This document shows positions 1 through 64,000 of a stretch of 64,000 bases of DNA, one piece after another. This stretch comes from Ligustrum vulgare (Eukaryota > Streptophyta > Magnoliopsida > Lamiales > Oleaceae). The translations under genes were made by a program, and so were the position numbers. The first letter of the stretch is position 1; every line of letters starts with the position of its first letter. The DNA lies in the NCBI GenBank assembly GCA_963555705.1, contig OY743181.1, positions 29,144,513 through 29,208,512 on the forward strand. The letters are read 5' to 3'. The notes below the pieces were generated by a model that was not told the origin of the DNA, ran no database searches, and worked only from the letters and a program-made list of their open reading frames with translations.

Positions 1-77
1 TTAAGCCTTGTTTGGGACTTATTATTTTGATTAATTGATGTTAGAATAGTGATTTTTGAAGATTGTGTGGTTAAAAT

Positions 78-456
78 ATCGAACATATACCAACTATACA
101 AAATATCGCAATCAAGAAGATTGCATCCTCAACATGTATCTTTCTATCATATTAGAGTAAAAGTCCTCACTATTCTCTACAAAGAGATAACCAGAAAGTT
201 GGAGACGAAGATCAAATGAGGAGCGTATTTGCTCTCGTATCAGAAACCCTAGAAAAATGAATCGCCCCCTTTCAAATGAGACTGCAGGAGCCATATATGC
301 CAAAAGTCAGGATCTAGAAACAACAGCCTAGATGAACCCACGTGTTCATCATCAGTAAAAGACGCATTTGATGATAAAATACGACATAGACCCGGTTAAA
401 GTAAGAGAAATGGACTGGGCCAGCATACTGGATCACAAAATGGCATCAACTCATCA
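78..456 (-). repeat. 3' LTR of copia element A, truncated
   Basis: This stretch matches 5251-5629 closely, including the final ATCA. The matching part begins at ATCGAAC (78), so the terminal 190 bp or so found at 5060-5250 are missing. The DNA to the left (1-77) is unrelated AT-rich sequence. Confidence 0.9.
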
Positions 457-603
457 TTCTCCACCTTGCTGTCATACTGTGATTGCGCCAAAGTGGTTGG
501 GAGATGTCCAAGACATCATTTTGCTCCCTAAAACAGCAAATGGTTAGAAAGAAATAAGGGAAGGAAAAAAAATATACACAGAGTATATGGATACAGAATG
601 ACT

Positions 604-1262
604 TTAAAGAACAATGGAAGTAATTTTAAGCATATTTAAACAGTCATTAAACCTGTTAAGAGAAAGAATTTTAGTACCCATGTCTGAAGGATTTAAAACA
701 GTTGAAACTTTGTTAACCTTTATTAACCCATTTTCAACTAAGTCACGTATAAAGTTGATACTTAACATCTATATGTTTCGTCCTATCAAGAAACATAGGA
801 TTTTTAGTAAGGTGTATAGCACTTTGGTTATCAGAGAATAGTGTAAGTTCATGCAGAAGACCTTTAATCCATAAACCTTCTTTTATAGAGTCACGGGCTG
901 CAATGTACTCTGCCTCGGTTGAGGATAGAGCTACAATCCTTTACAGCTGAGACTTCCAGCTCACACAGCAATCACACAAGGTGTATACATAAGATGAAGT
1001 ACTTCTTATCTAACTCACCAGCATAATCAGAATCACAAAAGCCTTTAAGAGAGATACTACCTTTCAACTTACTGTACAGCAAACCTATGTTCTGAGTTCC
1101 ATTTAAGTATATCGGTAGCCCCTTTAAGGCCTCCCAGTGAGCTTCTCCAGGGTTGGCCATATATCTGCTTAGACAGCTTACTGTAAAAGCTAGATCAGGT
1201 CTGGTACAGACCATTAAAAACATAACATGTCCAATAACATTTGCATAAGGTACATTAATCAT
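604..1262 (-). pseudogene. Copia A: RNase H domain and pol C-terminus
   Basis: The RNase H part of the copia polyprotein. From 1262 downward the minus strand reads the usual RT-RNase H link (TRPDLAFTVSCLSRYM, then WEALKGLPIYLNGT) and the first catalytic motif DSDYAGE. After a break near 972 the frame resumes with EYIAARDSIKEGLWIKGL, a DNQSAIHL motif and a tail ending in a stop at 604-606. These motifs are diagnostic of the copia RNase H. The break between the two parts means the domain is dead here. Confidence 0.85.
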
Positions 1263-1277
1263 TCTATCAAATTCTTC

Positions 1278-2522
1278 TTATGTTTTAGGACAGTCATTAG
1301 AGGACAGTTTTATATGATTCCCTAAAGGAAGTGAAGCAGGTTTAGACTTATTCATTGAAAATTTTTCCAAAATTTTTTGTATATAGGAACACTGATTAAG
1401 AAATAAGGTATCTAAATTTCTAATTCTGACAATGTTCATACCCAATATCTTTTTAGCTAGACCCAGGTCCTTCATCTCAAATTCACTTTTGAGTTTGTTT
1501 TTCAAACTATTGATCTTATTCATATCACTAGAGGCTAATAACATGTCATCAACATATAAGAGTAAGAAGACAAAATCTTTACCTCCCTTACCATCATAAA
1601 ACAGGCATGAGTCATAGCAACTTTTATTGTACCCAAGTTTGGTCATATAAGACTCATATTTTCTATACCATTGACGTAGGCCTGTTTTAAGCCATAGAGG
1701 GATCTTTTAAGGAGGTAGACATGGTCTTCCTTTCCTTTTTGTTCAAATCCCTCAGGTTGCTTCGAAAGCAGTTTTGACATCTAGTTATTCTAGCTCCCAG
1801 TTGAACTGTACAACTAGAGCAAGTAAAATTCTAATAGTGGTATATTTTATAACTGGTGAAAATACCTCATTGTAATCTATACCCTCCTTTTGAGAAAAAC
1901 CTTTAGCCACAAGTCTGGCTTTGAACATAACTTGGATTTTATCAAAATCAGCTTCTTTGATTTTAAAAATCCATTTTGAATCTATAACCTTCTGACTCTT
2001 AGGTTTTTCAACTAAAATCCAAGTTTTGTTTTTATATAAGGAATTTAATTCATCTTGCATTGCTGCAAGCCATTTTTTTGAGTCAGAACAGGTCTTAGCT
2101 TGTTCAAAAGTTTCAGGTTCAAAGAGGTTGGTTTCAGAAATAAAATATGAAACAAACCCTTCTTTATTATACCTGGTTGATGCCCTTACCTCCCTTCTTG
2201 CCCTATCTCTGGTGAGTTGATAGGTTGCAAGTTCTGGTTGCTGAATTATTTGGGGCACAGATTGTGCAACATCTATATCATCTTCTGCTTTGTTCTGATT
2301 AGCCTCACTCTGAGGCTCCACCTCAGTCTGTGTGTTATTTTCAGAAGTTATATCACTCAAATCATTTAGATTCCATTGTACAGAGTACCTATTTGTTAGA
2401 TTTAAATCTGAAGAATAAGTAATTTCAAAGCATGACATAAATTCTTCCTTGAAAATGACATTTCTGGAAATTATGACTTTAAAACCAGGAGAACCTTTTT
2501 CCCAAAGTCTGTAGCCCTTCAC
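1278..2522 (-). pseudogene. Copia A: reverse transcriptase region
   Basis: The integrase C-terminal region and reverse transcriptase. The first block (2522-1785) carries the stretch WLAAMQDELNSLYKNKTW, then SKWIFKIK and ARLVAKGFSQKEGIDYNEVF, the standard entry into copia RT. The second block (1646-1278) carries the catalytic LLYVDDMLLAS motif followed by LKSEFEMKDLG. Between them (about 1647-1784) the frame is lost, so one or more indels separate the two halves of RT. Function in life would be copying the element RNA into DNA inside virus-like particles; this copy cannot do so. Confidence 0.9.
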
Positions 2523-2537
2523 ATTTTCTCCATATCC

Positions 2538-3714
2538 TTAAAAAATACACTTTTGAGATCTTGGTTTCAGTTTCCCTTTATTTTGGTGTGCATAGGCTGC
2601 ACACCCAAAAACTTTCAAAGTTGAATAGTTGAAATGGGAACCAGACCATAAAAAATCAGGAGTTTTGAAATTTATAGCCCTTGATGGGCTTTTGTTGTTT
2701 AAAAAAGCAGCAGTTTTAACTGCTTCCCCCAAAAAAGGTTTTGAAAGACCAGAAGAGATTAACATGCATTTGACCATATTTAGAAGAGTCCTATTCATCC
2801 TTTCTGCAACCTCATTTTGTTGGGGATACCACAGTTCTGTGTCTGAGGATTCCAGAATCTCTACAGAAAATATCAAACAAATTGTTGCAGAATTCAAGGT
2901 CATTATCAGTTCTAAGGACCTTAACCTTTTTGTTGGTTTGATTTTCAACTAATATTTTCCAGTCCTTAAAGTTCAAAAAGGTTTCATCTTTAGTTTTCTG
3001 TAAAATCACCCAAACTTTCCTAGAAAAGTCATCTATAATTGAAAGAAAATATCTAAAACATGAAACTGTGGGAACACTGGAAGGTCCCCAATAATCAGAG
3101 TGCAAATAGTCAAGAATTTCTGTTGACTTATGAATACCTTCTTTAAAAGGTAACTTGGTCTATTTTCCCAGAATACAATCTTCACAGAAAAATTCCTTTG
3201 AAAAAGAATAGTTTCCTAGGACTCCTTGTTTGGTTAAGTATTGTAGATTTTTCTCACTTATATGACCCAATCTTTTGTGCCATAAAGAAGTTTCCTTATT
3301 TTCAGAAAGTGTCAAGTTTGAAAAAGATGGAATTACAGGTTCTGTTTTAATTTTAAACAAACCATCAGTTTTGAAAAATCTCAATAGCTCAACAGAGTTT
3401 CTTTTGACTATGCAAGCACCTCCTTTAAAATTTATATCAAAACCACAATCAGTCCAGGCAGCAATAAAGATTAAATTTCTATGAACATCAGGCACATATT
3501 TCACATTGGTTAAAGTAACACAAATATCATCTCCAAAATTTAAAGTAACACTGCCAGTGCCAAGAATTTTACATGCATTATTATTACCCATCAGAACATG
3601 GCCAGTAGATTGAGCAAAAGATGTAAAGAAGGCTTTATATGGAGAAATATGAAAGGTACTTCCAGAATCTAAAATCCAATCATGACTATGATTGACATTA
3701 TCATCTACAAACAC
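2538..3714 (-). pseudogene. Copia A: protease and integrase region
   Basis: At the start of this block the minus strand reads WILDSGSTFHIS, the aspartic protease active site with DSG. It then reads LWHKRLGHISEKNLQYL and CEDCILGK, the HHCC zinc module that precedes integrase. The integrase core follows with SDYWGPSS, DDFSRKVWV and RTDNDLEF, then in an overlapping frame the EVAERMNRTLLNM stretch that holds the catalytic glutamate. The reading changes frame near 3105-3160 and again near 2812-2948, so protease and integrase could not be made as one chain. Confidence 0.9.
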
Positions 3715-4543
3715 AGCTCCAATTTCATTATCCCTTCCCTAAACATCCCCTTTGGTTTATTTTTAAGATCATAAGCTAGTTTGCGACAATCTTTAATATA
3801 GTGGCCAGATTTTTTACAGTAAAAGCAATTTTTCTCACTCATTTTGCCCTTACCTTTATTCTTTTTAAAATATTTAGCCCTGTTCTGGTTATTCATTTTC
3901 CCTTTTCTATATTGGTTTGAACCAAAACTAAAAGTATTAGTGTTTCCTTTTATAACTAAAACCTCCCCTTGTTGGTTTTTAGTCTCAGATCTCATCTCAA
4001 GATCTTTGCTCCTAAGGGCAGATATAATATCTTCTAGTGAAAGGTATTCTCTTCCATATTCCAAGGCTGTTCTTACATCCCTATATTTTTCAGAGACAGC
4101 ACCTAAAAGTGCAACACACTGTTGGTCATCATAAATTGTTTCCTTCAATTGTCCAGGTCTTGAGTAATCTTGGTAAACCTATCAAGATTGGCTTCTAAGT
4201 CTAGGGTAGTATCAAACTTGAAGGCAAAGAATTGTCTCAGTAGAAAACATTTATTTGGAACAGTAGTAGTAAGATATAATTCTTCAAGTTTAGTCCATAG
4301 ACTAGCAGTGGTAGTAGTTTCACCTACTCTCCTTATCACATTATCAGAAAAATGAAGGAAGATAGTGCTCCATGCAGTTTCATCCAGTTCCCGTCTTCGA
4401 TACATGCTTGTTTCTATAGACCAGGTGTTGGTGATAGCACCAGAACATTTGAGGTGCAATAACAATGCCCTTACCTTTTGGCGCCAGAGACTGAAGTCTC
4501 CTTTGCTTGTCCAAATTTCAATATCCACTTTTCCAAGTGACAT
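3705..4543 (-). pseudogene. Copia A: gag with CCHC zinc knuckle
   Basis: The capsid gene of the element. A methionine at 4543 begins a copia-type gag whose N-terminus includes SKGDFSLWRQKVRALLLH. The C-terminal part holds a CX2CX4HX4C zinc knuckle (CFYCKKSGHYIKDC), typical of the RNA-binding nucleocapsid. The two frames 4543-4145 and 4148-3705 overlap by a few bases with a shift between them, and the protease frame overlaps the end, so at least two frameshifts have occurred. The start is chosen because it is the first in-frame ATG after the leader and is followed at once by gag-like sequence. Confidence 0.88.
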
Positions 4544-5046
4544 AGTGAAAATTTTGACAAGAGAAGACAGAAGGAACGATGCAGAAAAATATGTGCAGAG
4601 TGACAGTAGTGAAATAAAAAATATGAATCAAAAAATATGTAATATCAAGAAAGACTACTCAAAAAACACAAATGGTGTATGAATGATCTAAGAGTCAAAG
4701 TTGGAGCCCCTCAGCTTCAGGAGCCCTCGTAGGAGGCTCAAGATAGTAGAGGCTGAAACCCAACCTTTACTCAAGAATCAAGAACAGAGTAGGATATTAC
4801 CAAACAAGAAACCCTGGGTTTCAAGAAAAATAATAGAGAGTTGTGATTTAGACGATACTTCACAGATCCGCTAACAAGACCCAACTTCTTGGCAAATCTA
4901 GAGCACAAGAAAGTTCTTCCACTTCGACAGATCCACCCAAGATCTAGATTTAGACTAATCTGAAATCAATCTACAGTAATATGCCTCGAAAAATTTTGGG
5001 ATCCAACCTCAGATAGATTTTGTCCAATAGAGTTCCACCTTAACCC
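4544..5046 (-). other. Copia A: untranslated leader between PBS and gag
   Basis: About 500 bp between the primer-binding site and the gag ATG. I see no ORF of note and no repeat in it. Its position and length fit a retrotransposon leader. Confidence 0.6.
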
Positions 5047-5058
5047 GCTCTGATACCA
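5047..5058 (-). other. Primer-binding site, tRNA-iMet type (copia A)
   Basis: The minus strand reads TGGTATCAGAGC one base after the end of the 5' LTR. This is the standard plant copia primer site, complementary to the 3' end of initiator methionine tRNA, and it fixes the element orientation as minus. Confidence 0.92.
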
Positions 5059-5059
5059 C

Positions 5060-5629
5060 TGAAGGATCTTGACGAGAATAAATCGCACAAAAATTAAAGA
5101 ACACAGAGAAATGATTTGTCCCTGTTGGGGACCCGGAGTTCGATTTTCACCTACTCTCCGTTGAGCAATCCGTCAAGGATTAACGCTCAGTCCACTGGCA
5201 CAAAACACAGTTTACAAGCGGTAGTCGAATGACACTACAGAACCTCCTGAATCGAACCTATACCAACTATACAAAATATCGCAATCAGGAAGATTGCATC
5301 CTCAACATGTATCTTTCTATCTTATTAGAGTAAAAGCCCTCACTATACTCTACAGAGAGATAACCAAAAAGTTGGAGACGAAGATCAGAGGAGGAGCGTA
5401 TTTGCTCTCGTATCAGAAATTCTAGAAAAATGAATCGCCCCCTTTCAAACAAGACTGCAGGAGCCATATATGCCAAAAGTCAGGATCTGGAAACAACAGC
5501 CCAAATGAACCCACGTGTTCATCATCAGTAAAAGACGCATTTGATGATAAAATGCGACATGGACCCGATTAAAGTAAGAGAAATGGACTGGGCCAGCATA
5601 CTAGATCACAAAATGGCAGCAACCCATCA
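5060..5629 (-). repeat. 5' LTR of copia element A
   Basis: A 570-bp LTR. In plus-strand reading it begins TGAAGGATC next to the primer site and ends CCCATCA. Its last 379 bp are repeated at 78-456 with scattered point differences, which suggests an old insertion. Confidence 0.88.
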
Positions 5630-6892
5630 GCTAGTAAATTTGAAGAGAACAATACCTACATGCAACAAGTTATTTGAAAAGAGTCTCAGTACCTAATTAC
5701 TCAAAATAATCATGAAAATGGTAAAGAGTAAATTGGTCTTCCTACTTCAATAGTTGTCTTCTCTCTCCATGAGAAACATTCACAATTATATACCAAATTC
5801 ACAAAATAAAGTAAAAATTCTTAACTTTTTTTTATTTATTAGTAAGAGAAATGTCGTTTCTAACAAATTTTCAACTTTTCTATATTTATGCTTAAAAGCC
5901 ATTATAATTTTGTTTTTAATTAATTGTACTTAAAAAACATAAAAGCTCCAAAAGTAAACCAAATTCAATTGATAAATGTATTATAAAAAAAAAGAGTTTA
6001 TTTCTATTTCGATAATTTTTCTGACCTTGATGTGACAAGACCAAAAACTGATATTTTGTTGGCGATGATGATCCAAGCTTCCAAGAAACCTGCAAAAAGG
6101 TAACGAGGGATGCCTTGTCGTCCCTCCGGTGTAAGAATTAGTATTCTAAAAGAGGAGAAGATAATTGAGAAAGAATGTTCAAAAGCTTATGAAAATATGA
6201 ATAATTGTCTATATCTCTCTGATTATGAACGAATGAAACCCATTTATAAGAATTAGAATAAGTTTCCCTATTCTAGTAGGAAAATAATTCTTAACTAAAA
6301 GAAGTTTCCTTATATAGGAAGACTCCTTAAGTGAAAGAGATTCTCTTTTAGGTAAAGAGAGTTTAATTACATCATTACCTTGATTTTCTAGGATGTAAGG
6401 CTCAAGACATAGCTCATTAATGTGTTTTAGGGTTTGGTCCAGCTCATTACAAAATCATGACAGCTTTATGAATAGATTGACCCATATGTCGGGCATGTCC
6501 TGTGATTATCAAGTGACTGGTCGGTCAACGAGGTCGGGCTTGCCCAAAAGGAATAAATTGGCCATATTCATGACCTTGATATCAATCATTTATTAAAATC
6601 GTACTTTTTACATAGCTCGGAATTTATGCTGATTTTTGTAAATGAGATCGGTCCAAAGTATGACCTCGGGTCATAGAAGAGGTCGGCCCAAAGTATGACC
6701 TTGGGCATCAAATATAAATGTAAAAAGTAATATTTTGATAATGGAATGACCCAAAAAATATACCGATCAATTTCAAAATCCCATTAGTGATTAAAAATAT
6801 TCCAAAGAAACCTGAACATTTGTCTCATTAAATCTTATTCCCTAAATATGATGAATTAACTTTCTCTATAAAACAATCCACCCAAATGACAA
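5630..6892. other. Intergenic DNA with an LTR-like remnant
   Basis: No gene is visible. The left half is AT-rich. From about 6040 to 6720 composition changes and short repeated phrases appear (AGGTCGG, TATGACCT, GTCGGGC), similar in flavour to the LTR of Tat-type gypsy element F at 55.1-55.7 kb. I read this as a decayed solo LTR or fragment, but I could not find matching ends or a target duplication. Confidence 0.35.
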
Positions 6893-6919
6893 ACTAATAA
6901 ACCGAAACGGATCAAGAAT

Positions 6920-7879
6920 TCAAAATTGAGGTAAAAGGACAGTGGCATACAAGTTGGGGAATCCGTTGACAATGGTTGTAGCCTTTGTGAATTTTTTCTG
7001 AAATGCATCCTTGAGATTGTGGGCTGGGTGATGAGCACAGAGTCTCACCCAGGCAAGCAAAATAGCCAAAATAGAACTGCACTTGGCTTTGGTAAGGCCA
7101 CCCTTCTCGGCACAAAAACTCACTTGAGGCTCCGTCGGAGAAAAAAATCACCATAGGTCCATAAAAAAGAATTAAATTCCATCCAGCACCAATTTTATAG
7201 ATTAATATAAGAACATAAAACACAGAAAATTAAATTGACTTCAGAGAGTTATCTTGGTTATATTCTTCCTTCCTCTAAACAATAAAGGGTCAATAATGCA
7301 ACATTAATAGATATCTTTCTCATCAGAAATCTAGCAAAGAACTCACGAATGTCATGCTCTGCCTTTTATAAGCTATACACCCCTGATATGCGTGCATCTG
7401 AAGAAGAGTATTATTGAAGATACTGAACGAATATTATAAAAGCTAAATCTACATGGACCATCTATAGAATTTCTACACAAAAACGAAATCAAGCACGTTA
7501 AATACCGCGTGTTCAAGTTGTAGGAAAATGAAAAAAAAAAAAGACTGAAGATGAGTGGACGCGAGACAAAAACAGAAAGCGCAGTTTGTCGGACCTCAAT
7601 CATGCAGTTCTACCGAAATGAAACACACAAAAAATGAAAATGAAAAACATAACTCATCAACAATATCGAAGAAAAGAGAAGCGAAGATTCTGGAAAATGA
7701 GAATCAGTTTCGGCTTCAAAGAAAAGACAGAGGAAAGTAGAAGAAGGAGAACACGTAGATGAAAGAGGAGGCGATTTGGTAGTTGGAAAAGAAGCGCCGG
7801 CTGGAGATGATGTAATAGTCGACGACTGGGTATCGAAAGTTGTGGTGGACCCGTAGTCGATGGAGGCAGTGGACTTCAT
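6920..7879 (-). other. Possible small split gene of unknown function
   Basis: Two stretches on the minus strand look more gene-like than their surroundings. The first starts at an ATG at 7879-7877, follows a CT-rich leader, and reads a Ser/Thr-rich N-terminus (MKSTASIDYGSTTTFDT). The second, ending at a stop at 6920, reads KAKCSSILAILLAWVRLCAH followed by a basic segment and FPNLYATVLLPQF, with one hydrophobic stretch. The DNA between them (about 7150-7600) is AT-rich and could be intron. I do not recognise either part and cannot place splice sites with confidence. It may equally be a gene fragment left by a transposon. Confidence 0.25.
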
Positions 7880-8008
7880 GGTCTGGGTTTTGTTTTTGGA
7901 TGAAGAGGAGATGAAATGAATGAACAAATCCTAAAAGATGACCCCAAACTCAACTCGGCTAGGAGGATCGGCTTTTAGGATTAGGAACAATAGAAAAACA
8001 CTTCGCCC

Positions 8009-8243
8009 TGTTATGAAATATGACGTAAGAAAATTAGATATTAGGTATTTGAATGAATATTACCATTATGCCTCTGTAAAATTTACATATTACGATTGTA
8101 TCATTATTCGCTCTTATAAATAGGAGCCATTTTCATAAGAAATTTACACCTCTTGAAGAGAATTTCTCTCTACTCTCTCATTCTCTCCATCTAAGTTCTC
8201 TCTATCTATTTCTTGTGTTTAGATTTTAGATAGTTTTACAACG
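8009..8243 (+). repeat. 5' LTR of element B
   Basis: 235 bp, TGTTATGAAA to TTTTACAACG. The right LTR ends ACAACA, so the last base here is changed. A TATA-like TATAAATAG (8114-8122) lies 5' of a CT-rich segment, a plausible promoter for the element RNA. Confidence 0.92.
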
Positions 8244-8267
8244 CGTTATCAGCACGAGTCTCTAACC
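8244..8267 (+). other. Primer-binding site matching an internal part of tRNA-Ile (element B)
   Basis: Directly after the LTR the plus strand reads CGTTATCAGCACGAG and continues TCTCTAACC. Its reverse complement (GGTTAGAG, two mismatched bases, TCGTGCT-G-ATAACG) follows the D-arm to anticodon-arm of plant tRNA-Ile(AAU) as I remember that tRNA, rather than a tRNA 3' end. This implies priming by a 5' tRNA half of about 40 nt, as known for Drosophila copia with initiator tRNA. The single base opposite wobble position 34 is C, as expected if inosine was copied. Confidence 0.65.
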
Positions 8268-8459
8268 TATTGAGTAATATGACGGGAGTATGATCTACAG
8301 TTGCATCTAAATGATGAACCTCTGTATCAGAAATCAGATTATTATTAATCATCATTTATACATCATAGATTAGAAAATCAATTCCAAGTATATAGAAAAA
8401 TTGGAGAAATTGTGTAATCCGAAACTTTCAAAGGAAATTCACGCCAAACCGTATATCCA

Positions 8460-8780
8460 AACAATGATCGGAGACCATATCCATGACGACGGTGACGGGA
8501 CGATCCTCCGGCATCGGCGCGTGTCGACGGCAGAGTCACCAGCGCGTTGGCGCGTAATCCCGCACGCAGACGTCAACTCGGCGCGTGAGGGCGCGTGGAT
8601 CATTTTCCGGCAACGACGTCAACGGGCAGTTTGTTCATATCGACGTTCTTGATTTTTCTATGATCTTACTTTTCTGTTTTGTGCAGTTTTGAAATTCTCC
8701 GGCAGTCGAACGTGGCGGTTTTCTTAAAAACCGTTTTTGGAGAACTTCCGACGAAATTTTGAATTTCGGACCAAAAGTAA
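8460..8780 (+). other. GC-rich leader block of element B
   Basis: About 320 bp much richer in G+C and CpG than the rest of element B, lying just after the primer site. It is open in one frame from 8401 to 8652 but the product resembles nothing I know. A block of similar composition sits in the same relative place in element D (34432-34870). Confidence 0.5.
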
Positions 8781-9354
8781 GTTTGTTCTAAATTAAATTT
8801 CAAACCTATTGACGGTTTCGATTTATCCATATGATCAATATATTAAAATATGGATAATTTTGCCCTTGGTAATACATAAAAGTATATTAATCGTAAATTA
8901 ACGATTAATATGATATCAACAAAATAAATTAAATTTTCAACAAGGTATAAGTAATATAATCATTGTCATACCGTGATAGATTGAGTTATTATGGACTGAA
9001 TTTATACCTTAACTGTACATGACTCATTATCGTAACGGATTGGACTATTATGAATACCTTGACTGGATTTGAAGATATGACTCACTCACTATTATGAATA
9101 CCTTGACTTGATTTGAAGATATGACTCGCTCACTCATGAAAGGTAATTATTTCATTATGTTGACACCGCCTATATGGCCGGTTTATCAATTGAATATATG
9201 GAATACTTTATATATATTCATATTTCAGAAACACCTTAGTTGTTGGTTAATTCTAACATATTAGAGGTTGTTGTCAACATATATACGTGGTGGTATAACC
9301 CCAGTATTATTATTTTTAATATATATACAATATTGTTATTTAATACTTCATTAA

Positions 9355-9485
9355 ATAATACCAGAAGTTATCATTACTAAAGATAGATAATATTTCATCA
9401 AATGATACCAGAAGTTATCATTACCAAAAAATTGGTAAATGTTGATAAAAATATTTTATCCAATGGTACCAGAAGTTACCAATAT
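9355..9485 (+). repeat. Short direct repeats with ACCAGAAGTTA core
   Basis: Three loosely spaced copies of TACCAGAAGTTA(T/C)CA, about 57 bp apart. The CCAGAAG core recurs elsewhere in element B (9659, 9682, 11770, 11900, 13220-13280). Confidence 0.65.
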
Positions 9486-9810
9486 CTGAATTTGAATGGG
9501 TGGATGAAAATTATTCAACAAGAGAATGTTGATGTATGATAAGATAATATCACATGATAGCACGGATATGGCTAATGTGAAAATAATCTCACCAGTATTA
9601 TGAGATGAATATTAGATGATAAGTGTCTGGAAAAGTTCTTGCACTAGCACTTATGTATTCCAGAAGAAGTACATATTTATTCCAGAAGAAGTAAAAATTA
9701 TCATATAAACATACTGAAATGATATTATTATTATTGCTCCTGAAGAAGTATAAACGAGTCATACATGCAAAATACAAAAGGGGGAAACATTTATGATCCT
9801 CAAAATTAGA

Positions 9811-10004
9811 GATGTGTTTCGGGAGTAGTCGTATCCTACCACCTCTGATATTTTGAGGAAATAAAGAAAAATGTGTGTTTCAAGAGTAAGAATACTCCAT
9901 ACTCTACCACCTTAAATCTTTGAGGTACACAAGATTAAACATTGATAAAATCCTAGAAATTTATGGTGTGTCTCAAGAGTGAGAATACTCTGTACTCTAC
10001 CACC
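9811..10004 (-). repeat. Three hairpin repeats 3' of LOG copy 1
   Basis: Copies at about 9811-9845, 9872-9912 and 9964-10004. The plus strand reads GTGTGTTTCAAGAGTAAGAA followed by TACTCC and ends CTCTACCACC; the first copy is the most divergent. The centre GAGTA-AGAA-TACTC can fold into a small stem-loop. Three matching repeats follow LOG copy 2 at 44599-44810. Confidence 0.8.
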
Positions 10005-10018
10005 ATCTATTCTAGGGT

Positions 10019-10672
10019 TCACAAAGATAATTTTACATTAACCGGACTCCATTTTCGCTTGATTCCCCTTCTTTGCGACCAATCTATCTTAACTCCTGCT
10101 GGATCTTGTATTGGAATATATGATTGCAACTTATCCAGTAGTTCTTCGATAGTAGGAGCAGAAATAAGGAGTCTCCTAGAAAATGGAGAGATGAATCCCT
10201 GTTCCACAGCATAATCAATAAATGTTAACAAACCATCAAAGAAATTTTTAATATTTAAAAGCCCAATAGGCTTAGTATGGAGATCTAGTTGAGCCCATGA
10301 GGTAATATTAAAGATTTCTTCTAAAGTACCAAAACCTCCGGGCAGGGCTATAAAGGCATCAGAACCATATAACATGCAAGTTATGCGTTCATGGATAGAT
10401 AAGGTTTGTACTTCATGCCCTCGTGTTTTGCATGCGATATCAGCTAAAGGAGTAGGTATAACACCTATCACTCTTGCTTTCTCTACTAGAGCGGATTGTG
10501 AAACACAACCCATCAATCCACTGCTACCTCCTCCATACACGAGAGTGATACCTTTCTCTCCCAACTTCTTTCCTAAATCCACGGCTGCTTCTAGATACCC
10601 AAAACCTTTTCATACTTTTGATCCACAAAATACACAGATAGTTTTGATCTGTCGAAGTTTTGGTCCTTCCAT
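10019..10672 (-). pseudogene. LOG-type cytokinin phosphoribohydrolase, copy 1, stop at codon 21
   Basis: Same 654-bp frame as the intact copy at 43934-44587. LOG enzymes release active cytokinin bases from cytokinin riboside 5'-monophosphates in the cytosol. The frame opens at an ATG (10672-10670), reads CVFCGS, then meets TGA at 10612-10610 where the other copy has a glycine codon; after that it stays open to the end. Over the final 187 residues I count 17 differences from copy 2 (about 91% identity), with GGGSSGLMG and PGGFGTLEE unchanged. Restart downstream would lose the N-terminal strand of the nucleotide-binding fold, so I call it a pseudogene. It lies antisense in element B, about 255 bp after the Cys-rich gene. 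Confidence 0.85.
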
Positions 10673-10928
10673 CTTTGAGAGAATAAGGAAGGAAAAACTT
10701 ATGAGAAAGTGATATTTTGGGATACATGAAACTGTGAAAATCATTGGCTTTTTAAACTTGAAAAACTTCACTATTTACTGCTCGTCTTTCGAAAAAGTAA
10801 AGATTTACTTTTGACAAAATCACCACCTTTCAGTGATTTAATATTTTTAACCAGCCTCTATCAAAACTCGTGAAAGGAAACAGAAAAATATTTTATATGT
10901 GCATATATATCAAATGATTTACCTTGTA

Positions 10929-11474
10929 TTAATGCTGCATAGCCAAAACATCATTGTTCATAACAGCCTGGAAAACATGATCTTTTGCTACTATATTTTT
11001 GAGACTGTAACGGTTTTTATCCTTATTAAATTGAGCATATAAGGAAAGGAGTTCACGTTGCACATACCCACTTGGGTGCGTCTCAAGAGTCAATCGGATA
11101 TCATCTAATGACTCTTTACTCAGTCCACCCTTAATGAAATCGATTTTATCATCCCGATTTCTAGAAGAATATCCTACTGATTTGCAACGAGTATCACATG
11201 TCCAACGATCACATTTGTAACAACCGTTAAGCCTTTCTGCTCTTCGTTTCTTTGCAAAAGTACTTTTTCCTAAATCAGGCATGTGTTTAGGAAATGTCAA
11301 TGGCAATTCACCAGCTAATCGAACTTTTGCTTCGATCAACCAGCGAACATCTTCTGGGATGCCATGATCCATCAGCAACCTCAATCTTTCGAGCCTAATT
11401 CGATAAATTTTTCTCAAATCATTTACCGGAAGATTGGAATAATATTTGCGAATATTTGAAAGTATGATATCCAT
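10929..11474 (-). CDS. Small basic Cys-rich protein, carlavirus-NABP-like, copy 1
   Basis: An open frame of 181 codons. The N-terminal 60 residues are rich in Arg, Leu and Ile and look helical. A basic patch (KSTFAKKRRA) leads into a Cys cluster CX2CX4CX3C (CYKCDRWTCDTRC), and the rest is mixed charged. The basic patch directly followed by a Cys cluster, and the GYSS plus FI..G stretch after it, recall the nucleic-acid-binding proteins of carlaviruses; this is recognition by eye. The start is set at MDIIL because both copies share it, and a 2-bp indel just before it breaks any longer shared frame. It differs from copy 2 at about 21 of the first 165 residues, and the C-terminal 15 or so diverge. 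It is antisense to element B. Confidence 0.7.
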   Translation of the reverse strand: MDIILSNIRKYYSNLPVNDLRKIYRIRLERLRLLMDHGIPEDVRWLIEAKVRLAGELPLTFPKHMPDLGKSTFAKKRRAERLNGCYKCDRWTCDTRCKSVGYSSRNRDDKIDFIKGGLSKESLDDIRLTLETHPSGYVQRELLSLYAQFNKDKNRYSLKNIVAKDHVFQAVMNNDVLAMQH

Positions 11475-11849
11475 TTTTGATGGATATAACCTTCTTCCCA
11501 AAAAAGATCTATTTAAAGGCATAAAGGAGTTGAGTGGATTCACGTGATATTGATTCCAGCAAGAAAGCATGGAATAGAATAATGAAAAATGGGAACAAGA
11601 GTTAATGCGCCATTAACTTTCTCGAAAGGAAGATTTGATGATAAGATTGAGATCATGAGATATTTCCTTGGATATTGTACCTGATTTTCTGGTATACTAA
11701 AAGTAATAAAGGTATACTGATTTGAAATGTACAGAAATACGTACTGATGAAATGAATACTGTATTGAACCAGAAGTTCATACATATGTACAAGTGAAATA
11801 TCTTGCTGAACCTGAAGTTCTATAATGATTGGTTAGATTCCAATTCAAT

Positions 11850-13130
11850 AATGAGATTTATTAAGAATGCAAAATAGCATTCATTAAAGAACCAGAAGAT
11901 TGTTCAGGTTAACAAGTTATTATTGCTGCTTGTTCTCAAAAGCAAATTAATTATCTCACTAAGAAAATGAATGACTGATTATTTGCTCAAGTAATGATAT
12001 TACGAGCAAAGTGATAAATGCTAGCATGAATATATCTTAAAGTCATTAATGATTTTACGAATTAGTTGAGATAATAGAATATTATATTACTAATGATTTA
12101 GCAAATTAAAAGCCTCAAGTTATTTGCTATGAGAACAATTTGAATATAAATATTTCTCATGCAGCAATATTTTACATACAAACATGTCAATACTATGAAA
12201 TAAAGAATTGCTTTTGAAGCTTTATGATTTGTAAAAGTGCGATATGTATATAATCCACCAAAAGCACACTTAGATATATGATTGAGATTATATCCCTAAA
12301 AGGATGACATGTTGTTATGGCATTTTAGCTGATTGATAATATTTGAGAACATTATGAGGAAAACACGCCTAAAGCGTAATTATGCCTGAAGCATAATGAC
12401 TATCGATTCCAAAAATAAATATCTCTTGAATAATTGAAATGATCTCTTTGAGGCTAAATACTCATAGTGAGTAAAAGGGACATAGTTAAATGATGAGATA
12501 TTCAGGTACCTGATGAAAGAACATATAAAGAGATCTCTCTATGTTATATTGAGTTGAAATGGAATCGATGAATAAGTCGACTGCATACATAAACAACCCT
12601 CTTATGAAAATGAGGTTGATGAAATTATAATACTTTGGCCAAGTATATAACCCCAATGTAGGGATTATTGTTCAAGGACCTGAAGTACAAATGCTTAAAT
12701 GTGTAAAGCCAGTAATTATATGTACAAATGAAAAAAATTACACAGTCGTAAAAGACGACTCGTTGCGCGCAAAATTTTTCATAGAACTGGCATGATATAT
12801 GGTGGATAGACTATAGTCTAAATCACTAGCTTGAGCTCTTTGATATACCAATGAGTGAGATCAAAATGTATGATTCTCATCTCAGTACTTTGAGAGTATT
12901 CTTTGATGTACCAGTTGATCGCGGTACGTTGGGATTTCAAGTAAAATGATTGTAGATTATATGTCGAAATTGATATATATTTCAATGATTGATTATACGA
13001 ATCAGAAATTGTGGTTTATGAGATGCAAAAACATACATGTATGATCAATGAAAGATTCAATATACCCAGATTAGTATCATTATAGAATGATACAAATGAT
13101 TCCATGATATAATATGTTGAAAGTGAAATT
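11850..13130 (+). other. Element B interior, no readable gene
   Basis: AT-rich sequence with many stops in all frames. Scattered CCAGAAG and CCTGAAG motifs occur. It occupies the place of pol in an autonomous copia element but I could not recognise integrase, RT or RNase H motifs. Confidence 0.6.
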
Positions 13131-13157
13131 GGAGTGTACTATTTATGACATCTGGGA

Positions 13158-13280
13158 AATTGATTATTCACTAGAAGTGAATATGAAAATGAATATGTTT
13201 AATTATTCATCAGAAGTGAATTCTAGATTTGATTATTCACCAGAAGTGAATTCTAAATTTGATTATTCACCAGAAGTGAA
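13158..13280 (+). repeat. 30-bp tandem repeat with internal inverted repeat
   Basis: About four units of GATTATTCACCAGAAGTGAA plus roughly 10 more bases; the last two units are nearly identical. Each contains TTCAC-CAGAA-GTGAA, a 5-bp stem. Because the unit is a multiple of three it yields a small open frame (13114-13320) that I do not regard as a gene. Confidence 0.8.
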
Positions 13281-13428
13281 AGATGCAATCGATAAATTAG
13301 TACAACATTGCTTAATATAGCATGTTATAACATCATGAGCTACGAACAATTTATATAAAGCTCATCATAAATTATATGATTGCACCAATATACTTGTGAT
13401 ATTCCATGAAAGGAATAAATACGCGTTG

Positions 13429-14148
13429 CACTCTTTTTCCCTTAACTAAGGTTTTGTCCCACAGGGTTTTCCTAGCAAGGTTTTTAATGAGGCAATAGTT
13501 GAGGCATATTGATGAAAATTAATGAGAATAATGTACTCTTTTTCCCTTCGCTGAGGTTTTGTCCCACATGGTTTTCCTAGCAAGGTTTTTGAGGCATCAT
13601 CATAGCTATCAACAAGCTATAATTCAGCAACACATTGTTATACTGGAATGATATCAACAAATGAAGAAAATCATACACATCTTGTGAAGAATGTTATGAT
13701 ATCGGCTACACACAAGAAGATTTTCATATATACATATTTCAGACGAAAGATGATATCATTATTCAAAAGGTTCATGAATACTTGATTGCACACTTCAGGG
13801 GGAGAATCATGTTGTACTCTTTTTCCTTCGTCCAGGTTTTGTCCTACTAGGTTTTCCTGACAAGGTTTTAACGAGGCAGCGGCTATACTCTTTTTCCTTC
13901 TTTCAGATTTTGTCCCATTGGGTTTTACTGACAAGGTTTTAACGAGGCAGCACTAAATTACTGAAGCACTGAAGCACTTCAGAAATTCAAATTTCAGTAC
14001 ATGATTTGTACTACTTATCATTGATGTCATTTTGGATATTTGACTTAATGATTAATGATGGCCAACATCAGGGGGAGCAGCTGTACTCTTTTTCCTTCGC
14101 TCAAGTTTTATCCCACTGGGTTTTCTTAGCAAGGTTTTAACGAGGCAG
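13429..14148 (+). repeat. Five copies of the copia 3' noncoding block
   Basis: Copies at about 13429-13494, 13533-13595, 13814-13879, 13885-13951 and 14082-14148. Each reads ACTCTTTTTCC, GGTTTTGTCCCAC(T)GGGTTTTCC, then AAGGTTTT and GAGGCA. This block is familiar from the 3' untranslated part of plant Ty1/copia elements. Two copies are preceded by CAGGGGGAG, a second-rank purine tract. Confidence 0.85.
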
Positions 14149-14177
14149 AAATTGAGCAAGCGAGTAATATGTCATTC

Positions 14178-14185
14178 AAGGGGAG
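14178..14185 (+). other. Polypurine tract of element B
   Basis: AAGGGGAG immediately before the TG of the right LTR, the expected primer for plus-strand DNA synthesis. Confidence 0.85.
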
Positions 14186-14420
14186 TGTTATGAAATATGA
14201 TGTAAGAAAATTAGGTATTAGGTATTTGAATGAATATTACCATTATGCTCCTGTAAAATTTACATATTACGATTGTGTTATTATTCAATCATATAAATAG
14301 GAGCCATTTTCATAAGAAATTTACACCACTTGAAGAGAATTTCTCTCTACTCTCTCATTCTCTCCATCTAAGTTCTCTCTATCTATTTCTTGTGTTTAGA
14401 TTTTAGATGGTTTTACAACA
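14186..14420 (+). repeat. 3' LTR of element B
   Basis: 235 bp, TGTTATGAAA to TTTTACAACA, with 12 differences from the 5' LTR by my count, followed by the duplication CGCCC. Confidence 0.93.
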
Positions 14421-14425
14421 CGCCC

Positions 14426-15769
14426 CTTTTAATATAGTAGGATTATTATCATCGTAGTCATCATCATCATTATAGAGAATAGAGATAATAACAATATAGT
14501 CATCACATAAATCTGTACATAGTTTTCTGCCTATTTTTACCTGTCATTTACGAAATTTTGTAAGTTTATTAACTTATTTTAATAACTGAATTATGAGAGT
14601 TTAATTAATACAAAATCAATTTATATATGACATGTAATAAATAATTTATGGATTTGTAAAAAATAAAACATCTATAAAAAGTCAAATTATAGATTATTTT
14701 TATTCTTTTGATAATTATTGTATTATTTTGAAGTCAAAAAATATACAACATGGGTGTCAAATCTGAGATCTAAACGAGACGTTTAATACAAGTTAACAAA
14801 TAAGAGCAAACTCTAAACATATCATTCGTAAAATCGTCTTAAATATTAAAGGTAAAAGTTCTATTATACTTTGCCTTTTTCAATATTCAATCTTTTTAAT
14901 CCTAAAATGATATACATGTCCTTTCTTACCTTAATCCAATTTGAGATAAATGATTAATTTTAAATCTTTTTCTTGTCAAATTGAAAGAAATAATAAATAT
15001 TCGAATTTTCTAAGTAAATTCAATTAAATCATTTTAATTTCTACAAATTTAGCTTTCAATAAACTCATTGATTATTTTGAAATTAATTTTATTAATTTAA
15101 TCACTATTTAAAAATAGATTATGGTCAACAGGTTTATTTAACATGTACAAAAATAGTTTTTTTTAGGTAACAAGATCCTTCGACTACTCGGTGAACATAA
15201 AAAATCACTTTTCATTAGAAACCATTGAATAATGTAATGTTTGATAGAGACTAGATTGTTTTAAATGTGTAGTTGAAAGTGAATAAAAGTGGTAAAAAAA
15301 TAAAATAATGTCAAATTAATCAATTGAGTGATTAAAAATAAAAGTTGAAAAGTGATTTTTTTGTTTAAGATTGTATGGTTAAAAAGTAGTATGTGCAATT
15401 TTGGAAAATGAGTTCTTAAAGAATGTGTGATTGAGAATGAAAATTAAAAAAAATTGAAGAATTGATTCCATATGAATAAATGATAAAGTCTCATATCTTG
15501 TGGGTTAAACCTCTATTTATAAATTGAAATGTATAGATGATTTTTTTGTATATAAAGTTAATTGTATTTGTAATATACATTCAACAAAATTTAATTAAAA
15601 TTTATATTTCATATTACTTATTTGTTACATTCATTTAAGTATATGAGTGCATATAAATCTGTCACATGTAAGTTTAACAAATTACAGCATTTAATTTAAG
15701 TTTGAGCTATTTTTTGAAAAAAATGTTTGGTAAATTTTGGTCGTAATGTATTCGCTCTTTTATATGCAG
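14426..15769. other. Intergenic, AT-rich, no gene seen
   Basis: Contains a short ATC microsatellite (about 14448-14475) and long AT-rich tracts. The part at 15180-15430 resembles the AT-rich foldback family seen at 16861 and elsewhere. I see no coding sequence. Confidence 0.6.
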
Positions 15770-15777
15770 TGTAATGA

Positions 15778-16640
15778 TAGGGATGGGCAAAAAAACACAG
15801 AAACATATATGACTGAATCAGAATCAAACCGAAAAATCGTAATCGTATAGTTTTAAATAAATGAAATAGGAAATGGATTTTGGAACCGAGAACCAATCAA
15901 AATTGGTTTTGGAACCAATAACCAATTGGTTCGGCCTTTAGAACCGAAAAACCAAAGTTAGAAATATGTTTTTTATCTTTGTTTATTTTTTTTTGAAAAT
16001 TTTAATTGGTTGTTCTAAAACTAAAAATCAAAATAATTTGTAAATGATTAAGTTCTTTTTATGAAATTTGTTTCGTCTCTACCTCACTATAACCTTTAAC
16101 TTCACACTTAGACTAAAATTCTTAGTAAATGAAAATAGAAAGTCAAGTTGTAAATGACCACGATGGAGTTAATTAAATATTTAAATACAAATATAAAATA
16201 ATTAATAATAACGTATTTAAAACTCATGATTCATCCTACAAGTTTACTATGCAAATTTATTTTGTATAGCTTCTTACATGCTTGAAAAAACTTCCAGCCC
16301 ATTTGTTTCTTATTTTGTTTTATTAATATCTCCTATTTTATGGAGAATCTTATGCTTTCTCAGGGGTGAAAAGGTTTTCGGAGTCCTCGATCTTGGTATA
16401 TTCAGTAAAAGTTTATTTTAGATTATAGGCTCACTTCCCAAGGCCTTGATACTACTCAGTAAGCCCTCGAAAAATAATTATTATTGTAGAACCTAATTAG
16501 AACCAAAATAGAATGGTTTGGATCTGGTTTGGTTATTGCGATTCAAGAAACTGAGTGGTTCCATTTAACAAGAACCGAAAAGTATGGTTCGATTTTGGTT
16601 CTTGAGATACCCGAAAAGAACCACCCGATGCCTACTCCTA
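15778..16640. mobile_element. Non-autonomous hAT-type DNA transposon (863 bp)
   Basis: Bounded by a perfect 8-bp duplication TGTAATGA (15770-15777 and 16641-16648). The left end reads TAGGGATGGGCA and the inverted right end TAGGAGTAGGCA, 9 of 12 equal. An 8-bp duplication with TAGGG-type ends is the hAT signature. The arms are rich in GGTTC/GAACC motifs, likely subterminal repeats. There is no transposase, so movement would need one supplied from elsewhere. Confidence 0.85.
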
Positions 16641-16860
16641 TGTAATGAAATGAAATATTTTTTTAATACATTTAAATATCAATTATTGCATTAAGATACT
16701 ATCAATTCTTATAGTACTATTCAGGGAGTCGATAAATTAATTCCATGGATGCCTGTTAGCCTATTTATTTCATTTTACGATTGAAAATTGTAAACATTTC
16801 AAATTTTAGAAATCAATTGATCGTAAGCTCAACTTCAATCATCAAATCAAAATTGTAAAG

Positions 16861-17021
16861 TACCTCCGTTTGGTAACACTGTTTGATTTATAAAATGATT
16901 TATTTGTGATTTTGAGGTAAAAAAATGTGGTTGAAAATTGGAGAGAAAAAATGTGTGTAGTTAAAAAATGATTTGAGAAATTATATGAACCATTTTTTAA
17001 TGGTTACCTAACAAATGCTAA
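16861..17021 (+). repeat. AT-rich foldback-like dispersed repeat, forward copy
   Basis: Begins CCGTTTGGTAAC and ends GGTTACCTAAC, a rough inverted repeat. The interior TTTGTGATTTTGAGGTAAAA, then TTGAAAATTGGAGAG, recurs at 26820-27110, 27505-27800 and 53560-53720 (forward) and at 51760-51830 and 53375-53540 (reverse). Confidence 0.6.
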
Positions 17022-17045
17022 GGAAACTAGATAATGAACAAGCTG

Positions 17046-18566
17046 TTAAAAGAAATATGCAGGTCACAACTTTACGTTTTACTTTTCTGGCATTTTTCAT
17101 TATCATGTGAATTCACAATTTAAGCATATAATTTACTTGCATTTTTTTATTTCATTTTGTGCTAATAAAAAAATTATACTATTCATACAAGGATATTAGA
17201 CCAAATAAAATATCATACAAGGATTTTAACCCCAACGAGGTAGTAGGCGGGACACGCTTTAAATCATGTAGTGTGTGCTTTCTCTTTACGTTAAAACTAT
17301 AATCCTAGTGTAATCTAGAATTAGAAAGAGGTGACCACATATCTACATAACTGTTATTGGAGAACGTCAAAGAAATTTTGAGGATTTGAAACTTTAATGG
17401 AACCAAGAAAGCAATTAACGCAGATAATTGTAAAGCATGCTATAAGTGTAATATTCTCAAAACTATTATTTTTGCAACATTACTACATACAACAGGTGAA
17501 TCCCTACTACGGAATAATTCAAATCACAATAAATTAATTTTTGTGATTACACATTTCCTTGTGTTTCCATACAACAAGATTAAAGTAAAGATAATGAATA
17601 ATAATTATAACTATCTCGTGGTTACATTCTCCTTGTGAACATCGTGCATGTCGTTTAACGAACTCATAATTAAAACCACCGTAAAGCAAGTATTTGTAAA
17701 TTAATTTATGAACAACAATATTGTTGCGCTAAAATTCATCAAGTGTACGAATCGTACAAGTAATAAAGTGGATAAAGAGTTTGTGTATCGTTCTCACGAG
17801 TATTGAGATAAATTATACTCTAAATTACTAACCTTAATCGAACGGAAAAATCAAAATTAAAATTAAAAATAATAAGTAACATAAAAGAAGTGATTTTGTT
17901 TTGTTTGAATGAGACTAAAATTTTAAAATAAATAAAGTGAGATTTGTGAATATATGGAGGGAATGTATTGAAATTCGAATCCACATAGTAATATCTATTT
18001 CAATTCAATAATTTTCTAATTTAGCTCATTCACGCGTTCTTGTCAATCGATAAAACTGATATATTTAAATTTCTTTTTCAAAAAAAAATTAAATCTACCA
18101 TAAATATGACCCGAATATATTCCTAGTCCGAATGCAAATGTTTATGATGCATTAATCAAACAATTTATCAAATTGATTGCACACGTCATATTGTTATTCC
18201 TAACATATAGTATTCGTGTGTTTATCTTGCTGCATTCTAAACTTATTGTGAATTTTCCAAAACTACAAAAAGTAACTAATTATCCAATTGGTGATCAAGA
18301 AATTAAATAATTCAATGAGAATGCAATAATAAACCAAGAAATTATTAAATTATAAATCTTGAATTCAAAATGAATAAAACATATTGTTCATCTCATCCAA
18401 TACATAAGAGAAATCTAGCTTAACATATTAACGTAAGAAACACAAGAAAAATAAAAGAAAGTCATCCCCCAAATCATTAAAGTGTGAAGATAATTTGGAC
18501 ATCTTCAATTTCGGATCCAATATTACTAGCAGGAGAAGCCGTCCAGTTCTTAAGTGCAGCAGCCGC
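17046..18566. other. Intergenic, possible decayed LTR, no gene
   Basis: From about 17700 the phrase CATCAAGTGTACGAATCGTA resembles a stretch I associate with the ends of Athila-like gypsy LTRs, but I find no partner LTR or clear boundary. The rest is AT-rich without coding signal. Confidence 0.35.
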
Positions 18567-18869
18567 TGTTGGGTTTTGACTCAAAAATATCTTGGACAAT
18601 TGATTTTCTTGTTAAAGTCATTAACTTGGAGACCAAGTTAAAGATGAAAAGAAAAGGAAGATAATCTTTTTGGTATGAATTTATTTCCTTATTCTGGTTA
18701 TTCTAATTTAACGAGAAAACATCTTGGGGTACAAGTAATACACGTTTTTTGGTTATGTTTACCTGTAAATTTTGCGTTATTGCTTTATTTTCTTGTTGGC
18801 TCAATTATTTCTTGAACATCAAAATTCCTGCGGGGTTAATTAGAGAGAATTTGTGTGTTATTCCCAATA
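18567..18869 (+). repeat. 5' LTR of copia element C, with internal deletion
   Basis: Matches both ends of the right LTR but not its middle; the joined point lies near 18755. Confidence 0.85.
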
Positions 18870-19017
18870 TGGCACCTTCGACGGGGAAATCGACGTCTAA
18901 TTAACAGAGCATCGGTAGTTCGAAGATTTTTTTGGAGCAAAAGAAAATATGTTTGGAAAGTACATCGTGGAGAAATTTAACTGGAAGATCAATTTTGGCT
19001 TGTGGTAAGTACAAGTT

Positions 19018-19796
19018 ATGGATGTATTGATTCAGACGGGACTGCAGAAAGCTTTGAAGGAAGAACCAACCCCGAGTTCTGACAAAGAAACTGAATCCAG
19101 CACGAGTGATGAAGATTGGGAAGATTTAGATTTGAATGCTACCAGCATGTTGCAACTTTGTTTGCCCAAAAATGTTCTTGCAAATATTTATGGGATATTT
19201 GCTATAAAGGAATTGTGGGGAAAAAACTGAAAGAGTTGTATCAAATGAATAACTTGTCAAATAACTTGTATTTGAATGAGCGGTTTCGTTCTTTGAGAAT
19301 GAATGCAGGTATGAAAATCTTAGACCATCTTAGTGTTCTCAGTGGGATTGTTTCTGAACTGGAATCTGTTTGAGTTAAGATTGATGATAAGGATAAAGTT
19401 CATTTGGTTTCTTCCATCCACGTTTGAGCACATCATGCTTATTTTGATGTACAGGAAGGAAATGGTGGAATTTCCAAAAGTTAAGTTGATTAGGTTGAAA
19501 TGACAGTTCATCTAAAAACGTTTTGCTTGTTACTTAAAAGTGGAAGATATGTAACTCCATGAAGAAGAAGGTAATGTGTTGGAATTTTGGTAAATCTAGT
19601 CATATGAGAAGAAATTGTCCAAAAGGCGGAGCAAGTCGGCTAACTGCTCAGAGGTGGACTATACGACTCTCCTGGTGGAAGGTGGTGATGATGTACTTTA
19701 GTAAGATGGGACTTCCTTATGGCATGAAGTCAGTTTCCATGATAGAGGATGTGTTCTTATTGGCGGGTACATGTGTTTGCACTCGGACATTGGTTT
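19018..19796 (+). pseudogene. Copia C: gag remnant
   Basis: Fragments of a copia gag in several frames. The first part reads MDVLIQTGLQKALKEEPT, then a Ser/Glu-rich stretch and NATSMLQLCL, typical of the gag N-terminal half. Near 19559 a damaged zinc knuckle reads CWNFGKSSHMRRNC; the second Cys of CX2C is Phe here. Frames change near 19230 and again before 19559, so no product is expected. Confidence 0.75.
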
Positions 19797-20063
19797 GAAA
19801 TTAATGCAAAGTGTGTGGTGAAATTGATGTCGATGGTTGATGAGCTCCCAAGGAAAGCCAAACATGGGGGTTGCACCATAATTTTTCAACAAGGTTTATT
19901 TCGACATGAGCCGATGAAAAGCTCAGAATTCGTTGATAATTCTGAATGGTTATACTCATATGGTGGAGTATGAGATCGTTAAAGTGAAAAATGCTTGATT
20001 ATTTACCCAATGATTGAATTTGAATTTTCTGGCTTATAATAATTTTTGTGTCTAGGTGGAGAT

Positions 20064-20603
20064 TTTTGGGGTTTGACCCAAAAATATCTTGGACAATTTA
20101 TTTTCTTGTTAAAGTGGTTAACTTGGAGACCAAGTTAAATGTGAAAAGAAAAGGAAGATAATTTTTTTGGCATGAATTTCTTTCCTTATTCTGATTATTC
20201 TACTTTAACTCGGAAATATCTTGGGGCACAAGTAATATACGTTTTTTTTTTATATTTACTTATAAATATGTGTGTTGATGAGCCAATTAATTGCACGTTG
20301 ACTAGAGAGTATTGTGAGAAAAATGTAGTCTAACATCTTGATTTTTCTTGGGTTCTTTGTAGGTTGTACAAAGAAGTAGAAATTGGTAGATGTGGTAAAA
20401 CTTGATTATTTTTCTTATAATACCTGGAGGGTTGGTTAGTGCAAATTCTATATAGCTGTAACAATTTATTATATAGTGAAAAGTTTTGACGGTCAGTAAA
20501 TTTTGCATTGTTGCTTTATTTTCTTGTTGGTTGAATTATTTCTTGAATATCAAAATTCCTATGGGGTTAAATAGAGATGAAATTTGTGTATATTTCCCAA
20601 CAG
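20064..20603 (+). repeat. 3' LTR of copia element C
   Basis: 540 bp, about 85-90% like the left LTR where both exist. The first bases read TTTTGGGG instead of TGTTGGG, so the TG end has mutated. Confidence 0.82.
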
Positions 20604-21239
20604 CTGCCTCCTTTTTTGTTTTAATTTTAGCAGCCCTCCTTTCTTCTTGTCCCAGCTGAATCCCTTTTGTATATTTCTATCAATTCACTTCTACTTCCTT
20701 CACTCACCCGCCTTCCTCCAAAACCTTAACTTGCCGACAACTTTTCTAATTCCAGTCGATTCCCCACTTGATGAGGTGCGTGTGTCTAGTGTAGAAGAAC
20801 AAGCCCTTGATGGAACGCTTCGTTGGTCGGTCTTCAAAAAAATGGCTTTAACTTTTCCATACCGTGTCCCTTTTGGGCCCATAAGTGCTTTTCGAAAAGC
20901 TCTCGACGATTCTCATTCAAATCATCGCTTTGCCGTAACATGTGATGGATTTCGGGCGTTTAAGAGTTTACTGGATCAAAATGACAGTTGAAGGTCCAAC
21001 CCATTACGGGACTAGGTTATTTGTTTTCACTTATATAAAGATGCTTAAACATATTTGTAGGGTTTTGGTTGCTTTTGAAATAAGAAGAAAAGCGTTTGTT
21101 TTCTTAATTGCAATCCATCCAGAATAGTAATTTTTGTGTATTGTAGATTCGATCTACATCACCACTTCTTCAAATACCAAAACCGCCAACCTCAATTCCA
21201 AAAAGATTTTCTCCCCCTCCAAGCTGCCTCCTGTGCATG
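20604..21239 (+). other. Possible gene fragment (20731-20991), otherwise unassigned
   Basis: A less AT-rich patch is open from 20584 to 20991. Its last 85 codons (LDEVRVSSVEEQALDG, MALTFPYRVPFG, FAVTCDGFRAFKSLL) have balanced composition and could be one exon of a host gene or a captured fragment. I do not recognise the family. No start, splice site or continuation is evident, and the 5' half of the frame is low-complexity. Confidence 0.25.
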
Positions 21240-21255
21240 TATGTATATGTCTCCT

Positions 21256-21504
21256 TCGCCCTCAGGGCACATCTTCCAGTGAAAAATGGGAGGACTAGTA
21301 AGACTCAGTTTAACGGTGTGTAGGGTTCGAATCTTGAAATATTGGATTTGTGCCTTGTCGTCAGCGGGAGTTACCCAAACTTTGGGCTTACCATTAAGTC
21401 CTCTACCCTGGCTCTGGGAGACATAACCTGCGATTAACCTCCTCAACCAATGGCTCAGGGCAGGGTCGGTTGAGGCCCTCAAGGTGTGGGTTACACCTTT
21501 TATT
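21256..21504 (+). mobile_element. tRNA-derived SINE, copy 1
   Basis: Flanked by a perfect 16-bp duplication TATGTATATGTCTCCT (21240-21255 and 21505-21520). It holds a Pol III box B (GGTTCGAATC, 21324-21333) with a degenerate box A upstream (ACTCAGTTTAAC) and ends in a T-rich tail. It shares CACATCTTCCA and ATAACCTGCGATT with the SINE at 22229, in the same order and spacing. Confidence 0.88.
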
Positions 21505-21520
21505 TATGTATATGTCTCCT

Positions 21521-22212
21521 ATTCACACCCATTTAGCTGACAAATACAACCTAGGAAGTCCAGTTTCAATTAGTCTCCAGGCCAATTCTAAGTAGGTAGT
21601 AGGTTCTGCAATAAGACATCAATCTTCTCAAATAATTCAAGTTGATCCTTAAGTCTCTTCAATTTGCAAATAAATCATTGATATCTTTGTTCTTCATTTC
21701 GTCGTCCACCTCATCTATGAATTATTTGCTATTTTGTCTTTTTTGTACGGTTTAAGTCCAATTTCTCCGTCTAACCACCAAATGCACCCAAAATGGAGTT
21801 TTTCTAAAACAAACAAAATTGTCACGCAATTTAGTGATATCATATCTAAAAATACTTACAATTATTTAAATTTAAAGCTAAGAACATACTTATCAACTAT
21901 TTTTCAAATCACCTTTTAATTATATAATTTTTTCGAAATAATTTTTTAATAACATATTTTACATCAAAAATATCAAAATCATTTATTATAAATTCATATA
22001 AGGCAGCCTAACCGAGCCTAATTCGAAATCGTTGCTCGAATCGAAAGTGAATGTCAGAGTTACTATCTCAACTTATTTAAAAACGCTTATTTTTGGTGGC
22101 TTATTTTTATTCTTTCAAGGCAAATGAGTTTCAAGTATAGTGTGAATTATTATAGCCTCTGTTTGGAATGATAAGAGACAAATTGGGTAGACCCTGAACC
22201 TCCTTATAGATG
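21521..22212. other. Intergenic, no gene seen
   Basis: AT-rich sequence between the two SINEs with no recognisable feature. Confidence 0.6.
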
Positions 22213-22228
22213 CTTAAAAAAATGTTTT

Positions 22229-22462
22229 TTTTTTCTTTTTTTTTTCCTCAAGGCACATCTTCCAACGGTGTAAGGGATGATGATTTAAAGACCAGACTCG
22301 CTTGGTCAGTGGTTCGAATCCGACCCTTACCAAGTAAAAGGTTAGCCCTTACCCTTCACTCTGAGAGATATAACCTGCGATTTACATCATTCACCAAGGT
22401 CCATGACATGACAGGTGGGGGAGCCCATAAGGTAGGGGTTCAACTTTTTTTTTTTTTTTTTT
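22229..22462 (+). mobile_element. tRNA-derived SINE, copy 2
   Basis: Flanked by a perfect 16-bp duplication CTTAAAAAAATGTTTT (22213-22228 and 22463-22478). It contains box B GGTTCGAATCC (22311-22321) and ends in a run of T. A T-rich segment also precedes the 5' end at CCTCAAGGCACATC. Same family as the SINE at 21256. Confidence 0.9.
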
Positions 22463-22478
22463 CTTAAAAAAATGTTTT

Positions 22479-23829
22479 CTATATTGTAAATACAGAAAAT
22501 TGATATAAAACCCATAATGGGTATGCTATAAAGCCCACAGTCACCCCCCTATGGGTGGGTGGGCAGTGGGCCCATCCACCCATAACCAATTCTCATCCTA
22601 CATGTGTCGGATGGGTGCCATATCTAGTGCCCATTGTGGGCACTAGATCAATCCTCTTGTAATACAAGTCTATTTGTTGGTGGTCCTAACTCCTAACAGG
22701 TAATCTCTGTAAAACTATAATAATTTGACTTGAATTATCATGTTAGTTTCAAGTGGTGGACATAGACATTTTGAGTTAGAGGACGAAATCAATCTTACAC
22801 AAAAATTGTGAATAAAATAAAATCACTTGAAATTTTATTACAAATATACTCTATGCATTTAAATACTCTGAAAACATTTTACTTTACTAATTTCAAAGGG
22901 GAAAATCTCCAAGATTATTTATTAGGTTCATCCTCACATCCATTTCATCACCAAGCCTGTCATCCATTTCATCTTGAACGTGATTTTTCGTTCCTTTTAT
23001 CTTCAACGTGATTTTCGTTTGTAATTTGTTCATCACAAAAAAATGTGAATTTATGTTCAAAGAATTCGTCCAAAATTGAACAAACAAACGAACAATCAAC
23101 GAAAAAATCAATTCAAGTGAATATTAATCACTATGGGCAGAAAATGGGAAAATCAACTACTAAAATTTCAATTTCATAAATATACAAATTAAAAAACAAT
23201 TACAGTCAAGAACCAAGAAGCCAAGAAGGGCAGATCAGCAAACAAGATTGCAGTTCATGAACACACATTTTTTGCCACATTTTACCAATAAAATAATCTA
23301 CACACAAATTAAAAAAAAAAAATTATCTACTTTTAACATTACATTCTGAAAAATTTACTATTTCAAATAATGTGATTTGTAAAAATTTTTCAGAATGTTT
23401 GATCGAAATTTAATACTTGTATTTGTATTAACAATTATTATGACAAAATATAAAATAAGAATGACACATTACAAAATACCAAATTACAAAAACATACATA
23501 GCAAGACAAAAAAAGTTAAGACTATATTTGTTAAAAGTTTTGTGTTTAAAAATATGATTTTTTATATTTTCTAGATAAAATACGTGGTTAAAAAGTGAAG
23601 AGAGAAAATGTAATAAAAGTAATTTAAGAAATTTTGTTGAAAATATCTTATTTTTAAACATATTTGTGAAACAGACTAAAAAATAATGAAATGAATGATT
23701 AAAAAAAATTAAATTTAAAAATGGTGCCTTTCAACGGGCTGACACCATTAATGTTGCCTTTCAACATTAATGGAGTGTACATTTAATTCAGAAAAAAAAA
23801 AGACTTTTGGCGGGGACTTATTTATTATA
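22479..23829. other. Intergenic, no gene seen
   Basis: A patch around 22505-22650 is rich in CCCAT/ATGGG repeats and may be a small foldback element, but I could not fix its ends. The rest is AT-rich. Confidence 0.5.
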
Positions 23830-24083
23830 CCACCTCCACCCCAAAAAGATAGTTCTGTATTTTATTTTTGTCTGTCCCAGAAAGATAGTCATGTTTCCAT
23901 ATTTAGCTATTGCATTTTCAATTTTTTTTTGGAAAACGAAGTGAGTTTACTTAAAATAATAAATAAGAGAAAAATGTTATAAATGGAAAACATTGATAAA
24001 ATTTAATATTTTAACTATACTAACTACCATTTCTTAATCCATATGAAAATAACTATATGACTATCTTTATGGGACGGATGGAG
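23830..24083. mobile_element. Stowaway-like MITE (mariner type)
   Basis: 254 bp between TA dinucleotides (23828-23829 and 24084-24085). The right end inverted reads CTCCATCCGTCCCATAAAGA and the left end CCACCTCCACCCCAAAAAGA; 17 of 23 end bases agree. The CTCCNTCCGTCCC terminus is a widespread plant mariner/Stowaway signature. Confidence 0.8.
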
Positions 24084-24085
24084 TA

Positions 24086-27000
24086 AAATATAGTATAGAT
24101 GTGTCATTAATGACATTAGCATTAGCATTCGTGCTACGCCATCAATATGTTATTTTTTTAATGTATAAACTATTTTTTTTAAATAATTTTTATTTTTGAT
24201 AATTATTGCATTATTTTGAAATCGAAAAATTTGTAATATGGATATCAAATCGAAAATTTCAATGAGAAGTTTAATTCAAACTAACAAATGAAAGCATACA
24301 GTTAACATATTGTCTATAAAATTGTTTCAAAGATCAAATATAAAAGTTTTATTTATATTTATTTTTTTACTTTTCTTCAAAGCTTCATTCATTATAAATT
24401 ATATCATTTAAGTCCTTTATACTATCAATAATTTGTTAACTAAATTCAATTTAGTCATAGGTGATTAATTTTAGGTCGAGTTATTTTTCTTATGAAACTA
24501 AAACAAATAATAAATATACGAATTTTTTAAGTAAATTCAATTAGGTTGTGTTAATTTTTACTACTTAAAATTTCGATCAATTTATTCATCATTTTGACAT
24601 TATTTTTATTTATTTACTGATTATGTTCATTGTCTATGTTTATTATAAACTTAAATAACTACAATATGAAGAATATATTACAGATTTTAATAAATAGTTC
24701 ATATAATTTTATTTTTATTAAACATGCAATTGATCGGTCATCAATTTTTATTAAAATATTAATAATGTAATAATATGAATAAAAAAATTTCCAGTGTGAA
24801 GAAATAAAAACAAATTCATGTAACAATATTTATTAAAATTAATGATTTATTTTTTTGGAAAACACTTGAAAGTAATAATTAATGTTTAAAAATCAAAATA
24901 TACCAAAAAAGTCTATTTTACATCTATTTTTTGGGAAGAACATGATGAAGAAAAATATATAAAAAGATAAGATGTCGGTCCTAAGGAGAATATGGAAGTT
25001 GAGTCTTACACATGTATTTTATGAGCCTAATTTTGTAGTTCAAGAATTTTCTAAGACGAAATTTTATTTACTGAACGTTAAATTCAAAAATCGAGTTGAT
25101 ATGTTTGCGGCATATAGACTAAAACATATAATTCATGGCCCGTTTCCTCAGAAAAATGATAATTTATTGGTTTGTAATTTTATTAAAATATTAAAATAAT
25201 AATTATATGTGGTAAAAAATGGTTAAACTTTTCTAATTTTTTTTTATTAACATATATAGATCATGTTTGGCTTCCTTTATATTTTTAACATATTTTTCTC
25301 TTTCTTATTTTCAACAATACATTTATCAATAAAATAATATTAAACATAAACTCAAAAAAGATTCACTACATTTTAACCACACATTCTCCTAAAAATCATC
25401 ATTCAAATAAACTATTTTTAAACAACATTAAAATAGGGGCACAGACAAATTGCTCATTATATATATTTTATTTAGATTTTCATTAACACTTTTTTCTTTT
25501 TAATTTTATTGACATATAATTTAATAAGCATTTAATTATATTCAATTAAATGCATCGCAATTAAAAAAATTAATTATGCAAATGGTCTCTTGGGTTGAAT
25601 TTCAATTTCTTGCATCGCAAATTTTAATGTTGATTTTCACTTTCGTGCATCGTCATTATTGTTTAATTTTTTACATTCATTTAATATAGGACTGCATATA
25701 TTTAATTTGTTACAATTACTTTATTTTATGTAAATTATAATATTTTGAAGGTTATTATTTCTATTCATGGTAGTCAAAAATATTTAGACAATTTTTTTTT
25801 ATTTTTTTTATGCAAAAATTGTATTCTCTAATTTAAGTTTGAGCAATTGCTTAAAATATATTTTGTCTATATCAACATTCTTACATCAAGTGCAGATAAC
25901 CAAAAATTGTACAAACAATTTAGCTAATGTTTGATATCCATTATTTCAAATTTCATTTTTTTCAAAACTCATTTTAACAGCACATTGTACCAATAAAATA
26001 ATCTACACATAAATTCAAAAAGATTCATTATTTTTTAACCACGCATTCTTCAAAATTTACCATTACAAATCATATTATTTTGAATTAATGAGTCTCAAAT
26101 AGGGGCATAGTATTTAAAGAGGTTTTCCAAAATTTATTAGAATTCTAATTCATTTTTACTTTGAGCATTTGTTGTCAATTTTAATCATTAATCAAAGCAA
26201 ATTGTGTATTCAAACTTTTTTTTTCCTATTTTGAAATGATATTTATAATAAAATTATTCATGTTGTATTTCCATGCAACGTACAGATGTGATACAAGTAA
26301 AATTAATTCAGAGATATTTTGTTTGTTAACTTTGTCATTTATCTAGCAAAATTTCTTTATGCAGGTACTAACTATAGCTGTTTGGACGAACTTTTAAGTT
26401 ATTATGGACTAATTGTAGCAAAGTTTCTTTATCCAGTACGTACAACATAATAGATAGTAATAATAAATTAATAATCGATAATTCGTAATCTCGTATTCTG
26501 CTAATGAGTAAAATTGAAATGAAAACTGATTATGTCATGGTTGAAAAATGTTGAGTTCCGTCACTTCCTTAGTTTGAATTTTAGATCCAACTTATGAAAA
26601 TTATTCTTCAGTTTGAATAGGAATTTCAATAAAGATGAAAAATCAAAAACTCAATGCTCATTGTCAACTAATAACTTATCCACGAATTGTTTGTTTCTCG
26701 TAAAAAATAAAATAATAATCATAATTATAGAAGGAGACAAAACCTTGTCCCACAATTGACGTAAAAATCACGATTTAAGGGCATCTCCGTCTGCCAAGAT
26801 TCTATTTATAAATAAAATATTATTGTTTTTAAAGTAAAATACGTAGTTTACAAGTGATTTAAAAACGTGTGATTTTTAAAAGTAGTTTAAAAAATTATGT
26901 AATATTGTGTAATTTGTAAACAAGTTTATCTATGATTTTGAGGTAAAAAGTAGTAGTTGAAAATTGGAGAAAGAAAATGTGCATGATTAAAAGTGGTTTG

Positions 27001-28027
27001 AGAAATTGTGTAGTTTATTAATTTATTTATAAACAAATTTATTTTATTTATCAAACATTTGCTTATATAAATTGATTTATAAATGATTTACCAAACACGA
27101 TGTTATTCATCATTTAACTTTTTTATTATATATTTATTTTTATTTTTAGTACAAAGGGGAGGGAGGGTCGTAGGATTCGACCTCGAATCGGTTACAGAAA
27201 CTAGAGCAACTTTAAATAAAGAATGTGATGTTTTTAAGATAAAATGTATAATTAAAAAATAATTTAAGGAAATATATATTATTAAAAAATTATTTGAAAA
27301 AATATATTTTTATTAGTTTACCAAATAGAAATATCACATCTTGACTCCCTTTTTTTTCCATCCTCCTTTCAGTCCTTTGGTAGCTTGCACGTGAGAAACA
27401 CTTTCGTTATTGGTGTGACTTTAATACGTTTTCAGACCTGAATTGGACATTTTGTTTCGATCGAAAGTCAGTCCAAAAATCAGGTTTGAATTTTTGTAAA
27501 AAGTTTTAAAAAATATAACCGATTTCTTTAATAATACTGTTTAATTTGTAAACTGATTTATTTATGATTTTGAGGTAAAAATAGTGAGAAAAAATTAGAG
27601 AAAAAAATTTGTGAATAAAAAGTAATTTGAAAAATTGTGTAATTTATAAACTGATTTATAAACAAAAATTTTGAATTTACCGAACATCAATATATTTCAT
27701 CAAATCACTTCAAGCACACACATTTTTCAAAACACTTTCAATCGTATATTTTATCTCGAAAACATAATACTCTCGTTTTATAAACAAAGAAACTTTTACC
27801 GAACGGAGGCTATACAAAAAAAATTGACAGGTTCTTATTAATAACTAGTAGATCACTCGCAACTCAATTGATTATCTCCAAAAAAATAATATAAAATAAA
27901 AATAAAGGCCCTATTTGTTAAAAAAAATGTATTTAAAAATACATTTTTGATATTTTTTAGGTAAAATATGTGGTTGAAAATAGAGGCAAAATTACTTTTA
28001 CTAGTGTTGTGCTTGATTGGGAGGGTG
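24086..28027. other. Long AT-rich intergenic stretch with dispersed repeats
   Basis: No gene is supported. Copies of the foldback-like repeat lie at about 25960-26050 (reverse), 26820-27110 and 27505-27800 (forward). A 75-codon open frame at 24972-25199 has AT-driven composition and no recognisable motif. Confidence 0.55.
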
Positions 28028-28032
28028 AAAAA

Positions 28033-29446
28033 TGTTGGGAAACCGGGTTGCTCTACTCACAAAAATTGATTTCTTGTGATAGATCATCCCGTTACAGGAT
28101 TTTCTGTTCTATGTATTCAACTTGGAACAAATAATTTTGTGCACATAAAAAGAAAGAGATATTACCCTTGTAGCGTGCTTTACAATAATCTCTTTTCGCT
28201 GCTTCTTGATTTCACCAAAGCTTCAAACCCTCAAGCTTTCCTCGGTGTTCTCCAATGGCAGCTGTGCAGGTGCGTGGTCACCTTTCTCAAGATCTAGGTT
28301 AAACTAGGTTTAGGGTTTTTTTGTAAAGAGGATACACACACTACACACTTTAGTGTGTGTTTCGCCACTTTGTCTATTAGGTTAAGAAAAATAGTCTTAA
28401 GAGACTATTTGTAACCTCTTTACATTCCAAAAACCCTACCAGGCCTAGTACCATAACCCAGGCCCATTTCTGCACAACCCAATACAGGTAATAAGCCTGT
28501 ATAAACCCATTATAGTGAAGCCACCGAGGGAACCTGATAGGACCCAATTAAACTAAGCTCCAATAAATTAATTATGACCCGATCAACTCTTGATCAGTCA
28601 AAATTAATTTATTAATCACGTTCTATTCCACTAAAAGAACGAGACTGCACTCTTAGTAAAATTGAAATTACTGAAACAATTAATCAATAATTATATCCTC
28701 TGACTTATCGTTCTTACATGTTACCCCCGTCGATCAACTCGAATATTCGGAGCAAGTTAAAATGACCAAAATGCCCTTATCCGAATATTCATAAATTCTC
28801 AACTCTCATCTTCTATCTGACAGTTCGATGTGATCACATCACATCATAGAATTCAACAGTCACTGTCGAATTACTGAGCTCAGATTCAACTGTCCATTAG
28901 AAGAACCAGTGAGATTATGATCATACCTAAAAGGTGACGGATTCCATAATACGAATATATGTTCCTCGTTAGTTCACTTTAATTCCCAAAGTACCGAGAT
29001 ATTGATCAACAATTTGATCTCACCCATTGATACCTCAAAGAACTTCAAGTTAGTAATCGAAGTCCATTATCCGATTAGGATTAAGGTCCCACGTACGATA
29101 ATCAAGTGAAATTAAATTTGTACGGTCAATGTCACAAATTAATTTCACGTGGTCCCGTCCAATACGTTCCAAACGTACTCTCAATTTTATTACCAAAGTC
29201 AAAGACAGACTTTAATAAAATCGAGACGATCTTATCAAAATAAATCGTCCATATTTATTTACTGATCGTGAACGTTAATTTTAGATCGAATCACAAATTG
29301 AATCTTTCTGTGTTTAACAACTTAAACACTCAATTTGTAATATCAAATCGACCCGTGGACAAACGCAACTTCATATTAATACAATCAATTAATATTTTTA
29401 TTTTAAATGTCGTGAATTATACTCTAGGGCATATATAATTCCAACA
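28033..29446 (-). repeat. 3' LTR of element D
   Basis: Near-identical to 35265-36678. It contains an inverted pair around 28335-28355 (ACACTACACACTTTAGTGTG) and another around 28390-28412 (ATAGTCTTAAGAGACTAT) that may form stem-loops in the element RNA. Confidence 0.93.
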
Positions 29447-29462
29447 ATCTCCCACTTGCCCT
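29447..29462 (-). other. Polypurine tract of element D
   Basis: The minus strand reads AAGGGCAAGTGGGAGAT directly before the 3' LTR, a very common tract in plant copia elements. Confidence 0.88.
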
Positions 29463-30384
29463 TAGAGTATACATGAAACATCGAATCATCCATCTTGTCA
29501 ACATCATCATTACACTAATGATTATGTTCTCAACCAAGATAGTAACTCCTTTCGATGTAAGTCACGGTTGTATAACAAACAATCTAAGTTTGTGTTATAC
29601 CCAACCTATTAACCACATTATCTCCCAGTTATATTCCAATTTTGACGACTCTCGAGAGTCCTAGTCAAATCAGATCTTAATTAGTTTTAATCCATCAGAT
29701 CATCAACTGAATAGATAAGCAAATATTTACTCGTTTTCCGAAAACGATTCAGTATATGCTGTACCTCTATTCAATGATCTGATCCTGGATCAAACTAATA
29801 ATTACCAACAATATCCCCAGCATAAGATATGACCTATCTAGTGCAAAGTAAGGCTTCCTATAGCCGGAGCATAAGGAACCTTCTCTATCTTACCATGAGT
29901 TTTAGGAGAATACTCATAAGATAGATAAAGTCCACAAAGAACATTATTCCTTTCAAGACTTCAATATTGCAAATGTAGATAGTATCTTATTATTACATGA
30001 AACTTGAGACTGTTCTATTTCATTTTTCTCCCACTCCGAAAAGTACGGATGTCTAGAAAAAATAGACAGTCATCTACAAGTCCTTCAAGTCTAATTGCTG
30101 GTACCAACTACTATTTAATGAAAATACTCTCACACATAAGTAGAGTGTCATCCAAATAAATAGTCGCGAAAACTGTCTCATCTTTCTGTATACACGAGTA
30201 TACTTAAGATATATCAAGATTTTGATCAAGAACATGTATCACAATAGTTCTATCAAATTCTATATTCCATATCTTGAACAATTACCCAAATCCAAAGTTG
30301 GAAACTTGTAAGTCATGAATTTTACTTTCATGGTCTTTAATATGAACTCATCAGGTTAAACTTTGTAAATGATTTCCTCAAGAT

Positions 30385-30460
30385 GCATTCAAGAAAAAAA
30401 CTTCTTGACATCCATCTGTCGTACCTCATTTTCACAATGAACGACAATGGATAAAAGATC
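30385..30460 (-). pseudogene. Element D: reverse transcriptase shred
   Basis: The minus strand reads DLLSIVVHCENEVRQMDVKK, which lines up with the copia RT segment ending QMDVKTAFLNG, then meets a stop. The remaining pol domains are too mutated for me to name. This supports a copia origin for element D. Confidence 0.6.
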
Positions 30461-33400
30461 CAAGTAAGCTTTCGCATGGCAATTGGCGAGAAGGGTTTCA
30501 CAAACCCACAGCCATAAGCCTTGCACTGAAGGCATCAACCTTCTCATCTACCATTCTCCTATCATCTTAAAAATCATCACACCCTATAGGTTTGACCCTA
30601 TTAGGTGTGTCTACAAATATCCAAACCCTAGTGTAGTACAAGGAATCCAATTCCGAGTTCCCGTTCACCTTCCATGATTTCAATTCCATAACTTCTACCA
30701 CTTCCCTAAATAAGGAGTCATTCTCTTATTTCAGTAGAGACTGTCTAAGAAGACTCTCTATAGAATAAATGTCAATAAGGTGGTCTTACAACCCTCCCAC
30801 TCCAATTAGTCGCTGGAAGTGTATTTCCATTATGTCCAAACAGAGTTACTTCCTCTCATCCCACTACTTGGTTATATCCCTAATTGGGATCAACCTCTCT
30901 ACTACCTCTTTATGAACATAAAGAAGAGGCAGAACAGTGAGAACAACTTCGACTACAACCTTTGGTTTTTCCCTGTCCATTGGGTTCACCAGGAAAAATT
31001 AGTGGTTGAACCACTTGCCTATTTCTCCCACTAGGATCAACAACCATCGGTTCCGTAGGAAGTCCCAAATCATTAAGATTAATTCTATGCGGAAACCTGG
31101 AATCAAGTTGTTTGAACCACGTTCTAACATCTTATCCAATAGAATTTTACTTGTGGATTTGTATTCTTCTATATGCCTTATCCTCTAAGAAAGTTACATT
31201 TGTACTGAACAAATACTTTCTTGACCAGAGGACTATAGAAGAAATAATTTCTAGTTTCGATGCATACCTTATAATCAAACCTTCATTGTTGCCTCCATCC
31301 CGTCAATCCTGGCTTTCAGCTTGTGTGCCAAAAGTCCCCAAATCTGAATGTGGTGTAAACTGAGCTTGCACCCATGCCACAACTCTAGGGGTATTTCAGG
31401 AAACAAATCAATGGTACTAGGCTATGAAGGAACCTGACTATCTCCGGTATACATTCCCAAATGAAACTAGTAACGAGGATAACTGATCATTGATTTGGTA
31501 TTACCTTGTTCTCCTTTTTCGATAAATGGTTCATAAACTCATATGAGAGATACACAAACCTCGATCAAATCGAAGTATCTCGATTCTCTTAATTACTTCT
31601 CAACTTCTATCCAAAATTCTAGAATTTCTTCAACATTTCGGATTAATGAGATATTAAGTATATAATCGAGATCTGGAGTGATCATCAATAAAAGTGATGA
31701 ATTACTCGTACTCTCTCGTATCTTGAGCACAAAAGAATCCATTCATATCGAAGTGTATTAATCCTCAAATTCTTAAGTCCATATAATGTATAAGGACTCT
31801 TGGTTATATAATCCTCTAAACAAGATTCAGAAAAATAGTATAGATTCCACCTCAGATCCTTTTGAGGTCCATCCCTTACTAGTATTAGAATCGAGTTTTG
31901 GATAAGTGTAACCAAGCCTAAAATCTTAATCATTTTACCCTCTAAATAAAATTCAAAAGCTCACATAGATTCCACCTCCAAAATACTTAGAGGCTATCTT
32001 TACTAGTCTTTCAATCTTATTTAGATAAATATGATTATCTTAAGATCTTATCAAAAAGTTCATTAATACAAGGAATCATCTATCCCTTATCATTTGTAGT
32101 AATATTACACTTAGAACCATTTACAAGGCTTTGAGATTGTTAATCATTTGTCTCGCAATAATAAGAGCATTATTTAACTTAATTCCAACTAATAACTGGA
32201 GATTAAGTGCTAAATAATTCCGCTCAAATAATAAAGAGACAAAATAACAATCAAATTGTTTCGCAAACATAAAAGCCCAACGGCTCTTTCCATATTACCG
32301 TACCCGTGCTTATCCTTATAGTATACTCTATCTCATTGTGTCATTTGGTCACCTAGGACCATATTGCAACAACTTGCAATAGTGATTAGTTACTCTAGAA
32401 TCTATAATCAAGATAGACTCAATTACTAATCATAACACAATGAATAGAGTCTTACTCCATTATAAAGTTTCTAGGAAAGGCTACTTCCTCATTAATCCTA
32501 TCTTTGCTCAAAAGCAAAAAGGTTAGAGGGCCTACCATACTATCCGTTGCTTTAAAATAATCTCTTCTCTATGAATAGCTTACATTGAACCTTTCAGGGA
32601 CACGTTCATCCTGGTGAATATAGTCCACACTGAACCGCAAGAGATCATCTTAAAAGATTTCTCAAGCATTATGTCACATGAATCAATGTTTACAAGTGGA
32701 ACCTCTACCACGTTAAAGTGACCAATCATGTTTTACCAAATGGTCTCTTGTAAAAATCGTGATCGGTTCATAAGTAGAGATATATTATAGCTTGATAGCA
32801 TATTTTGTATAACTCCATAATTAAAATGTTCAAATTATCATAAATACCCTTCCATCGAGAAAATAAATATGGTATCCTATTTTGATGTTTTTATTGCGAA
32901 GTACTTGACGTGAGAATCAAAACTATACAATAAACCATCTCATCAAAATAAAACCATTTTCATTGGAAGATTTATAATTATTTTTGAACAAGGATCTTCT
33001 AGCACGAACAAATGTCATAAGTGGAAAGAATTATAACGAGACATGTTACAGTTTTCGCAAATTAGTTGGTGATGTCAAAACATATAACTAGTTGTGAAAA
33101 TACGACATTCAAATAAAATAAATGTATTAAACACGAGTTGCATAAATGATGAATACTTTCATATATGATGCATGAATAAAAAATTATGCACAAGTAGACC
33201 CAAAACTACTATAATATGACGACAACCTAAAACCCCAAAATCTTAAACACATTTCTCTATAGGAGAAATAAATGTGATTTATGGCTAGGCTGGGACTCTC
33301 CCACTAAATTAAATATATCTAGCATCTCATGCAATATTTAATTTATAGTCGTTAAAATTTGGCCATTATTGACATCGTTTGGATATTCTATAGGAAGTCC

Positions 33401-34430
33401 CCACGATGTCATTAATTTAAGTGTCTAACCCCTATATTAATAATATTTCAAGTACCAAATTAATTATGTCACCTATAGGGTAATCATGATTAATTCACAC
33501 TTAAAAAAAAATCATCACCTAATTGGGCCCAATCCAGTAACCAAAACAGTGCAGCCCTCCTATAGGGAGACTAATTAGATTAGCACGTGGCATACACAAA
33601 TTTTTACTAATGGACTAATAGGGGAGGCCGTGGGTTCAAAAATTGCACCCTCACTCACTTAATATTTTGAACTCTTGGGTTTTAATTAATAATTACCCAA
33701 TCAATTTTAACTCTTAAAATCAATTTAATTATTAATAAATATATTTATTTTCTAATCTAACATTTAGAAAAGAAAATAAAATATAAAACAATGCATGACA
33801 GTATAGTACCTAGAGCGGTGTATATGCGATCTACATGACATGTTATTAAATGACATTCATTCACAATTTAATTAAAGCAATAAATAAATGCGATAATAAA
33901 ATAAATAAGAACATAATTTATGGCCCAAACCTAGACACAAAATTACAAATTAATTAAAGAGTCTATTGAGCCACAAGTCGACTCAATTCTTCAATTTCCA
34001 TTTGCAAGTGTCCAGTCCAAAACTGCAAACCTTCAATCTTCAGTTCAAATGCCAAATACCAACATGAAGTGATCCAATTAAATATTCCAGCCCATTGTAA
34101 AATCCAGTCCGTATTGCAATGGCCCAGCTAAACAATTTAGCCCACATTACAAATTAATCAAAATAAACTAATTTTATAATTCTGGGCCATATTTAATTTT
34201 ACCAAAATCTAATCCAACTGATATAAAACCAGTCCAAGTGCCCAATCTTTAATTCTGGCCCAAAAAAAATCTGGCCCAAGATAGTATTTGTCATTCTGGT
34301 CCAAAACTTGAATCTGGCATCAACTGATAATTGCATAGATCCGGCCCAAATGAATAAGAGGCCCAAGTCAGAATTACCCATCTCCTTCATTTCCTTCTTC
34401 ACTGTAAGGTCACTGTAACAAAACTGAGAA
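30461..34430 (-). other. Element D interior, decayed coding region
   Basis: Stops in every frame. Position and order suggest former integrase, protease and gag, but I could not recognise a single catalytic motif. Small plus-strand frames here are chance. Confidence 0.5.
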
Positions 34431-34431
34431 T

Positions 34432-34870
34432 TCAAAAATTACAGTCGCCAATGGAAACCATTCTCATCGCCGGAGAATGCCAAGGAAGCCGTGCATCGCG
34501 TGGACACCATAATCGCGCAGCACAGCCACGCCACGAACTGGCGCAACCCTGAGACCACAGCAGCGCTGTAGCTTCGCTGCCGCCTGCTTCGCCAATCACC
34601 AGAGATAAGATAGAGAAACACGAGAGGTTGGAGACTCCATGGCGCCACCGCTGCAGCCAACCGCGAATCAACAGTGCGTATAGCACTGCAGCACCACGCG
34701 GAGGCGACAGCGACACCTGTGGGTGTCGCGCTTCTCGACCGCGATTGCATTCTGCCGTTGCCACAGCATGAGAGACGGGACAGCCAGCGCCGTCGATCGC
34801 AGCGGCATCACCTACGATGCTGCTACCCAACCCTTTTTGCGATATTGCACTGCAGGTCCTTATTATATGG
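34432..34870 (-). other. GC-rich leader block of element D
   Basis: About 440 bp, strikingly rich in GC and CpG against an AT-rich background, located a few hundred bp after the primer site. Two minus-strand frames of 103 and 132 codons overlap here, as expected by chance in GC-rich DNA; neither product looks like a known protein. It could be a captured host gene fragment or a packaging leader. Confidence 0.5.
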
Positions 34871-35250
34871 AGATGATGAAGTTTAGTCCATATATTGGAA
34901 TTGCATCAGTGGTCCTCCGAATTTGCAATGGAAGTCCTTCAATTTGAAAACTGCAGATCTGGTCCTCTGATTTTACAATTACAATAGAAATAATACAAAC
35001 CCTAATTCTATTGCAAAAATCAAAAATCAAAAAGGAAAACATGGAGTCGCAATCCACCCCTTTTGTTACAAGACTCGATAATACAAATACAAGAATTTAC
35101 CACAAAAATTCTAAGGCCATAAATTTGTTCATCAAAAACGTCATTCATCCAATAACAATCAAATCACATAAAACCTAACACCGCTCAACTAACACATGCA
35201 TAACAAAATTATTTAATCCTAAATACATAAAACAGTATCAAAAAACTGAC

Positions 35251-35262
35251 GCTCTGATACCA
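35251..35262 (-). other. Primer-binding site, tRNA-iMet type (element D)
   Basis: The minus strand reads TGGTATCAGAGC two bases after the end of the 5' LTR. Confidence 0.93.
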
Positions 35263-35264
35263 AT

Positions 35265-36678
35265 TGTTGGGAAACCGGGTTGCTCTACTCACAAAAATTG
35301 ATTTCTTGTGATAGATCATCCCGTTACAGGATTTTCTGTTCTATGTATTCAACTTGGAACAAATAATTTTGTGCACATAAAAAGAAAGAGATATTACCCT
35401 TGTAGCGTGCTTTACAATAATCTCTTTTCGCTGCTTCTTGATTTCACCAAAGCTTCAAACCCTCAAGCTTTCCTCGGTGTTCTCCAATGGCAGCTGTGCA
35501 GGTGCGTGGTCACCTTTCTCAAGATCTAGGTTAAACTAGGTTTATGGTTTTTTTGTAAAGAGGAAACACACACTACACACTTTAGTGTGTGTTTCGCCAC
35601 TTTGTCTATTAGGTTAAGAAAAATAGTCTTAAGAGACTATTTGTAACCTCTTTACATTCCAAAAACCCTACCAAGCCTAGTACCATAACCCAGGCCCATT
35701 TCTGCACAACCCAATACAGGTAATAAGCCTGTATAAACCCATTATAGTGAAGCTACCGAGGGAACCTGATCGGACCCAATTAAACTAAGCTCCAATAAAT
35801 TAATTATGACCCGATCAACTCTTGATCAGTCAAAATTAATTTATTAATCACGTTCTATTCCACTAAAAGAACGAGACTGCACTCTTAGTAAAATTGAAAT
35901 TACTGAAACAATTAATCAATAATTATATCCTCTGACTTATCGTTCTTACATGTTACCCCCGTCGATCAACTCGAATATTCGGAGCAAGTTAAAATGACCA
36001 AAATGCCCTTATCCGAATATTCATAAATTCTCAACTCTCATCTTCTATCTGACAGTTCGATGTGATCACATCACATCATAGAATTCAACAGTCACTGTCG
36101 AATTACTGAGCTCAGATTCAACTGTCCATTAGAAGAACCAGTGAGATTATGATCATACCTAAAAGGTGACGGATTCCATAATACGAATATATGTTCCTCG
36201 TTAGTTCACTTTAATTCCCAAAGTACCGAGATATTGATCAACAATTTGATCTCACCCATTGATACCTCAAAGAACTTCAAGTTAGTAATCGAAGTCCATT
36301 ATCCGATTAGGATTAAGGTCCCACGTACGATAATCAAGTGAAATTAAATTTGTACGGTCAATGTCACAAATTAATTTCACGTGGTCCCGTCCAATACGTT
36401 CCAAACGTACTCTCAATTTTATTACCAAAGTCAAAGACAGACTTTAATAAAATCGAGACGATCTTATCAAAATAAATCGTCCATATTTATTTACTGATCG
36501 TGAACGTTAATTTTAGATCGAATCACAAATTGAATCTTTCTGTGTTTAACAACTTAAACACTCAATTTGTAATATCAAATCGACCCGTGAACAAACGCAA
36601 CTTCATATTAATACAATCAATTAATATTTTTATTTTAAATGTCGTGAATTATACTCTAGGGCATATATAATTCCAACA
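35265..36678 (-). repeat. 5' LTR of element D
   Basis: 1414 bp. About six point differences from the left LTR, which points to a recent insertion. Confidence 0.93.
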
Positions 36679-36689
36679 AAAAATGGGTG

Positions 36690-37175
36690 GAAAGAAAATA
36701 TTTTTTAAGAAATTGAATTGTCAGAAAATTATTTTCATAGAAAATATCAATTGAAAATGTTTGATTGAATTAATATTTAGTTGTATAAATGGAGAATTTT
36801 TCAATTTTTATTGTTTGATTGATATTATTTTTCGCGACAAATAAAATAAAATTTAACTATTTTAATAAAAAATTTATGTACTTTTAAAAAAAAAATTATT
36901 TTATAATAATATTATTATTTTTTTAAAAAAAATAAGTCAATTGACAATAACAAAATGATCAAACGTAACCAAAAAAAAAAAAAATTGTCATGTAATATGG
37001 CAAATGTTTTCTCGTCAAAACCCATGAAAATCGATTTCGTCAATTCCAAGGAAAAAGGTGGCGCATGAGGGAGGCGCTAGAAAATATTTCCCGGGCTAAA
37101 TTTTAACCGGCAAACAATAAAAAATGAGGAAAGTTAGAAAATATTTGTATTTTTCATGGCAAATAGATGGTTATC
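36690..37175 (+). repeat. Dispersed AT-rich repeat, also at 54325-54790
   Basis: Shares the series GACAAATAAA, AATAAGTCAATTGACAATAA, ATGATCAAACGT, and the GC-richer GGTGGCGCATGAGGGAGG segment with 54325-54790. A reverse copy occupies about 54795-55079. It looks like a non-coding DNA transposon or foldback element. Confidence 0.7.
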
Positions 37176-38330
37176 AAATACACCTTATTTTAACTATTGT
37201 AAATTTATCTTTTATCTTTTATCTTTGTCGAGTTAATGCATAAGTAAGTTTTTAAAACACGGTTAAAAATAAGGTGCTATCTAATTCAAAGATCTCATTT
37301 TTGTCATGTTTTAAAGCCCGTTTGTTATAGGATAATTTGAAATAAATTTCAATTTTTTGGAGAATGTTTGATTGAAAAATATTTAAATATGTGAAAGTTG
37401 TGGATCCCATAAAAATGTATAGTTAAAAGTGAGTTTGATGAAAAAATTGTCCAAAATTTCCTAAACCAAACATGGGCTTAAAATCAATCTAAGTAACTTG
37501 TCCGATATAATCCAAAGTCATTCTTCAGATTTCATAAATAAAAAAAAAAAAAAAAAATAGGAAAAATTACATGAAACCCTAGATTTTAAGTTCCAATTTT
37601 AAAGATATGTTGGTCAAGTTTACCTTCTTAAAAATCAGGTTGAAATTATCAATTAACAATTATTAATTAAATATTTTATTCTTCAAAATAAAACTACGTT
37701 ACTAACCAACTCTCTCTCTCTCTCTGCAATCTGACCGATGATTCCTTTCACTCTACCCACTCAAGCGACCAATGATGTAGAGGCGAGATCCCCCACCCTT
37801 TCATGGCCAGCAACAATGATCTCGTTGCCAGCTCCGTTGCATGTCGACACTACAGATACAGTCGAAGTAGCGGCCCAGCCCCTACGATGAAGCAGCGACG
37901 TCGCTGCTACGGGAAGTAGGGAATTGTCGTCGGAGGAGAGAAGGCCATGCCGACATCGAAGGAGAGGGATAGGGGTGAGGTTAAAGGTAGAAATGTATGA
38001 ATTTAGGGTTTGGGTTGATTGACGTTCAGTAGGGTTGGATTTGTAGTGGCGGTCACAGTGGTGTGCAGTGGAATCGCGATTTGCAGCTACGGATGGCGCT
38101 ACGAATTCTGGCGGATTCTGGTTTCGACGTCATCTATGCAGATCTCGTGGGGGCAACGGTTGAGTTTCCAAACCCTAGCTACAATTATGGTTGGAGACGG
38201 GACTTGAGGTGCAATTTTGGTGTTAATTGGTTTATTTGCATCTCAGGTCTTTCAAATCTTATTAAGAATTGATTTTAATCCTTGAATATTAACTAGCCCC
38301 CCCCCCTCAAGTTATCAATTATTCAAATAT
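37176..38330. other. Intergenic with a GC-rich patch
   Basis: From about 37730 to 38240 the sequence is GC-richer, following a TC microsatellite (37707-37722). Short frames of 62 and 69 codons overlap here but neither shows a recognisable domain. It may be a captured gene fragment or a leader like those in elements B and D. Confidence 0.4.
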
Positions 38331-39722
38331 GCGACTAAATTTGTAATTGTGATCAAAATATTGATTAATTGTGACTTCATGGTACTAGTGATTAGTATGT
38401 AATGTGATCATTTATTAGGTAATAGGGGTTCAAATTTGGGGTGGGGGTGGGATTGGGGGTGGTGACTTGAATAATGATTGTGATCAATTATAGGTAATTA
38501 TGACTAATTATTAGGTAATTGTGATCAGAATTTCTACTAAACGTGGCTTTGTGATAAGTACGGAATGTGATCAATTATCAGGTAATTGTGACAAAAAAAC
38601 TCACTAGCAGTTATAAAGAAAACGAGTAAATTGTGATCAATAATTAAATAATATATGACCAACTATGAATGATCGTGACAATTATATTAGAGATTGTGAC
38701 CATCAATGACTTTGTGTGACAATTGGACGAGAACGTGATGTGACATACAATTGTGTCAACTATGACTATGTGTGATCGAACTATAACTTTGCGTGAGTGA
38801 ACTGTGACCTTGTGTGATCGAGCTGTAACCTTGTGTGATCAAATTGTGACCTTGTGTGACTAAATTGTGACTTCATGTGATTGAACTGTGACCTCGTGTG
38901 ATCGGATTGTGACCTCATGTTACTGGACTGTGACCCATGTGAGCTAACTGCGACTTTGTGTGACTAAACTGTGACCTTCTATTACTAACTGTGACTCTGT
39001 GTGATCAACTATGATTTTAGGGTGGCGGGGCGGTGTTTTGCAACTAAATTTGTAATTGTGACCTTGTGTGACTAATTGTGACCTTATGTGATGAAATGTG
39101 ACTTTGAATGCGGGGGTAGAGTTGGATAGGGTGGGGTTACGGTGAAATTTGTGATTGTGATTTGTGATTGAAATGTAACTTTGTTTGATCAATTGTGAAT
39201 TTGCGGGTTGGATGGGGTAGGGGTGGGAAACCATAGAGAAAAAAATTTATTTTGAGTCTGGGTGGGGATGGGATAGGGTGGGGGTGGAGTGAGTGGGGGA
39301 AATATAGAGAAAAAAATCATTTTTGGGGTGGGGTGTGATCTCGTGTGACTTAATTACGACTTTGTGTGACCGAATTATGACCTTGTGTGATCAATTGTGA
39401 CTTTGTGGTAAGGTGAGGAGGGGTGGGATTTTGTAACTAAATTTGTAATTATGACCCAATTGTGACTTTATGTGACAAGCTATGAATTTGCGTGTCTGGT
39501 TAGGTTAGGTGGGATAAATTTTGCAACTAAATTTGTAATTGTGATCAAATTGTGACTATGTGATCAAATGTGACTTTGGGTGTAGATTGAAGTTGGGTGG
39601 AGTGGGGAGGGGTGGGATTTCGATAAAATTTGTGATTAAATTTGTAATTGTGATTTTGTGATCAATTGTCACTTTGTGAGTGAGGTGAAGTTGGGTGGGG
39701 GTAGCAGGGTATGGTGAGAAAA

Positions 39723-39757
<35 letters not shown>

Positions 39758-40165
39758 AGAAGAAGAAGAAGAAGAAAAAAAAAAACTCATTTTTGTGGGG
39801 GTAGGGTAGGGTAGGTTGGTGTCAGGGTGGGTGAGTGGGGAAAAGTTGAAGAAAAAAATTATTTTTGGGGTGGGTGGAGTGGAATTTGCAATTAAATTTG
39901 TAATTGTGATTTGTGATTTGTGTGATCAATTGTCAATTTATGGGTGATGTAATGTGAGGTAGGGGTGGCAGGGTAGGATGGAGAAAATATCGAGAGAGAG
40001 AAAAGAAAAAAACCCCATTTTTTTGGTGGGTGGTTTGGGGTCGAGGTGGGTGGGGGGTGTGGGGTCGGGGAGGGTTGGATGGGAAAATATCGAGAGAGAA
40101 AAGAAAAAGAAAAAAACCTCATTTTTTGGGGTGGGGTCGGGGTGAGAGATTTGATGGACGAACAT
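38330..40165 (+). repeat. Degenerate TGTGACC/TGTGATC minisatellite with G-runs
   Basis: About 1.8 kb of imperfect tandem repeats whose unit is near TTGTGTGATCGAACTGTGAC, with drifting length. Runs such as GGGGTGGGGGTGGGATTGGG (about 38440) and GGTGGGTGGGGGGTGTGGGG (about 40044) punctuate it and could form G-quadruplexes. A (GA)n(GAA)n tract lies at 39729-39785. Short minus-strand frames (38944-39234, 39892-40165) are by-products of the repeat. Confidence 0.8.
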
Positions 40166-40353
40166 ATGTTGTTTAATGGTTTTTTTTATTTAAATATTAT
40201 ATTGGTTTTAATTTGATATATAATTGGTAATTATTTTTATATTATACAATATTATATTCACTAATTACTAATTAACACCTGATTTTAAAAAAAAAAAATC
40301 CATAAGTTAATTAGTTTTAAAAAGTAATAATTTTAGGTTTGTAGCTATGTAGT

Positions 40354-42165
40354 TGTGACGACCCGAATTCTCGACCATTCGAGTGCCACTAAAAGTGACT
40401 CATATCATATTATCGAGACTTAAATAGTAATGTAAAATTATTCAAAAGAATAATTAGAATCCCATAATTTAATTTGTGAATAAAAATAGAACATAATTTT
40501 CTTACATAAAGTTCAACATAATTATCTCATCCATCTTAACCACTTTTGCCACTTCCATGTTGACCGCCTCGAACCTTCAATTATCTGAAAATGGTAAATA
40601 TCGTGGAGTGAGATTTATAAAATCCCAGTAAGTATACCAAGCATATGGTCATTTTCATCATAACATAGGATAGGATCGAAATCCTCATAAACATAGAGAG
40701 ACACAAGAATTTTTCCGAACTTAGATGACAAGAATTCTTATGTGTAGCGCTACTAAACTCCGGTCCCCTTAGCATAATCATAAACATATCATATGGGACC
40801 CATAGCAATCTTGTGAGATTGATTTCATAGCAATGATCCAAACATTTTCGTAAAAACATAAGGTATATTTACCTTTCATAAAAACATACTTACTTTTCAT
40901 AAAAACATAAGATATACTTACTTGTCATAAAAACTTAAAGTATATTTACATTTCATAACAACATACTTAATTTTCATAAAAACATAAGATATACTTACTT
41001 GTCATAAAAACATACTTACTTTTCATAAAAACATAAGGTGTATTTACCTTTCATAAAAACATACTTACTTTTCATAAAAACATAAGATATACTTACCTTT
41101 TAAAAGATTAAAATGAAGGGTAGTAGTAAATGGACCAAAACTTTCTTGACCACCTTGAATTTCTCTTACTTGTGGATTTTGTCAAGAGATTGGAAATAAG
41201 TGTATATGTGTAGAGTTGTGTGTAAAAGAGATGGATTTATATAGATGTGTAAAGTTGGCATAATGTAAACATCATCATTCAATTCTATTAATTTTAACAC
41301 ATCCTTTTTTTAAAGTAAAGCACCATTCATATACTTTTCCATATTTATACAAATATTATGCTCTTCATGATTACATATAATGGAGTCTTATCAACCATTC
41401 ATATACTTTTCCATATTTATACAAATATTATGCTCTTCATGATTACATATAATGGAGTCTTATCAACCATTCATATACTTTTCCATATTTATACAAATAT
41501 TATGCTCTTCATGATTACATATAATGGAATCTTATCAACCATTCATATACTTTTCCATATTTATACAAATATTATGCTCTTCATGATTACATATAATGGA
41601 GTCTTATCAACCATTCATATACTTTTCCATATTTATACAAATATTATGCTCTTCATGATTATATATAATGGAGTATATAAATCATTCATATACTTTTCCA
41701 TTTTTTATACAAATATTATGCTCTTCATGATTACATATAATGGAGTCTTATCAATCATTCATATACTTTTCCATATTTATACAAATATTATGCTCTTCAT
41801 GATTATATATAATGGAGTATATAATTCATTCATATACTTTTCCATATTATTAAATTAAGATTCTCATAATTATTATATATAATGGAACCTCTCATGCTTG
41901 CATATATTTTCTTAATAAAAATAATTTTTGTATAAATAAATATTGGGATAACATTGAATTTAGTACTTGGACTTAATATACTTTAAATCAAGAGAATGGA
42001 GATATTTTTAGAAATTCGGAATTTAATTTAAAATCGAACGATCTCGATTATTTCTTGACTTGGCTATACGAATACGTCACGGCGTTACTTAATAAAAATG
42101 GGTGAAATAGTAGCGACACGATTTTAAAATAATTATTAATCGCGTAAAAATTCTTGGTCGCTACA
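40354..42165 (-). repeat. 3' LTR of element E
   Basis: 1812 bp, TGTGACGACCCG to GGTCGCTACA in plus reading. Contains CATAAAAACATA short repeats (about 40850-41100) and the 72-bp array. Confidence 0.95.
41325..41850. repeat. 72-bp tandem array in the 3' LTR of element E
   Basis: Seven units and a partial eighth of a 72-bp sequence starting ATTCATATACTTTTCCATAT. The first four are nearly identical, later ones have short indels. The unit is 24 codons without a stop, which makes a long but artificial plus-strand frame. Confidence 0.95.
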
Positions 42166-42172
42166 AACTTAC

Positions 42173-42320
42173 CTCCTTAAAATAATTTCGTCCTCGAAAT
42201 TAAACTTACTTGATCTTATGATTTCTGAACACTTAATCAGAATCTCTTCTCTTCTTTCTCTTAGTAATCTCATCATTATAATATCTAACCCACTGAACTT
42301 TTACTAAATGCATCTCTTTG
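42173..42320 (-). pseudogene. Element E: chromovirus pol C-terminal remnant
   Basis: The minus strand reads VKVQWVRYYNDEITKRK, then a stop and, after a frame change, NFEDEI just before the purine tract. I compare this with the chromodomain and C-terminal end of Tekay-type gypsy pol (VKVQW...EEATWE). The match is short and decayed. Confidence 0.45.
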
Positions 42321-42329
42321 TTTTCTTAA

Positions 42330-42700
42330 GAACATGTATTTTTCTTATCAATAATAGACATATGTGTCTACTCATAAATTCTAACTCAAAATGAAAATTT
42401 CCAATCGTATGTGATATTTCATCATATCTTGTAGTACTCATGTAACCTGTCACTTATCATCGTATCATGTAACCTCAAATATTCGTATTAATATCTCTAA
42501 AATTTCAATAAATCTTTACTAACATATCATACCATAATAATTTGTCATTTCTTCTTATCACCAAATATCCCAAAATAATTAAAACGATTACCTGAATATT
42601 CTCTATGTAATATACCCAAACATGTTATTCACATATCAACATAATCATCAGTTTATCTTTCCAATATTTGTAACCCAAAATTTCTGCAAAATTCAATAAA
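42330..42700. other. Element E interior, no readable gene
   Basis: AT-rich DNA between the pol remnant and the cassette. I see weak similarity to 11850-12000 in reverse but cannot set a boundary. Confidence 0.4.
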
Positions 42701-43085
42701 CAAATATCTCCCAAATAATTAAAATTCTTAACTCAAATATCATAACATTTCCCGTAAGGTATTCCTTTCACTTGCACAAACTTATTAATCCTGATTCAAT
42801 ACAGTCATTATTTCACTTTCACGTATCCCCGTATTATTTCTATACCTTGATTATTATATCAAAATATCAGTACCCAAAAATCCAAGAAAATATTCCATAT
42901 CTCAAATCCCGTCATCATCAAATCTTCCTTTTATCAAGAAAGTAAACGGCGCATAAACTCTTGTTCCCTCTTTTCCATTATTCTATTCCGCGCTTTCTTG
43001 CTGGAATCAATATCACGCGGATTCCCTCCGATCCTTAATGCTTTTAAATAGTTCATGCTGGGAAGAGGTTAGATCCATCAAAAAC

Positions 43086-43637
43086 ATGGATATCATTCTT
43101 ACAAACATTCGCAAGTATTATTCCAGTCTTCCAATGAATGATCTGAGGAAAATTTATCGAATAAGACTCGAAAGATTGAGGTTGCTGATGGCTCATGGTG
43201 TTTCAGAAGATGTTCGCTGGTTGATCGAAGCAAAGGTTCGACTATCTGGTGAATTACCTATGACATTTCCAAAGCACATGCCTGGTTTAGGCAAAAGCAC
43301 CTTCGCAAAGAAACGAAGAGCAAAAAGTATGAATGGTTGCTACAAATGTGCTCGTTGGAACTGTGATACTCGTTGCAAAACAGTAGGATATTCTTCTACT
43401 AATCGGGATGATAAAATCAAATTCATAAAGGGTGGACTGAGTAAGGAGTCTTTGGATGATATTCGACTGACTCTTGAGACGCACCCAAGTGGTTATGTGC
43501 AACGTGAACTTCTCTCCTTATACGCTCAGTTTAACGAGGACAAAAATCGTTATAGTCTCCAAAATATAATAGCAAAAGATCCTGTTTGCCAGTCTGTTTT
43601 ACAAAATGAGGCTTCTGGCAGTTCAACAATGATATAA
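43086..43637 (+). CDS. Small basic Cys-rich protein, carlavirus-NABP-like, copy 2
   Basis: An intact 183-codon frame. Residues 1-60 are Arg/Leu-rich and probably helical. Residues 70-80 form a basic patch (KSTFAKKRRAK) and residues 85-97 a Cys cluster CX2CX4CX3C (CYKCARWNCDTRC) likely to bind zinc. The C-terminal half is charged with a conserved run LETHPSGYVQRELLSLYAQF. No signal peptide or membrane segment is visible, so a nuclear or cytosolic nucleic-acid-binding role is plausible. The patch-plus-Cys layout resembles carlavirus nucleic-acid-binding proteins, though the Cys spacing is tighter. I start at MDIIL; an upstream in-frame ATG (43038) is not conserved in frame with copy 1. Its neighbour LOG follows 296 bp later on the same strand. 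Confidence 0.75.
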   Translation: MDIILTNIRKYYSSLPMNDLRKIYRIRLERLRLLMAHGVSEDVRWLIEAKVRLSGELPMTFPKHMPGLGKSTFAKKRRAKSMNGCYKCARWNCDTRCKTVGYSSTNRDDKIKFIKGGLSKESLDDIRLTLETHPSGYVQRELLSLYAQFNEDKNRYSLQNIIAKDPVCQSVLQNEASGSSTMI

Positions 43638-43742
43638 GGTAAATCTCTTGATACACATTTAAAATATTTTGCTGTTTTCTTTCACGCGTTTTGGAAATAA
43701 AATATATTTTCCTTTCTCGAGTTTTGATAAAGCTGGAAATAA

Positions 43743-43758
43743 ATCACCGAAAGGTGAT
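43743..43758 (+). other. Inverted repeat between the two cassette genes
   Basis: ATCACC-GAAA-GGTGAT is a perfect 6-bp stem with a GAAA loop. In copy 1 the same place reads AATCAC-TGAAAGGTG-GTGATT, again able to pair although bases differ. Confidence 0.5.
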
Positions 43759-43850
43759 ATCTTTGGTAAAACAGTCAAAAGTTGGCCGATTTTGTCAAAA
43801 GTAAATCTTTACTTTTTCATAATCAATCAAAAACAGTAAATTTTTTCGGC

Positions 43851-43859
43851 TTTAAATAG
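43851..43859 (+). promoter_or_regulatory. Candidate TATA box for LOG copy 2
   Basis: TTTAAATAG lies about 80 bp before the LOG ATG. The equivalent place in copy 1 reads TTTAAAAAG. Spacing fits a separate Pol II promoter for LOG, but no transcript start can be seen. Confidence 0.4.
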
Positions 43860-43933
43860 CCAAACATATTTCATAGTTCAGGCATCCCAAAATCACATCT
43901 TCTTCGTAAGTTTTCTCTTCTATACTATCAAAG

Positions 43934-44587
43934 ATGGAAGCACCAAAACTTCGACAGATCAAAACTATTTGTGTATTTTGTGGATCAAAAGTGGGGAAAG
44001 GCTTCAGTTATCTAGAAGCGGCCGTAGATCTTGGAAAGAAACTGGGGGAAAAAAGTATCACTCTTGTGTATGGGGGTGGTAGCAGTGGTCTAATGGGTTG
44101 TGTTTCCCAATCTGCTCTTGCAGAGAAATCAAAAGTAATTGGTGTCATACCTGTCCCTTTGGTAGATGTTGCAGGCAAAACACGAGGGCATGAAGTTCAA
44201 ACCTTATCCATCCATGAACGCATAACTTGTATGCTATATGGTTCTGATGCCTTTATAGCCCTGCCCGGAGGTTTTGGTACCTTAGAAGAAATCTTTAACA
44301 TTACCTCGTGGGCTCAACTAGATCTCCATACTAAGCCTATTGGGCTTCTGAATGTTAACAATTTCTTTGATGGTTTGTTAACCTTTCTTGATTATGCTGT
44401 GGAACAGGGATTCATCTCTCCATTTTCCAGAAGGCTCCTTATTTCTGCTCCTACTATTGATGAACTACTGGATAAGCTGCAGTCATATATCTCAATACAA
44501 GATCCAGCAGGGGTTAAGATAGATTGGTTGCAAGGAAGGGGAATCAAGCGAAAATGGAGTCCGGTTAATGTAAACTTAACTTTATGA
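43934..44587 (+). CDS. LOG-type cytokinin riboside 5'-monophosphate phosphoribohydrolase, intact
   Basis: A 217-residue enzyme of the LOG (lysine decarboxylase-like) family, close to the usual plant LOG length. LOGs hydrolyse cytokinin nucleotides to active bases plus ribose 5-phosphate in one step. Visible motifs: CVFCGS at 13-18, GGGSSGLMG at 47-55, PGGFGTLEE at 111-119, then SWAQLDLHTKPIGLLN and AVEQGFISP. At 94-97 it reads HERI where the plant LOGs I know have Lys after the Arg, a change near the active site. No intron is present although plant LOG genes usually have several, so the gene probably derives from an RNA copy. It follows the Cys-rich gene by 296 bp and runs antisense to element E. 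Activity is likely but unproven. Confidence 0.9.
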   Translation: MEAPKLRQIKTICVFCGSKVGKGFSYLEAAVDLGKKLGEKSITLVYGGGSSGLMGCVSQSALAEKSKVIGVIPVPLVDVAGKTRGHEVQTLSIHERITCMLYGSDAFIALPGGFGTLEEIFNITSWAQLDLHTKPIGLLNVNNFFDGLLTFLDYAVEQGFISPFSRRLLISAPTIDELLDKLQSYISIQDPAGVKIDWLQGRGIKRKWSPVNVNLTL

Positions 44588-44598
44588 ATCTTAGAATA

Positions 44599-44810
44599 GG
44601 TGGGGGTAGAGTACGGAGTATTCTTACTCTCGAGACACCCCTCTAATTTCCTAGGATTTCCTTAATGTTTAAATCTTGTGTGTACCTCAAAGGTTCCAGG
44701 TGGTAGATTACGGAGTATTCTTACTCTCGAAACACACCTCTTTGAAGGTTTCTTTATTTCCTCAAAAGGTCAGAGGTGGTAGGATACGGCTACTCCGGAA
44801 ACACATCTCT
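44599..44810 (+). repeat. Three hairpin repeats 3' of LOG copy 2
   Basis: Copies at about 44599-44641, 44699-44740 and 44774-44810. They read GTAGA(G/T)TACGGAGTATTCTT followed by ACTCTCGA(G/A)ACAC. The core GAGTA-TTCT-TACTC is an inverted repeat; the third copy has a different core, GGATACGGCTACTCC. They start 12 bp after the LOG stop, so they would sit in its 3' untranslated region. Confidence 0.8.
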
Positions 44811-44869
44811 CAATTTGAGGAATTTCCCATGTTGCTTTCTTTTGATTTTGCGTGTTTCATGTATTTCTT

Positions 44870-46560
44870 TCCAATGTGACTCTTGTGTGTTCTCCTTACG
44901 AGAAAATAATAAATATCTCTGTTATCATCTACTAAATCTCGTTTGTGATGTAAATGAATTTGCATGTCTAACCTCAATTCTCTTAGTGATTGCATACCAT
45001 ACTATGCTCTTAATTCCAAACGATAAAATTCTAAGCAGAGTTTCCTTTGAAATTTGGACTTATTCAAACCGTAAGCATACTTCATAACTCACAATAATAA
45101 ATAATTCCACATTTGATCACAACGATCTAAAAATTGACCACAATTTCATCAAACTTCAATATCATAAAAAAAATATTCCAGAAAATCAATTCATAATTCC
45201 TCAACATAGAAATTTCAAATCATAGTCGTCAATATCACAATATCACTTCCTTCAATACCTTAATTGGCTCAAAAGATTACTCATACTTATATTTATAAGT
45301 CATAAATCATATTCCCAAAATTTAATCACAAGGCCAAAGTTCATAATAAATTTCTCTTCAATATAGAGACATAATTCACTTACTCAACATAATATCCATT
45401 ACTTAATTCCCAATAACCAAATCTTTAAATCTCTAACTTCATAATGCTTCTCATAAAAGTCTCATTAAAATCATATCACTTATAATCTTAACATCTCATA
45501 AAAATTCATAAAATTGGCTCGCTATTTCTCATTAAATCTAAATGATAGATAATCTGAACATATTTCTAATCATTTCTGTTGACTTCTCATACTTAATGCC
45601 ATGTCTAAAATCAATTATGCAAAGTCCATTTAAGGTTTATCATTTCTAAACTCAAGGACAACAATTATTTTGAAAATCATTCTTAAGTCATATTATTCCC
45701 ATTAGGCTCAACACCCGTTCTCTTTCTTTCTTTTCTTTCCGATTTTTTTTTTTTTTTTTTTTTTTCAGAATTGAAACTTGAAGAGTGGTACCAATAATCA
45801 TCCACAGTTTTTCCTTGCTTTTAAGCAAAGGTAGTGATAAAGGGATAAATTATTGAACCGAAAATTGAAACTTGAAGAGGAAGTACTAATAACCATCCAC
45901 AGTTTTTCCCTTGTTTTTACACAAATGTAGTGATAAAGGGATAAATTACTGTACGAATTCATTATCAATTTTTTGTTTGTTTAATATATTATTCCATATA
46001 TTTTGGGCAAAAGTTACAACCCAACTTAATTTCTAATTGAGTCAATCTTACTAAGCTTAATATGAACCAAAATTCATATCAATATCCTCTATGTCTCATG
46101 ATTCTACATAAAAAGGAATAAATTAAAATTCAGGCTTCTATCAATTCATATCATACTCAACATGTATATTTCACTTAAAGATTCATAACATATGAAGATT
46201 TCATACTTAACATGTCTTAATAAAATCGTAAATGACTTGCAAAGCATATAACATACCTGGTTCGAGGAGTCAATACGTGGAGAGTGACATAGTAGAGTGA
46301 TGAGTTAAAATATTTCATATAATCTTATTTTCCTTTAATCAACAATAATTTAATGTGGTTGTATCCAAATCAACATTTTCTTGAATCATAATTCCTAATT
46401 AATCACAGTCTTCAAAACAAATCCAATATCGATATAGTAATTATCTCCCCATCAATAATTAATAACTTAACCCAAATAAAATTTATCGTCAAATCTTATT
46501 TTTCCTTTAGTCCCCGAACTTCTAGAAATTTATCAAAGACATCAATATAAACATCATATC
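44870..46560. other. Element E interior, no readable gene
   Basis: AT-rich with many CATAA/TTCAT motifs and a duplicated piece (about 45768-45850 and 45862-45945: TTGAAACTTGAAGAG to AAAGGGATAAATTA). A long poly-T lies at 45740-45764. No gene is supported. Confidence 0.55.
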
Positions 46561-46574
46561 ACTAACTAATTATA

Positions 46575-46645
46575 TTCCATAAAATTTTCAGGACATTACA
46601 AACTCCCTTGCTTAAAATGAATTTTGTCCTTGAAATTCGCACATC
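46575..46645 (-). other. Second chromovirus 3'-end remnant inside element E
   Basis: The minus strand reads GAATTTCAAGGACAAAATTC, then TTTTAAGCAAGGGAGTTTG and TAATGTCC, a decayed version of the pol end, purine tract and LTR start seen at 42165-42205. It suggests that element E contains a piece of another gypsy element. Confidence 0.55.
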
Positions 46646-46841
46646 AAATTTCATCATGCTTTTCAAAATCATAACCATACTTGACATGTGAAAATTCAAC
46701 TTTTTTTTTATAATGAATAGTGATTTCGTTCACTGTTCATCACGAATAGCACGTCGTTTTACTGTTCACGTGAATAGTGATTTTTTTTTTTTTTTAGAAA
46801 TAAAATTTCAAAAATCTACAGAATCGTTTTTAAAACTCTTT

Positions 46842-46853
46842 TCTCTGATACCA
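46842..46853 (-). other. Primer-binding site, tRNA-iMet type (element E)
   Basis: The minus strand reads TGGTATCAGAGA two bases after the 5' LTR. Confidence 0.9.
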
Positions 46854-46855
46854 AC

Positions 46856-48667
46856 TGTGACGACCCGAATTCTCGACCATTCGAGTGCCACTAAAAGTGA
46901 CTCATATCATATTATCGAGACTTAAATAGTAATGTAAAATTATTCAAAAGAATAATTAGAATCCCATAATTTAATTTGTGAATAAAAATAGAACATAATT
47001 TTCTTACATAAAGTTCAACATAATTATCTCATCCATCTTAATCACTTTTGCCACTTCCATGTTGACCGCCTCGAACCTTCAATTATCTGAAAATGGTAAA
47101 TATCGTGGAGTGAGATTTATAAAATCCCAGTAAGTATACCAAGCATATGGTCATTTTCATCATAACATAGGATAGGATCGAAATCCTCATAAACATAGAG
47201 AGACACAAGAATTTTTCCGAACTTAGATGACAAGAATTCTTATGTGTAGCGCTACTAAACTCCGGTCCCCTTAGCATAATCATAAACATATCATATGGGA
47301 CCCATAGCAATCTTGTGAGATTGATTTCATAGCAATGATCCAAACATTTTCGTAAAAACATAAGGTATATTTACCTTTCATAAAAACATACTTACTTTTC
47401 ATAAAAACATAAGATATACTTACTTGTCATAAAAACTTAAAGTATATTTACATTTCATAACAACATACTTAATTTTCATAAAAACATAAGATATACTTAC
47501 TTGTCATAAAAACATACTTACTTTTCATAAAAACATAAGGTGTATTTACCTTTCATAAAAACATACTTACTTTTCATAAAAACATAAGATATACTTACCT
47601 TTTAAAAGATTAAAATGAAGGGTAGTAGTAAATGGACCAAAACTTTCTTGACCACCTTGAATTTCTCTTACTTGTGGATTTTGTCAAGAGATTGGAAATA
47701 AGTGTATATGTGTAGAGTTGTGTGTAAAAGAGATGGATTTATATAGATGTGTAAAGTTGGCATAATGTAAACATCATCATTCAATTCTATTAATTTTAAC
47801 ACATCCTTTTTTTAAAGTAAAGCACCATTCATATACTTTTCCATATTTATACAAATATTATACTCTTCATGATTACATATAATGGAGTCTTATCAACCAT
47901 TCATATACTTTTCCATATTTATACAAATATTATGCTCTTCATGATTACATATAATGGAGTCTTATCAACCATTCATATACTTTTCCATATTTATACAAAT
48001 ATTATGCTCTTCATGATTACATATAATGGAATCTTATCAACCATTCATATACTTTTCCATATTTATACAAATATTATGCTCTTCATGATTACATATAATG
48101 GAGTCTTATCAACCATTCATATACTTTTCCATATTTATACAAATATTATGCTCTTCATGATTATATATAATGGAGTATATAAATCATTCATATACTTTTC
48201 CATTTTTTATACAAATATTATGCTCTTCATGATTACATATAATGGAGTCTTATCAATCATTCATATACTTTTCCATATTTATACAAATATTATGCTCTTC
48301 ATGATTATATATAATGGAGTATATAATTCATTCATATACTTTTCCATATTATTAAATTAAGATTCTCATAATTATTATATATAATGGAACCTCTCATGCT
48401 TGCATATATTTTCTTAATAAAAATAATTTTTGTATAAATAAATATTGGGATAACATTGAATTTAGTACTTGGACTTAATATACTTTAAATCAAGAGAATG
48501 GAGATATTTTTAGAAATTCGGAATTTAATTTAAAATCGAACGATCTCGATTATTTCTTGACTTGGCTATACGAATACGTCACGGCGTTACTTAATAAAAA
48601 TGGGTGAAATAGTAGCGACACGATTTTAAAATAATTATTAATCGCGTAAAAATTCTTGGTCGCTACA
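46856..48667 (-). repeat. 5' LTR of element E
   Basis: 1812 bp, with two differences from the left LTR found by eye. Contains the 72-bp array again at 47827-48352. Confidence 0.95.
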
Positions 48668-48672
48668 GTAGT

Positions 48673-50389
48673 TTTCCCAAAAAATTATATGATTATTAAA
48701 TACTAAGATCTTATGATATAAATAAATGATATTGGCATAGCCGGTCCTTATATAAGGCGAGAGAGTCCCTTGACTCAAGCCCAAAAAGCCAAAAAAACTG
48801 CTTTGATGTTAAAAAAAATAATAAATAAAAAAGGGGCATTTTCAAAAATAATTGAAAAATACTTCATTCTTTTTTGAAAAATACTATTTTTCACAAGTAT
48901 CATATTGTGATACTTTCAAAGTATCGTATGAGACTTTTAAAGTATCATGTATCATAACATGATACTTATGATACTTTCAAATTTTTGATATCATAACCCG
49001 AAACTTTATCAATATTTTATGATATTTTGAGCGAAATTGTAGTATTATAACTTGAAACCTTACACTTTTTTTTATGAAACTTTGTCTCAAACTAGAATCA
49101 AACGGTTTTCACGCAATATTTTCTAATTTTCAGCCAAGTAGTACTGGACCCGAAGAGGTGCTACAACTGCATCATTCAACATTATTCTCAGCAACCATAA
49201 GCAAAAATCATTAAAAATCACATGGAACTGAATCAGAGCGCCTGTGGAAAGTGAAAGAAAATCTGACAGCAACCATATTTTTTTAGCCATGGGCCGGTGG
49301 AATCGAATTAGAGCACCGGTGGAAAGTGAACGAAAATTTGTCAATTAGGTATTTGTGGTAGTTCTTTACTGGTTGTTTATGGTTGGGTTCTTGGTTGTGG
49401 TAGCTACTGGCGATAATGGGTGAGCAGTGAGCAATAGCGACACCTGTGGGAAGCTATGATGTAGGTTGTGTGCTTTTGTCGGTAGTGGTCGGTGATGAAG
49501 ATGGCGAAGAAAGGTAGTGAGATGGTGATGGGTGAAGATGGTTGCGCGACTGCGGTATACACTTGGGCCTTTGTGTGGTGGTTTTGCTGAAGCTCACGGT
49601 GGCGGGGTTAAGTTGGAGAAAATAGTATTTTTCAGTTTCCTTCCATTGTATACGTATTCTTTAGTTTGATAAAAAATTGCAGTGCCCAACACAATTTTCC
49701 CTAAAATTAAAAATAAAAATTTGGAACCCATTAATCATTACTTTCAGCCCAATTATTCTTAATTAATAAGTAGTAGTAAGTTTAAACTCAAATGGACATT
49801 CACACGATACTTTCAATATTTCAATTTCTTCTCGTCTTCAACTAAAAGTTTTTAAATTTTTGCTTTCAAAATGCTAAAGACTTAAATGCATATAGTCATA
49901 TACAAGGTCCAAAAGTAATTCTTCTATTTTGAATGTTGAAATGAAACCTTTTCGACCTTTATATTAAATTTGAGACGTAAAATCGTCAATTTCAATATTC
50001 TTGGGGGGGAAAAAAAATTTCAGGGCTTCGCCCTTGAACCCTTAGGAGGAGGAGGAGGGGGGGGGGGACTCCCCATATTTTCCTCGCTTCACCCTAGGGG
50101 CCTAATTTATAAAGACACAAGCCATGAGAATCACAGGATTAGCACTAGATATTGGTAACAAATAGCATGATGTATATCAAGAATGAATCATTATTAATAA
50201 AGTCAATTTATTTTTTATTTTTTATTTTTAAAAAGAAACAAAGATTCTCGATTAACTTGTCACTTAAAATATTACCTGAACTCTTCCTATTGAATATGAT
50301 AAAGCCTATAAAAAACGAGCTACGGTTAAATATTCATTATAGATTGTGATTTTCTTCCAACTTGATGCACAAATATAGATAGAAAAGCA
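48673..50389. other. Intergenic, no gene seen
   Basis: Includes repeated GATACTTTCAAAGTATC-type motifs (48890-48990), a GC-richer patch (49380-49620) with no recognisable frame, and a G-run at 50045-50068. Confidence 0.5.
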
Positions 50390-50397
50390 CCAAATAT

Positions 50398-51413
50398 TAG
50401 GGTTGGAAGTTTTGGTTTTCGGTTCGGTTATTGAAAGAACCATAATTGAATCAAAAATTTCAATTCGATTTCGGTTCCAGTTCTCAAAACTCAGGAATCG
50501 AATAATTCCGATTCCTATTCGATTCGGTTATTTTTCTATTCTTTTGTTAAAAACTTCAACTTCGAGTAAACTAAAAAATGTGCACAAAAAACAAAAGTAT
50601 TGAGTCAAAAATTTCCAAACAAAACCATTCATGCGGTAAAATATGCAAATTAAATATATTCAAGTTCTAAACACATCGAGGACAGTTATAATATTCTGTA
50701 TATTTCTACTAGTAACTAGAAATGTATGATTTTCATCTTTTGTTGTTCAATCTACTGCTTATACTGGAATGCTCGGATCACCGAACTAAAAAAAGATAAT
50801 GATCGCACATAGGCACCTTTACTAGAGCATAAAAATCATTTAGATCATTTGAACTTAGATATACTTCAAAGATAAAAAGAATTTTTAATGAACTCTTATC
50901 TTAGATTTCAATGTCAAACCACAATTTACTAATGTACCTCCACAAAAGTCATATACATGTCAAACCGCACATCTTTCCTGAAATTAGTTGAGTACATATA
51001 TCAACACAATAACCATTGCCTTAATTTATAAATATTGTACCATAAAGATGTACTAAATCAATACGAGTGAGAGACCAAACATCCAATCTTCTAAACTACA
51101 GAATTTCATGTAAGATGTAACGCGATATGAACAATTCAATAATTATCAATATATCTAAGCAATCTAGATTTGTACACTATGTCATGTAAAACAACACATA
51201 AAGTGTCAAAAGTATTATGTTGGCTTAATTTTTAAATTAAGAATGTTCGGGTCTCAGTTCGATTTTCAAATTGAAATTGATCGATTTTTGATTTCCCATT
51301 TTTTTTATTTCGGTTCTGGTTCTCATTTTTCTCTTAAAAAATCGATCAATTTTGGTTTTTTTTTTTTTTTTTTGTTCTGTTCTCTCGGTTCCCCCTTTTT
51401 TTGTTCACCTCTA
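50398..51413. mobile_element. Second non-autonomous hAT-type element (1016 bp)
   Basis: Perfect 8-bp duplication CCAAATAT (50390-50397 and 51414-51421). Ends TAGGGTTGGAAG and, inverted, TAGAGGTGAACA, which agree only weakly. Both arms are packed with CGGTTC/GGTTTTGG motifs like those in the hAT element at 15778. No transposase. Confidence 0.78.
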
Positions 51414-51421
51414 CCAAATAT

Positions 51422-54320
51422 CATCTTTCTTGCTTGCATATTCACGATTTATTTATTTTTTATTTTTGTAAAAAGTGAATTCTAACTTAAATTCTTGATT
51501 CATCCAAACTAACTTATTGGATTGAATATAATTGAGTATCTTTTAAAGAGCTTATTTGAATAAATAGATTTTCAATGGTGATTTTTAAGAAAATGTGTGA
51601 TTGAAAGAAGAGAGAAAATTTTGTTTTACTTATAATGGGAGCCAAACATTGACATAGTAAGTGAGAAATTCAAACATGTTTTTCTTCCATTCGGCTGGAG
51701 AATTAAAATGACAATGATTGCCCAAATTAATTTACACAATTTTTCAAACTAGTTTTTAATTACCCCTAATTTCTCTCTCCAATTTTTAACTATACATTTT
51801 ACTTAAAAAAACTCAAATAAATCAAAATTCTAATTCTAATTCTATTTTCCCTTTTGAAAACCGCCGAACACAGCCTTAGTTAAAATTATAACCCACCTTT
51901 CGTTCATAACAAGATTATCATAATATTTACACTAGAAAGTCAATGCTTAAAAAAAAAATACCAAGAGTCAAGCTCAAATTCTATTATTATCGGTCGGTAA
52001 ATTTATTTATTTATTTATTTTTGTTTAGAAACATAGAATGTGGTGTTCTTGAAGTTAAATATGTGATCGAAAATCGGTTTGAAAAAATGTGTCTGGTGAA
52101 AAAATAGTTTGAGGAATGTGTTATTTATAAATTTGTTTATTATAAGTTTATCAAACAAAGGCTTTATTGTATTATTAAATATGTGTTTGATAACTTGTTT
52201 ATAATATGCTAATGTTTGATTGAGATCAAAATCAAATTGTAACGATTTTTGACAAAAATTAATGAGATGTGTGATTAAAAAGTTGTATGATCCATAAAAT
52301 ATGTAGTTATAATTGATTGTGAACTTTGACTTCGATAAAAATCTAGATCAAATAAGGACATATTTATAAACAACACATTTTTTTAAATCACTTTTTAATC
52401 ATACACATTTTTCAAACCTATCGATTATATATTTTATCTCGAAAACAGTAAATTTTTTGTTTATATATAAAAAATGATCACCAAAGAGAGGATAAGTAAT
52501 ATTTCAATAGTCTTCTCCATGAATTATTCACAAATCATATTTTGAATTGATTTCTGTCTTTGATATATTAAAAAAGTACTAAACAAAGATGAAAAAGAAA
52601 TTATTTGGTAATTTTTTAAAATAAAAAATGTAAGTTTTCAGGGTAAAATATATGGTTAAAAAGCGATTTAAGAAAAATGTGTGCTGTTGAAAAATAATTT
52701 TAAAAATGTGCCATTTCTAAAATTGTTTATAATAAGTATAACAAAGATTAATATTTTTTAAACAAAAATAAATAAAGAGTATCTTATAATGTATATAAAG
52801 CTCGTGTTTGGTACAATTAAAAAAATTAAAGTCAACATTTAATCTTAAACACATCTTTTATGGCATCTACAACTTTTCAACCATACATATCACAATTTTT
52901 ATCAAAATTTACTAAAAATTTGATTTTTTATCAATACTAAATAGGGACAAATTCAAATATATAAATTTAAAAATGCTGCCCTAGTAATTTCTATTTTATT
53001 ATATTTTTCACTCTTTTATTTTTAAAAACACATTTTTCAATAAAATTAATTTTTTTTTGAGAGAATTAAAGTTATTCATCTTTAAATCGTAACTAAGTAC
53101 ACATGAGAAATAAATGAGGGTGGACAAATAGACCAATCAGCATTATCATGTAATGAGCTAGCTACCTTGGCTAAGGTATGAGCTACTTGGTTGGCCTTCA
53201 ATAAAATTATGTTATATAAACATATATAAAAAATAATAATAAAAAAATCTCACTTTTTAAATATGTATTCTTTAAAAAAAAAAATTAAAAAAAAATTACT
53301 ATTTCAAAATACAACTTTCTCCAAAAATTAGCATCCATTTGGTAAACAAAATAATTTAACATCTATTCGGATCAAGGCAAAATTTGGTTTATAAATCAAA
53401 TTATAATCTACACAATTTTCGAAACCACTTTTTAACCCTACATCTTTTCTCTCTCCAATTTTTAACTCTACATCTTACCTCAAAATTTGTAAAAAACTGA
53501 TTTATAAACCAAAAGTTGGATCCTAACAGAGGCTAGCCTCTGTTCGGAGGCGCCATTGTCAGAAAAAAACCATTTTTTTGGTTTATTTCATGGATCTTGA
53601 GGTGATTGAAGGATTAAAAATTGGAGAGAAAAAATATGTGTGGTTAAAAAGTTATATTGAAAATTGTAATGATTATAAATGGTTTATAAATCATTTATCC
53701 GAATACAAGTTATAAATAATACAATTTTTTAAATCACTTTTTAATCATATATTTTTTTTATTCAATTTTTAATTATTATTTTTTACTTTAAAATTATAAA
53801 TAAATCAATTTCTAAAGTATTATTATCAAACACGGGCCTGTTATGATGGGACGGCGTTATAGCCTATGTCATTAGCTTGGAACGTGGGCCAGGGTTACGT
53901 ATTTTTGTTTTCGACGGAAATTTGAGGTTTCAAATCAGCATATCGCGAAATTTAAAATAAAGTCTGGCTTTTGACGAGAAGAACGAGAAATCTCTAAACA
54001 CGAGACAGTTACAGAGTTTTTAGTACAGAAGTGTTTTTGTGTCAGGTGGGGCCCAGTTTGATGTCACAATGTTACCTGTCTGATTGAAAATTTGGGAGTA
54101 TTTTATCTTACGCACCTGGGATGAGCGTGGTAGACACTTATGTCCTTCTGAAACGGAGAGAATGCAAAGTATGGCGTGCACGTTGTTGGGCAGGGGAGAG
54201 TGATGGGGACGGTACTATCAAGGAGCGCGTCGAGAACGTTGCGACGCGGAGTCTGGTTTTGCATCCACGCAAGAGAATTTTTTTCGTTTCTACGGAGGTG
54301 TGTATTTGATTAAATAGGTG
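51422..54320. other. Intergenic with foldback-like repeats
   Basis: Copies of the AT-rich dispersed repeat lie at about 51545-51840, 52020-52160, 52370-52450 (reverse), 53375-53540 (reverse), 53560-53720 (forward) and 53720-53830 (reverse). A less AT-rich patch at 53840-54310 has a 62-codon frame with no known motif. Confidence 0.5.
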
Positions 54321-54324
54321 AAAA

Positions 54325-55079
54325 AAATTTCTAAGAAAAATGTGTGTCTAAAAATTATTTTCGTGGAATATATGAATTTGAAGTATTTGATTGGTTTAAT
54401 TTTTTAGGTGAAATAAGTGAGAAATTTTTCAAGTTTAATTGTTTGATTGTCATTATTTTTTATGACAAATAAAGTAAATTTTAGTTATATTTATTAATTT
54501 TTTTTTTACTTTTTAAAAACATTTGTACTTAATGATGATAATATTAATTTCTTTTAAAAAATAAGTCAATTAACAATAATAAAATTGATCAAACGTGACG
54601 AAAATAAATTTCCATGTAACATGAAAAATCTTTTCTCAACCAAACCAAAAAAAATTATTTTCCACCAAATCATTAAAAATGGGCGCGTGAGGTAGCTTTG
54701 TGGAAAAAATTTCCCATGCCAAATTTTTGCCATCAAACACAAAAAAAGTGGAAAAATAGGAAAAATGTTTTTGCCTGGAAAGATACTCTAAGGTTGTGTT
54801 TGATACAGCTTGATTTGCCTGGAAAATGTCAAATCGTGAAAAATATTTTTCACTTTTTGCATTTGATTGGTGTTTGATTGACAAAATTTGCCTTGGAAAA
54901 TGTTTTCTTATGTACAATCAAGCACACGTACCTCATTTGCCTTGAAAATATTTTCTTACCTATTTACTGAGAAAACATTTTCCACTTAAGGTGGAAAATT
55001 CTTTTGCGTCACGTTTGATCATTTTTGTTGTTGTTAATTGACTTATTTTTCTTCTTCTAGAAATTAACATTATTATTAT
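54325..55079. repeat. Dispersed repeat in inverted pair
   Basis: 54325-54790 matches 36690-37175. From 54795 the same family runs in the opposite direction, shown by CACGTTTGATCATTTTTGTT and AATTGACTTATTTTTC. Element F inserted into its end at 55079. Confidence 0.65.
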
Positions 55080-55738
55080 TGTTGACCACAAAATCCGGAT
55101 GGACCTTGGATCAACACGTCTCAACTCCTCCCTCTTGAATACGTGGATCTCCCGCGCACTGTGACAAACAATCAGTTTGCAAAGGGGGCCGATGTGGCTC
55201 CCATTTGCACTTCGATGCCTAAGTCAGTACTCATTTTGGGCAAATGTATATTGGGTGCGGGAAATATAAATGTGTAGAAGAGAGAAAAGGGAGTGAGAGA
55301 AGTATAGAGTTAAGAGTGAGAAATTGCTAACCCCTTACTTGGAGACAATTGCGCTTCATTTATAGAGGAACTTCTTGTCTTGGATCAGACACGTGGCATA
55401 CTTTACACTTGTCATCACCCTAACTTATGGATGTGACAATCTTGCTTTTCAACCGCAATCATTGCTACATTTCGTAGGGGATGGGCGCTTGTCACGTCTG
55501 GGTAAAGGTAGTGTCCCATCACTGACTCCATCTCTCTCTTCTAGTCAACGCCATAAAGCGCCCCGGCTGAGTATAAAGCACATCGGCTGGGCGTTAACCA
55601 GGTCGGCTAAAGAGGTTTGCTTGATATACCACCTCGGCATTCATCCCAAGGTGATATTCCAGGCCTCAGCTGTGGGTCAAGGTCCATTGGGCCTTCGCTG
55701 GTGGATCACTGTACCTTTCTTTGTGCCCGGATTCAACA
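55080..55738 (-). repeat. 3' LTR of element F
   Basis: 659 bp, TGTTGACCACAA to GGATTCAACA in plus reading. The first 195 bp match 63806-64000 with several differences, so the insertion is not recent. Confidence 0.85.
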
Positions 55739-55752
55739 CTAGTCCCTCAAAT
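55739..55752 (-). other. Polypurine tract of element F
   Basis: The minus strand reads ATTTGAGGGACTAG before TGTTGAATCC. The same box with about 90 bp of flanking similarity recurs at 59728, and the core alone at 61888. Confidence 0.8.
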
Positions 55753-56256
55753 CCGAAGGGATCATTCATGGTCGTGTAGGATTTGCCATGATTTCACAGC
55801 ATTAACTTTTTAGGGATTCAATAATGAAATTCCTTAAGTAAGGCTCGGATCCATATCACAGCCGACCTTCTGCCTCGGATTTTCTCTCCCTGCCGGCCAG
55901 GATCATATCAGCGCATTTCCTAGGCGGCGCATTCAATTCGGAGGAGCTATCGGTATTAAGTTTCAAGAAATATATATATATAAAATGGGAGGGGGGCAGC
56001 ATTTCGCAGCGCGTGGCATGCACTGTGGTAGCTGAACGGCTTTTGTCCCTCCCTTTGACGGCTGGCGCTTTGATTAGCTCATTTTCCAAGAAGCATGGGT
56101 TACCCACATTAATCATGCGGCTCACGAAACTAGTGGAATCTAGACCGTTAGGATGCCTATAAATCCTTCTTCATTTTACCATTTCACCTTTTACCATTTT
56201 CTTAAAATCTTTGCAGCCACACCTTCGCGAAAACTTGCGCCGTCTCTCTCTTCCTT

Positions 56257-59200
56257 GTGAGTTTCGTGTCTTTTTCTTCAAGGGTTTTCTACCCAGCGTC
56301 CACCCTTAACGTTCCACAGTTTTCCTTGGCGAGTTCTTCATTTCAAGTGCACAGTGTCAAGCATTCGTCTTTTGAAGGTAAATCTCTTGATTCCTGTTTA
56401 TGCAAGAGTTTCTTATTTTTAGTTTCTCATTGTGGGTTTGAGAATTTTGTTTTTGTACTTTGTTTTTCTTTTGTTGAGTCTGACTCTCCTTTAAAACAAA
56501 AAGAAAAAATGGTAAGAGTTGGGGGAACGGGTTCACAGGAAATGTTAGCGATGACGGTTCCCATCAGAGGTTTCTGCCCCATCTCTTTATTTGTTTTTAG
56601 TTCTCGTTTCTTTAGGGAGCAGGTTGAGAGGAGAAATAGAAAAACCAGTGGCATAATTCATTTGAGTGATTCTGACAGCGAAGAAGAAAAACACCAGAAC
56701 TACATGGCTCATCTGTCATCCGAGGAGGAATCCGCGCTTAGGGAACACCGAAGCAAACGAGACAGGGACTTGAGAGGAGAAATGGCGGCGGGCTCCTCTT
56801 CAGGTCACCAGGACCTCGGCTTGATCGTTAGGGCACCGTTTAGGGCTCATAGGGAAGAGTTGGGTTTGACTGCCGAGGAGATCGCTCAGGTAGAAGATTA
56901 GGTTGACCAGGTCAACAAAGTTTCTGGCTATCATGTCGACCCCGATCCAAACCCAGAGTCATTGGAAAGCAGTGAGGTTGCTACTGAAATTCGAAGGATC
57001 GACTTGGCCTCGGCTTCGACAAAATTCAGGTTACCAGAAGGGGTCCATCTGGTGCTCCCTACCCCTTCCTGCCAACCTTGCAGCCCTCCCCCGGGTCAGC
57101 GGCTATATGCCACGATGCCCTTTCTTGTGGGATGAGGCTCCACCTGCATCCCTTTTTCAGGGCACTGCTTAGGAGCTATAACTTGTGCCCCTACCAGCTG
57201 GCCCCCAATTTCTGGACTCAGGCTGTGGGGAGTTGGTTGGCGTGGCAAGAGGTCAACCCAGATCATCCCATCTCACTGCACATCATTCACACTCTCTATA
57301 CTTTGAAGAAATCAGTTAGGAGGGAGAGAGACGTGAGATCGGATGTTAAGGATTGGTATTATTTGTCCCCCAGGGGTTCTTATACTCCCGTTATTACCGG
57401 TCACCCTACCTCAATAAAGAACTGGAGGAACCAGTGGTCCTGGGTTGCTGGGGAGTGGCAGAGTTCCCCTGTGGACCCTAGTTCAGAAATTACAGTTCCC
57501 CGAACTCTTTCCCTACCTAGTGAGTCTTATATTTGCTTTAGAGTCTTTAAGTGTCATGCGTCTTTTGCTGTTTCATCCATACTCACTTTTCTTGACCGCT
57601 TCTTAACATATTATTGGCTTATGGCAGGGGACACTTTTGCCCATCTCCTCCCTGACGCGGATCTAGCGGCAGTGAGACGTCTATTTGCCTACAAGGGCAC
57701 TTTCCAAGGGGTCATACAATTGAACAAATTATTCGTTAAGCACGGTCTTATGCGAGCTATGAGTAAGTTCGCCTCCTTATTGCTGTTACATCTTGTGTTT
57801 GTTCGTTTTTTTTTAATATATATAACCCCCATTGTCCTCCTTTCCTTGCTAGGTTCCAAAGAATTCCCAAAGACTTCTTTAAAGGGCCTCATGGCTACGA
57901 AGGTTCCTCCGGCTCTGCGCCATGGGAGCGAGGTTGAAAGAAAGCAGAAAGCGGTCTTGGCCGACCTACAAATTGGGGTGGCAAGAGAAGTGTCTGAGAA
58001 GTCTACTGCCCAACTTCAGGGCCCTCTCCCAGCTCTATTGCCACCGCCCACTTTGCACCCAGTGGGTCCCCAACAACCCAACATTGCTGGAGAGGCCGAT
58101 CCTGAAAAAGGCGTCGCCAAAGGGAAAGGGAAGAGGTCGGATAGAGGCGGACCCAAGAGGGGCAGGGAGACTAAGGATCCTCCAGTGCCACCTTCCTTGT
58201 CCGAGGACATTTCTGAGCAAGCACTTGAGGAGGAGTCTGCTCCCTTAAAAAGGCTCAGAAGGGGAAAAGGCAAGGAGTCCACTTCCGTACCTCCGCCATC
58301 AACGATCGAGGAGCTGGAGGACGAGCCATCCGTGCCCATGCCGAGCTTGGCTTATGAAGTGACACCGGAAGGGGCGGAAGAGCTTAAGCATATTAAAACC
58401 AGCATCCTCCCCAGAGATGTCACTTTCAACCCTTCATTGTTCGACTCTCCCAGTTCGCCTCCAGCCAGGGCGGCCTTAATTACCGAACAGTTTTGGACAG
58501 AGGGTTGGGCCGCCTTTTCCTCCAGTGCTACTCCGTCTCAGAAGCTGCTCGCTGCAAAGGCTATGAACGCCAGAACTCTGGCTCTCATTGACGAGGTAGA
58601 GTCCTCCGTGGAGGTAGCTCAACGGGATAAGAGGGATGCTGAGACTGCTCTCCACCACGCTGACAATATGCTCAAGGAGATTAATGACCTTAAGGCCCAG
58701 CTGTCCATAGCCCGCAAATCTTCTTCAGAAGAGAGGGCTAATGCGAAGCGCCTCCAAGAGGACAATGACAAATTGAAGCATGACCTCCATGCCTCAGAAT
58801 CAGACGTGGCAGTCTTGTGCAAGAAATTGGATGATTCCAACCGGGCACAGTCTATCGCCTCTGAGGCCCTGGCCGTCGCTAATGCAGCCAAGTCGAAGTT
58901 AGAAGCTGAAGTGGCAGAAGTAAATGAAAAGCTGGGGAGGGAACTGGAGGCTAGGAAGAAAGCTGAGGAGGACTACACTTCCCTGGAGAAACATATTGAC
59001 TCCAGAATTTCTGAGGCCTTGGAGCGTACCATTGCGGCTAGGTTGCAGGAGGTTCTGGGTGAAGAAGTTTCTAAGGCAGTTCAGAACTTCAAGGATACTT
59101 TCGAAGATACCCCGGAACACGAGGCTATGCAGAGGGTCTTTGGGAACTTGGGGGCCAGAATAACCTTAGGGGATGTGAAGGAAGCTTTTCCGACACTGGA

Positions 59201-59306
59201 CCTGTCCTCCATTGAGGCTTTTTACCCCGAGCCTCAAGATGATCCTGCGGATCCTCTGGGCGTGTCTGATAAAGGCCCCTTGGAAGATGTCCCTCCTCCA
59301 CAATAA
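56257..59306 (+). pseudogene. Antisense ORF of element F, 'putative gypsy type transposon' protein
   Basis: A large plus-strand gene, opposite to the element. The first part (to 56901) includes an acidic Ser/Asp/Glu run (IIHLSDSDSEEE) and ends in TAG where a Gln codon would continue the frame. Past it comes FRLPEGVHLVLPTP, then a frameshift near 57100, and a 742-codon frame (57078-59306) with SYNLCPYQLAPNFW, LAWQEV and DWYYLSPR. I match this core to the Pfam family of plant transposon proteins called Transposase_28. The last 250 residues are a long coiled coil. Two stretches (57520-57627 and 57763-57852) begin GT, end AG and look intron-like but are open multiples of three. Function unknown; one stop and one frameshift argue against a full product. 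Confidence 0.75.
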
Positions 59307-60401
59307 TCCTCTTCTGCATTTGTTAGCTTTAGCTTTTTGTTTTCTTCTTTTCTTTCTTTTTGTAAGTCCCCCGGCACTTCATATTGTACATGTCTCATTT
59401 TTATGAATGGAGCAGTTTATTCATATTTTGGTGCAGCAACGTTTTTTCTTTACTGCTTAAATATGAGTATTTCCAAGTGCGAGTTTCATAATTGTAAGAT
59501 GATATGTGGGACATTGTAAATGTCTATCTGTAAATGTCTTGATTTGTGAAATGCACATATTGTAAATGTCTGTCTGTAAATGTCTTGATTTGTAAAATGC
59601 ACCTGATTTAGAGCACCTCGAACAAGCATAACTTAGTTCGGCTGGAGGGGCTCCTGTGCCTTTCCTCCTCGACCATTAGTCCAAGGCGATATCTAAACCT
59701 TTGGTCATGGATGGCCATATTTTGGGTGTGCTAGTCCCTCAAATTCGATGTGGTCATTCATGAGCGGATCGAATTTGTCATCACTTTACAGCAATAATTC
59801 TATTCAAGTTTAATCATTTGCTATACCCCCAGATCCAGCACAGTTGACGTACCTATTTTTGCTAAGTAGATCTGATCTTGACCAACCTTTGAGCGATTTT
59901 ACCTTAAAACTATGTGACATCTACATTTACAACTTTGTATGAGCCTCTGTTAATGTCGCAGTGTAAATTCACTGGAGTTCCTTGTTTTTGACAAAGATCC
60001 TGCCTGGCGGAGGCGTGTTGTATTTGCGGCCAAAATAACATAAGAATTTTTTTACGTTTGTCTTTTATGCTTATGCGCACAGCACTTAGTATATATATAT
60101 ATATATATATCTTGCAAACGCTTTGTCCGGATGTATGAACTAACTTAACGTACCAAGGATTTTGGTTTATGTGACAACATTTGGTTATATTTGTTTGATT
60201 CCAAACATATTGCGCGGTGAATGACAGTGAAAGAGTGCAGCACCTTAGATTTGAGTGGTTCGAAGCATTTATTGTATTAAAACTCCCGATCCTTACGTGG
60301 TGATCGTAGTTTAGCCTTATGAGAGTCCCTTGTCCTTAACAATTTTTTATGCATAGTGTGGACGTATGGCGTCATGACCAAAATAATTTTAGAATGTGCG
60401 T
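59307..60401. other. Element F, spacer between antisense ORF and pol
   Basis: No gene. Contains a repeated TGTAAATGTCTTGATTTGT unit (59515-59605), the PPT-like box (59728-59760) and an (AT)n run (60090-60110). Confidence 0.6.
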
Positions 60402-61589
60402 TTATCCATTATGGTTATCCGTGTTCCAAGGATTACATAGAGGTACTCCAGACAAGTCCTCAATTACGTATGTTCCGGGTACCACCTCGGCAACGACCTT
60501 GTAAGGGCCTTCCCAGTTAGGACCCAGAGTCCCTACTCCTGGCTCCTGTGTTGAAGGAAGAACCTTTTTGAGGACCAAGTCCCCAATATTAAAGTGTCGG
60601 CTCTTCACCCTTTTGTTGTAGTATCGAGCCATCTTTTTCTGGTATTTGGCCATTACCTCTTGGGAATCATTCCGCTTTTCCATTAGGAAGTCTAAACCGG
60701 CCCTTTGCGCTTCCTCGTTCCTAACTTCGTCATAATGCATTTGACGAAGCGAAGGGATTCCGATTTCGACGGGGCATACCGCCTCGGCTCCGTAAGCCAG
60801 CGAGAAGGGTGTTTCACCAGTAGCGGTGTGCGAGGTGGTTCAAAGCGCCCATAACACTTGTGGTAGCTCGTCTACCCACGCGCCCTTTCTGAATTCCAAC
60901 TTCCTTTTCAGGGTATTTTTTATGGTCTTGTTCACCGCTTCGACCTGCCCGTTGGCCTGTGGGTGTTGTGGAGATGAGAACAGCTTCCTGATTCCCAAAT
61001 CGTCACACAACTCATCCACGCTTCTGTTTTTGAACTGTTTTGCATTGTCACTAACTAGCGAATGTGGTATCCCGAACCGGCATATGATATTTTTCCAAAT
61101 GAACTTGGTGGTGTTGGCCTCGGTGATCTTCATCAAAGGTTCTGCTTCGACCCACTTGGTGAAGTAGTCAATTGCTACTATCGCAAAGCAATTGTTACCC
61201 GCTCCTCTAGGCATAGGTCCAATAATGTCAACCCCCCACTTTGCAAAGGGCCAAGGGCTAGTCACCACAGTTAGTTCGTAATGCGGCTGATGTGGTATGG
61301 TCGCGTGTCTTTGGCATTTATCACATTTCCGCACAAAGTCATGGGAATCCTTTCGCATAGTAGGCCAAAAATATCCTTGTTTGAGGGCTTTCCGAGCTAG
61401 CGATAAAGCCCCGGCATGGTTGCCGTAGATGCCCTCATGGATTTCTCTCATCACATACTGCCCTTCCTCTGGTCCCACACATCTCAGCGAAGGGGAGGTG
61501 TAACTCCGCTTATAAAGTAGGTTGTCCAAGAGTAAAAAATTCGCAGAGTATTTCTGCAATTTTCGAGCTGCTTCTGGCTCGTTTGGCAC
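60402..61589 (-). pseudogene. Element F: integrase and pol C-terminus
   Basis: A frame of about 396 codons open except for one TGA (60838-60840) where CGA would encode Arg. It starts with a spacer and LLYKRSYTSPSLRC, then the HHCC zinc module (IHEGIYGNHAG ... CDKCQRHA), then the integrase core with all three acidic residues: WGVDIIGPMP, LVSDNAKQFK and NGQVEAVNKTIKN. After the stop come the C-terminal HYDEVRNEEAQRAGLDFL and GDLVLKKV, WEGPYKVV (GPY/F-type module). Integrase inserts the cDNA into the host genome. RT and RNase H should lie upstream, but the sequence breaks off near 61595. Confidence 0.9.
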
Positions 61590-61599
61590 TATCTGATGT

Positions 61600-62900
61600 T
61601 AGTAAGAAAAGTCCCCTTGAAAACGTCACTGGCGGCCCTTCTTCTAAAGAAGCCAACCTTTCCCGCGCTCCTACTTAGGATGCCTGTTTTTGTCATTGTC
61701 TTTTGTGAATCTTCATCTACTTCACCTTTGATCTTTATATGTGAATTTTATGTATTGCTCTGCTATACACAAGTAGTTCGTATTGTAAGATGGTCATCAT
61801 TCAATATGAGATGGTCCATCATAGGATGAACATAGTTTAATACAGGATAGTCCGAAGCTTGTGCCGGTCCTTGAAGTCACTGGTGGATGTGATAGTCCCT
61901 CAAATCTAAGCGCTAAAGACATTTATGTCCATCGCTTAGCTTTGACTGAATGGGTCACAACTCGTACTTCCCCGTGAATCCCCTGTTTAAGTCCAGGGTG
62001 ATTACATCGGGGCCATTTTTGGTTAAAAATCTAACATGACGATATGCCTTTAAATTGTACCGTACATACTGCCTTTGACCCATGTGCCAGTGAGAATGGA
62101 GTTCTTCCTGTGGCGGTGTGCAAGGTAATTCTGATTCCCCATAGGGCTCATGGAAGTTTATTTACCATTGTTTCTTTAATTGACTCCAATTTCTTCTTCA
62201 GGTTGTTTCATAGATTTATCAACCAAGTATGCTTCACCCTCATCTAATAGAATATTCACTCCGGAGTTAAAGGAGGACATCCACCTAGGAGTCCCATGTA
62301 TTCATGCTTTATAGCCTCGTTTGTAAGTACTCAATTTGTTAGTCCGGGGTGGATTCCATTGAATGGGGAAATCCCTTATTTGTGGGGGTTTGCTAAGCTA
62401 TTCATGTTTACTTGGAATTATGCTTGTTAGCAGCCCCTAGTGAGGACTTAGATCAATGATCTTATTCTTTTGTTAACTTGTAACGGTGTTACTTCAGTAC
62501 ATCAGGTTCGGGTTAAATCACGTCGACATATTACCTCGTCCGTGTTTTATCCGGTGTGAATTCAGAAAAAACTTCTAAGGTCATGCCATTCTGGAGACAA
62601 GTGGGTAGGGCTCCCATAGCCGTGTCATTTTCGGAGACACTTAAGCCGAGGCTTAAGAATATAAGGTCTCTGAGACCATGTGTCGTGGAGACACTTAAGC
62701 CGAGCTTAATAATATATTCTCCGAACCGTTCCGCTTCGGCAATAAACAAATCTTTTATTGTTTCATGAGTCTGCGTTGCCGCGACATTTAAATCAGACAT
62801 GACTATAGGTGTCTTTTAACACTGTGTTGCTGCGACATTTATGAAGACGACCTTAGGAGAGGTACTTCGGAAGAAGTCCATGGAAGAGGTCCTTCGAGAG
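61600..62900. other. Element F, leader remnant and deletion scar
   Basis: No gag, protease or RT motif on the minus strand. Contains a third PPT-like box (61888-61903) and a near-direct repeat GGAGACACTTAAGCCGAG (62632-62649, 62688-62705). Confidence 0.5.
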
Positions 62901-62947
62901 AGGTGCTTCGGAAGGAGTCCATGGAAAAGGTCCTTTGGAAAGGAGTT

Positions 62948-63380
62948 CACTTAGGCAATAAGAGGGAAGCCAATTCGGCTATGCCACTTAGGCAATATCA
63001 GGGAAGCACTTCGGCCTTGCCGCTTAGGCAATATGAAGGAAGTACTTCGGCCGTGCCACTTAGGCAATACGAGGGAGAGCCACTTTGGCCATGCCACTTA
63101 GGCAATATGAAGGAAGCACCTCGGCCTTGCCACTTAGGCAATACGAGGGAGAGCCACTTTGGCCATGCCACTTAGGCAATATGAAGGAAGCACCTCGGCC
63201 GTGCCACTTAGGCAATACGAGGGAGAGCCACCTTGGCCATGCCACTTAGGCAATATGAAGGAAGTACTTCGGCCATACCACTTAGGCAATACGAGGGAGA
63301 GCCACTTTGGCCATGCCACTTAGGCAATATGAAGGAAGCCACTTCGGCCATGCCACTTAGGCAATATCAGGGAGAGCCAC
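62948..63380 (-). repeat. Tandem array, unit about 37-39 bp
   Basis: Around eleven copies of GCCACTTAGGCAATA followed by (T/C)GA(A/G)GGA(A/G)(A)GC and CGGCC(A/T)TGCC. Two subtypes (AATATGAAGGAAG and AATACGAGGGAGAG) mostly alternate, giving a higher-order repeat near 75 bp. It lies in the 5' leader of element F. Confidence 0.88.
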
Positions 63381-63504
63381 TTAGGGACAATAAGAAGGAG
63401 AGTCCCTCTTTTGAGGAGGCATTTCTTCAAGACATTTGTCACCAATCTTTTTCAAAAAGTTTCCTTCCCTTTTCAAGGTTTTATGTAGGTTAACGGACTT
63501 GTCT

Positions 63505-63745
63505 TTCAAAGTTCTTACCTTCTTCAAGGTCAACCAGCTTATCTTACAAAGCTCTTACCTTTTTCAAGGTCAACCAGCTCATCTTTCAAAGCTCTTACCT
63601 TTTTCAAGGCCAACCAGCTCATCTTTCAAAGCTCTTACCTTTTTCAAGGCCAACCAGCTTATCTTTCAAAGCTCTTACCTTTTTGAAGGCCAACCAGCTT
63701 ATCTTTCAAAGCTCTTACCTTTTTCAAGGCCAACCTTTCTATGTG
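63505..63745 (-). repeat. Tandem array, unit 40 bp
   Basis: Six units of TTCAAGGCCAACCAGCTCAT plus CTTTCAAAGCTCTTACCTTT. It generates a plus-strand frame 63436-63864 that is not a gene. Confidence 0.92.
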
Positions 63746-63784
63746 TGGCTTTTTACCATGTGTTTTCGTGGTTAGCAGTATGGT

Positions 63785-63802
63785 TTCCCACGGACGGCGC
63801 CA
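63785..63802 (-). other. Primer-binding site of element F
   Basis: The minus strand reads TGGCGCCGTCCGTGGGAA three bases after the LTR. The first nine bases match the 3' end of plant tRNA-Asp; the rest does not, which is common in Tat elements. Confidence 0.75.
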
Positions 63803-63805
63803 AAA

Positions 63806-64000
63806 TGTTGACCACAAAATCTGGATGGACCTTGGACAAACACGTCTCAGCTCCTCCCTCTTGAACACGTGGATCTCCTGCGCACTGTGACAAACAATCA
63901 GTTTGCAAAGGGGGCCGGGTGGCTCCCGTTTGCACTCCGATGCCTAAGTCAGTACTCATTTTGGGCAAATGTTTATTGGGTGCGGGAAATATAAATGTGT
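63806..64000 (-). repeat. 5' LTR of element F, cut by window end
   Basis: Matches the first 195 bp of 55080-55738 in plus reading and continues past the window. Confidence 0.9.

Follow-up and report, generated by a model that had tools for sequence, protein, structure and literature searches.

Two genes carried side by side, one for a small cysteine-rich protein resembling the nucleic-acid-binding proteins (NABP) of flexiviruses and one for a LONELY GUY (LOG)-like protein, may well make up an accessory module that is portable between LTR retrotransposons of plants. This reading is based on the anatomy of the two cassettes found in the window (the whole stretch of 64,000 nucleotides from Ligustrum vulgare analyzed here), on their abundance, on the conservation of the pair, on low dN/dS ratios, and on a tail motif in the relatives of the LOG. 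The module most likely acts on host silencing, transcription or cytokinin, with the two proteins presumably acting together.

Two Cassettes in Two LTR Elements

The cassettes lie in elements A and B, and the LTRs are named here in element orientation:

40354..42165, minus strand: element A 3' LTR, 99.89% identical to 46856-48667; PPT-like AAGGAGGTAAG adjoining on the minus strand
42766..43085, plus strand: upstream region common to both cassettes, matching copy B at 86% of 304 aligned bases
43086..43637, plus strand: intact 183-aa NABP (Cys-rich protein), copy A; PF05515 E 2.6e-6, PF01623 E 3.5e-5
43934..44587, plus strand: intact LOG-like gene of 217 aa (copy A) in a single open frame; PF03641 E 1.3e-33
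44599..44810, plus strand: inverted-repeat motif of ~40 nt, present three times 3' of LOG copy A
46856..48667, minus strand: element A 5' LTR; on its inner side, PBS-like GTTGGTATCAGAG (minus strand)
8009..8243, plus strand: element B 5' LTR, then PBS-like TTATCAGCACGAG; target duplication CGCCC at 8004-8008
9808..10007, minus strand: three inverted-repeat motifs 3' of LOG copy B
10019..10672, minus strand: LOG-like gene copy B, in-frame TGA at codon 21, rest open
10929..11474, minus strand: intact 181-aa NABP, copy B, sharing 82% aa identity with copy A; PF05515 E 2.2e-7 (longer ORF)
14186..14420, plus strand: element B 3' LTR, preceded by PPT-like CAAGGGGAG; target duplication CGCCC at 14421-14425

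The gene order and strands proposed in the initial annotation hold, with a homologous segment running from 42766 to 44855 in one cassette and from 11798 to 9763 in the other, and the aligned non-coding parts of the two are 83-86% identical. The LOG at 10.0-10.7 kb is broken by its in-frame stop, which corrects that annotation. An LTR pair surrounds each cassette, as had been claimed, with LTRs of 1812 bp in element A and 235 bp in element B and 5-bp target duplications (GTAGT, at 40349-40353 and 48668-48672, and CGCCC, respectively). The LTRs of element A differ by 2 mismatches, and those of element B by 12 over a 237-bp repeat, the last two bases of which are a chance identity with the target duplication. 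The positions of the primer site and purine tract place both window cassettes antisense to their element, again as first described. The primer site GTTGGTATCAGAG of element A is presumably of the tRNA-Met type.

The host elements had been called copia-type and gypsy-type; the LTR pairs are there, but neither assignment gains support from a gag or pol domain. Since no such domain was found by Pfam at E values up to 1, in six frames of element A or three sense frames of element B, these labels reflect only the look of the LTRs, PBS and PPT, and, like the tRNA labels, they are presumptive. NABP and LOG are the sole internal ORFs of more than 150 aa in the two elements. No Rfam family or tRNA identity was found within the window, and a third LTR pair (28030-29447 and 35262-36679) gave no Pfam domain in five frames.

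A TATA-like box lies ahead of each gene; the TTTAAATAG box, 43 nt ahead of the NABP start, is present in all 20 A-family copies. In the young family, the upstream part (0.041) and the left internal part (0.038) diverge more than synonymous sites, and therefore no constraint on the promoter part is apparent there. As to the three hairpin repeats described downstream of LOG, the triplicated, conserved motif is real; the predicted fold beats shuffled sequences in copy B (z -3.16) but not in copy A (z 0.02), and with such weak support the idea of a conserved RNA structure was rejected. A supposed likeness of the repeats to a stretch of L001, a locus from another plant, was dropped as well, there being no match within 6 mismatches of 21.

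Abundance and Pairing of the Two Genes

A first look at the host genome gave 9397 candidates for NABP and 9467 for LOG; these ~9,400 places per gene are loose matches, not all of which were scored. At 34 of 35 distinct NABP loci in this genome, chosen by NABP similarity and including the two in the window, LOG lies close downstream on the same strand (the unpaired locus is L039), which bears out the proposal of a stable pair carried as cargo. The cassette is also found in 20 of the 20 A-family copies fetched, which were chosen by NABP match, and LTR pairs of at least 1.2 kb surround 19 of them. NABP and LOG distances co-vary over eight pairs, four of which were joined by equal contig size (Mantel r 0.84, with 1 of 5000 permutations as high). 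Because contigs shorter than ~1.4 kb cannot hold both genes, equal contig sizes count as pairing evidence only for the three matches above 2 kb, where shifted sizes gave a mean of 0.15 and a maximum of 2; the eight matches over all sizes (offset mean 2.8, maximum 8) are not telling. Two broomrape species, Orobanche minor and O. gracilis, have gene models in which NABP and LOG are fused (P0135, which was also rescanned with Pfam, and P0141).

The antisense position described for the two window cassettes does not extend to family D, a diverged second family, which carries the pair in sense. In one member, L044, RNase H and integrase lie upstream of the pair; in L001, NABP stands alone behind integrase. 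Three others with the cassette in sense (L040, L041 and L045) have the PBS TGGCGCCGTTGCCGGGGA after the 5' LTR, absent in L044, and we take it to be a mark of the Athila lineage. On the strength of this label, and as part of the module reading as a whole, family D could well belong to an Athila-type lineage.

The Cysteine-Rich Protein

The small protein, first noted as putatively nucleic-acid-binding, is recognizable as a flexivirus-type NABP from its Viral_NABP and Carla_C4 matches, which score 28 and 24.1 bits in copy A and 31.5 and 20.9 bits in copy B, the curated cut-offs being 23 and 20.9 bits. For copy A, the scan was run on the ORF starting at 43038, and both matches were above the cut-off. 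Relatives can miss one cut-off, as do L001 (20.4 for Carla_C4) and P0202 (20.6 for Viral_NABP). The finger pattern CxxC..C..C is found in 82 of 89 NABP rows and a basic cluster in 80 of them. The predicted model is weak (pLDDT 57 with 32 rows, 66 with 89 rows), and a Foldseek search with the latter gave a best match at E 1.1, which is not significant; three of the eight matches carry such names as silencing suppressor, betaflexivirus protein or nucleic-acid-binding protein. Scans of viral_contigs gave no relative. For the viral relatives, silencing suppression is cited in PMC12172455, which also attributes transcription-factor activity with hyperplasia to p12 of chrysanthemum virus B.

The LOG-like Protein

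The best solved relative of LOG copy A is At2g37210, and the window LOGs bear the motifs SIHERITCM and PGGFGTLEE. The protein is of plant type, with the 26 host LOGs splitting off in the tree (support 100/100). Both the Arg and the Glu, presumably the catalytic residues, are kept in 113 of 123 cassette-type LOGs. The Lys of HxRK, kept in 120 of 120 host LOGs, is retained in only 7 of the 123 (lost in 116). At the C-terminus, 93 of the 120 LOG relatives listed have a basic and LxLxL (EAR-like) tail, as against none of the 120 host LOGs listed; the tails in the window (VNVNLTL and VNVKLSL) are not strict LxLxL, and that of family D is LDLELRL. Within the module reading, the cassette LOG would descend from a plant LOG, and it may be a phosphoribohydrolase.

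Relatives in several named plant genera have ~50-60% protein identity and are mostly near full length. Dispersed copies in Reevesia pubescens make up 39 of the best 120 LOG matches, and the cassette-type tail also occurs on proteins of Populus and Diospyros lotus that go by the name LOGL10; some annotated LOG genes, such as these, may be transposon genes.

Selection and Decay

Between the two window copies, dN/dS is 0.21 (0.12-0.36) for NABP and 0.11 (0.06-0.20) for LOG, with dS values of 0.49 and 0.39. In the burst of the young family, pN/pS is 0.25 for NABP and 0.19 for LOG. The NABP value has its pN lowered by the sampling, since similarity to NABP decided which A-family copies were taken; LOG is linked to NABP in this sample and was not itself a criterion of choice. 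Both genes thus show signs of purifying selection in the families of the window. Since the carriers have no detectable gag-pol, this would not be selection for replication proteins. LOG is broken in 4 of 20 A-family copies and in both B-family copies seen. In family D, pN/pS is 0.91 for LOG (five copies, near-neutral) and 0.46 for NABP (nine copies, three with a stop), and in the LOG there, Ser stands in place of the Arg, Asp in place of the second Gly and Gln in place of the Glu.

Alternative Explanations

The nearly identical LTRs (2 mismatches in 1812 for element A), the near-neutral LOG of family D and the broken LOGs of the A and B copies would all fit passenger DNA, that is, a functionless pair that was picked up a single time and multiplied along with the elements, its open frames reflecting no more than its youth. 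This is nevertheless unlikely, given that the window copies combine a dS of 0.39-0.49 with a dN/dS of 0.11-0.21, that pN/pS in the burst is 0.19-0.25, and that relatives across several plant genera are mostly near full length at ~50-60% protein identity. Selection at the protein level also argues against the idea that what matters is an antisense transcript, which would control the element via dsRNA. The pair is indeed antisense in A and B, and antisense promoters of plant LTR elements have been published (PMC7264820), but family D carries the pair in sense, and we regard this explanation as improbable.

Plant genomes are known to hold endogenous copies of RNA viruses, such as a flexivirus replicase in cucumber (PMC3136472), and the NABP Pfam match could be taken to mean that an unknown flexivirus with NABP and LOG left its 3' end integrated in the genome, where it then spread. 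We set this aside as hardly probable, since Pfam revealed no further virus domain (A scanned in six frames, B in the three of its plus strand) and viral_contigs yielded no relative; the TATA-like box ahead of each gene and the position of NABP behind integrase in L001 and L044 point the same way. The plant type of LOG would be expected of a domesticated host gene pair with retrotransposon copies as by-products. Such an origin is very improbable in view of the thousands of loose candidate places, the pairing at 34 of 35 loci, and the LTR pairs around both window cassettes and, at lengths of at least 1.2 kb, around 19 of 20 A copies.

A Proposed Portable Module and Its Possible Effects

The preferred reading, a portable module, would combine a zinc-finger NABP akin to flexivirus cysteine-rich proteins, and possibly of viral origin, with a LOG-fold protein of plant LOG descent. 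In an Athila-type lineage (family D), it would be carried in sense and, in members that have pol, would follow it. It would also have entered elements that lack gag-pol and whose LTRs are unrelated; in these it is antisense, and each gene is preceded by a TATA-like box. Selection would keep both proteins during amplification, presumably since they favor the element. NABP might counter silencing or alter host transcription, and LOG might alter cytokinin or, via its basic and LxLxL tail, recruit the TOPLESS co-repressor. We tentatively go further and suggest that an RNA-virus-type silencing or transcription effector together with a nuclear, TOPLESS-recruiting LOG jumps between unrelated LTR elements, and that this module, not gag-pol, explains the high numbers of these non-autonomous elements in the genome. 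On this bolder view, the family D LOG, with an EAR tail and without the active-site residues, would suggest that the role of the tail is older or more general than that of cytokinin.

Additional ORFs whose origin and use are unknown are frequent in plant LTR elements. In the present case, the relatives of both proteins have testable activities: silencing suppression or transcription for the viral cysteine-rich proteins, cytokinin release for LOG, and TOPLESS binding for EAR. Should the module benefit the element that carries it, plants would have a counterpart of the accessory genes of retroviruses, and with it a direct way to test by what means their transposons act against silencing or interfere with hormone signalling.

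Comparison with Known Systems

The initial annotation knew of no published case of a hormone-activating enzyme paired with a small putative nucleic-acid-binding protein as retrotransposon cargo. A LOG domain in plant LTR retrotransposons has been published: section 12 of PMC9289625, where Steinbauerova et al. 2011 is cited, describes YgdH/LOG as an extra domain in consensus sequences of Gypsy elements from two Citrus species, and also from Populus trichocarpa when the filter used there is left out. Our literature search found no report of the NABP partner, of the LOG tail or of gag-pol-less carriers. The screen in PMC9289625 requires a reverse transcriptase, and its section 12 does not mention an NABP partner, an EAR-like tail, pol-less or small-LTR carriers, or selection on the pair.

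Antisense additional ORFs are known from Grande (gene23), RIRE2 and Retand (TRP28), where the conserved ORFs lie between pol and the 3' LTR, with a promoter of their own reported for Grande (PMC7264820, PMC11963269). These elements carry other families (TRP28, Smc and others), and the passages on them do not mention an NABP-LOG pair.

With the flexivirus cysteine-rich proteins (PF05515, PF01623), NABP shares a basic cluster followed by a CxxC...C...C finger, and it scores at or above the cut-off. It differs in being longer, the finger being flanked by conserved regions before and after it, and in lying inside LTR elements, paired with LOG, without surrounding virus genes. The cassette LOG belongs to the same protein family as the plant LONELY GUY enzymes (At2g37210, At5g11950), with the PGGxGTxxE loop and with Arg and Glu mostly kept. 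Host LOG genes typically have introns; the cassette LOG has a single open frame, has mostly lost the HxRK Lys, usually bears the tail in its relatives and is present here at a very high copy number.

The A family resembles LTR elements with additional ORFs in the conservation of those ORFs; elements A and B differ from them in that gag and pol were not found in the same element. Their LTRs, PBS, PPT and target duplications, with no gag-pol found, are those of non-autonomous LTR elements, a class that we take to be of the LARD type. Unlike LARD-type elements, they hold two genes that appear to be under purifying selection, neither of which is gag or pol.

The Cassette and Its Carrier Elements

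Comparison within the window reveals two copies, on opposite strands, of a cassette of around 2.1 kb, each inside its own LTR element:

42766–44855, plus strand: cassette copy A
40354–48667, minus strand: element A, around copy A; 1812-bp LTRs with 2 mismatches, target duplication GTAGT, PBS-like site and purine tract
11798–9763, minus strand: cassette copy B
8009–14420, plus strand: element B, around copy B; 235-bp LTRs with 12 mismatches over a 237-bp repeat, target duplication CGCCC

In each copy, an upstream region precedes the Cys-rich ORF, and then come the LOG ORF and three inverted-repeat motifs of around 40 nt; the initial annotation had described this order of genes and repeats at two places, one inverted relative to the other. 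In both copies, the Cys-rich ORF (hereafter, NABP) scores at or above the Pfam cut-offs for Viral_NABP and Carla_C4; the LOG ORF, a LOG-family protein according to Pfam, is intact in copy A and has one stop in copy B. A TTTAAATAG box lies 43 nt upstream of the NABP start in both copies, and a second TATA-like box lies around 83 nt upstream of LOG (TTTAAATAG in copy A, TTTAAAAAG in copy B).

The LTR lengths given in that annotation hold, as does its claim that both cassettes are antisense: the PBS-like site and purine tract put element A on the minus strand, opposite its cassette, and element B, on the plus strand, is likewise opposite to its own. Pfam scans of element A (six frames) and element B (three sense frames) revealed no gag or pol domain, and outside the cassette, the two elements share no similarity in a self-comparison (E ≤ 1e-5, at least 60 bases). 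Two repeat arrays lie in the LTRs of element A (40845–41890 and 47347–48392), one a 72-bp tandem array and the other short. A third LTR-like pair in the window (28030–36679; 1418 bp, 99.5% identical) encloses 5.8 kb without a cassette or, in the five frames scanned, any Pfam domain, and is perhaps another young gag-pol-less element.

Copies across the Host Genome

The window corresponds to C14:29144513-29208512 of the host genome (G000; 1.385 Gb in 51 contigs). A first look, in which 150 candidates were scored per query, gave 9397 (NABP of copy A), 8832 (NABP of copy B), 8542 (NABP of contig L001, see below) and 9467 (LOG) hits, which are loose candidates and not family sizes. The view of the pair as retrotransposon cargo is supported by the loci analysed: 34 of 35 distinct ones, the window's two included and L009 left outside the count, hold NABP and LOG together. 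Among 20 copies resembling copy A, selected by NABP similarity, all have the pair, an intact NABP and both TATA-like boxes, 16 have an intact LOG, and 19 are flanked by LTR pairs of at least 1.2 kb, the exception being L018, with only a 183-bp direct repeat; target duplications are directly readable in L019, L023, L026 and L029. Two further loci, L042 and L043, also hold the pair and belong to an A-like subfamily (NABP 93%, LOG 98–99%).

A second B-family copy, L046, also carries the pair, its LOG having one stop. Most of its interior is common to 8009–14420 of the window (86–91% in long pieces). No match to LTR B was found in L046, which has 153-bp direct repeats (100%) near its ends instead, as if LTRs had been exchanged between the two copies. 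Elsewhere, NABP copies recur every 6.6–6.7 kb or so in runs (C23:10311325-10338627, C13:30457866-30485204 and C22:1306460-1326777), a spacing that suggests that the cassette element is arrayed there in tandem (LTR-internal-LTR).

A Diverged Family, at One Locus in Sense behind pol

L001 (DAIEQH010000041.1; 3330 bp) has an integrase ORF followed, in sense, by NABP; no LOG was found in its remaining 1 kb. It is filed under a Candidatus Nomurabacteria MAG and looks like plant retrotransposon DNA contaminating a bacterial assembly. With its NABP as query, a diverged second family, D, was recovered from the host genome, in which LOG lies on the NABP strand at all nine loci (L030–L038), starting 61–275 bp past the end of the NABP frame. 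Identity to the window's proteins is 58–62% for NABP and 51–58% for LOG, the LOG of L036 being in two pieces (54 and 46%). A stop interrupts the NABP frame at three of the nine loci, and LOG is broken at several. At the tenth locus fetched, L039, NABP is at 92% and LOG is absent within 3.5 kb.

In L044, a longer stretch of the L035 locus, RNase H, integrase, NABP and LOG follow one another in one direction throughout; another element looks to be nested in its pol. A TGGCGCCGTTGCCGGGGA primer site, which we take to be Athila-type, occurs in the sense of the pair in L040, L041 and L045 (longer L030, L033 and L038), where no pol was found with that of L001 as query. The cassettes of L031 and L032 (C8:18779482 and 18783994) point in opposite directions, are separated by around 4 kb and share 99.4% identity over 1.7 kb.

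Selection on the Two Genes

In pairwise counts, which here and below run over related copies and non-independent events, dN/dS between the window copies is 0.21 (95% 0.12–0.36; dS 0.49) for NABP and 0.11 (0.06–0.20; dS 0.39) for LOG. With gaps omitted, their alignable non-coding parts are 86% (upstream), 83% (intergenic) and 85% (downstream) identical, above the expectation from synonymous sites. Among A-type copies (n = 22–23), pN/pS is 0.25 for NABP and 0.19 for LOG, and pS (0.026) is near the LTR divergence (0.024); the upstream part diverges more than synonymous sites (0.041), and the intergenic (0.018) and 3' (0.014) parts less. In family D, pN/pS is 0.46 for NABP (nine copies) and 0.91 for LOG (five equal-length copies).

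The LOG Protein and Relatives in Other Plants

A tree of 97 proteins separates 26 host LOGs, sampled from the LOG1/LOG3 types only, at 100/100; nearest to them are two Xanthoceras proteins and P0044. The Arg and Glu that we take to be catalytic are both retained in 113 of 123 cassette-type LOGs, and the His of HxRK in 74; its Lys is present in 7 of the 123 versus 120 of 120 host LOGs. The LOG of family D lacks the Arg, the Glu and one loop Gly.

Among the matches listed from the protein collection (the best 120 of 343 for NABP and of 6782 for LOG), Populus and Xanthoceras have relatives of both proteins, Orobanche and Acer have relatives of NABP, and Reevesia, Diplodiscus, Diospyros and others have relatives of LOG. 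The two are fused in two Orobanche gene models (P0135 and P0141). Three contigs over 2 kb are of equal size in both lists (0.15 expected), and NABP and LOG distances correlate over eight pairs, four of them matched by equal contig size (r 0.84; 1 of 5000 permutations as high).

A Proposed Accessory Module and Known Systems

The simplest account is that the pair is an accessory module of LTR retrotransposons. It would have resided in sense within an Athila-type lineage and would then have moved, in a direction that we infer, into gag-pol-less elements with other LTRs, perhaps by template switching.

The initial annotation knew of no such paired cargo in the literature. Among the matches listed from an open-access library (often the first 12–20 of more) and in text passages, neither the pair nor NABP in LTR elements was found to be described; YgdH/LOG has been reported in Gypsy elements (PMC9289625). 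According to PMC12172455, virus-type NABPs suppress silencing, and one is a transcription factor causing hyperplasia (citing Lukhovitskaya 2013); LOG is a regulator of cytokinin activity (Kuroha 2009, cited by PMC9289625).

At the tail of LOG, 93 of 120 cassette-type proteins, presumably cassette-borne, have LxLxL within their final nine residues, versus 0 of 120 host proteins, and 89 have a basic cluster with it; since the 120 are related to one another, the tail may be one gain. It reads VNVNLTL and VNVKLSL in the window copies and LDLELRL in family D, and resembles EAR motifs, which are defined as LxLxL or DLNxxP (PMC9956375).
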